Assembly: GCA_002733125.1 (NCBI GenBank) | Contig: NVUM01000008.1 | Location: 77,690 to 114,017, forward strand | From: Porticoccus sp. | Lineage (GTDB): Bacteria; Pseudomonadota; Gammaproteobacteria; Pseudomonadales; Porticoccaceae | Direction: 5' to 3' | DNA: 36,328 nt | Shown here: piece by piece, positions 1-36,328 of the stretch | How positions within the stretch are numbered: the stretch's first letter is position 1 | Layout: every line of letters begins with the position of its first letter | The notes under the pieces: model-generated | Seen by the model: the letters and a program-made list of their open reading frames with translations, nothing else | Databases searched by the model: none | Told to the model about the DNA's origin: nothing | Translations under genes and position numbers: made by a program

Positions 1-474
1 GTGATCGTGTATCGGGGGTTCCCAGTGATGGCGATGATGCGCTGTGCAACCCATGCCTCGGATGGTAAAGCCAATCTCCACCAGGGTGCCGTGGGCGTTG
101 GGCTGGACATCGAAACCGGTTTTAGTGTCTGTGCTGTTCAGAACAATGTCAGAGTCGACAAGCACCCCGACACAGGCATTGGCTTTAAAGACCTTCAATT
201 GCCTCACTGGCAGGAGATTCTCGATTTGGCCTGTGGATGTTACGAAATGACTGGCCTGGGTTATTTCGGTGCGGATATTGTGCTCGACAAGTACCGGGGG
301 CCGATGATTCTCGAGCTCAATGCCAGACCGGGTCTGGCCATACAGATTGCCAATCAGGCCGGGTTGGCAAAACGCTTGCAGGCCATAGATCGGCTTGAGA
401 CTGTTGATCGGTCCATCGCTGAGAGGACGGAACTGGCGAGAACAATGTTTGCTCAGAAACCGGATCATGTATAA
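1..474 (+). CDS. ATP-grasp ligase, alpha-L-glutamate ligase-like (3' part only)
   Basis: The reading frame is open from the first base of the window to a TAA at 472-474, so only the C-terminal 157 residues are present and the GTG at base 1 is probably internal. The segment around residues 97-116, with E-L-N-A-R-P-G-L followed by Q-I-A-N-Q-A-G-L, matches the metal-binding end of the ATP-grasp fold in RimK/alpha-L-glutamate-ligase-like proteins. Such enzymes join an amino acid to a carboxylate using ATP; the substrate here cannot be told. It lies about 110 bp upstream of a cytochrome gene that has its own candidate promoter, so the two are probably not one operon. Confidence 0.75.
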   Translation: MIVYRGFPVMAMMRCATHASDGKANLHQGAVGVGLDIETGFSVCAVQNNVRVDKHPDTGIGFKDLQLPHWQEILDLACGCYEMTGLGYFGADIVLDKYRGPMILELNARPGLAIQIANQAGLAKRLQAIDRLETVDRSIAERTELARTMFAQKPDHV

Positions 475-509
475 CCATTTCCGGCTTTGAACTTTAACCC
501 CAAACAACA

Positions 510-537
510 TTCACCCCTGGAGTTTATGCGTTATAAT
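510..537 (+). promoter_or_regulatory. Candidate sigma70 promoter of the cytochrome c5-like gene
   Basis: A perfect -10 hexamer TATAAT lies at 532-537. A weak -35 (TTCACC, 510-515) sits 16 bp upstream. The predicted transcript would start about 38 bases before the ATG at 582. Only the -10 element is strong. Confidence 0.45.
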
Positions 538-581
538 GAGGCGCTGAATCTGGTGGTTAATACGCAAAAATGGAGACGAAA

Positions 582-1022
582 ATGAACCAATTGAAAAAGC
601 TGAGTGTGTTTGGCGCTGCTTTGCTACTGGTCGCCGGTATGGCCGGTTGCGGTTCTGAGGAGCAGGAAGTGAAGCTGACTGCCCAGCAAGAGAAGGACAT
701 GTCCGAGCGTCTCGCACCTGCCGGTGAGGTGGTTTTGGCGGGTAACGTACCTGAACCGACCAAAGTTGCTTCAGCTGGACCTCGCTCCGGCGAAGACATT
801 TACAACAGCAAGTGCGTGGCCTGTCACTCCAGTGGGGCAGGTGGTGCGCCAAAAACCGGTGTTGCCAGTGACTGGACCCCCCGTATTGATCAGGGGATGG
901 ATGTACTCTATGCCAATGCCATCAACGGGATTCGCGGTATGCCGGCGAAAGGCCTGTGTATGGATTGCTCCGATGATGAGGTTAAAGCAGCTGTGGACTA
1001 TATCCTGGAGAAGAGTAAATAA
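582..1022 (+). CDS. Cytochrome c5-like lipoprotein
   Basis: A 146-residue c-type cytochrome. The ATG at 582 is preferred over the in-frame ATG at 570 because a GGAGA ribosome site at 572-576 is correctly placed for it. Residues 1-23 form a hydrophobic signal ending M-A-G-C, a slightly atypical lipobox, so the protein is probably lipid-anchored in the periplasm. The heme motif C-V-A-C-H is at residues 78-82, a likely axial Met is near residue 120, and a C-x2-C pair at 126/129 matches the extra disulfide of the c5 family. Its role is probably electron transfer to a terminal oxidase or reductase; the partner is unknown. A terminator follows directly, so it is monocistronic. Confidence 0.85.
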   Translation: MNQLKKLSVFGAALLLVAGMAGCGSEEQEVKLTAQQEKDMSERLAPAGEVVLAGNVPEPTKVASAGPRSGEDIYNSKCVACHSSGAGGAPKTGVASDWTPRIDQGMDVLYANAINGIRGMPAKGLCMDCSDDEVKAAVDYILEKSK

Positions 1023-1038
1023 TCGGCTCTTTAATGAT

Positions 1039-1067
1039 AAAAACCGCGCTATTGGCGCGGTTTTTTT
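1039..1067 (+). terminator. Rho-independent terminator
   Basis: The stem CCGCGC/GCGCGG (1044-1049 with 1055-1060), extended by A-T pairs, is followed by a seven-T run at 1061-1067. It ends the cytochrome c5-like transcript 17 bases after its stop codon. The A-run on the left side could also let it act weakly on the other strand. Confidence 0.85.
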
Positions 1068-1149
1068 ATGGCTGCGGGCTTTGTGCCCGAGTGCTAGTAT
1101 CTAAAAGAACCTGTTTGGGTTCATTTTCATAACCTGAATATTGAGTGCC

Positions 1150-1704
1150 ATGTCTAATTGTAGGGGTTTGATTCTGGCCGGGGGGCTGTCAACGCGAATG
1201 GGTTCAGACAAAGCCGCCTTGCGACGCAACCACCAGACGATGAAAGATTTTAGCCAGGCGTTACTCTCTGCGCTTGGTCTTGACGTGGTCGTGGCGGGCG
1301 GAGCTTCAGGCATCCCCGACCTGATTCCCAGGGCCGGCCCTCTGGCAGCTATCTATTCTGTCCTGCAAACCATTCAGCCTCCTGCATTATTGGTCCTTCC
1401 TGTCGATATGCCCCTGTTGACCACAACAGTGTTGGGGGTGTTGTTGGAGGAGGGCGAGAAAGCTGGTGTACCTGTCTGTTATGAGGGTTGTTACCTGCCG
1501 CTATACCTGCCAGTTACACAATCCCTGCGAGACTATCTCGATATAGCTTTTACGGAAGGCAGCGATCAACCGCGTTCGTTGAAGCGGATGCTTGCCGCAC
1601 TGAACGGTCGACAATTGCCCATCGCGGATGCCGATGCGCTGCTTAATGCCAATACGCCCGAGGAGTGGCAACGAGTGGTGCAGATGCTGGATGACATCGA
1701 TTGA
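1150..1704 (+). CDS. mobA: Molybdenum cofactor guanylyltransferase MobA
   Basis: A 184-residue protein starting at ATG 1150; an in-frame TTG at 1141 is less likely. It attaches GMP to molybdopterin to make the bis-MGD cofactor, the form used by NarG. The N-terminal nucleotide-binding loop L-A-G-G-L-S-T-R-M-G-S-D-K-A is the family signature, and V-L-P-V-D-M-P-L-L near residue 85 contains the Asp expected to bind Mg-GTP. Length is close to the usual 190-200 residues. moaA follows after about 210 bp on the same strand, so this is a small cofactor locus apart from the nar operon but serving it. Family assignment is secure. Confidence 0.93.
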   Translation: MSNCRGLILAGGLSTRMGSDKAALRRNHQTMKDFSQALLSALGLDVVVAGGASGIPDLIPRAGPLAAIYSVLQTIQPPALLVLPVDMPLLTTTVLGVLLEEGEKAGVPVCYEGCYLPLYLPVTQSLRDYLDIAFTEGSDQPRSLKRMLAALNGRQLPIADADALLNANTPEEWQRVVQMLDDID

Positions 1705-1802
1705 GGGCTAAGTAAGGCAGGTCGATGTGACTGGGCAGGCCGGTCGGTAGCTGATGTCTTCCGAAGAACCGTGCGTTGTGGTGGCCGAAAAATAATTGAT
1801 CA

Positions 1803-1870
1803 CCGGATAAGCTAACCAGGCCAACGGCCTAGTAAACGTATTCCGGGCTTGACCTGATGCCTTGATCCGG
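1803..1870 (+). promoter_or_regulatory. Possible structured mRNA leader ahead of the first moaA
   Basis: The arms CCGGAT-AAG (1803-1811) and CTT-G-ATCCGG (1861-1870) can close a stem of about nine pairs with one bulge. Inside lie a perfect hairpin AGGCC-AAC-GGCCT (1818-1830) and a weaker one at about 1841-1856. The whole could fold as a multibranch RNA ending 43 bases before the moaA start. I do not recognise the conserved bases of the known Moco RNA motif, so this is a structural suggestion only. Confidence 0.3.
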
Positions 1871-1913
1871 TACGCTCGAGACTACACCCTTTTTGGCTGT
1901 GCTTATGCCGCCT

Positions 1914-2918
1914 ATGCCTGACAGCAAATCAACCGTATTGACCGACCGCTTTGGCCGGGTCGTCAACTATCTGCGCCTGTCGGTGACAGATCGTTGTGAT
2001 TTTCGCTGTGTCTACTGCATGGCGGAGGACATGGTCTTCGTGCCGCGTCAGCAGTTGCTGACCCTGGAAGAACTGGCATTTGTTGGTCAGGCGTTTGTCG
2101 AGCTGGGTGTGAGTCGTATCCGTATTACCGGTGGCGAACCACTGGTGCGCCGCAATCTGATGTCACTTGTACACAGCCTGGGTAAATTGCCAGGGCTGGG
2201 CGAATTGCTCCTGACCACTAACGGTGCAAGGCTTGAGTCGGTTGCCGGGGAGTTGGTTGATGCCGGCGTCAAACGCATCAATATCAGCCTCGACTCCCTG
2301 CAACCGCTTCGCTTTGCGGCGATTACCCGCACAGGCGAGTTGTATCGGGTCCTGAGTGGCATCGCGGCTGCCAAGCGGGCCGGTATTGAGCGGGTCAAGA
2401 TCAATGCGGTAATCATGCGTGACCAGAACGATGACGAAATCATAGCACTGCTGGATTTTGTTCTGGAGCACGGCCTGGATATCAGCTTTATTGAGGAGAT
2501 GCCTCTCGGGGTGACAAGTCGGTCTGATCGTCAGAAGGAGCTCGTCAGCAGTCAGGAAATTCGGGCCAGGATCAGCAGCTTCTACCCCTTAATGGCCAGT
2601 GCGGAAACATCCCCCGGGCCATCACGATATTACCGAATACCCGGCAGCAACAGCCGGATTGGCTTTATTTCCCCCAACACGCACAATTTTTGTGAAAGTT
2701 GTAACCGTGTGCGGGTGACTTGTGAAGGGCAGTTGTTGTTGTGCCTCGGCAACGAGCACTCAGTGGACCTGCGGGCGGTGATTCGCTCTCACCCCGGCGA
2801 TATGGATATCCTCAAAAACGCCATTGTTGAGGCCATGGTCATCAAGCCAGAACGACACCATTTTTACGATCCAGATCGGCCCCAAGTAGTGCGTTTCATG
2901 AATGCCACCGGTGGCTGA
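1914..2918 (+). CDS. moaA: GTP 3',8-cyclase MoaA, copy 1
   Basis: A 334-residue radical SAM enzyme catalysing the first step of molybdenum cofactor synthesis, turning GTP into 3',8-cyclo-dihydro-GTP. The SAM-binding cluster motif C-x3-C-x2-C is at C28, C32 and C35. The second cluster motif C-x2-C followed by a third Cys lies in the C-terminal part (C-E-S-C-N-R), and the protein ends in the Gly-Gly tail the family needs for activity. ATG 1914 is chosen over TTG 1893 and ATG 1905 because it gives exactly the same length and N-terminal register as the paralogue at 7216-8220. No strong ribosome site is visible. It follows mobA, with no FNR-type site upstream, unlike the second copy. Confidence 0.93.
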   Translation: MPDSKSTVLTDRFGRVVNYLRLSVTDRCDFRCVYCMAEDMVFVPRQQLLTLEELAFVGQAFVELGVSRIRITGGEPLVRRNLMSLVHSLGKLPGLGELLLTTNGARLESVAGELVDAGVKRINISLDSLQPLRFAAITRTGELYRVLSGIAAAKRAGIERVKINAVIMRDQNDDEIIALLDFVLEHGLDISFIEEMPLGVTSRSDRQKELVSSQEIRARISSFYPLMASAETSPGPSRYYRIPGSNSRIGFISPNTHNFCESCNRVRVTCEGQLLLCLGNEHSVDLRAVIRSHPGDMDILKNAIVEAMVIKPERHHFYDPDRPQVVRFMNATGG

Positions 2919-2950
2919 GAATTTTGGTATACCGCAATAATCACCAGTAG

Positions 2951-2978
2951 TTGACAACAGAACCGATTGGTCCATAAT
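2951..2978 (+). promoter_or_regulatory. tetR promoter with overlapping candidate operator
   Basis: A consensus -35 TTGACA (2951-2956) and a -10 CATAAT (2973-2978) are 16 bp apart. The spacer carries the pseudo-palindrome GAACCGATTGGTCC (2960-2973), well placed for autorepression. A transcript start seven bases after the -10 would fall on or next to the ATG at 2985, implying a leaderless or nearly leaderless mRNA. Confidence 0.5.
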
Positions 2979-2984
2979 TCGTCT

Positions 2985-3572
2985 ATGAATCTGGGCAGAC
3001 CAAGAGAATTCGATATTGACCGCACACTGGAATCCGCGACCCGGCAGTTCTGGGCCGTGGGTTATGAAGCGACATCTCTCCAGGACTTGCTGCGGGTGAT
3101 GCGCCTGTCCAAAAGCAGCCTCTATCAGACCTTTGGCAACAAGCAGCAACTTTTTATTCAATGCCTGGATCATTACCGGAAAAGCATGGTTGTTCAATTG
3201 GAGGAAAAACTGGCTGCGAACAATTCCGCCAAGGGGTTTCTCCGGGAATTTCTTGAAGACATTGTTGCAGAAGCTCAGCAGAAAACCGGTCGCAAGGGCT
3301 GTCTGCTGGTTAATACCGCCAATGAGCTTTCCCAGCGCATTCCCGAGGTGCAGCTGGCCGTAGCAGAGGGTGCCGGAGCAGTATTGAAGGTTTTTCACCG
3401 CGCGATGGAGCTTGCTGTGGAGCAGGGAGACATTGCTTCGTCTGCCTGCCTTGAGAGCCTGGTGAATTTCTATTTTTCCGGGGCAAGTGGTCTGCGGACT
3501 ATGGTCAAGGCCGGTGTCGATAAGCGTGAATTGGAGCCCGTGGTGGCGTTGATCATGGATTCCATCAAATAA
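2985..3572 (+). CDS. TetR/AcrR family transcriptional regulator
   Basis: A 195-residue regulator. The N-terminal segment has the TetR DNA-binding layout: R-P-R-E-F-D, then Q-F-W-A-V-G-Y-E-A-T-S-L-Q-D-L-L, then the recognition helix region with S-K-S-S-L-Y-Q-T-F-G-N-K. The remaining two thirds is an alpha-helical ligand-binding domain with no recognisable ligand. Start at ATG 2985; an upstream TTG at 2967 would lie inside the promoter. The nearest downstream gene on the same strand is the AhpD-like gene at 3780. Pseudo-palindromes of related sequence lie in front of this gene (2960-2973) and in front of the AhpD-like gene (3591-3604), which suggests it controls both. Confidence 0.85.
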   Translation: MNLGRPREFDIDRTLESATRQFWAVGYEATSLQDLLRVMRLSKSSLYQTFGNKQQLFIQCLDHYRKSMVVQLEEKLAANNSAKGFLREFLEDIVAEAQQKTGRKGCLLVNTANELSQRIPEVQLAVAEGAGAVLKVFHRAMELAVEQGDIASSACLESLVNFYFSGASGLRTMVKAGVDKRELEPVVALIMDSIK

Positions 3573-3589
3573 TTTTTTTTGCCGATTAA

Positions 3590-3605
3590 AGGACCGTTTA
3601 GTCCT
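3590..3605. promoter_or_regulatory. Candidate TetR operator upstream of the AhpD-like gene
   Basis: AGGAC-CGTTTA-GTCCT is an inverted repeat with five-base arms. Read on the appropriate strand, its core shares 9 of 14 positions with the site overlapping the tetR promoter (2960-2973). The match is my own pairwise comparison, not a database hit. Alternatively it is a hairpin just after the tetR stop codon, though no T-run follows it. Confidence 0.35.
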
Positions 3606-3779
3606 GAATTGTTTTAGTAAAAAAAGCCCTTTGAAGAGCATCTGGGGCTCACCTAGGTTGTTATAAAGGCCATTTCGTGAGGGGTGCTATCAACAGCTGT
3701 ATTTTTGAGTAACTGGCAAATTGACGTAAAAATTTTTGCCCTATTTTGAACCGTAAAGTCCATATCAGGAGTAAATACC

Positions 3780-4349
3780 ATGAAATCTGAATACAAAATG
3801 TCACAACCGGCAGTGGAGCTGAATTCAGCGCCAGAGGAAATAAAAAATATTTTAACCGAACAAAAAAACAACTTTGGCTTTCTTCCCAACATGTACGCCA
3901 CGATGGCCAATGCGCCTTCCATGTTGAAGATGTACCTGAATGGTTATCAGTTATTCCGGCAGGAAGCCACCTTTTCGCCAGTAGAGCAGGAAGTGGTTTT
4001 TCTGACTATCAGCCGGGAAAACGGTTGCGACTACTGTGTGGGTGCCCACAGCATGATTGCGGACAAAATGTCGGGGGTTCCCGCTGACGTGACGGAGTCC
4101 ATACGCAACAATGCACCAATTGATGACCCGAAATTGCAGGTATTGCACGACTTTGTGGTTACCATGTTGAACAAACGGGGTGCTCCTTCACGTGCAGAAG
4201 TGGAGTATTTTCTGACCGCCGGTTATACCGAACAGCAAGTGCTGGAGTTAATTGTGGCGATAGCGGTGAAAACGCTGAGCAACTACAGCAACCACCTGTT
4301 TCATACTGAGCTGGATGAGGTCTTTGCGGACTATCGTTGGGTAGGATAA
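3780..4349 (+). CDS. AhpD-like / carboxymuconolactone decarboxylase-family protein
   Basis: A 189-residue all-helical protein with the C-x2-C-x3-H active-site motif of the AhpD peroxidase-related family (C83, C86, H90 in C-D-Y-C-V-G-A-H). Family members use the Cys pair for thiol redox reactions on peroxides or related electrophiles; the true substrate here is unknown. Start ATG 3780 has a good AGGAG ribosome site at 3767-3771. It follows a TetR gene by about 207 bp that contain a candidate operator, fitting an inducible stress-response pair. A strong hairpin closes the unit. Confidence 0.82.
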   Translation: MKSEYKMSQPAVELNSAPEEIKNILTEQKNNFGFLPNMYATMANAPSMLKMYLNGYQLFRQEATFSPVEQEVVFLTISRENGCDYCVGAHSMIADKMSGVPADVTESIRNNAPIDDPKLQVLHDFVVTMLNKRGAPSRAEVEYFLTAGYTEQQVLELIVAIAVKTLSNYSNHLFHTELDEVFADYRWVG

Positions 4350-4360
4350 GCCTGTAGCTG

Positions 4361-4383
4361 GCAGAGGAGGCCCTCTCCTCTGC
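4361..4383. terminator. Convergent-gene terminator hairpin
   Basis: A perfect nine-pair stem GCAGAGGAG/CTCCTCTGC (4361-4369 with 4375-4383) with a five-base loop lies between the AhpD-like stop and the end of the converging moeB-like gene. Only TTTG follows on the plus strand, so termination strength is uncertain. Position and stem strength argue for a shared terminator. Confidence 0.65.
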
Positions 4384-4414
4384 TTTGTTCACCTGCACTC
4401 GATAGGTCGAAAAA

Positions 4415-5563
4415 CTAATGGTCCTGGTGGTCGTCAAGATCTTCCAATGTATATCTCAGCCAGGCCAGTAGCCCGCCGTCCAGACTGGCCCCGTTGAAAC
4501 CCAGCTCTTTCAGAAGTGCCAGTGCTTTGCCACTGCGAACGCCACTCTGGCAGTAGCAGAGCACGGTTGTTACACCCTCCAGTTCCGTCAGTCGTTGCGG
4601 TAGTTCATCGAGCGGAATGTGTTGTCCGCCGATATGAAACGCCTGCCGCTCGGTCGGGCTGCGCACATCCAGTAACACACAATCACCCTGGCGGTGGCGA
4701 TTCCGGAAGTCCTCAGGATTTAATCGAGTGCCTTCTCTGGTATCAATATCTCTTGTGTCGAGGGTGCACTGGGGCGGAGTTTCCCGCGGCAAGTTGGGAG
4801 CGCCAGCCAGATTGCCGCAGGCGGCGCAGTTGTCGCTACGGGTCAATTGTATGGAGCGAAATTCCAGATTCAGGGCATCCACCAGCAACAGATGATTTAG
4901 CAGCGGTGTCGGCAGCCCCAGCAGGTATTTGATCGCCTCGTTAGCCTGTAAAACTCCGAGCAGCCCCGGCAGTACGCCGATCACCCCGGCACTGTTGCAG
5001 TCCTCCACGTTGGCGGGGGCCTCCGGGAACAGGCAGCGGAAGCAGGCTCCGCCCGGGGTAAACAGGGCGCACTGGCCGAAGAATTTCTGGATGCTGGCAA
5101 ACACCCAGGGCTTACCGATGGCACAGCAGTAATCGTTGATCAGGTAGCGTGCACTGAAGTTATCGGTACAGTCCACTACCAGGTCGGCAGAACCCACCAG
5201 CTCAGCAGCGTTCTCAACACCGAGAAAAGCCTCGACGGCATCGACGCGGATATCCGGATTGAGTCTCAGTAGGCGTTCCCTGGCGGCCAGGGCCTTGGGC
5301 TGTCCCACCTGGTTGTGCTCGAAGATGATCTGCCGCTGCAGGTTGCTGGTGTCCACGACATCACCGTCTACCAGCGTGAGGTGACCGATTCCGGCGGCGG
5401 CCAGATAAAGCGCCACCGGCGAACCCAGTCCACCGGTACCAATCACCAGAATATGGGACTGTTTCAATTTCAGTTGTCCGGCAGCGCCCACTTCCGGAAG
5501 CTGGATATGCCGGGTATAGCGCAGCCATTCGCTGGCACTGAAGCTGGTTGTATCTTCATTCAT
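4415..5563 (-). CDS. moeB: MoeB/ThiF-type adenylyltransferase fused to rhodanese
   Basis: A 382-residue two-domain protein. Residues 1-255 are an E1-like adenylyltransferase: dinucleotide-binding loop G-T-G-G-L-G-S (42-48) and two Cys pairs for structural zinc (C174/C177 and C246/C249). Residues about 285-378 are a rhodanese domain with active-site loop C-Q-S-G-V-R-S (C338). MoeB adenylates the C-terminus of MoaD; the rhodanese part can supply sulfur, as in MOCS3-type fusions. The alternative is ThiF-like work on ThiS, but the surrounding cofactor and nitrate genes favour MoeB. It follows the porin on the same strand after 143 bp, which contain one tiny open frame. Confidence 0.85.
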   Translation of the reverse strand: MNEDTTSFSASEWLRYTRHIQLPEVGAAGQLKLKQSHILVIGTGGLGSPVALYLAAAGIGHLTLVDGDVVDTSNLQRQIIFEHNQVGQPKALAARERLLRLNPDIRVDAVEAFLGVENAAELVGSADLVVDCTDNFSARYLINDYCCAIGKPWVFASIQKFFGQCALFTPGGACFRCLFPEAPANVEDCNSAGVIGVLPGLLGVLQANEAIKYLLGLPTPLLNHLLLVDALNLEFRSIQLTRSDNCAACGNLAGAPNLPRETPPQCTLDTRDIDTREGTRLNPEDFRNRHRQGDCVLLDVRSPTERQAFHIGGQHIPLDELPQRLTELEGVTTVLCYCQSGVRSGKALALLKELGFNGASLDGGLLAWLRYTLEDLDDHQDH

Positions 5564-5571
5564 GGCTCACC

Positions 5572-5661
5572 CTACTCCGGTTTAATGGCAGCTGCCAATA
5601 GAGAGTGCAACTCCCTGCAGGTCTGTTCAGGATCACCTGCCTGGGTGATGGCAGTAATCAT
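5572..5661 (-). CDS. Possible 29-residue small ORF between porin and moeB
   Basis: An ATG at 5661 opens a 29-codon frame ending at TAG 5572-5574, nine bases before the moeB start. The frame is also open upstream as far as the porin stop. It has no convincing ribosome site and no family I recognise. It could be a leader peptide, a degraded C-terminal fragment, or chance. Confidence 0.15.
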   Translation of the reverse strand: MITAITQAGDPEQTCRELHSLLAAAIKPE

Positions 5662-5706
5662 GACCACACCCCATCTTCCACCGGCAGGGAGCGGCGTTGC
5701 CGGGAC

Positions 5707-6978
5707 TCAGAATGCAACCGTCACTTGCAGCCACGTCTTTTGGGTGTCGGTGCCGAAGTCGTCTGCGTTGTAGTTGGCGTACTTTAGTAACAGGTGAACA
5801 TTTTTATGGACCTGTTTGGCAATGGCGATATCAATTTCGTCACCGTAATCGGCGTTTCCTTCCTCAGCGTTGAAATCGTGGTAGGTCAGCTGTACCAGTG
5901 CGCCGAACACCTTGCTCTCAACAGAGCCATAGCGGTCCTCGATACCGGTCGCCGGGGTGTTTAGAAACTGGTCTGCAAAGCCCTGGAATTTGTGCAGGGT
6001 GGCCAGTGGTGTCGAGAAGGCCACGCCTGCATGGTCATCGGCTTCAAGCACGTCCATACCCAGTCTGGCGGTCAGCAGTTTGGTCTGGATGCCGGTCTCC
6101 AGGTTGTAGTAATCAGCGTCATAGCTGGTTGGGTTGTCTTTGTAGTCGGATTGCCACGCGTATTCTGCCGTGTAGAGCCATTTGGTGTCCTTGCCCTGTG
6201 CACCGGACAACCGGACACCGTAGGTTTTACTGGATGCGGAGGGCGCATCTTCCAGATCCAGCAGGTAGGCGTAGGCAGCCAGGGTGCCTATGCCAAGGCC
6301 CTGGTAATTGATATTGATGACATCGGCGCTGCTATCCCAGTCGACATCTGAGGCGGGGGTACCTGTGCGGCCATCGTCCGGACCGAAGATACGGTTCACG
6401 TTATTGATGTAACCATAGAACAGGGTGGTATCGGGTAAGGATTGATTGGTGATGGTAAAGCTGTCATAGGTCTGTTCGTTCTGTCGCCAGCCAACGCCAC
6501 CGATAAAGCGCTGGTTGTCGAGGTTGATGCGCTGGCGGCCGTATTTCATGGTGGTGTCGGTCAGTCCACTCCAGGCGAGCCAGGCCTGGTTGATCTCGGT
6601 ACCTTCCGGATCAGCGACCACTGCGTGGTCGGTCATATGGTTGTTCAGATCGTCGTAGTTGTCACCGCCGATTACCGTGACATCATCCACTTCCAGCTGG
6701 ACCTGCAGGTTATTCCAGTTTTTTGTGGTATAGGTGATTCGTGAGCGTAGGGTCGAGGCATGGGCTTCCTCTGGGCGAACATCGTCGTCTACATTTTCGA
6801 AACGGTAGCGGAAATTAAATGCCAGTTTGCCATTCCGGAGAGCCTCTTGCAGTGTTGGTGAGTCATCGGACTGAGAACCCGTGCCGTTGGCAGATACCAC
6901 ACCGGTCATTCCCAGGGCTCCCAGCATGATAATGGTGGGGAGAGCCATTACTGGCTTTGTTGCAACAGCGTTTTTCAT
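5707..6978 (-). CDS. Outer-membrane porin, alginate-export-like beta barrel
   Basis: A 423-residue protein starting at ATG 6978; a longer frame reaches 7092 but lacks a signal-peptide-like start. Residues 1-30 form a signal peptide ending near V-S-A-N. The remainder alternates polar and aromatic residues in the manner of a beta barrel, with G-R-Q-R-I-N-L-D-N-Q-R-F-I-G-G-V-G-W-R-Q resembling alginate-export-family porins, and ends in Phe as outer-membrane barrels do. In this context it may pass nitrate, nitrite or other small anions, but that is inferred. It is divergent from moaA copy 2 across a 237-bp region holding one FNR/DNR box, and two NarL-like motifs lie in its probable leader. Confidence 0.72.
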   Translation of the reverse strand: MKNAVATKPVMALPTIIMLGALGMTGVVSANGTGSQSDDSPTLQEALRNGKLAFNFRYRFENVDDDVRPEEAHASTLRSRITYTTKNWNNLQVQLEVDDVTVIGGDNYDDLNNHMTDHAVVADPEGTEINQAWLAWSGLTDTTMKYGRQRINLDNQRFIGGVGWRQNEQTYDSFTITNQSLPDTTLFYGYINNVNRIFGPDDGRTGTPASDVDWDSSADVININYQGLGIGTLAAYAYLLDLEDAPSASSKTYGVRLSGAQGKDTKWLYTAEYAWQSDYKDNPTSYDADYYNLETGIQTKLLTARLGMDVLEADDHAGVAFSTPLATLHKFQGFADQFLNTPATGIEDRYGSVESKVFGALVQLTYHDFNAEEGNADYGDEIDIAIAKQVHKNVHLLLKYANYNADDFGTDTQKTWLQVTVAF

Positions 6979-7012
6979 AATCAAATTCCCAAAAAAGGTC
7001 TTTTTCTGAAGC

Positions 7013-7048
7013 CGCCACCAAAGTGGTATGATGAATGCTACCTTGGTA
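7013..7048 (-). promoter_or_regulatory. NarL-type heptamers in the porin leader
   Basis: On the minus strand TACCACT-TT-GGTGGCG (7013-7028) has one perfect NarL heptamer (TACYNMT) and a degenerate second half in 7-2-7 spacing; it agrees at 12 of 16 positions with the better site at 33717-33732. TACC-TT-GGTA follows at 7039-7048. They lie between the FNR box and the porin start, where a bound regulator might repress. Confidence 0.35.
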
Positions 7049-7118
7049 TTAACTTTATGAATTACAAAGAATTTTTTTCCTTCCTGTGGCAAGTTAACAG
7101 CTAATTACATAGGTAAGT

Positions 7119-7132
7119 TTGACTTCGATCAA
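7119..7132. promoter_or_regulatory. FNR/DNR box between porin and moaA copy 2
   Basis: TTGAC-TTCG-ATCAA matches nine of the ten half-site bases of the FNR consensus TTGAT-N4-ATCAA. For the plus strand a TAAACT -10 (7154-7159) puts the start near 7167, so the box centre is close to -41.5, the class II activator position. For the porin on the minus strand a weaker TAACTT -10 (7091-7096) gives a mirror-image distance. Confidence 0.75.
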
Positions 7133-7215
7133 CGAATCGAGGCTGTCGACTCCTAAACTAGAGATCACCTGAAGAAAACACGTTTTTACACTGAAGCCGT
7201 TGTGGAGCCCCAGCT

Positions 7216-8220
7216 ATGCAGAGTGAACCCCAGACCGTTCTGGAGGATCGTTTTGGTCGCGTTGTCGACTACCTGCGCCTGTCGGTGACCGACCGCTGTG
7301 ATTTCCGTTGCGTCTACTGTATGGCGGAAGACATGCGGTTTCTGCCGCGCCAACAGGTGCTGACGCTGGAAGAGATGGCATTTTTGAGTAGAGCCTTTGT
7401 CTCCCTCGGGGTGCGCCGCATCCGCCTCACTGGCGGCGAGCCGCTGGTGCGCCGGGATGTATTGACGCTGGTGCGCCAACTGGGTGCACTGGACGGTCTC
7501 GATGAGTTGACCATCACCACCAATGGTTCCCAACTGAAGACCATGGCGCCGGCATTGGCAGAGGCTGGTGTACGCCGGCTCAATATCAGTCTTGATTCGT
7601 TGCATTCGGAGCGCTTCAGTGCCATTACCCGCACCGGAAAACTGGCTCAGGTGCTGGCTGGCATCGACGCAGCACAAAAAGCTGGCATCAGCCGGATAAA
7701 ACTGAACAGTGTGATAGTGCGCGATCTGAACGATGATGAAGTCCTGCCGCTGCTGGATTTTGCCCTGGAAAAGGGTTTGGATATCAGTTACATCGAGGAG
7801 ATGCCGCTGGGCCAGATCGATTGCCGCGATCGCCGTGGCGGGTTAGTCTCCAGCGAGGAGGTTAGAGCGCTCATCGCTGAACGCTATCAGCTCCTGGCAA
7901 GTACCGAGTCTTCTGCCGGGCCCTCCAGGTACTATCGTATCGGTAGCAGTAAGAGTCGTATCGGCTTTATTTCTCCCCACAGCCACAATTTTTGCGACAG
8001 TTGCAATCGGGTACGGGTTACCTGCGAAGGCCGGTTATTACTGTGTCTCGGTAATGAACACTCGGTGGATCTGCGTGCGGTGATGCGCCGTTATCCCCAG
8101 GACATGCCCGCTTTGCAGAATGCGATTGTCAATGCAATGGCATTGAAGCCGGAACGACACTATTTTTACCACGATGACAAACCGCAGGTATTGCGCTTTA
8201 TGAATGCCACAGGTGGTTAA
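7216..8220 (+). CDS. moaA: GTP 3',8-cyclase MoaA, copy 2
   Basis: A 334-residue paralogue of the protein at 1914-2918, identical in length and closely similar throughout. It keeps C28/C32/C35 for the SAM cluster, the C-terminal cluster motif beginning C-D-S-C-N-R, and the Gly-Gly end. It catalyses the same first step of molybdenum cofactor synthesis. This copy sits behind an FNR/DNR box and 11 bp upstream of nnrS, so it is probably the anaerobically induced isoenzyme that meets the extra demand from NarG. A second moaA near nar genes is also known from Pseudomonas. Confidence 0.94.
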
Positions 8221-8231
8221 CGGGAATCAGG

Positions 8232-9440
8232 ATGATCGAAATACAAGAGCCTCAATCAAGTAATTTACCGGCATGGCTTAATCTGGGCTTCCGGCCTTTC
8301 TTTATAGGTGCGGCCCTGTTTGCGGTGTTGTCCATGTCGATCTGGGCGGCGATTTTTCCGCTGCAAATACTATCGCCCTTGAATGAATTGGCCCCGACCG
8401 TCTGGCACGCTCACGAAATGATCTACGGCTACGCGGTGGCGGTGATTGCCGGGTTCCTGCTGGCTGCGGTGAAAAACTGGACAGGTCTGCAGACACCCAG
8501 GGGTGCATTATTGTTTCTGTTGTTCTTCTTGTGGCTGGCCGCGCGGTTGTTGCCCTTTGCCGGATTGTTTTCAGAAGAAGGGCTGCCTTTGCAGTGGACC
8601 GCTTTCGCCGATCTGTTATTCATGGCCATGCTGATCCCGGCGGTGGCGGTGCCGATCATTCGCGTCAAATCCCAGCGCAATCTGGTGGTGATTGCCATAC
8701 TGGCGCTGCTGCTGGCCGGCAACTGTCTCTTCTATCTCGGGGTTTTCGGCATACTGACCGATGGTATCCGGCTGGGGCTGTACCTGGGTTTTTACATCAT
8801 CATCGCCCTGGTATTGATGATGGGAAGGCGGGTAATCCCCTTTTTCACCGAGCGCGGTGTCGGCTATTCGATCACCCTGACCAATTATGCCTGGCTGGAC
8901 AAGGCAGTGCCGCTCCTGATGATCGCCTTTATTGCTGCTGAGCTGGTCGCGCCGGGAAACCTGATGACAACGATGGTGGCAGCAGTTCTGATGGGGCTAC
9001 TGGGGCTTCGCCTGGTCGGCTGGCACACCAAAGGTATCTGGCGTAAGCCATTGCTGTGGGTGCTGCATGTTGCCTACGGCTTGGTGGTGGTGGGCTTTGC
9101 CCTGAAAGTGGCGGCCTTTCTGTTCGGCGCTTCGCCTTTTCTGGCAGTGCACGCTTTCGCCCTGGGGGGCATCGGCCTGATGACCCTCGGCATGATGGCC
9201 AGGGTCTGTCTGGGGCATACCGGCAGAAATGTGTTTGCTCCACCTGCTGCAGTGAACTGGATGTTCCTGCTGCTCAGTGGTGCGGCGCTGTTGAGGGTAT
9301 TTGTGCCTCTATTGGCCCCCGCCTATTACGGTCTGTGGGTCGGTCTGTCCCAGTTGAGCTGGATATTGGCATTTGCATTGTTCTCGCTGATCTACATCCC
9401 GATGCTGGTGACGCCCAGGGTGGATGGTCAGCCGGGGTAG
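8232..9440 (+). CDS. nnrS: NnrS family heme-copper membrane protein
   Basis: A 402-residue polytopic membrane protein, roughly twelve hydrophobic segments. The N-terminal F-R-P-F-F motif (residues 20-24) and W-H-A-H-E-M (58-63) are typical of NnrS; the histidines are candidate heme or metal ligands. NnrS proteins protect against nitric oxide and related nitrosative stress and are commonly controlled by NO-responsive or FNR-type regulators in denitrifiers. It follows moaA copy 2 by 11 bp with a modest ribosome site, so both are probably read from the FNR-box promoter. No gene follows on this strand for a long way, and no clear terminator is visible after it. Confidence 0.9.
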   Translation: MIEIQEPQSSNLPAWLNLGFRPFFIGAALFAVLSMSIWAAIFPLQILSPLNELAPTVWHAHEMIYGYAVAVIAGFLLAAVKNWTGLQTPRGALLFLLFFLWLAARLLPFAGLFSEEGLPLQWTAFADLLFMAMLIPAVAVPIIRVKSQRNLVVIAILALLLAGNCLFYLGVFGILTDGIRLGLYLGFYIIIALVLMMGRRVIPFFTERGVGYSITLTNYAWLDKAVPLLMIAFIAAELVAPGNLMTTMVAAVLMGLLGLRLVGWHTKGIWRKPLLWVLHVAYGLVVVGFALKVAAFLFGASPFLAVHAFALGGIGLMTLGMMARVCLGHTGRNVFAPPAAVNWMFLLLSGAALLRVFVPLLAPAYYGLWVGLSQLSWILAFALFSLIYIPMLVTPRVDGQPG

Positions 9441-9592
9441 CTGGCAAGTTGTTAAAAACTATCTACAACGTTACCACCGCTTTAAAAGCAGGCATAAAAA
9501 ATACCCACTGATTCTAGGTGCGTCATTTTTAAACGCAGCAAGCTGCTCTCTCTCGGAGGGGGATTATGGGTCTGGTTGTGATTAAGGCTGAT

Positions 9593-10066
9593 TCAGTCCT
9601 TAAAGGTTTTAACGCCGGGGAAACGGTCAGACACATATTTGCTGTGGCATTGAATGCAGTTACCTGTCATTTTGCTGAATAGTTTGTGCTGTTCTTTTGT
9701 GTCTTGGTCTCTGCTCGCTTCTGCTAGCGAAGCCGCGAGTTTGTGAAACTCTTTGTCCAGCTTGATAAAACCTTTTGGGACAGCTGACATCAGATCTTCG
9801 CGATCCTGTTCGGTCAATTCCTGTTGAAGGATGAAGCTATCATGAATTTGTTGGGCATTCTCTACAACACTCTCATGTTGCCCCATTACAATTGCGGAAT
9901 GGATAGAGGCCATGCCTTCTTGCACTGCTCTCATCTCTTCTTGAAGCAGATGCCTCAGTTTATCAGTGAGTTTCGGGGTGACAGGTTCTGCCGCCAGGGA
10001 GGTGGTTGACACTGCCAGGCAAAGTAAAAAGGCTCCTAGTAATCTATTTATAGTTATAGCTTTCAT
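9593..10066 (-). CDS. Class II cytochrome c (c'/c556-like), periplasmic
   Basis: A 157-residue protein with a cleavable signal peptide (residues 1-26, ending S-L-A-A), a predominantly helical body, and a single heme motif C-I-Q-C-H at residues 137-141 close to the C-terminus. Heme at the end of a four-helix bundle marks the cytochrome c'/c556 class. E-E-M near residue 45 could supply a Met ligand, which would favour a six-coordinate c556-type over a NO-binding c'. It lies 50 bp after the RND pump gene on the same strand, an unexpected neighbour. A small inverted repeat (9582-9603) overlaps its stop codon but has no T-run. Confidence 0.8.
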   Translation of the reverse strand: MKAITINRLLGAFLLCLAVSTTSLAAEPVTPKLTDKLRHLLQEEMRAVQEGMASIHSAIVMGQHESVVENAQQIHDSFILQQELTEQDREDLMSAVPKGFIKLDKEFHKLAASLAEASRDQDTKEQHKLFSKMTGNCIQCHSKYVSDRFPGVKTFKD

Positions 10067-10116
10067 CGTTGTTGTCTCGTTATTTGCATGTATTGGAAAT
10101 ATTAGCAGCGTAGCTA

Positions 10117-13100
10117 TTATTTGACAGGGATGGGCACTCTGGCCCAGCCAAGATCTTCAAGAATGGCATAGAGCGCCGGCAATGCCAGCAGTATTAGAAC
10201 GGTAGATACGAGAAGACCAAATACCACCGAAATTACTAATGGAATCACCGCCATGGCCTGGGTGCTGGTTTCGGCCAGTAGTGGTAGTAGTCCGGCTACG
10301 GTGGTGCTGGTGGTGATCAGGATAGCCCGGAAGCGGGCGCGGCTGGCGGCACCGGCGGCTTCCCGGACGCTCATGCCCTGTTCCCGGTAAGTGTTGATGA
10401 ATTGTACCAATAGGATGGCGTTGTTCACCACAATCCCTGCCAGTGAGGCGGCGCCGATCAGCGAGGGCATGGACAGGTTGTAGCCCATGAGCATGTGGCC
10501 CCAGACTGCGCCCATAAACGCTACCGGAATGGCGAGCATCACGATGATCGGCTCCAGGTAGCTGCGGAACTGGAACGACAGAATCAGGAAGACTCCCAAC
10601 AGGCCGATCAGCAATCCCCGGGCGATGGACTGACCGGTTTCCCGGGAGCGGGCGGTCTGGCCTTCTACCTGCAAGGTAATCTCCGGCCATTGCTCACGCA
10701 GTTTCGGGAACACCTGGCTCTGCAGGTCTGCCACGATGGCATCGGCATTGGTTTCCCGGCCGTTGACATCTGCAGAGACGGTGACCGTGCGCAGGCCATC
10801 AATACGGGTGACCTGTGACCATTGCCGTTCCTCGGTGATGGTGGCGACTTCCCGCAGCGGCACCAGCTGGCCTTTGCCGGTGGTGATCACGGTATCTTCC
10901 AGGAACTGGCGGGTGTTGCGTTCGACGCTGGTCTGGCGCACCAGAATTTCGATGTGCTGATCACCGATCTGCACCGTATCCACGATATCTCCGAGCAGTC
11001 CGGTTCGAATCTGGCTAGCCACCTCGGCCGCTGTTAATCCGAGGGACAGGGCACTGTCGTTCAGTGACAGGGTGCGCTGGGGTTTGCCGGGGCGAAGATC
11101 ATCCAGCACGTTGAAGGTGCCGTTATAGGTGGCAACTTCGTCGCTCAGATATCGGGCGGCAGCTTTCAGCTCGTCCAGATCCGTGCCCTGCAGGCGAACT
11201 TCGATCGGAATGCCGGCCGGGCCGAAGCCGGGTTCCTGGATGTTCAGGGCAATCAGTCCCGGAATCTCGCCGATTTCCTGGGACCAGCGGTCAGTTAGGG
11301 TGGCAAGGTCCACGGTGCGCAGCTCTGCGGTCAGCAAATCGGCCATCACGGTGGCCACATGGGCGCCTTTTTCGCCGGCCCCGGCGTGCTGGTTGAAACG
11401 GGTCTGGATGTTTTGCACCAGGGCTTGCTGGTCTGGCTGGTCTGGCGCGTACTCCTTGTTGAGCCGAAGCATGGCTGAGGTGATGCGATCCGTAATGGCC
11501 TGCGTCTGGTGTAGGGGCGTGCCTTGGGGCATCAGTACCCGGGCTTCCAGTACGTCGCCGTCGATTTCCGGCATGGCCTCCATGCGGACATGGCCGCCGG
11601 CCATCAGCCCCACGGAGCCAAGAAGTATCAGCAGCATGCCCGCCAGTACACCGTAACGGAAACGAATAGCGCCGTCGGCCAGTTGCCCCACTTTCTCCCG
11701 GGTTTTTTCAAAGCGATTGTCGAAGACGGAGCGAAAACGAGAAGGCGCTTTCTCGCGCTTTTTGCCAAGACCGCTTTTCAGATGGTGAGGCAGTATCCAG
11801 AAGGCTTCGATCAGTGAAGCTGCCAGGGCGGCAATCAGCACCACCGGCAGCACTTCCAGCACAGCTCCCAGTTCCCCGGTCAGAAAGGCCAGCGGGATAA
11901 ACACAGCAACGGTCGTGAGAAAAGATGACAGCACGCCGGGAAGAATTTCCTGGGTGCCTTTGGCGGCTGCCTCCAATGGACTGCAGCCATCGGCTGCCCT
12001 CTGAGCTATGTTGTCGGTGATCACCACGGAGTCGTCCATGACAATACCGATGGCCATGAGCAGGGCCACCAGGGTGATCATGTTCAGAGACAGGCCGGTC
12101 AGTGCCATCACCACAAAGGCACCGGCAAAGGCGGAAGGGAGGCCGAACAGGGCCCAGAATGCGAGACGGGGGCGGAAGAACAGTGCCATCACCAGGCCTA
12201 CCAGTAGCAAACCGGTGATGCCGTTGCCTACCAGCATTTGCAGGCGATCTTCGACGATGGAGGTCATGTTCTGGGTAATTTCCAGTTCCACCGCGCTGCC
12301 TTCTACCGAGCTACCCCGGCGGGCCTTTTCCTCGTCAACAAAGGCTTGCAGTGAGTCCATCACCCGCAGGGCATCATCGTGGCGGTTTTTGTGGATCTCC
12401 AGAATGATGGCGCGTTGGCCGTTGAAATCTACCCGTTCCTCCTCCCGTTCGTGGGCCTCGGTAATGGTGGCAAGATCACCCAGGGTGAGCACGGCACCGG
12501 CTGCGCCGCCAATGACAGGCAATTCGGCTAGGGCTTGTAGTGATCGCCGTTCATCCACGAACCTCAGTTGGATGTCCTGGCTGTCGGTTTCAATGTTGCC
12601 CAGAGGCATGTCCAGATTCTGGCTGCTGATGGCACGGGCAATGTCGCGCACGCCCAGACCGTACTGGCGCAGCAGGTCACGGGAGACTTCGATGTGCCAC
12701 TGGCGCTGGGACAGGCCCACGGGAATCACATTGGCCACGCCATCCATGGCGAACAAACGGTCCTCCAACTGGTTGGTGTAAGCCTCCAGGTGGGAAAAGC
12801 TCATAGGCCCGTATACTGCAATGGCGGCTACGAGACTGGTGCGGTACAGCTCGCGGATTATGGGATCTTCTGCTTCTTCGGGCAGGTCGGTCAGGGCTTC
12901 GATTTCGGTGCGGATATCATCCAGAAACCGGCCCATATCACCCTGTGGCGCCATGCTGGCAATGGTCTGGGCCTGGTTATCCCGGGCGGTGCAGGAAATC
13001 TCCTTCATGTAATCCACCCGTTGCAGCGCTTCACCCAGTCGCTGACAGATGGCTTCTTCCACATCCGCTGCGGTGGCGCCGCGGTATTCCATGGTGATGC

Positions 13101-13230
13101 TGACTTCCGGTGGCAGGTAGTCGGGGAAGGTTTCCCGGGTCAGGTTGGATGCGGCGAACAGACCTACTGCCAGGAACAGAATCAGCAGCAGGTTGCCAGC
13201 GGTAGGGTGGCCGGCAAACCAGCGGATCAT
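10117..13230 (-). CDS. RND family efflux permease (HAE1/AcrB-like)
   Basis: A 1037-residue inner-membrane pump. The start at ATG 13230 is set by an AGGAG ribosome site and follows the adaptor stop by two bases. It has the duplicated RND layout: a transmembrane helix at residues 5-25, a periplasmic domain, a multi-helix membrane block, a second helix near 530 and a second block at the end. The G-I-V-M-D-D-S-V-V motif in the first block carries the Asp pair for proton relay. Such pumps expel hydrophobic toxic compounds with an adaptor and an outer-membrane channel; no channel gene is present here, so it may use TolC. Substrate unknown. Confidence 0.9.
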   Translation of the reverse strand: MIRWFAGHPTAGNLLLILFLAVGLFAASNLTRETFPDYLPPEVSITMEYRGATAADVEEAICQRLGEALQRVDYMKEISCTARDNQAQTIASMAPQGDMGRFLDDIRTEIEALTDLPEEAEDPIIRELYRTSLVAAIAVYGPMSFSHLEAYTNQLEDRLFAMDGVANVIPVGLSQRQWHIEVSRDLLRQYGLGVRDIARAISSQNLDMPLGNIETDSQDIQLRFVDERRSLQALAELPVIGGAAGAVLTLGDLATITEAHEREEERVDFNGQRAIILEIHKNRHDDALRVMDSLQAFVDEEKARRGSSVEGSAVELEITQNMTSIVEDRLQMLVGNGITGLLLVGLVMALFFRPRLAFWALFGLPSAFAGAFVVMALTGLSLNMITLVALLMAIGIVMDDSVVITDNIAQRAADGCSPLEAAAKGTQEILPGVLSSFLTTVAVFIPLAFLTGELGAVLEVLPVVLIAALAASLIEAFWILPHHLKSGLGKKREKAPSRFRSVFDNRFEKTREKVGQLADGAIRFRYGVLAGMLLILLGSVGLMAGGHVRMEAMPEIDGDVLEARVLMPQGTPLHQTQAITDRITSAMLRLNKEYAPDQPDQQALVQNIQTRFNQHAGAGEKGAHVATVMADLLTAELRTVDLATLTDRWSQEIGEIPGLIALNIQEPGFGPAGIPIEVRLQGTDLDELKAAARYLSDEVATYNGTFNVLDDLRPGKPQRTLSLNDSALSLGLTAAEVASQIRTGLLGDIVDTVQIGDQHIEILVRQTSVERNTRQFLEDTVITTGKGQLVPLREVATITEERQWSQVTRIDGLRTVTVSADVNGRETNADAIVADLQSQVFPKLREQWPEITLQVEGQTARSRETGQSIARGLLIGLLGVFLILSFQFRSYLEPIIVMLAIPVAFMGAVWGHMLMGYNLSMPSLIGAASLAGIVVNNAILLVQFINTYREQGMSVREAAGAASRARFRAILITTSTTVAGLLPLLAETSTQAMAVIPLVISVVFGLLVSTVLILLALPALYAILEDLGWARVPIPVK

Positions 13231-13232
13231 GG

Positions 13233-14600
13233 TTACTCTCCTGCGGCCATTTTCTGCAGCCATTGTGCGGTGGGCTCATCGGGTTTCGGGTTCAGCAGCG
13301 TGCCCTCGATGGCGGGGATGAGATCGTCCAGAATGAGTTGGTCGCCGGATTTCAGACCGTCACCGATCACCGCAATCTCGCCCTGTTGCCACGCCAGGGT
13401 AACCGGCTGGCGTTGCAGGCGGTTTTCACCATCGGCTAGGTACACCACGCCTTGGTGAATCGCGCTGGCGGGTACCACGACCACTGGCCCGGGCGTTGGA
13501 GCCGATACTGTCGCCTGCACAAACATGTTCCGCACCAGCGGTGGTCGGGCAGGCGGATTGGCGTTGCGGTAAGGTTCTTCCACGGTAATCACTGCCTGGA
13601 TAGTGCGGGTTACGGGATCAAGGCTGCCGGTCACCCGGGTCAGCCTGCCGGGCCAGTGGCTGTCGGGTGCCCCCGTCGGGTGCACCCGCACGGTCAGTGA
13701 ATCCAGCGGCAACTGCTGGTGGAAGTCGGTAAAGCCCGGGTGTGCTTCGCCACCGCTTGCCGGGGTAGGAGCGCCCGGGATTTGAGAGATCACGTTCCTG
13801 AGTGCGGACATTTCTAGCTGTACCGTGGCCTCTGCTGCGGTGATGTCGTCTGCTATAAACAGAGTCTGGTTGGGATTCACCTGTTGCCCGGTTTCGATCT
13901 CGCTCTGGTGCACCCGCATATCCCAAGGGGCTTCAAAGCGGGTGTCTTCAAGGTCTTCCCGGGCATTGGCGAGAGCTGACTCACTCCGGGCTAGGCGTGC
14001 CTTAAGGATTTCTTTGCGCACAGGAGTCAGGTTGAGCTGGTTTTCCAGCGACTGCACCGCCTGCTGTTGCTGCAGAGTGGTACGCTTTTGCTCATCCAGT
14101 CGGTTTTCTGACAGGGCGCCCCGATTCACCAAGGTTTTTACCCGCTCCAGCTCCCGCTGGGCCAGGGCTAGTCGGCGGTTTTCCAGTTCGAGCAGCCCCC
14201 GGGTGTTCTGCTCTTCCTGATCCAGTTGCTGCCGCTCGGCTTCTAGGCCGGCAATATCGGCTCGGGCGGAAGCCTCTGCCAGTTCATAGCGGGTCGGGTC
14301 GATCTGCAGCAAGCGGGTACCTGCGGAAATCAGGTTGCCGCTTTCCAGGTCCGGATGCTTCCAGGTAATGCGGCCGCCCACATTGGCCACCGCCCTCCAG
14401 CTACGAGCCGGTAATACTTCGCCATAACCGCGGGCTTGGGTAACAATAATCAGGGGGGCGACTTCAAGTATTCTGGCCGGTATCGCCATTGCCTGCTCGG
14501 TGGTGCGTTCCGGTGGTTGCTTCAGTTTCACCATCACTACCACGAAAACGATGCCGGTGATCAGCGTCAGGGCGAGGATGAGTTTATGCTTGTGGCGCAT
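13233..14600 (-). CDS. RND efflux periplasmic adaptor (membrane fusion protein)
   Basis: A 455-residue adaptor. The start at ATG 14600 is preceded by AGGAGG; a longer frame upstream lies inside tetR. One N-terminal membrane segment (residues about 7-24) is followed by a lipoyl-like half motif, a long coiled-coil region rich in Glu, Gln, Leu and Arg (about 105-200), the second lipoyl half with A-P-W-D-M-R-V, and a beta-barrel end. It links the inner-membrane pump to an outer-membrane channel. Its start overlaps the end of tetR by 17 bases and its stop is two bases before the pump, so the three are one translationally coupled unit. Confidence 0.9.
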   Translation of the reverse strand: MRHKHKLILALTLITGIVFVVVMVKLKQPPERTTEQAMAIPARILEVAPLIIVTQARGYGEVLPARSWRAVANVGGRITWKHPDLESGNLISAGTRLLQIDPTRYELAEASARADIAGLEAERQQLDQEEQNTRGLLELENRRLALAQRELERVKTLVNRGALSENRLDEQKRTTLQQQQAVQSLENQLNLTPVRKEILKARLARSESALANAREDLEDTRFEAPWDMRVHQSEIETGQQVNPNQTLFIADDITAAEATVQLEMSALRNVISQIPGAPTPASGGEAHPGFTDFHQQLPLDSLTVRVHPTGAPDSHWPGRLTRVTGSLDPVTRTIQAVITVEEPYRNANPPARPPLVRNMFVQATVSAPTPGPVVVVPASAIHQGVVYLADGENRLQRQPVTLAWQQGEIAVIGDGLKSGDQLILDDLIPAIEGTLLNPKPDEPTAQWLQKMAAGE

Positions 14601-15222
14601 TGGGAGCCTCCTGAAAGCAGGCGCTGAAGATTCTGAAAATACGGGGCGCGATTTTTTCAAGGCTGCGAATGTCACCGCCTACCATGCCCTGAGCCACTAA
14701 TCCCTGAATGGCCCCCAGATAGAGCACTGCAGCAGCGTCGGCGTCAATGGTGGGAGTAACGCGTTGCTGCTCGATACCGAGGTTCAGCAAAGAAATGACT
14801 TTCTGGCGGTAATTAGTCAGGGTCTCGCGAACGATACGTTTGGCCGGGCCGTTGCCCGGCTTCTGGAGTTCTCCCAGCATCAGCCGTGGAATGCCCGGAT
14901 GGCGGGCAATGAAACCGATATGGGCCAGGAACATGGCTTCTAGGGCCTGATCTGCGTGCTTATGTTGATCTGCAACACTGAAAACTCGCTGGGTGAGCTG
15001 CTCGGATACCCAACCTGCCACCGATTTCCACAGGCTGTTCTTGTTGGGGAAGTGCTTGAATAGGGCGCCCTGGGAAAGTCCCACTTCATTGGCAATGCGG
15101 GCGGTGGTGAGGGTGGAAGGGTCTTGCTCCGCACACAAATGGACTACCGCCTCGATAGTTGCGGACTGGCGCTGTTCAGTACTTTGGTAGGCGCGTTTGG
15201 TAGGTTCCAATGGGGTAGCCAT
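14584..15222 (-). CDS. TetR family regulator of the RND pump
   Basis: A 212-residue regulator. Residues about 18-65 form the TetR helix-turn-helix region, with T-T-A-R-I-A-N-E-V-G-L-S-Q-G-A-L-F-K-H-F-P-N-K. The C-terminal part is helical and presumably binds an inducer. It is the first gene of the tetR-adaptor-pump group and overlaps the adaptor, the usual arrangement for a local repressor. The 220 bp upstream contain an IS3 transposase fragment, which may have brought or disrupted upstream control. No confident operator was identified. Confidence 0.87.
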   Translation of the reverse strand: MATPLEPTKRAYQSTEQRQSATIEAVVHLCAEQDPSTLTTARIANEVGLSQGALFKHFPNKNSLWKSVAGWVSEQLTQRVFSVADQHKHADQALEAMFLAHIGFIARHPGIPRLMLGELQKPGNGPAKRIVRETLTNYRQKVISLLNLGIEQQRVTPTIDADAAAVLYLGAIQGLVAQGMVGGDIRSLEKIAPRIFRIFSACFQEAPNAPQA

Positions 15223-15301
15223 TTATATTCCGTGAAAGAAAGTAATCAATCGCTTTATTTTGATGAGATGGCTGGTACTTTACAAGTTTGTTTTCAAAGC
15301 G

Positions 15302-15444
15302 GGAAGCATTCTGGAACACAGGTCAACGACAACTGCCAAGTAGAGCCAGCCCTGCCAGGTGCGGATGTAAGTAATATCCGTCACCCACGCGGTATCGGGT
15401 TGGTCAGCAGTAAATTCGCGGTTCAGTGTGTTGGGGGCAGCTAC
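15302..15444 (-). pseudogene. IS3-family transposase fragment (OrfB, catalytic-domain start)
   Basis: Read on the minus strand from about 15444, one frame gives N-R-E-F-T-A, then [10 protein letters not shown], then [14 protein letters not shown], the well-known start of the DDE integrase core in IS3-family OrfB proteins, with the first catalytic Asp in the D-I-T-Y block. About 47 codons are recognisable; the match stops after S-R-M. No start, no remaining DDE residues and no terminal inverted repeats are visible, so this is a dead remnant. Its left part begins directly after the ppiC stop codon. Confidence 0.8.
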
Positions 15445-15445
15445 A

Positions 15446-16249
15446 TTACTGGATTAAACTCTTTCCTATTTCAATCCCCTCAATATCCGCTTCATCAATT
15501 AGCCAGTGGAGGTAACGGTTGATGGCCAGGCGCTGGCGCACTTCGGCCAGGTAGGCGGCCACCTGGTCGTGTACCTGTTCGTAGGGCAGGGGTATCCCCG
15601 GGATTTTGCGGTCCACCTGTACCAGATGTATGCCGTAACGGGACTCAATGGGCTCATTGGCGAGCCCCGCTTCCAGGGCAAATACCTGCTGTTCAAATTC
15701 CGGGGTGGTCTGTCCTCGAGTAATCTGGCCCAGATTGCCGCCGGTTTCTTTGGAAGGGCAGGCGGAGAACTGCCGTGCCAGTGTCTCAAAGTGATCCGGT
15801 GAACGCTGTAATTGTGACAGCAGTTCCCGGGCGGTTTGCCGGGCGCGCTGCAGGGCGGCCTCATCATCGGGTGCTGCGGCGAGCAGGATGTGACTGACCT
15901 GCAACAGGTCGGGACTCTGGAAACTTTCCCGGTGGCCATCGAAATAGCGGAGGCACTCCTCGTTGCTGGGGAGCTCCGCTGGTGCCTCCTGCTCCAGTAG
16001 CGCACTGAGCAGTGATTCTTCCGATAATACTTCATCCCCCTCTGCAAGCACTTCTTTTGCCTTTTGCAACAGCAGGGTGCGGATCACCAATGCCTCCGCT
16101 GCCTTGCGAAGACCGTCTTCAGGGGATTGGGCCGGGTGATATTGCACTTCCCGGGCGATATCATCGGCTGCAATCAGGGTGCCGTTAACCCGGACTTCCG
16201 GTATGTCTGTGGTCGTGTGGGGGGCTGTAGCGTGGGAAGGGCAGCTCAT
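15446..16249 (-). CDS. Parvulin-type peptidyl-prolyl isomerase of the nar operon
   Basis: A 267-residue protein with a parvulin/PpiC domain (about residues 107-215): [20 protein letters not shown] and the final G-I-H-L-V-Q-V. The N-terminal helical part resembles SurA/NifM-type chaperone segments. No signal peptide is seen, so it is probably cytoplasmic. A PpiC-type gene after narI is also found in the Pseudomonas nar operon, where a role in nitrate reductase maturation is usually supposed. It is 77 bp after narI, separated by a perfect 11-pair hairpin, and its end abuts a transposase remnant. Confidence 0.88.
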
Positions 16250-16284
16250 ATTTGTCTCCTGACAATGTTGGGTAGGGAAACGGT

Positions 16285-16318
16285 TTACCCCGGTGGCCTG
16301 TGCCAGTCACCGGGGTAA
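16285..16318. repeat. Perfect 11-bp stem-loop between narI and ppiC
   Basis: TTACCCCGGTG (16285-16295) pairs perfectly with CACCGGGGTAA (16308-16318) across a 12-base loop. There is no T-run on either side. A hairpin like this between co-directional genes can protect the upstream mRNA from 3' decay or lower expression of the downstream gene. Confidence 0.7.
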
Positions 16319-16326
16319 CGCTGTGA

Positions 16327-17016
16327 TCAGGCTCTCTTCCTGCGCACGATCTGGTAGTTCCTCAGCAGGTATTTCACCGGGGCCGCCAGGCCGCTGATGA
16401 TGTGCACCAGGCGGGTGAAGGGGAAGATCAGAAACAGGGTCATGCCCAGGAAAACGTGCAGTTTGTACACCAGCGACACCGGGGCAATGGATGCCGCCGC
16501 CTCCATGGGTTGCAGCAGTACCAGTGACTGGGCCCAGTTGGCCAGCATCACCATTACCGAACCGTCCATATGCTGGCTCGACGCATAGATGGTGCTGAGC
16601 CCCAGGATTAGCTGGATATACAGTAATACCAGCACCAGCAGGTCGGAGAAGCTGCTGCTCGCCCGCACTCGAGGGTCGGTGAAACGGCGTACGATCAGCA
16701 TGGTCAGGCCGACGAAGCAGAGCGCACCAAACAGCCCGCCCGACACCATGGCCAGCAGTTGTTTGTTCGGTGTGGAAATGACATGGTGGTAGATGAATTC
16801 CGGTGTCAGCAGTCCCACCAGGTGACCGGCCAGCACAAACAGGATGCCGACATGAAAGGCATTGCTGGCCAGCCGCATGCCCCTGGTCCGCAGGATTTGG
16901 CTGGAGCCCGCTTTCCAGGAGTACTGTTCGCGGTCGTAACGGGCCCAGCAACCGACCACGCAGACCAGCAGTGCCAGATAGGGGTAGACCCCAAAAAGAA
17001 TCGTGTTGATATCCAT
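16327..17016 (-). CDS. narI: Respiratory nitrate reductase gamma subunit NarI
   Basis: A 229-residue membrane subunit with about five transmembrane helices. It oxidises quinol at the periplasmic side and passes electrons through two b hemes to NarH. The four expected heme-ligand histidines are present at H55, H65, H187 and H205, nearly the same numbering as in E. coli NarI. The length matches the family. It starts 10 bp after narJ on the same strand, the standard narGHJI order. Electron supply would come from ubiquinol, which links it to the ubiTUV genes nearby. Confidence 0.96.
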   Translation of the reverse strand: MDINTILFGVYPYLALLVCVVGCWARYDREQYSWKAGSSQILRTRGMRLASNAFHVGILFVLAGHLVGLLTPEFIYHHVISTPNKQLLAMVSGGLFGALCFVGLTMLIVRRFTDPRVRASSSFSDLLVLVLLYIQLILGLSTIYASSQHMDGSVMVMLANWAQSLVLLQPMEAAASIAPVSLVYKLHVFLGMTLFLIFPFTRLVHIISGLAAPVKYLLRNYQIVRRKRA

Positions 17017-17026
17017 GATAGTTTCC

Positions 17027-17722
17027 TCAGTTTGCCCAGCGAATGGCTACGCTGTCGTTAGGGGATCGTTGTGGGGGTTGCGGCGTATTGGAGGGGCAGC
17101 TATCCCCGCCCCCAGCACCAAAGGTGACCGCTTCTTCCTCCCAGATTTTGTCCAGTGCCTCGGGGGTGTCGTCTCGCTGTTCACTGGCAGTTTTTGCGCG
17201 CAGTTCCTCGACGTCTACTGGAACGCCGCTGATCATCAGCAAGCTGTCAAAGAGTGTGTCGTAGGGTGAACCGCGCTCCTTGAGACGTGCGCTCAGCAGG
17301 CCGAGGATATGGGCCACATCCGCCAGTCCCTCGCGGGCCTCCATATCCGGGCGGTGGGCCAGGAATTCCAGATAGAGGGGAATGAAATCCGGCAATTCCC
17401 GCACGTCAATGTGGAAGCCCTGGCTGCGGTAAACAGCCAGCAGATCCACCATGGCCTGGCCGCGGTCACGGGATTCACCGTGCACGTGTTCGAACAGCAG
17501 CAGTGACAGGGCGCGACCCCGGTCAAACAAACCGGTATAGCATTCCTGAGCATCCATCAGGTCGCCGTCATAAATCTGATGCAGCAGGGCCGTGAGCCGC
17601 TGGCGCATGTCAGGAGAAATCTCCCGCGCGTCCAGAATCACAGATTCCAGTTCAGCCACAAGCGGTTGCAGTTTGGCGCTGGGATAATCCATCAGTCGGG
17701 AGATGATTTTGAGAATATCCAT
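17027..17722 (-). CDS. narJ: Nitrate reductase assembly chaperone NarJ
   Basis: A 231-residue cytoplasmic helical protein of the NarJ/TorD chaperone family. It binds apo-NarG and holds it back from the membrane until the molybdenum cofactor and iron-sulfur centres are in place; it is not part of the final enzyme. The N-terminal L-M-D-Y-P-S and the central D-L-L-A-V-Y-R-S-Q-G-F region with P-D-F-I-P-L-Y-L-E-F-L match NarJ. It begins 3 bp after narH and ends 10 bp before narI. Confidence 0.94.
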   Translation of the reverse strand: MDILKIISRLMDYPSAKLQPLVAELESVILDAREISPDMRQRLTALLHQIYDGDLMDAQECYTGLFDRGRALSLLLFEHVHGESRDRGQAMVDLLAVYRSQGFHIDVRELPDFIPLYLEFLAHRPDMEAREGLADVAHILGLLSARLKERGSPYDTLFDSLLMISGVPVDVEELRAKTASEQRDDTPEALDKIWEEEAVTFGAGGGDSCPSNTPQPPQRSPNDSVAIRWAN

Positions 17723-17725
17723 GTT

Positions 17726-19267
17726 CTACTCCTCCCACATCTGGACGGTCTGGATCACATCCCGCCGGGTGGTTTTTTTTGTGCCGAACAGGTTGATATC
17801 CGACTCGCCGGTGGAGCAGCCGTTGCCGAATGAGAAGCCGCAGCCGCCGCGCTCGGCGAAGGCCTCGGACATGGCTTCCTCCCGGTGGGCGGTGGGAATC
17901 ACGTAACGGTCCTCGTAGTTGGCGATGGCCAGGTAGCGGTACATGTCCTCCACCTGCAGGGTGGTGAGCCCCACCTCCTCGAGAATCTGCTGGTCGTCAA
18001 AGCCCTCAACAATCTGGGCGCGCTTGTAGGCACGCATTGCCAGCAGGCGTTTCAGCGCCAGCAGCACCGGTGCCTCGTCACCGGCAGTGAGCAGGTTGGC
18101 CAGGTACTTGACCGGAATGCGCAGGGAATCCACATCGGGAATGATGCCGTTCATACCAACGTGTCCGGCATCCACTGCAGACTGGATCGGCGACAGCGGC
18201 GGCACGTACCAGACCATCGGCAGGGTGCGGTATTCCGGGTGCAGCGGCAGGGCCAGCTGCCAGTCGACGGCCAGTTTGTAGACCGGCGATTGTTGGGCCG
18301 CTTCGATCACGGAGTCCGGCACACCATCTTTTCTAGCCTGTGCAATCACTGCCGGGTCGTGGGGATCAAGGAAGATTTCCAGCTGTTTTTTGTACAGGTC
18401 CTGCTCGGACTCGGTGCTGGCCACTTCGTGGATGCGGTCGGCGTCATAGAGCAGTACGCCCAGGTAGCGGATGCGGCCCACGCAGGTTTCCGAACAGATC
18501 GTGGGCTGGCCCGCTTCAATACGCGGGTAGCAGAAGATGCATTTCTCTGACTTGCCGGATTTCCAGTTGAAGTAGATCTTCTTGTAGGGACATCCGGACA
18601 CGCACATGCGCCAGCCGCGGCACTTCTCCTGGTCGATCAGAACAATACCGTCCTCCTCGCGCTTGTAGATGGCGCCGGAGGGGCAGGCAGCCGCGCAGGT
18701 GGGGTTGAGGCAGTGCTCGCACAGTCGTGGCAGGTACATCATGAAGGTGTTCTCGAACTCGCCGTAGATCTCTTTCTGGATGTTGTCGAAATTGCGGTCG
18801 ACACTGCGCTTTTTGAACTCGGTGCCGAGAATTTCTTCCCAGTTTGGGCCCCACTCGATTTTCTCCATGCGCTTGCCGGATATCAGCGAGCGCGGACGCG
18901 CGGTGGGCTGGTGTTTGCCCAGCGGGGCGGTGTGCAAATGCTGGTAGTCGAAATCGAACGGCTCGTAGTAGTCGTCGATTTCCGGCAGGTCGGGGTTGGC
19001 GAAGATGTTCGCCAGCACCCGGAACTTGCCGCCGATTTTCGGGTTGATGGAGCCGTCGCGGTTGCGCACCCAGCCGCCGTTCCATTTGTCCTGGTTTTCC
19101 CACTCCTTGGGGTAGCCGATGCCGGGTTTGGTCTCGACGTTGTTGAACCAGGCGTATTCCATGCCCTCGCGGGAGGTCCAGACATTTTTACAGGTGATGG
19201 AACAGGTGTGGCAGCCGATGCACTTGTCCAGGTTCAGCACCATGCCAACTTGTGAGCGTATTTTCAT
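17726..19267 (-). CDS. narH: Respiratory nitrate reductase beta subunit NarH
   Basis: A 513-residue electron-transfer subunit. Four cysteine clusters are visible: C-I-G-C-H-T-C near residue 18, C-E-H-C-L-N-P-T-C-A-A-A-C-P near 185, C-R-G-W-R-M-C-V-S-G-C-P, and C-I-F-C with later cysteines. The Trp in the third replaces a Cys, which is the known basis of one [3Fe-4S] centre beside three [4Fe-4S] centres. It carries electrons from NarI to NarG on the cytoplasmic face. The length matches the family. It starts 12 bp after narG and runs almost directly into narJ. Confidence 0.97.
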   Translation of the reverse strand: MKIRSQVGMVLNLDKCIGCHTCSITCKNVWTSREGMEYAWFNNVETKPGIGYPKEWENQDKWNGGWVRNRDGSINPKIGGKFRVLANIFANPDLPEIDDYYEPFDFDYQHLHTAPLGKHQPTARPRSLISGKRMEKIEWGPNWEEILGTEFKKRSVDRNFDNIQKEIYGEFENTFMMYLPRLCEHCLNPTCAAACPSGAIYKREEDGIVLIDQEKCRGWRMCVSGCPYKKIYFNWKSGKSEKCIFCYPRIEAGQPTICSETCVGRIRYLGVLLYDADRIHEVASTESEQDLYKKQLEIFLDPHDPAVIAQARKDGVPDSVIEAAQQSPVYKLAVDWQLALPLHPEYRTLPMVWYVPPLSPIQSAVDAGHVGMNGIIPDVDSLRIPVKYLANLLTAGDEAPVLLALKRLLAMRAYKRAQIVEGFDDQQILEEVGLTTLQVEDMYRYLAIANYEDRYVIPTAHREEAMSEAFAERGGCGFSFGNGCSTGESDINLFGTKKTTRRDVIQTVQMWEE

Positions 19268-19279
19268 TGTGATGCCTCC

Positions 19280-22200
19280 TTAAACGTCCTGGGGAAGTGG
19301 TTGCGGCAGGTCGTCGGTATCCGAGCCCTCCAGCCAATCCACCTTGTTCATTTTGCGCACCACCACGAACTCGTCGCGGTTGCAGCCGACGGTGCCGTAG
19401 TAGTTGAAGCCATAGGACTGTTGTGCGTAGCCACCGATCATATGCGTCGGTTTCATGACTATCCGGGTCACCGAGTTGTGGTGGCCACCCCGGGTGCCGG
19501 TCATTTCCGAGCCGGGGGTATTCACGATGCGCTCCTGGGCGTGGTACATCATCACCATGCCCTCGTTGACCCGCTGGCTGACCACTACCCGGCAGGCGAT
19601 GGCGCCGTTGACGTTGAATACTTCCACCCAGTCGTTGTCCTCAATACCGGCTTTTTGTGCATCCACTTCGCTCATCCAAATAATCGGCCCGCCCCGGGAC
19701 AGGGTCAGCATCAGCAGGTTATCTGAGTAGGTGCTGTGGATGCCCCATTTCTGGTGGGGTGTGATCCAGTTCAGAACAATCTCGGTATGGCCGTTGGGTT
19801 GCTTGCCCTTCACCAGGTCGATGGACTTGGTGCAGATCGGCGGTCGGTAGGACACCATTTGTTCGCCGAATGCCTGCATCCACCTATGGTCCTGGTAGAA
19901 CTGCTGACGCCCGGTGATGGTACGCCAGGGAATCAGCTCATGGACGTTGGTGTAACCGGCGTTATAGCTGACGTGTTCATCCTCCAGCCCTGACCAGGTG
20001 GGCGAGGAGATGATCTTGCGCGGCTGTGCCTGGATGTCGCGGAAGCGAATTTTTTCATCGTGCTTTGGTTCCGCAAGGTGCTTGTGGTCGCGCCCCGTGA
20101 GTTTACCGAGCGCATCCCAAGCTTTAACCGCCACATTGCCGTTGGTCTCCGGCGCCAGACTGAGTACCATTTCGGCGGCGTCGATAGCGGTATCGATGCG
20201 CGGTTGTCCGTGACTGATACCCTCTTCGGTAACGGTGTAATTCAGTTTGCGCAGCAGTTCCACTTCTTCATCGGTGTTCCAGCCGATGCCCTTGCCACCG
20301 TTACCGAGTTTTTCCAGCAGCGGTCCCAGGGAGGTAAACTTTTTGTATGTATTGGGGTAGTCCCGCTCCACCGCCACGATGTTCGGTGCGGTTTTGCCGG
20401 GAATCAGCTCGCACTCGCCCTTCTTCCAGTCCTGTACCTCGAAGGGTTGCGACAACTCTCCGGGAGTATCGTGGAGGGTGGGCACGGTGACGATATCGGT
20501 CTCCACGCCGAGGTTGTCGTTCAGGGCGGAGATCTCCGAGAACTTTTTGGCGATGCCCTTGTAGATGTCCCAGTCAGAGCGCGCTTCCCAGGCTGGATCG
20601 GCGGCTTTTGACAGCGGGTGGATAAAGGGGTGCATGTCCGAGGTGTTGAGGTCGTCCTTCTCGTACCAGGTGGCGGTAGGCAACACGATATCTGAGTACA
20701 GGGCGGTGGAGGACATGCGGAAGTCCAGGGTGACCACCAGGTCCAGTTTGCCCTCGGGACCTTGTTCCTCAAAGTCGATTTCCTTGGGAATCAGGTCACT
20801 ACCGCGGGCGAAGTTATCCTCGTTCATAACACCGTTGTTGGTGCCGAGCAGGTACTTGAGCATGTACTCGTGGCCCTTGCCGGATGAGCCGAGCAGGTTG
20901 GATCGCCAGATAAACATATTGCGTGGAAAGTTGGCGGGGTTGTCCGGTTGTTCAGAAGCAAATTTCAAATGCCCGGATTTTAGTTGCTGGACGACATAAT
21001 CCTTCGGATCCATGCCGGCTTCAGCAGCTTCACGGGCAACCTGTAGCGGGTTACGGTTGAGCTGCGGCGCCGAGGGTAGCCAGCCCATGCGTTCGGCCTT
21101 GATGTTGTAGTCGAGCATGTGCTCCGGCCACTGGGATTTGTCCGCCAGTGGTGACAACACCTCGTGGACACTGACTTTCTCGTGGCGCCATTGGGAGCTG
21201 TGATTGTAGAAGAAGCTGGTGCCGTTCATCTGGCGCGGCGGACGGCTCCAGTCCAGACCAAAGGCCAATGGCAGCCAACCGGTCTGCGGGCGCAGTTTTT
21301 CCTGGCCCACGTAATGTGCCCAGCCACCACCGCTCTGGCCGACACAGCCGCACATGATGAGCATATTGATCAGCGCGCGATAGCTCATATCCATGTGATA
21401 CCAGTGGTTCATGCCGGCACCGACGATGATCATGGATTTGCCGCTGGTTTTGTTGGCGTTGTCGGCGAACTCCCTGGCCACCTGGATAACGCGGTCTCGG
21501 GGCACGCCGGTGATTTTCTCCTGCCAGGCGGGGGTGAAGGGGCTGTCGTCGTCGTAACTGGCGGCGACATTGCCACCGCCGAGGCCGCGGTCGATGCCGT
21601 AGTTGGCCATGGTCAGGTCGTAGACGGTGGCGACTCTGGCGGTGGAACCGTCGCCCAGTTGAATCTCCCGCACCGGCACCAGTCGAGGCAGAACATCGTC
21701 GTGCTCGCAGTAGTTCCAGTGCTCGTTGCGTTCATCTGCGGCAAAGTGCGGGAAGGCCACAGCCACGGTGTTGTCACCAATCAGCGAGAGCTGCAGTTTG
21801 ACATCATTGCCATTCTCCCCCTCACGTGGCTCGATATTCCATTTGCCCTGTTCGCCCCAGCGGTAGCCGACGGAGCCCAGCGGTGATACCAGTTCGCCAC
21901 TGGGTTCATCCAGTGCGATGGTTTTCCACTCAGGGTTGTTGTCCTGGCCGAGTTTGCCGTCCAGGTCGGAAGCTCGCAGGAAGCGGGTGGGGCAGTAGTG
22001 GCCGTCTTTCTCCTCCAGCAGCACCAGCATCGGCATGTCGGAGTAGCGGCGCACGTACTCGGTGAAGTACTCACTGGGTTTCTCCAGGTGAAACTCTTTG
22101 AGAATCACGTGACCAAAGGCCATGCCGAGGGCCGCATCGGTACCCTGTTTAGGGCTCAGCCAGATATCGGTCAGCTTCGCCACTTCGGCGTAGTCGGGGG

Positions 22201-23047
22201 TGATGGCGACGGTTTTGGCACCTTTGTAACGCACTTCGGTAAGGAAGTGAGCATCGGGGGTCCGGGTCTGGGGCACGTTGGAACCCCAGGCGATGATGTA
22301 GTTGGAGTTGTACCAGTCGGCGGACTCCGGTACATCGGTCTGCTCGCCCCAGGTCATCGGCGAGGCCGGTGGCAGGTCGCAGTACCAGTCGTAGAAGCTC
22401 AGGCACACGCCACCGATCAGCGACAGGTAGCGGGAGCCGGCGGCATAGGACACCATCGACATGGCGGGAATCGGGGAGAAACCGATGATGCGATCGGGAC
22501 CGTACTGTTTGGCGGTATACACATTGGCGGCGGCGATGATTTCATTGACTTCCTCCCAGGAAGATCGAATGTAGCCGCCCAGGCCGCGTGTGCTCTTGTA
22601 GCTCTTGGCCCGTAGCGGGTCTTCGACGATAAAAGCCCAGGCATCTACCGGGTTGTCGAACCGCTTGCGGGCGTCGCGCCACAGTTTCAACAGCGGCTTG
22701 CGCACCTTGGGGTACTTGAGGCGGTTGGCGCTGTAGATGTACCAGGAATAGCTGGCGCCTCGGGGGCAGCCGCGGGGTTCGTGGTTGGGCAGGTCCGGGC
22801 GGGTGCGCGGGTAATCGGTCTGCTGGGTTTCCCAGGTGATCAGACCGTTCTTGACGTAGATTTTCCAGCTGCAGGAACCGGTGCAGTTGACGCCGTGGGT
22901 GGAGCGCACAATCTTGTCGTGCTGCCAGCGCTGGCGGTAGCTGTTTTCCCATTCACGATTCTGGTTGCGGGTCTCGCCGTGACCGTGGGCAAACTCTCCT
23001 GTGACGGTTTTCTTGAAGAACTGCAAGCTGTCGATGAAGTGACTCAT
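19280..23047 (-). CDS. narG: Respiratory nitrate reductase alpha subunit NarG
   Basis: A 1255-residue molybdoenzyme of the DMSO-reductase family that reduces nitrate to nitrite with bis-MGD in the cytoplasm. The N-terminal FS0 cluster motif has H51, C55, C59 and C94, with His as first ligand as in membrane-bound Nar enzymes. W-Y-N-S-N-Y-I-I-A-W-G-S-N-V-P-Q-T-R-T-P-D-A-H is the conserved active-site stretch that carries the Mo-ligand Asp. No twin-arginine signal is present, as expected for NarG. It follows narK2 by 57 bp, which contain a small hairpin. It depends on MobA/MoaA/MoeB from the left part of the window. Confidence 0.98.
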   Translation of the reverse strand: MSHFIDSLQFFKKTVTGEFAHGHGETRNQNREWENSYRQRWQHDKIVRSTHGVNCTGSCSWKIYVKNGLITWETQQTDYPRTRPDLPNHEPRGCPRGASYSWYIYSANRLKYPKVRKPLLKLWRDARKRFDNPVDAWAFIVEDPLRAKSYKSTRGLGGYIRSSWEEVNEIIAAANVYTAKQYGPDRIIGFSPIPAMSMVSYAAGSRYLSLIGGVCLSFYDWYCDLPPASPMTWGEQTDVPESADWYNSNYIIAWGSNVPQTRTPDAHFLTEVRYKGAKTVAITPDYAEVAKLTDIWLSPKQGTDAALGMAFGHVILKEFHLEKPSEYFTEYVRRYSDMPMLVLLEEKDGHYCPTRFLRASDLDGKLGQDNNPEWKTIALDEPSGELVSPLGSVGYRWGEQGKWNIEPREGENGNDVKLQLSLIGDNTVAVAFPHFAADERNEHWNYCEHDDVLPRLVPVREIQLGDGSTARVATVYDLTMANYGIDRGLGGGNVAASYDDDSPFTPAWQEKITGVPRDRVIQVAREFADNANKTSGKSMIIVGAGMNHWYHMDMSYRALINMLIMCGCVGQSGGGWAHYVGQEKLRPQTGWLPLAFGLDWSRPPRQMNGTSFFYNHSSQWRHEKVSVHEVLSPLADKSQWPEHMLDYNIKAERMGWLPSAPQLNRNPLQVAREAAEAGMDPKDYVVQQLKSGHLKFASEQPDNPANFPRNMFIWRSNLLGSSGKGHEYMLKYLLGTNNGVMNEDNFARGSDLIPKEIDFEEQGPEGKLDLVVTLDFRMSSTALYSDIVLPTATWYEKDDLNTSDMHPFIHPLSKAADPAWEARSDWDIYKGIAKKFSEISALNDNLGVETDIVTVPTLHDTPGELSQPFEVQDWKKGECELIPGKTAPNIVAVERDYPNTYKKFTSLGPLLEKLGNGGKGIGWNTDEEVELLRKLNYTVTEEGISHGQPRIDTAIDAAEMVLSLAPETNGNVAVKAWDALGKLTGRDHKHLAEPKHDEKIRFRDIQAQPRKIISSPTWSGLEDEHVSYNAGYTNVHELIPWRTITGRQQFYQDHRWMQAFGEQMVSYRPPICTKSIDLVKGKQPNGHTEIVLNWITPHQKWGIHSTYSDNLLMLTLSRGGPIIWMSEVDAQKAGIEDNDWVEVFNVNGAIACRVVVSQRVNEGMVMMYHAQERIVNTPGSEMTGTRGGHHNSVTRIVMKPTHMIGGYAQQSYGFNYYGTVGCNRDEFVVVRKMNKVDWLEGSDTDDLPQPLPQDV

Positions 23048-23070
23048 AGCGTTACTCTCTCTTGATCGGT

Positions 23071-23084
23071 GGCAGTAAGCTGCC
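23071..23084. repeat. Small hairpin in the narK2-narG gap
   Basis: GGCAG-TAAG-CTGCC forms a five-pair stem 24 bases before the narG start codon. There is no T-run. It could mark an mRNA processing site that separates transporter and reductase segments; that is only an inference from position. Confidence 0.3.
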
Positions 23085-23104
23085 GACTCGGGTAGTGGCT
23101 TCAG

Positions 23105-24769
23105 TTACGGGTTGTAAAATTCGTCATCCTTGTGGAGGGTGAAATTCTCACCACATTTCGGGCAGTGAATTTCGGTGTCGCTGCGGTTTTTGCGCAGGTA
23201 AAACCACCAGTTAATACCGATACACACTGCATAGAAGGCGGCGAAACCGATCAGTGCCACTTCCGGGGTGGTGGCGGTGATCTGCTCTCCAATAACCTTG
23301 GGGATGTAGAACGCGCCGTACGCGGCCACCGCGGAAGTCCAGCCCAGTACCGGGCCGGCCTGCTCTTTTGGGAAGACCATGGCGATGGTGCGGAAGGTGG
23401 AGCCGTTGCCGATACCGGTGGCGGCGAACAGCACCAGGAACAGCAGGAAGAAGGGTAGGAAGAACTCCTCAGGGGTCGCGGAGTTGTAGGCGGCTTTCAT
23501 GTAGTAGGCCACGCCGAGGGCGCTGGCCACCATCACCACAGAGCAGATCTGGGTGACCATGGCGCCGCCCAGCTTGTCGGCAATCCAGCCGCCCACCGGG
23601 CGGATCAGCGCACCGATAAAGGGTCCCATCCAGGCATACATCAGGGCGCTGGGGCCGTTGGCGTTGATGGTGTCGTGGGTCATCACGCCGTCCACCATCA
23701 GGTGCTGGTAGCCGAAGATCACCTTGATGGCCAGCGGGAAGGAGGCGGCAAAGCCGATAAACGAGCCGAAGGTCATGGTGTAGATAACACTCATCACCCA
23801 GGTGTGCGGGTTGTTGAAGATCTTGTACTGTCGGGTCAGGCTGGTGCCAATGGCGCCGGGCAGCATTTTCAGCCAGAACACCGTGGAGCCGATCACCAGC
23901 ACCATGACGATTTCTTTTGGTACACCAAAGCCGGAACCGTTGGCGGATTCCGGTAACAACAGCCACAGGCCCACCGCGGCGGTGACGAAACCGATCAGCA
24001 GCATACCTGTGATCATGCCAAAACTGACCACCGTGTTCGGGAGGTCGGGCGACACCTCCTGGGAGCGGATGTTGTTCATGCCGAACCAGCCGGCGAAGGC
24101 CAGTGGAATCAGCAGCACCAGCCAGATGTAACCGGCGTTGTGAATCCAGGTTTCACTGCCTGCGGGTATCTTGCCGATCAGGGTGCCGGAGGTGTTTTCC
24201 AGAATCATGGAATCACCGCCGAACAGACCAAACGTCATCACCAGGGGGATCAGGATCTGCATGGTGGTGACCCCGAAATTGCCGAGGCCCGCGTTCAGAC
24301 CCAGTGCCAGCCCCTGTTGCTTTTTGGGGAAGAAGAAGCTGATGTTGGACATGGATGATGCGAAATTGCCGCCACCGAAGCCGGACAGCAGCGCCAGCGC
24401 CTGGAACACCCACAGTGGCGTGTTTTTATCCTGCAGGGCGATACCGGTACCGACGGCGGGGATCATCAATAGCGCAGTGGTGAAGAAAATGGTGTTGCGC
24501 CCGCCGCACAGCCGGATAAAAAAGCTGCTGGGTATTCGCAGGGTGGCGCCGGTCAGGCCGGCAATGGCGGTGAGGGTGAACAGCTCGGATTGGGCGAATG
24601 GAAAACCCAGGTTCAGCATCTGTACCGTGATAATGCCCCAGTAGAGCCACACGGCAAATCCGCACAGCAGGCTGGGAATCGATATCCAGAGATTTCGAGT
24701 GGCAATCTTTTTGCCTTCTGATTCCCAGAACCGGGTATCTTCGACATCCCATTTTTGTAGATCGGCCAT
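23105..24769 (-). CDS. narK2: Nitrate/nitrite transporter, NarK2 type
   Basis: A 554-residue major-facilitator protein of the nitrate/nitrite porter family with about twelve to fourteen helices. The N-terminal R-I-P-S-S-F-F-I-R and G-F-G-G-G-N-F-A-S-S-M-S-N-I-S-F-F-F-P motif, then G-L-N-A-G-L-G-N-F-G, match the NarK2 branch, usually a nitrate/nitrite exchanger. The final 20 residues after the last helix are hydrophilic and contain C-P-K-C (C536, C539) plus a His, unusual for a porter. It follows narK1 by 25 bp and precedes narG by 57 bp, so transport and reduction are expressed together. Confidence 0.93.
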   Translation of the reverse strand: MADLQKWDVEDTRFWESEGKKIATRNLWISIPSLLCGFAVWLYWGIITVQMLNLGFPFAQSELFTLTAIAGLTGATLRIPSSFFIRLCGGRNTIFFTTALLMIPAVGTGIALQDKNTPLWVFQALALLSGFGGGNFASSMSNISFFFPKKQQGLALGLNAGLGNFGVTTMQILIPLVMTFGLFGGDSMILENTSGTLIGKIPAGSETWIHNAGYIWLVLLIPLAFAGWFGMNNIRSQEVSPDLPNTVVSFGMITGMLLIGFVTAAVGLWLLLPESANGSGFGVPKEIVMVLVIGSTVFWLKMLPGAIGTSLTRQYKIFNNPHTWVMSVIYTMTFGSFIGFAASFPLAIKVIFGYQHLMVDGVMTHDTINANGPSALMYAWMGPFIGALIRPVGGWIADKLGGAMVTQICSVVMVASALGVAYYMKAAYNSATPEEFFLPFFLLFLVLFAATGIGNGSTFRTIAMVFPKEQAGPVLGWTSAVAAYGAFYIPKVIGEQITATTPEVALIGFAAFYAVCIGINWWFYLRKNRSDTEIHCPKCGENFTLHKDDEFYNP

Positions 24770-24794
24770 GATGGCTCTCCTCGTGAGTACAGTC

Positions 24795-26078
24795 TTATAA
24801 CGTTAAAAAATCGTCGGCTTTTGCCTGATCCAGCCGGTGCCGAAATTGATCAAGTTTGATGGCGTAAAACATCAGCACCATGCAGCCCGCCAGCACTCCG
24901 TAGAGCAACATGAAGCAGGAACTGCGAATGCCGGTGAGGTCAGCCGCCAAACCGAACAGGATGGGCAGCGAGAAGCCGCCGAGAGCGCCGATGGCGGCCA
25001 CCGCGCCGCCTACCACACCGACGTTATCCGGGTAATAGTCGTAGATAATCCGGTAGATGCTGGCCTTGCCGAAGCCCATCGCCAGCCCCATCACGAAGGT
25101 CAGTAGCACGAACACCCACAGGTTGATGTGGATGTTGAGGAACAGATTCTGCTCGATGCCGTGGATGGTCATGGTGGTGGGCGGGTAGGAGAGGAAAAAC
25201 AGGCACACCAGACACACCCAGAACACTGACCAGTTGATTCGGCGGGCGCCAAAGTTGTCGGCGAACCAGCCCCCCAGGGCGCGCACAATGGCCGCTGGCA
25301 GGGTGAACAGCATGGTGACAAAAGAGGCGGTTTTCAGGTCGAGGCCGTATTCGCCCACATAGTACTGGGGCAGCCACAGGGTCAGGGCCAGGAAACCGCC
25401 GAACACAAAATAGTAGTAGAGCCCGAAGCGCCACACCCGCAGTTCCCGCAGGGGGCGCATTTCCTCCGTCCAGGATTGCCTGGACCTGGTTCGTTGGCTT
25501 CTGTCCGAGGGCGACCAGCTAAAGAACCAGAACAGTATCGCGATTGCCAGCAGCACAGAGCCGTAGATATTGGGTACTGCCTGCCAACCATAAGAGAGGA
25601 TAATCAACGGTGCCACCAGGTTGGTGATGGCGGCCCCGGCATTGCCGGCACCGAAGATACCCATGGCGGTGCCTTGTTGTGAGGCCGGGAACCAGCCGGA
25701 AACCAGGCTGATCCCGGTGGCAAAGGTGCCTCCGGCGATACCCAGTACCAGGCCGATACTGAGAAACTGCCCAAAGGTCCTGGCGTAGGGGAGGGTGAAC
25801 AGCGCCAGCGCCACAATCAGCGATTGCACAAAAAATACCAGCCGACCGCCAAAATGCTCCGCCAGCACGCCGCTGATCAGTCGGGCCAGAGCACCGGTAA
25901 GAATCGGTGCCGCCACCAGCAGACCGAAGGCGGTTTCGCTCAGACCCAGGTCAGCTTTGATCTGCATGCCGAGAATGGCAAACAGGGTCCAGGTGGCAAA
26001 ATGGGCGGCAAAGGCGGTTGTGCAGATACCGAGGCTGTACCATTGAAGTGGCCGGTTTTGTGACTGGACTGTGGTCAT
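24795..26078 (-). CDS. narK1: Nitrate transporter, NarK1 type
   Basis: A 427-residue major-facilitator protein with about twelve helices and the shorter NarK1-type length. The nitrate-signature Gly-rich stretches are present: G-I-F-G-A-G-N-A-G-A-A-I-T-N (about residues 139-152) and a later G-V-V-G-G-A-V-A-A-I-G-A-L-G-G. NarK1-type members are generally proton/nitrate symporters that start import before nitrite is available for exchange. It is the first gene of the narK1-narK2-narGHJI-ppiC operon; a promoter with FNR and NarL sites lies upstream, facing narX. The predicted leader is about 24 bases and the ribosome site is weak. Confidence 0.92.
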   Translation of the reverse strand: MTTVQSQNRPLQWYSLGICTTAFAAHFATWTLFAILGMQIKADLGLSETAFGLLVAAPILTGALARLISGVLAEHFGGRLVFFVQSLIVALALFTLPYARTFGQFLSIGLVLGIAGGTFATGISLVSGWFPASQQGTAMGIFGAGNAGAAITNLVAPLIILSYGWQAVPNIYGSVLLAIAILFWFFSWSPSDRSQRTRSRQSWTEEMRPLRELRVWRFGLYYYFVFGGFLALTLWLPQYYVGEYGLDLKTASFVTMLFTLPAAIVRALGGWFADNFGARRINWSVFWVCLVCLFFLSYPPTTMTIHGIEQNLFLNIHINLWVFVLLTFVMGLAMGFGKASIYRIIYDYYPDNVGVVGGAVAAIGALGGFSLPILFGLAADLTGIRSSCFMLLYGVLAGCMVLMFYAIKLDQFRHRLDQAKADDFLTL

Positions 26079-26109
26079 GGGCTTTTCATTTTCTCCCGAA
26101 TGTGGTTTG

Positions 26110-26151
26110 AATGTAGTAACAGTGAGTGGCCCCGCACATGACCTGCATCAA
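26110..26151 (-). promoter_or_regulatory. narK1 promoter: FNR/DNR box and -10
   Basis: On the plus strand ATGAC-CTGC-ATCAA (26138-26151) matches eight of ten FNR half-site bases. On the minus strand TACATT (26110-26115) is a fair -10, putting the start near 26103; the box centre is then at -41.5. This would drive the whole nar operon under low oxygen. Confidence 0.68.
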
Positions 26152-26188
26152 TCATCGAACCGCTTGAATTTGATGAGGTTTTTTAAAG

Positions 26189-26204
26189 TACTACCTAAGT
26201 GGTA
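26189..26204 (-). promoter_or_regulatory. NarL 7-2-7 site upstream of narK1
   Basis: On the minus strand TACCACT-TA-GGTAGTA fits the NarL/NarP inverted-heptamer arrangement (TACYNMT, two bases, AKNRGTA) with one mismatch. Its centre is about 94 bp upstream of the inferred narK1 start and 52 bp from the FNR box. It also lies about 100 bp upstream of narX. Confidence 0.65.
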
Positions 26205-26306
26205 GATCGATTTTTTTAAAAAACCTTAAATAACATAAGGTTGTTTTTGGTTGTGGGGATGGGTGGAGTTGACTGCTCCGAAAGTGGATATTTGGTGGTA
26301 ATAACC

Positions 26307-28178
26307 ATGGCAATGATGCTGACCGGCAGGAAATTGCGTTTTTCCCAATCGATTGCGATTCAGGTGTTGATCCCGATGTTGGTGATCGGTCTGCTTGCCC
26401 TGTCGAGCATGCTGGTCTCCCTGCTGGTGACGCTTAACACCCAGCACGATGCCGAGGCGATCAATATTGCCGGTTCGATGCGGATGCAGACCTACCGTAT
26501 TGCGGTACATCTGCAGCAGGCCGTGGCGGGAGAGGCTGATTCGAAAGATTTGATTGACACCCTGGCGGAAGAGCACCGCACTTTTTCTGAGAAGCTGTAT
26601 CAATCGAGCATTGCCAGGGTGGCGGGCGAGCGCAGTGACATCAGTCTGAAACGCACCTACCAGCGGGTGGTCACTAACTGGGAGCAGCATATGGCCCCGT
26701 TACTGTTGTCTCTGGGTTCTGCTGAACAGGGGAGTCTGGCGGCGGCCAGTCGGGAATACCTGGGGCATGTCGAGGAACACGTGGGCGATATTGACAGGTT
26801 GGTGCTGAGTATCCAGCAGAATACCGAGGAGAAGATCGAGTTGCTGGGCATGTACGAGGGGCTCAGTATCTTTCTTTCCTTTCTGGCGCTGGTGTTCATT
26901 GTCATGCGTACCGACCAGAATCTGGTGCGGCCCCTGAAGGATCTGGTGCGGGCGGCGGAACACACCAGCGTCGGCGATTTTTCCTACCGAACCTACTATG
27001 AAGCGGTCAATGAGATCGGCCTGCTGTGCAGTACTTTCAACGATATGTCCGCCAGCCTGGCGCGCCACTACCGCAAACTGGAGGACATGGTGGATGAAAA
27101 AACCGCCCAGCTGCAGCGCTCCAACCAGATGCTGGATTTCCTCTACAACACTGCGCAGCGACTGTCGGAAGGGGTGGGTGGCAGCCATGAACCCTTCAGG
27201 GACATTATGGCCGACCTGAAGACGCTGACTGGTATTCCGCGTATTTCCCTGTGCCTGGCCAATGAGGCCAACACCGACAAATATGATTTGATTCTGCCTG
27301 CCGGAGAGGAACACGATTGTCTTATCCGCGACTGTATAAACTGTTTCATGCAGCCTGGCAGTGATCATCAGACTCAGGGTGAGTCGTCATTTGCCATCGA
27401 GGATGCCAGCGATAATTTTGGCTTTCTGTATATCAACACTGGCCCCAACCTGGTGCTGGAGCCATGGCAGCAGCGGCTGATCGAAGCCGTGGTGGAACAT
27501 CTCGCGGCGGCCATGGCGCTGCACTACCGGGAAGGGCTGAGTCGGCGGGTAATGCTGTTCGAGGAGCGCTCCATTATCGCCAGAGAATTGCATGACTCTC
27601 TGGCTCAGTCCCTGTCCTACATGAAGATGCAAGTGGCACGGCTGGTGCGGCTGTTTGATCGGGAGGCCCCGGAGGAGCAGCTGCGCGAAGGCTTGGAGGA
27701 TCTGCAGCAGGGATTGAATGCCGCCTACCGGCATTTGCGGGAACTACTGACGACCTTCCGACTGAAACTGGATGCCCCGAGTCTTTACCAGGCATTGAAA
27801 GCCACAGTGGATGAATTTGATCGCCAGAGTGAGCAGACTGAGGTGAAGCTGGAGTTCCACCTGGGACACTGTCCGTTGACCCCCAATGAGGATATCCATG
27901 TTTTGCAGATTATCCGCGAGGCCATCACCAATGCCTTTAAGCACGCCGGGGCCAGTTGTATCGAATTGCGCTGTGAGCGAGGTGCCGATAACCGCGCAGT
28001 ATTCCGGGTGCTGGACGATGGTGTGGGGATTGCCACTGACCCGGTCAAGGAGCACCACTACGGGCTTTCTACCATGCGGGAACGGGCGGAACTGTTACAG
28101 GGTACCCTGGATATACACCCCGGGGAGGAGGGGGGTACCGAAGTGGTTCTCAGTTTTATGCCAGATGCCTTTTCCTGA
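26307..28178 (+). CDS. narX: Nitrate/nitrite sensor histidine kinase NarX
   Basis: A 623-residue membrane kinase. The chosen ATG 26307 puts the first helix at residues 15-42; earlier in-frame codons (TTG 26241, ATG 26259) add an unlikely extension. The P-box I-N-I-A-G-S-M-R-M-Q-T-Y-R-I-A (52-66) is the nitrate-sensing signature. A second helix is at about 184-200, then a HAMP linker, a central module with a Cys group (C338, C343, C346), the HisKA_3 box with H429 in R-E-L-H-D-S-L-A-Q-S, and an ATPase domain with E-A-I-T-N-A-F-K-H-A. It phosphorylates NarL, encoded 104 bp downstream. It is divergent from narK1. Confidence 0.95.
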   Translation: MAMMLTGRKLRFSQSIAIQVLIPMLVIGLLALSSMLVSLLVTLNTQHDAEAINIAGSMRMQTYRIAVHLQQAVAGEADSKDLIDTLAEEHRTFSEKLYQSSIARVAGERSDISLKRTYQRVVTNWEQHMAPLLLSLGSAEQGSLAAASREYLGHVEEHVGDIDRLVLSIQQNTEEKIELLGMYEGLSIFLSFLALVFIVMRTDQNLVRPLKDLVRAAEHTSVGDFSYRTYYEAVNEIGLLCSTFNDMSASLARHYRKLEDMVDEKTAQLQRSNQMLDFLYNTAQRLSEGVGGSHEPFRDIMADLKTLTGIPRISLCLANEANTDKYDLILPAGEEHDCLIRDCINCFMQPGSDHQTQGESSFAIEDASDNFGFLYINTGPNLVLEPWQQRLIEAVVEHLAAAMALHYREGLSRRVMLFEERSIIARELHDSLAQSLSYMKMQVARLVRLFDREAPEEQLREGLEDLQQGLNAAYRHLRELLTTFRLKLDAPSLYQALKATVDEFDRQSEQTEVKLEFHLGHCPLTPNEDIHVLQIIREAITNAFKHAGASCIELRCERGADNRAVFRVLDDGVGIATDPVKEHHYGLSTMRERAELLQGTLDIHPGEEGGTEVVLSFMPDAFS

Positions 28179-28282
28179 GTAAAATGATCAACTATTCACC
28201 TGCGCCAGATCAATTTATTTTAAGGAGTGGCGTTCTAAACTAACCCTATTGTGACAATGATGTACCTTTTTAAGAGGCGACC

Positions 28283-28939
28283 ATGAACGAGTCTAAAAGC
28301 AAATTGATCCTGGTGGATGACCACCCGTTACTGCGCAAGGGCGTACGCCAGCTATTGGCGCTGGAGGATGATATGGAGGTGGTCGGTGAAGCCAGTAATG
28401 GTCGCGATGCGGTTGAATTGGTCAAGCGACAGGGACAGGACGTAGACCTCGTGTTGCTCGATCTGAGCATGAAAGGCATGGATGGCATCGAGACTCTCCG
28501 GGAAATGCGCGAGGCGGACGTGTGCTGCCGTATTGTGGTATTTACGGTTTCCGATGAGAGCAAAGATATGCTGGCGGCGTTCAAGGCAGGAGCCGATGGC
28601 TATCTGCTGAAAGATATGGAGCCGGGAGAGCTGGTGGAAAGAATCCGCGATGCCTGTATCGGCAAGATGGTACTGTCACACGAGCTCACCGAGGTGCTGG
28701 CCAAGGCTTTTCGTGATAACGCCCGCCAGGAACAGGATTCAGGCTACGATGCCCTGACTCGTCGCGAAAAGGAAATCCTGCGCATGGTGTCTGCCGGGCT
28801 GAGTAACAAGCTGATTGGTCGCGAACTCGATATTGCTGAGGCGACGGTCAAGGTCCACGTTAAACACCTGCTGAAAAAACTCGGTTTGCGCTCACGGGTA
28901 GAGGCCGCTGTCTGGGCGGTGGAACACAAGAAAAATTAA
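28283..28939 (+). CDS. narL: Nitrate response regulator NarL
   Basis: A 218-residue two-component regulator. The receiver domain has the acidic pair D12/D13, phospho-acceptor D60 (V-L-L-D-L-S-M) and K110. The C-terminal LuxR-type helix-turn-helix follows L-T-R-R-E-K-E-I-L-R-M-V-S-A-G-L-S-N-K. Phosphorylated by NarX, it should bind TACYNMT heptamers, which are visible in front of narK1, the third transporter, the porin and uspA. The ribosome site is AAGAGG before ATG 28283. Confidence 0.96.
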   Translation: MNESKSKLILVDDHPLLRKGVRQLLALEDDMEVVGEASNGRDAVELVKRQGQDVDLVLLDLSMKGMDGIETLREMREADVCCRIVVFTVSDESKDMLAAFKAGADGYLLKDMEPGELVERIRDACIGKMVLSHELTEVLAKAFRDNARQEQDSGYDALTRREKEILRMVSAGLSNKLIGRELDIAEATVKVHVKHLLKKLGLRSRVEAAVWAVEHKKN

Positions 28940-28979
28940 TGTGAACAGGCTCTAAGTCCTTCTGAACGGAGTTTCCCCT

Positions 28980-29465
28980 ATGGAAACATCTTTTACCCGT
29001 CGCGCGCCCTGGCTGGCACGTGCCGAAACCCTGGTTTTCCCGCTCTGTCGCCAGGTGCCTTTTCGAATACAGCAATGGTTGCTGGAAAATGTACTTCAGC
29101 AATTGCTGGCGGAGGCTTCTGCTGAAGGTGAGCTGGCCTTCTTTGAAGGCCGAACCCTGGAAATTCGGGTGACCGATATGGGTGTCGGTTGGCTCATCGT
29201 CGGCTGTCATCCCCGTTTATTGGTCTTGCCGCCGAACGACACAGCCGATGTCACTATTCTGGGTCGAGCCAGAGCGTTTGTGTTACTCGCCTCCGGTCGA
29301 GAAGATCCCGATACGCTGTTCTTCCGTCGCGAGCTTTGCCTGGAGGGTGATACTGAACTGGGCCTGGGAGTGAAAAACCTTCTGGACAGTATAGAACGCG
29401 ATGTCCTGCCCCTGCCGATAAGACGGTTGTTGTCTGGTGCGGGGGCCATGGCGAATGGTATTTAA
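28980..29465 (+). CDS. ubiT: UbiT-like SCP2-domain factor for O2-independent ubiquinone synthesis
   Basis: A 161-residue protein with an SCP2 lipid-binding domain. The block [26 protein letters not shown] is the characteristic UbiT (YhbT) ending. UbiT binds isoprenoid quinone intermediates and works with UbiU and UbiV in the pathway that makes ubiquinone without oxygen. It lies 40 bp after narL, so it is probably co-transcribed with the nitrate sensor pair, while ubiUV are on the opposite strand 2.5 kb away. Its TAA overlaps the stop of the converging VF530-type gene within the palindrome TTTAAA. A GGAG ribosome site precedes ATG 28980. Confidence 0.88.
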
Positions 29466-29704
29466 ACGATTCTCCGGGGGGACTGGCTGTCAAAGGTCGA
29501 GAGATACAAACCCTCGACCTTTTCTCTGGCCCACGGGGTTCTACGCAGGAAAGTCAGTGATGACTTGATGGACGGGGCATTTTTAAAGCACTTGATATCA
29601 ATTCGCCGGGCCAGGCCATCCCAATCGTAGTGCTCCAGCAGCGCTGTGACAATTTGCTGCAAGGTTACGCCATGTAGGGGGTTGTTCGGTTGCTGATTGG
29701 TCAT
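29462..29704 (-). CDS. VF530-type small DNA-binding family protein (DUF2132)
   Basis: An 80-residue protein. [13 protein letters not shown], followed by [25 protein letters not shown], is the conserved VF530/DUF2132 sequence. The family is annotated as DNA-binding from structural work; its cellular role is not established. It is 84 bp after the P450 gene on the same strand and overlaps the ubiT stop codon by four bases in convergent orientation. Confidence 0.87.
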
Positions 29705-29788
29705 CAGATTGATCCATCGCTATTGTTGAAGTGTTTATACCACTGCGATCGGTAAATCGCTGCCCATTAATGCGGTGATTGTAAATCA

Positions 29789-30949
29789 TTAGGCTGTTTT
29801 GAATCGCAATGGCAATGAGGAAAAACCGCTCGCGGGATAGACAGCATTGATTGCTGGTTTGCCCGCTACAGGCTCGATCCACTCGGTGTGTTCGAACAGT
29901 GCCTCCATGACTGCCAGCAACTCCATTCGAGCCAGCGGTGCACCGGGGCAGACATGGATGCCCGCACCATAAAGCAGATTTTCGGTCGGGTCGCGATCCA
30001 GGCGGAAACTGTCCGGGCTATCGAAGACATCACCATCCCGGTTGGCGGAAATCCAGTTCAGTGAGATTCGCTCCCCGGCACCAATCTTTCGGCCGCCAAT
30101 TTCCACCGGGCAGGTTGTGATGCGCCGGTTGTCCACCAGGGGGCCGTGGATCCGCAGAATCTCATCAATGGCCCCGGGCAACAGGAATGGTTGCTCGCGC
30201 AACCGTTTCTGTACCTCAATGTGTTTCGCCAGATAGCGAACCAGTACGCCGATTGCTGCAGAAATGGTACCAATTTCTCCGACGGTCCAATTCCGTAAAA
30301 TGCTCGTCATCTCTTTATGACTTAATGGGCGTCCCCAGACTTCCTCGTGCATCAGGTCGGCGGTGATGTCATCACCAGGTTTTGCGCCAGCCTGACGACG
30401 CGTTTCAAGCATGTCGACGACGAGGGTTTCAAATTCGCGTGCAATATCCGCCATCGCTGTCCGGTCTCCAGCGCGGGTGGCTTCGGTATTCTTTCTGACC
30501 CATTGGACTAGCGGATCGTGCAGGCCAGGTGGCCAGCCGAGAAATGCACATTGAACCCGTACCGCAAAGGGCTGGGCGATATCGGCCATCAGTTCCACGT
30601 CGCTTTGAGCCGGTACTTGGTCAAGCAGTTCTGTGATGATTTCCCGGCAGGAAGGTCCGAATGCCTCCATTCGGGCCGGCGCAAAGTAGGGCTCGATGAT
30701 ATGCCGGTAGACTGTATGTTCCGGGGGATCCATACCATTCGGGATGGAGAGGTGCCGGGACACCACGCTGCTGAAGGTGTCGTGATCGTGAAGTACCCGG
30801 GTAAGGTCCCGATGCCGGAATAGTGACCACTGCACGACCTCGTTGTAAGCGACAGGGCATTGTTCACGCATGTTGTCGTAAGCGGCGCGTTGGTTGCGAA
30901 GAACCGCTTCCGATTGGGGATCCCAATCGGATCGGAGTTTGTCAGTCAT
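29789..30949 (-). CDS. Cytochrome P450 with atypical I-helix, downstream of ubiUV
   Basis: A 386-residue soluble bacterial P450. Start ATG 30949 has AAGGAG directly upstream; a longer frame to 31036 has none. The ExxR pair is E263/R266. The heme loop Y-G-A-G-I-H-V-C-P-G has the thiolate ligand C334. The I-helix reads W-T-V-G-E-I-G-T-I-S; counting back from K-H before the J-helix, T228 takes the place of the conserved Thr, but the preceding acidic residue is G227. CYP55 nitric oxide reductase likewise lacks the acid. No redox partner is encoded in the window. It follows ubiV by 114 bp, probably in the same transcript. Function unknown; O2-using monooxygenase chemistry would be odd in this setting. 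Confidence 0.88.
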   Translation of the reverse strand: MTDKLRSDWDPQSEAVLRNQRAAYDNMREQCPVAYNEVVQWSLFRHRDLTRVLHDHDTFSSVVSRHLSIPNGMDPPEHTVYRHIIEPYFAPARMEAFGPSCREIITELLDQVPAQSDVELMADIAQPFAVRVQCAFLGWPPGLHDPLVQWVRKNTEATRAGDRTAMADIAREFETLVVDMLETRRQAGAKPGDDITADLMHEEVWGRPLSHKEMTSILRNWTVGEIGTISAAIGVLVRYLAKHIEVQKRLREQPFLLPGAIDEILRIHGPLVDNRRITTCPVEIGGRKIGAGERISLNWISANRDGDVFDSPDSFRLDRDPTENLLYGAGIHVCPGAPLARMELLAVMEALFEHTEWIEPVAGKPAINAVYPASGFSSLPLRFKTA

Positions 30950-31063
30950 GGTTTCTCCTTTTTCTGTCAGAGTATTTTGCGAACAGCTGGCATGCAGGAT
31001 TCTGCAGGATAGCGATGTGTTCTGGTGCAGAGTCAACCGGCTCAGATCGAGCTAAAAGCACCA

Positions 31064-31960
31064 TTACGTGAAGTCCATACCCGGCTTGCCATACCAGTAG
31101 CCATTGCAAAATGTGGCTGCTCCCTGGTCACTGGCAATGAGTTGATTGCTGAGCGTTTCTCCTCGACGTATCCGGTCAAATTGCTCCAGCACCTGGAATG
31201 TGTTGCTGCTGTTTGGACTGATGCGAAGAATATCAACACCAATAGCTGCCATGTCATGGTATTCCGCCAGCAAATTGTGAATATCGCCAGAGAGTGTCTG
31301 AATGCCATTCAGGGTAAATAGCGACGTATTTTCACGCGTGTGTACGGGAATACCGTCTGGATAATCCAGGCAACTCAGCTGGCAGTCATCCTTTGGCAGG
31401 TTGCGGTTGCGGGCGGTAAAACAGCGAGCGGAGTAGGCCAGTGGCAAATGCCCATAGCTGAATATTTCCGTTTGTACCTGTTGGGCAAGACCGAACTGCT
31501 GGACTTCTTCGAGGATACCTTGCAACGTGTGGCGGCTCAGCTCTACCGGCATCACCCAGCGCATCATGCCCGCCTGTTGCAGGACACGCAGGCTGGCGCT
31601 GTTGTAGATATTGATGGACGGACCGGCGACAAATGGCAGATTTCGCTCCGAAAGCAGTTCCACCGCTGCCATGTCGTTGGCCTCCATCAGGCAGCCACTC
31701 TGATCGCAGAGCTTGCGCAAGGTTGCCAGGTCGGCACGTGACTCGATCAGTGCCAGGGTGGAGAGCACTACCTGTTTACCCGCCTCGGCCAATGGTGCTG
31801 CCATTTCCAGCCACTCCGATGGGTGAACCTCGCGCCGCTTTGGGCAAACAGTTTCCCCCAGATAGACGATATCAGCGGGGGAAGCCAGTGCCTGGTGATA
31901 AAAGTCTTCCACCTGTTGTCGCGGCCAGTAATAGAAAATTGGTCCCAGGGACAATTGCAT
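31064..31960 (-). CDS. ubiV: O2-independent ubiquinone hydroxylation protein UbiV
   Basis: A 298-residue U32-peptidase-family protein. The four iron-sulfur ligands known for UbiV are all present at C39, C180, C193 and C197, the same positions as in E. coli. V-Y-L-G-E-T-V-C-P-K-R-R is the family start block. With UbiU it carries out ring hydroxylations of ubiquinone precursors without O2. It starts 26 bp after the ubiU stop on the same strand. It would supply ubiquinone as electron donor for NarI under anoxia. Confidence 0.95.
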   Translation of the reverse strand: MQLSLGPIFYYWPRQQVEDFYHQALASPADIVYLGETVCPKRREVHPSEWLEMAAPLAEAGKQVVLSTLALIESRADLATLRKLCDQSGCLMEANDMAAVELLSERNLPFVAGPSINIYNSASLRVLQQAGMMRWVMPVELSRHTLQGILEEVQQFGLAQQVQTEIFSYGHLPLAYSARCFTARNRNLPKDDCQLSCLDYPDGIPVHTRENTSLFTLNGIQTLSGDIHNLLAEYHDMAAIGVDILRISPNSSNTFQVLEQFDRIRRGETLSNQLIASDQGAATFCNGYWYGKPGMDFT

Positions 31961-31986
31961 CGGTTATTCCCCGTTGTTGTGGGTGT

Positions 31987-32982
31987 TTATTGCCAGGGAC
32001 GTGAGTAGGCGCCGAAGGTGGTTTGACTGCCCTCGGAAACCCTGGAAAGAGTATCGAACCACTCTCTGCGAGGGGTGAAGCATTCGCCGGCATTGTGATA
32101 ATGATCCAGTGCTTCCCGCCACACGCTTACCACCTGCGCCACATAGGCGGGACTGCGTTGGCGCCCTTCGATCTTGATGGCTTTGATGCCGATCTCCGCC
32201 AGCTGGGGAATCAACGCCAGGGTGTTCAGGCTGGTGGGTTCCTCCAAGGCATGATAGGTCTGCTCTTCCACCTTGAAACGGCCTTTGCAGAGGGTGGGGT
32301 AACCAGCGTTTTCGCCGGCCTTGAAGCGGTCGATCAACACCCCGTTGAGGCGTGACTCCCGGCCACTGGCTGTCTCTTGCCAGCGCACCGCTGAAGCAGG
32401 TGAGCAGGCGCCACAGGTGTTGGGGGATTCGGCGGTGACATAGGATGACAGATGGCAGCGGCCCTCGGCCATGATGCACAGACTGCCAAAACCGAATACC
32501 TCCAGATCCACCGGGCTGACAGCCGACAGTTGCTGCACCTGGGACAGGGAAAGCACTCGCGGCAGCACGGCACGGCGAATGTCGAACCGGCGTTGGTAAA
32601 AGGATAGTGCGGCAGCGTTGGTGGCCGATCCCTGGACCGATAGATGCAGAGCGAGTTGCGGATGTCGTTCCCGGGCGTAGTCGAGTACACCCAGGTCGGC
32701 GACGATCAGTGCGTCAACGCCCAGGTGCGCGGCGCGATCTACCGCTGTCTGCCAGGCGCTCCAGTTGTGCGGTTGTGGATAGGTGTTGATGGCCACGAAT
32801 AACCGGACATTGTGCCTGCGGGCGTGTTCCAGGGCCTGGTCAGCCTTGCTGTCATTAAAGTTGAGGCCGGCGAAATGACGGGCGTTAGTGGCGTCCCGAA
32901 AACCGATGTAGACAGCATCTGCACCATTGTCCACGGCGGCCTTGAGTGCGGGCAGGCTGCCCGCTGGACAGACGAGTTCCAT
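31987..32982 (-). CDS. ubiU: O2-independent ubiquinone hydroxylation protein UbiU
   Basis: A 331-residue U32-peptidase-family protein beginning M-E-L-V-C-P-A-G-S. The [4Fe-4S] ligands C169, C176, C193 and C232 match the E. coli UbiU positions exactly. It forms a heterodimer with UbiV. Start ATG 32982 has a GAGG ribosome site. The odd point is upstream: a strong terminator-like hairpin ends only 20 bases before the start codon, so transcripts must read through it or start inside it. Confidence 0.95.
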   Translation of the reverse strand: MELVCPAGSLPALKAAVDNGADAVYIGFRDATNARHFAGLNFNDSKADQALEHARRHNVRLFVAINTYPQPHNWSAWQTAVDRAAHLGVDALIVADLGVLDYARERHPQLALHLSVQGSATNAAALSFYQRRFDIRRAVLPRVLSLSQVQQLSAVSPVDLEVFGFGSLCIMAEGRCHLSSYVTAESPNTCGACSPASAVRWQETASGRESRLNGVLIDRFKAGENAGYPTLCKGRFKVEEQTYHALEEPTSLNTLALIPQLAEIGIKAIKIEGRQRSPAYVAQVVSVWREALDHYHNAGECFTPRREWFDTLSRVSEGSQTTFGAYSRPWQ

Positions 32983-33001
32983 AGTCGATCCTCTGGGTAA
33001 T

Positions 33002-33032
33002 AAAAAAACGTCCGACTGAAACGGACCGGACG
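33002..33032 (-). terminator. Terminator after uspA, 20 bases before ubiU
   Basis: On the minus strand the stem CGTCCG/CGGACG (33027-33032 with 33009-33014) with a 12-base loop is followed by seven T (33008-33002). It follows the uspA stop by about 45 bases. Because ubiU begins at 32982, it may act as a partial terminator or attenuator. Confidence 0.75.
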
Positions 33033-33075
33033 CAAAATCCCTGGAGTAGGGGTGAAAGCTTGGTGTTAACAGACC

Positions 33076-33507
33076 CTAGTTTGTCACCGGCACCATTAAG
33101 ACCTTCTGCCGGGCCCGGTGAATCACGCCGGGGGCTGTTCCGCCGATCAGGGTATCGTAGAAAGGGCTGTGACCGTGGTTGCCGATGACGATCAGGTCTG
33201 CCTGTAGACGGTCCGCAGCCTGTATCAATTGATCGACGGGCTTCCCTTCCAGCATGACTGCACGGCAGTTGATACCCCGGGAAGACAGGTCGTCGGCCAT
33301 GTTCTTCAGCCGTGTCAACGCCTCATCGTAGGACAGCTGTATTTCTTTCTTCAGCTCTTCAGCAGTGGCACCTTCCATACCCGGTAATTCAGTTTCCACT
33401 GTTGCCAGAATCAATACTGCACGGTACTGCATAGCCAGATCGATGGCCGCATCGAGCACACTCTCTGCATTTGAATCCAGATCAATTGCCGCAAGTATGG
33501 TTTTCAT
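33076..33507 (-). CDS. Universal stress protein UspA family
   Basis: A 143-residue single-domain Usp. The start at ATG 33507 follows GAGGAG; a longer frame to 33573 would run into the FNR box. The N-terminal K-T-I-L-A-A-I-D and the ATP-binding motif G-N-H-G-H-S-P-F-Y-D-T-L-I-G-G-T-A near the C-terminus (G-x2-G-x9-G-T) place it among ATP-binding members. Usp proteins help survival in anoxia or energy stress; in Pseudomonas several are induced by the FNR homologue Anr. An FNR box sits 67-80 bp upstream of the start, with a NarL heptamer further up. ubiU follows on the same strand. Confidence 0.88.
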   Translation of the reverse strand: MKTILAAIDLDSNAESVLDAAIDLAMQYRAVLILATVETELPGMEGATAEELKKEIQLSYDEALTRLKNMADDLSSRGINCRAVMLEGKPVDQLIQAADRLQADLIVIGNHGHSPFYDTLIGGTAPGVIHRARQKVLMVPVTN

Positions 33508-33573
33508 GGTGCAACTCCTCGGTTGACCTAAAAATGGCATAACAAATTCTGCGGTGCCTGCCTCAGCTTGCAA

Positions 33574-33587
33574 TTGATGTACGTCAA
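33574..33587 (-). promoter_or_regulatory. FNR/DNR box upstream of uspA
   Basis: TTGAT-GTAC-GTCAA matches nine of ten FNR half-site bases. A CAGAAT on the minus strand at 33546-33551 could serve as -10, with a start near 33539 and the box centre at -41.5. The leader would be about 31 bases with the GAGGAG ribosome site inside it. Confidence 0.72.
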
Positions 33588-33716
33588 GCGTGTCCCCGAA
33601 GAGGTTCTTCTCTTAGGGGGTACCACTAAATAGACGGGTTAGTGCCGGTTTTGGGTTTCCGACCATGTTATTTGTCTATCTATCTGAAATTAATGAATTA
33701 TTTGTGATTCTTTGAT

Positions 33717-33732
33717 TACCTCCTTGGTGGTA
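33717..33732 (+). promoter_or_regulatory. NarL 7-2-7 site upstream of the third transporter
   Basis: TACCTCC-TT-GGTGGTA follows the NarL/NarP inverted-heptamer pattern with one mismatch per half. Its centre is 53 bp from the FNR box at 33771-33784 and about 94 bp from the inferred start, the same geometry as at narK1. Confidence 0.65.
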
Positions 33733-33770
33733 TTAGCAGGCGAGCTGGTCTTTTTTACAAGCTTCGCCCG

Positions 33771-33812
33771 ATGACCTGGATCAACTGTCATACCGCAACC
33801 TCTAGGTAGATT
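33771..33812 (+). promoter_or_regulatory. Third-transporter promoter: FNR/DNR box and -10
   Basis: ATGAC-CTGG-ATCAA (33771-33784) differs from the narK1 box only in one spacer base. TAGATT (33807-33812) is a fair -10, giving a start near 33819 and the box centre at -41.5. Confidence 0.68.
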
Positions 33813-33872
33813 CAGCCCGTCAGTCCCGGTTGTCGTTTTCAGTCAGATACAGTTCCCGCGAGGAAAAACACC

Positions 33873-35345
33873 ATGTCCCAGGCAACAATCAATTTACTGG
33901 ACCTCAAAGATCCGAAAATCAGGATGCTGCATATTACGTGGTTCGCCTTTTTTCTCAGTTTTGTCGTCTGGTTCAGCCATGCCCCAATGCTGGCGGTAAT
34001 CAAGGAGGCTTTTGACCTCACCGGAGAGCAGGTCAAGGCACTGATGATTCTCAATGTGGCCATGACAATTCCCGCCCGGATACTGATCGGTATTCTGGTA
34101 GACAAGTTTGGGCCACGACATATTTTCAGTGGTTTGCTGATACTTTCCGGCGGTATCTGCCTGCTGTTTGCTACGGCTACCAGCTATGAACAGTTGGCGT
34201 TATTCCGTTTTCTGCTCGGCTTTGTCGGTGCAGGATTCGTGATTGGCATTCGCATGGTCGGTGAGTGGTTTCCGGCCAGACAGGTGGGCTTGGCGGAGGG
34301 TATATACGGTGGCTGGGGCAACTTCGGTTCTGCGGCCGGCGCCATGGCGCTGCCTACCATTGCCCTGATGTTTGGGGGTGATGACGGTTGGCGCTATGCC
34401 CTGGGTCTTACGGGTGTCGTCGCTTCCTTCTATGGTGTGTTTTACTACCTGAAAGCTCGCAATACGCCAAAGGGTTCCACCTATTTCAAACCGAAAAAAT
34501 CCGGTGGCCTGGAAGTCTCCAGCTGGGGAGATTTCTGGTTTTACCTGGCGATGAACATCCCCATGTACATCGCCCTGGCGGTACTGACCTGGAAATTGTC
34601 TCCGTCCAACTTGGGGCTGCTCTCCTCGGGAGGGGCCAGTGGTATCTACATCGGTCTGGTGCTGCTCTATCTGTTCCAGGTGTACCAGATCTGGAAGGTG
34701 AATCACGAACACCTGAAACAGTGTGTCCCGGAAATGCAACGCTACCAATTCAGGCAGGTGGCGATTCTCGACGGGTCCTATTTTGTTACCTTTGGTTCCG
34801 AGCTGGCGGTGGTCTCGATGCTGCCATTGTTCTTCCTGGAAACCTTTGAGGGCCTTGACCCAGTCAAGGCTGGGCTGCTGGCCTCAGGGTTCGCTTTCAT
34901 GAATCTGGTGGCACGTCCCGGTGGCGGCTGGCTGAGTGACAGGTTCGGTCGCCGCAAGACCCTGATGATCCTGATTTCCGGGCTCGCCGCAGGCTATTTC
35001 CTGCTTAGCCATATCGATGGCACCTGGTGGATTTTTTTGGCGGTACTCGCCACCATGTGCTGCTCGTTCTTTGTCCAGGCGGGGGAGGGTGCAGTGTTTG
35101 CCATGGTGCCGCTGGTGCAGCGGCGTATGACCGGCCAGATCGCCGGTATGGCCGGTGCCTATGGCAACGTTGGTGGTGTGACCTATCTGACCATTCTGTC
35201 GTTTGTCGACTATCAAACCTTTTTTCTGCTGATCGCCGCTTCCGCTGTTCTGTTGTTTGTAGGTGTGATTTTCCTGAAGGAGCCTTCCGGCAAGATGGCC
35301 GAAGTATTACCTGATGGAACAGTCGAGCTGATCGACGTAAGCTGA
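33873..35345 (+). CDS. Nitrate/nitrite porter (NarK/NasA-type MFS), third copy
   Basis: A 490-residue major-facilitator protein with about twelve helices. The two nitrate signatures are present: [12 protein letters not shown] (about residues 149-160) and [11 protein letters not shown] (about 428-438). It differs in sequence and length from both porters of the nar operon. The downstream phosphatase/kinase gene is the neighbour usually seen with assimilatory nasA in Pseudomonas-type nas-nir loci, suggesting this may be the NasA-type porter, yet its promoter has FNR and NarL sites typical of respiration. Start ATG 33873 has a GAGG upstream. Confidence 0.9.
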
Positions 35346-35378
35346 TATGACAACCAACATGATTGAGAGGATACATGC

Positions 35379-36328
35379 GTGAGTCAGGGAAGCATTGAAA
35401 CAGGAAATGTTTTCCGGGCCACTGTGGGGTGTTGCTCCGATGCAGGCGTCAAACCGGTCAATGAGGATGCCGTGGGCTATCGTATTCCCGACGATCACCT
35501 GCTCAATACCAAAGGCATAGTTGTGGCGCTGGCAGACGGCGTCAGCACTGCCGAGGCGGGCAGAGAGGCGGCTGAGCTGTGCATTCGCTCGGTGCTAAAC
35601 GATTACTATACGACCCCGGAGACCTGGAGTGTCAAACATGCTATTCAGAAAATTCTCACCCCGCTGAATCGTCAACTATATAACCTGGGGCACGAAATCC
35701 AGGATGAGGCGCGGGGTTATGTCACCACCCTGAGTGTGCTGGTGATCAAGTCCCACCTCGGCTATCTGTTTCATATCGGCGACAGCCGCATTCACCGCCT
35801 GGCGGCAGAGGACGGGGAATTAATCCAGTTGACCCGGGATCACACGGCGGGTATTTCCGCCGAACAGAATTACCTGATTCGCGCCATGGGCATGGATACC
35901 GGCCTCAATGTGGATGCCAGCGTTGTCACCCTTAAGCAGGGTGACATTTTTCTGCTCACCAGCGATGGGGTACACGATTTCCTTTCCATTGAAGCGTTGC
36001 GAGGACTGATCGAGCGCCATCCGAAAGATTACCAGCGCGCCTGTCGTACCATTGTTGCTGCTGCGCGGGCCGCCGGCAGTAATGACAACTTGAGTTGTGT
36101 CCTGCTGCGCATCGACCATTTGGGGCTGGAAAATATCGAGGACCTTAACGAGCGGTTGACCCGGCTGCCGTTCCCTCCTGATCTGTCCCCCGGACTGAAG
36201 ATTGATGGCTACGAGGTGTTGGCAGAAATGTATGCCAGCGAGCGAACTCAGCTCTACCGGGTGCGGGACCTGGACACTGGTGCGGAGCTGGTGATGAAAA
36301 CCCCATCGCAGAATTACTGTGACAGCCC
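35379..36328 (+). CDS. Bifunctional PP2C phosphatase / Ser-Thr kinase (5' part)
   Basis: The frame starts at GTG 35379, with GAGAGG at 35365-35370 as ribosome site; the overlapping ATG at 35375 hits a stop after seven codons. About 316 codons are present and the gene runs off the window. Residues 1-250 form a PP2C-type phosphatase: N-E-D-A-V-G, A-D-G-V-S, G-D-S-R-I-H-R-L, T-S-D-G-V-H-D-F and N-D-N-L-S-C carry the metal-binding Asp residues. From about residue 275 a kinase domain begins (D-G-Y-E-V-L, Y-R-V-R, V-M-K-T with the probable ATP-binding Lys). It follows the porter by 33 bp. Such fusions accompany nitrate porters and nirBD in several gammaproteobacteria; their targets are not known to me. 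Confidence 0.88.
   Translation, partial: MSQGSIETGNVFRATVGCCSDAGVKPVNEDAVGYRIPDDHLLNTKGIVVALADGVSTAEAGREAAELCIRSVLNDYYTTPETWSVKHAIQKILTPLNRQLYNLGHEIQDEARGYVTTLSVLVIKSHLGYLFHIGDSRIHRLAAEDGELIQLTRDHTAGISAEQNYLIRAMGMDTGLNVDASVVTLKQGDIFLLTSDGVHDFLSIEALRGLIERHPKDYQRACRTIVAAARAAGSNDNLSCVLLRIDHLGLENIEDLNERLTRLPFPPDLSPGLKIDGYEVLAEMYASERTQLYRVRDLDTGAELVMKTPSQNYCDS

What the first reader, a model, noticed from the sequence alone, without database searches (positions are those of the whole stretch)
29789..30949. A P450 with a non-canonical oxygen-activation site encoded behind ubiUV in an anaerobic respiration island
Seen: ubiU, ubiV and the P450 run in the same direction (26 and 114 bp gaps) in a region of FNR/NarL-controlled genes. 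The heme-thiolate loop and ExxR pair are intact, but the I-helix reads G-E-I-G-T-I where most P450s have (A/G)-G-x-(D/E)-T-(T/S); Thr228 is kept and the acid is Gly227. Established: CYP55 nitric oxide reductase lacks the same acid and reduces NO with NAD(P)H rather than activating O2. Inference: this enzyme may reduce NO or another N-oxide, use peroxide, or take part in anaerobic quinone metabolism. A P450 tied to O2-independent ubiquinone synthesis would be a new association.
Basis: partly seen in the sequence, partly recalled or inferred. Interest (0 to 1): 0.78.

Follow-up and report, generated by a model that had tools for sequence, protein, structure and literature searches.

The report
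Nitrate-respirer P450 with rewired active site
A bacterium's cytochrome P450 belongs to a distinct bacterial family whose oxygen-activating motif is consistently altered and whose genes often sit near nitrate-respiration and nitric-oxide genes, so it may handle nitric oxide rather than help make ubiquinone as first proposed.

Summary
Window 29789-30949 (minus) encodes a 386-aa P450 with intact Cys334 and E263xxR266, I-helix G-E-I-G-T (the usual acid is Gly227), 26 and 114 bp behind ubiU-ubiV.

It belongs to a distinct P450 clade (100/100). Across 87 members (60 lineages at 80% identity) the acid column is never acidic, Glu replaces the conserved I-helix Gly in 85, and Asn220, Trp221 and Thr228 are invariant. 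The heme loop is altered too.

The UbiUV link does not generalise: UbiU lies within 10 kb in 6 of 87 loci (3 of 60 lineages), and 6 of 35 P450-bearing isolates show no UbiU. The wider link is to nitrate/NO genes: nar, narK, nnrS, norB or nos within 10 kb in 24 of 87 loci, against 0 of 70 control windows. NnrS occurs in 35 of 35 isolates against 177 of 369 class genomes. Yet 53 of 87 loci carry no marker at all.

Best reading: an NO- or N-oxide-reducing heme-thiolate enzyme, convergent with CYP55 rather than homologous to it as an orthologue. The reaction is inferred, not shown; ordinary oxygenation is the main rival.

The parts
29789..30949 (-). P450 gene, 386 aa, family signature RNWTxGEx(G/S/A)T; the one PF00067 match in the own assembly
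31064..31960 (-). ubiV
   Evidence: NF047965 384.6 bits over cut-off 275
31987..32982 (-). ubiU
   Evidence: NF047963 560.1 bits over cut-off 440
33008..33033 (-). terminator-like hairpin plus T-run between usp and ubiU, also present in L020 and L021
   Evidence: 5 terminator-like sites found in the stretch, 3.6 expected; conservation seen
33076..33507 (-). universal stress protein gene (ATG at 33507)
   Evidence: PF00582; start
33574..33587 (-). FNR-like box TTGACGTACATCAA, beginning 80 bp upstream of the usp start; same box and distance in L020 and L021
   Evidence: 7 such matches in the window, 3.3 expected, so weak alone
29462..29704 (-). small VF530-type gene downstream of the P450, same strand
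   Evidence: PF09905
28980..29465 (+). ubiT (SCP2), convergent with the P450
   Evidence: NF047962 133.1 bits over cut-off 46.9
28283..28939 (+). narL-type response regulator
   Evidence: NF007935 300.1 bits over cut-off 250
26241..28178 (+). NarX/NarQ-type sensor kinase (below the equivalog cut-offs)
16327..26078 (-). two narK-type genes, narG, narH, narJ, narI
   Evidence: NarG TIGR01580; NarH and NarI; NarJ; NarK family below cut-off
8232..9440 (+). nnrS, about 20 kb from the P450
   Evidence: PF05940 343.6 bits
9593..10066 (-). cytochrome c'-type protein
   Evidence: PF01322 29.4 bits over cut-off 26.5

Best explanation
This is a member of a distinct bacterial P450 family associated with nitrate respiration and nitric-oxide exposure, and its most likely reaction is reduction of NO (or a closely related N-oxide) at a heme-thiolate centre, giving N2O or another reduced product. 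Shown: a monophyletic family with a rewired I-helix (Glu225 in, acid 227 out, Thr228 kept) and a rewired thiolate loop (Tyr327, Cys334-Pro335-Gly336), enriched near nar, narK, nnrS, nos, Rrf2, DUF2249 and YtfE/hemerythrin genes. Inferred: ferric heme binds NO; electrons come from NAD(P)H, through a ferredoxin or NAD-binding reductase (such genes lie near some members) or directly as in CYP55; Glu225 with Thr228 supplies protons to an Fe-HNO-type intermediate; the Cys-Pro-Gly loop strengthens electron donation by the thiolate, as recalled for the L358P mutant of P450cam. In the window's organism it may remove NO formed as a by-product of nitrate-to-nitrite respiration. The ubiUV adjacency is then a shared place in the anaerobic-respiration island, not a shared pathway.
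For: Motif: 0 of 87 acids at column 227, Glu225 in 85 of 87; of 22 comparison P450 rows 18 have an acid at 227 and 0 have Glu at 225. Clade 100/100, one Deinococcus relative included. Context: nar, narK, nnrS, quinol norB or nos within 10 kb in 24 of 87 loci (14 of 60 lineages); with YtfE, Rrf2, hemerythrin, DUF2249 and Ubi markers added, 34 of 87 (22 of 60); 0 of 70 control 20-kb windows, 30 of them from nine genomes whose P450 locus does have markers. Loci with full flanks: 15 of 44 against 0 of 70, Fisher p 1.1e-7, or p 1.3e-4 against the 30. NnrS in 35 of 35 isolates against 177 of 369 class genomes. Plasmid loci narGHJI-ppiC-narK-orf-P450-PAS in Paraburkholderia and Caballeronia. Quinol norB within 2 kb in L041 and L076. 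PF00175 reductase gene directly after the P450 in L026 and L037. FNR-like sites (up to 1 mismatch) upstream of the P450 in 9 of 85 against 55 of 1364 other genes, p 0.010. CYP55A1 lacks the same acid.
Against: No activity is shown. 53 of 87 loci have none of the 13 marker groups within 10 kb (many contigs are short). Ten of the 34 positive loci rest only on YtfE, Rrf2, hemerythrin or DUF2249, which are weaker NO markers. The marker set was chosen partly after seeing neighbours of some members, and several markers come from one P450 locus (L099), so the enrichment is partly circular. The first 40 controls come from four genomes whose own P450 loci have no marker either (0 of 4), and half of the other 30 come from one genome. 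Among 181 immediate neighbours NnrS is only the commonest family, 4 of 90 in one set, with others at 3 (top 25 shown). AryC and TbtJ1 also lack the acid. At up to 2 mismatches the FNR-like enrichment vanishes (17 of 85 against 265 of 1364), and the 9 include 3 Zobellella and 2 Halopseudomonas. Quinol-type NorB exists in 12 of 35 isolates, so the P450 is not their only route; cytochrome-c NorB was not tested. G029 carries the P450 without NnrS.
Confidence: 0.42

Rival explanations
1. An O2- or peroxide-dependent oxygenase for an unidentified organic substrate, needed under low-oxygen nitrate-respiring conditions. Glu225 takes over the role of the missing acid, with electrons from a ferredoxin.
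For: Thr228, ExxR and the Cys loop are kept; ordinary P450 fold closest to EryK, AryC and CYP109; AryC and TbtJ1 also lack the acid; an acid two positions away is almost invariant; a 4Fe-4S-type ferredoxin gene lies 0.5-3.7 kb from the P450 in 5 of 87 loci.
Against: Context is enriched for anaerobic nitrate/NO genes; no catabolic or biosynthetic partner recurs among the families listed.
Confidence: 0.3
2. A heme-thiolate NO sensor or scavenger that binds NO without catalytic turnover.
For: Neighbours include NO-linked proteins of unclear biochemistry (NnrS, DUF2249); HTHP heme-protein genes sit beside four members.
Against: Invariant distal residues and a complete P450 fold suggest catalysis; no fixed regulatory partner was seen.
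Confidence: 0.12
3. A sulfur-linked role, such as the sulfane-sulfur signalling suggested for the P450 Hden_0697 of the Hyphomicrobium sox locus.
For: PMC10451225 (passages) proposes such a role for that P450; the Deinococcus relative lies among sulfate-assimilation and siroheme genes.
Against: Whether Hden_0697 belongs to this family was not tested; no sulfur-oxidation family shows among those listed.
Confidence: 0.05
4. A partner of UbiU-UbiV in O2-independent ubiquinone synthesis, as first proposed.
For: Directly behind ubiUV in the window, L020 and L021; UbiU within 10 kb in three lineages, more than random placement would give (p 0.0025 under a simple model); UbiU in 29 of 35 isolates against 92 of 369 class genomes over cut-off.
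Against: 57 of 60 lineages lack the linkage; no UbiU in 6 of 35 isolates and 3 of 7 class genomes with the P450; UbiU is far commoner than the P450 in the class sample (92 against 7 of 369).
Confidence: 0.04

Closest known systems
CYP55A1, fungal P450nor (NO reductase)
   Same: P450 fold; no acid in the I-helix acid column; Thr kept; Lys291 where this family has Arg275
   Different: 26% identity; outside the clade; nearest to CYP105; Gly, not Glu, at column 225; Phe and Cys-Ile in the heme loop
CYP113 (EryK, AryC), CYP109 and TbtJ1 P450s
   Same: closest by sequence (30-33% over the aligned chain parts of CYP109B1, AryC and TbtJ1) and fold (TM about 0.81-0.86); AryC and TbtJ1 also lack the acid
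   Different: no RNWTxGE motif; Phe in the heme loop; biosynthetic or broad-substrate oxygenases (partly recalled)
Putative P450 NO reductases of Nitrosocosmicus (PMC6775971, passages)
   Same: prokaryotic P450s suggested to make N2O, said there to be polyphyletic with CYP55
   Different: not compared here by sequence; evidence there is transcription and isotopes
UbiU-UbiV-UbiT pathway (PMC6747719, passages)
   Same: shares the island in the window
   Different: 4Fe-4S hydroxylases; no P450 in the passages seen; most members of this P450 family lie elsewhere

Membership tests
Cytochrome P450 superfamily | P450 fold, ExxR, Cys-ligand loop | tested here: met
CYP55 / P450nor | groups with CYP55A1 in sequence and tree | tested here: not met
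   CYP55A1 itself is a long branch
CYP55 / P450nor | I-helix lacks the acid and keeps Thr | tested here: met
   (shared trait, also lost in AryC and TbtJ1, not proof of kinship)
CYP55 / P450nor | direct NAD(P)H-dependent reduction of NO to N2O | not testable with these tools
   needs an enzyme assay
CYP152 peroxygenases | Arg-Pro in place of the acid-alcohol pair (recalled) | tested here: not met
   columns 227-228 are (G/S/A/V)-T
O2-independent ubiquinone pathway (UbiUVT) | conserved linkage to and co-occurrence with UbiUV | tested here: not met
   3 of 60 lineages; no UbiU in 6 of 35 isolates
Nitrate-respiration/NO-linked gene set | genomic enrichment near nar, narK, nnrS, norB, nos | tested here: met
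   24 of 87 loci against 0 of 70 control windows; marker choice partly post hoc
Nitrate-respiration/NO-linked gene set | induction by anoxia, nitrate or NO | tested here: inconclusive
   FNR-like sites enriched at up to 1 mismatch, not at 2; no expression data

The most novel reading that the evidence does not exclude
A second, independently evolved P450 nitric oxide reductase family, bacterial and widespread in denitrifiers and nitrate respirers, using a repositioned I-helix glutamate and a Cys-Pro-Gly thiolate loop, and so an uncounted soluble source of N2O.
Probability: 0.28. Interest if true: 0.87.

Novelty: new variant of a known kind. Interest (0 to 1): 0.6.

Why it matters
P450s are normally read as O2 enzymes, and the well-known P450 NO reductase is fungal. 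A coherent bacterial family that has swapped the oxygen-activation acid for a shifted glutamate and that tracks nitrate and NO genes makes it testable whether bacteria evolved a soluble P450 route for NO, which would bear on N2O budgets and NO defence. It also shows that the ubiUV neighbourhood was a misleading clue.

Tried and rejected
UbiUV partnership: rejected as a general role. CYP55 orthology: rejected. A first ORF clustering by length gave shadow ORFs and was replaced by a composition-scored caller; that caller trimmed some starts, so 9 of 87 P450 rows have under 350 residues. A first marker count with loose thresholds (46 of 87 loci within 10 kb) let generic ABC transporters and regulators in; the stricter count is used. 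Its first 40 controls came from genomes whose own P450 loci carry no marker, so 30 more were drawn from marker-positive genomes; all 70 were placed at fixed steps, not at random. The promoter scan gave 1 site against 3.1 in shuffles. No model coordinates were available, so the direction of the Glu225 side chain was not measured. The phylum sample gave 5 of 398 genomes, the own one included, all in the window's class, and no new context was drawn from it. Own genome: no cytochrome cd1, Cu nitrite reductase only below cut-off, no quinol NorB at 1e-30; the assembly is 87% complete. Literature: no held paper has both 'cytochrome P450' and 'ubiUV'. Listings of searches pairing P450 with NnrS/NsrR (30 of 56 shown), narGHJI (14 of 14), nir/nor/nos (25 of 47), HdN1 (10 of 40), UbiU/UbiV (14 of 14), denitrification terms (20 of 71; 20 of 24; 12 of 185) showed no title on this family. 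The library lacks most subscription papers, and supplements, where CYP names would be, could not be read.

Full report
OBSERVATION. UbiU, UbiV, UbiT and NarL pass their NCBIfam cut-offs; the gaps are 26 and 114 bp. The P450 passes Pfam and is the one PF00067 match in the own assembly, 2.26 Mb and 87% complete. ExxR is E263/R266, the thiolate Cys334. The I-helix reads RNWTVGEIGTISA. Alignments put G227 on the acid column and E225 on the conserved Gly.

FAMILY. A search of 369 class genomes at E <= 1e-40 gave 9 with a match; 7 carry this family and 2 (L009, L010) carry AGNETT/AGHETT P450s. A scan of named genomes gave 265 relatives, of which the best 80 were kept; its two patterns lie outside the I-helix. 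The nearest named relatives, at 92-97% identity, are Porticoccus and Cellvibrionales MAGs. Hosts include Halopseudomonas, Stutzerimonas, Zobellella, Polaromonas, Rhodoferax, Paraburkholderia, Thauera, Microvirga, HdN1 and MAGs labelled Planctomycetota, Verrucomicrobia and Acidobacteria (binning not checked). In 87 rows (80, 6 whole-genome loci, window; 9 rows under 350 residues) N220, W221, G224, T228, E263, R266, R275 and C334 are invariant; column 227 is G65 S15 A6 V1; column 225 is E85 H2. Counting one row for each of 60 lineages at 80% identity: column 225 E58 H2, column 227 G44 S11 A5.

COMPARISON. Of 22 other P450 rows 18 have an acid in column 227; the exceptions are CYP55A1 (Ala), AryC (Leu), TbtJ1 (Leu) and L120 (His). 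None has Glu at 225 (G19 A3). The family has Tyr327 in 83 and Trp in 4 where 22 of 22 have Phe, Pro335 after the Cys in 85 of 87 (2 of 22), and Arg275 in 87 of 87 (4 of 22; Lys291 in CYP55A1). The 47-row tree gives 24 family rows plus a Deinococcus relative 100/100 on a stem of 1.08; CYP55A1 lies outside, joined to another long branch at 90/50. CYP55A1's best non-self solved relatives are CYP105-type; this family's are CYP113/CYP109-type. The AlphaFold2 model is good (pLDDT 87.9, pTM 0.90); top Foldseek hits are EryK, AryC, P450PL2 and CYP109, and no P450nor entry is among the 50 listed.

NEIGHBOURHOOD. With strict thresholds 34 of 87 loci (22 of 60 lineages) have at least one of 13 marker groups within 10 kb, each of the 34 with a marker other than Ubi; 24 of 87 (14 of 60) have a core marker (nar, narK, nnrS, quinol norB, nos). 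Ten rest only on YtfE, Rrf2, hemerythrin or DUF2249. Of 70 control 20-kb windows none had a marker: 40 from four P450-bearing genomes whose own P450 loci have none either, and 30 from nine genomes whose P450 loci do (15 of the 30 from one genome). Loci with full flanks: 15 of 44 with any marker, 13 of 44 core; Fisher p 1.1e-7 and 1.2e-6 against all 70, 1.3e-4 and 5.0e-4 against the 30; by lineage 10 of 31 and 8 of 31. These tests do not correct for kinship, and markers were picked partly after neighbours had been seen. Per group within 10 kb, loci/lineages: UbiU 6/3, UbiV 6/3, UbiT 5/2, NarGHJI 9/4, NarK 10/4, NnrS 10/8, quinol NorB 3/3, Nos 6/3, YtfE 6/6, Rrf2 10/8, hemerythrin 5/4, DUF2249 9/7, NrdD 0. 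On a Paraburkholderia plasmid the order is narGHJI, ppiC, narK, orf, P450, PAS, then DUF2249, hemerythrin, nnrS, Rrf2; Caballeronia has the same nar run and hemerythrin, DUF2249 and Rrf2 genes but no nnrS in the stretch shown.

PARTNERS. Among 181 immediate neighbours from about 49 lineages no partner is fixed; NnrS is commonest in the first set (4 of 90), four other families reach 3 in one set or the other, and only the top 25 families of each set were shown. An NAD-binding reductase gene directly follows the P450 in L026 and L037. A ferredoxin gene lies within 4 kb in 5 of 87 loci (L011, L016, L038, L042, L067; three of them confirmed by Pfam). Electron supply is therefore open.

CO-OCCURRENCE. 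In 35 P450-bearing isolates (the non-MAG genomes among the 80 loci): NnrS 35 of 35, all below 1e-50, UbiU 29 of 35, NarG 22 of 35, quinol-type NorB 12 of 35. Class background: NnrS 177 of 369 at 1e-20, UbiU over cut-off 92 of 369. The 7 class genomes with the P450 have UbiU in 4 and NnrS in 6. Isolates without UbiU: L054, L057, L058, L062 (Paraburkholderia/Caballeronia), L067 (Microvirga splendida) and L092 (HdN1). Four isolates (Microvirga) are alphaproteobacteria and so outside the background class. Denitrifier enrichment in public genomes and kinship are not corrected for.

REGULATION. An FNR-like box begins 80 bp upstream of usp in the window, L020 and L021, but such matches are not rare in the window (7 found, 3.3 expected). 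A 9-pair hairpin with a T-run lies between usp and ubiU and is kept in both sister loci, so usp and ubiUV-P450 may be separate units. The scan found no minus-strand terminator-like site between ubiU and the P450 start. Upstream of the P450, FNR-like sites with up to 1 mismatch occur in 9 of 85 loci against 55 of 1364 other genes (p 0.010); exact sites 2 against 11; with 2 mismatches there is no enrichment (17 against 265).

INTERPRETATION. The data show a distinct P450 family with a rewired distal and proximal heme site and a nitrate/NO context in part of its loci. They do not show the reaction. NO reduction is favoured because the acid that normally serves O-O cleavage is gone family-wide, as in CYP55, while the genes often lie with NO-handling systems. 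AryC and TbtJ1 lack the acid too, so oxygenation stays the main rival. The role of Cys-Pro in thiolate donation is recalled from P450cam mutant work, not from a call; so are mechanistic details of P450nor beyond those in PMC6775971.

LITERATURE. Read as passages only: PMC6775971, PMC12423496, PMC10451225, PMC11582611, PMC7998510, PMC6747719, PMC6710368. None describes this family in the passages seen. PMC7998510 gives a range of one to six P450s with HdN1 highest, in line with the 6 matches.

Noticed in passing
33008-33033 minus: A hairpin with a T-run just upstream of ubiU is kept in sister loci L020 and L021; possible terminator or attenuator of the ubiUV-P450 unit.
   Followed up: partly
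5707-10066: The island also holds nnrS, a cytochrome c'-type gene and an alginate-export-type porin gene; an FNR-like site lies at 7119-7132 between the porin and moaA genes.
   Followed up: partly
1893-2918 and 7216-8220: Two moaA-like genes with very similar N-terminal stretches about 5 kb apart (7216-8220 is TIGR02666 over cut-off; the other by sequence similarity only).
   Followed up: no
33873-35345 plus: A third NarK-family transporter (TIGR00886 just over cut-off) upstream of usp, besides the two beside narG.
   Followed up: no
L012:9075-9374, L061, L067:12087-12317, L068:12154-12384: A hexameric tyrosine-coordinated heme protein (HTHP) gene lies near the P450 in four loci from two lineages (L012 and L067 confirmed by Pfam, the others by clustering); in L012 it lies between ubiV and the P450.
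   Followed up: partly
L011, L016, L038:2588-2911, L042:8350-8673, L067:14851-15189: Ferredoxin genes 0.5-3.7 kb from the P450; candidate electron donors.
   Followed up: partly
L099:7394-7804, L100:9394-9804, L054, L057, L058, L062: A protein of about 136 aa annotated 'ribonucleotide reductase subunit alpha' lies between narK and the P450; the name looks too large for its size.
   Followed up: no
L105:8004-9116: Deinococcus ficus relative (37% identity) with GDLGS in the I-helix, in a siroheme and sulfate-assimilation gene run.
   Followed up: partly
L014, L015, L104: A subgroup reads RNWxAGHGT, one residue shorter, with His near the Glu position.
   Followed up: partly
L101:10001-11133: The Ensifer canadensis plasmid copy matches in two pieces and reads out of frame late in the gene; possibly broken or a sequencing error.
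   Followed up: no
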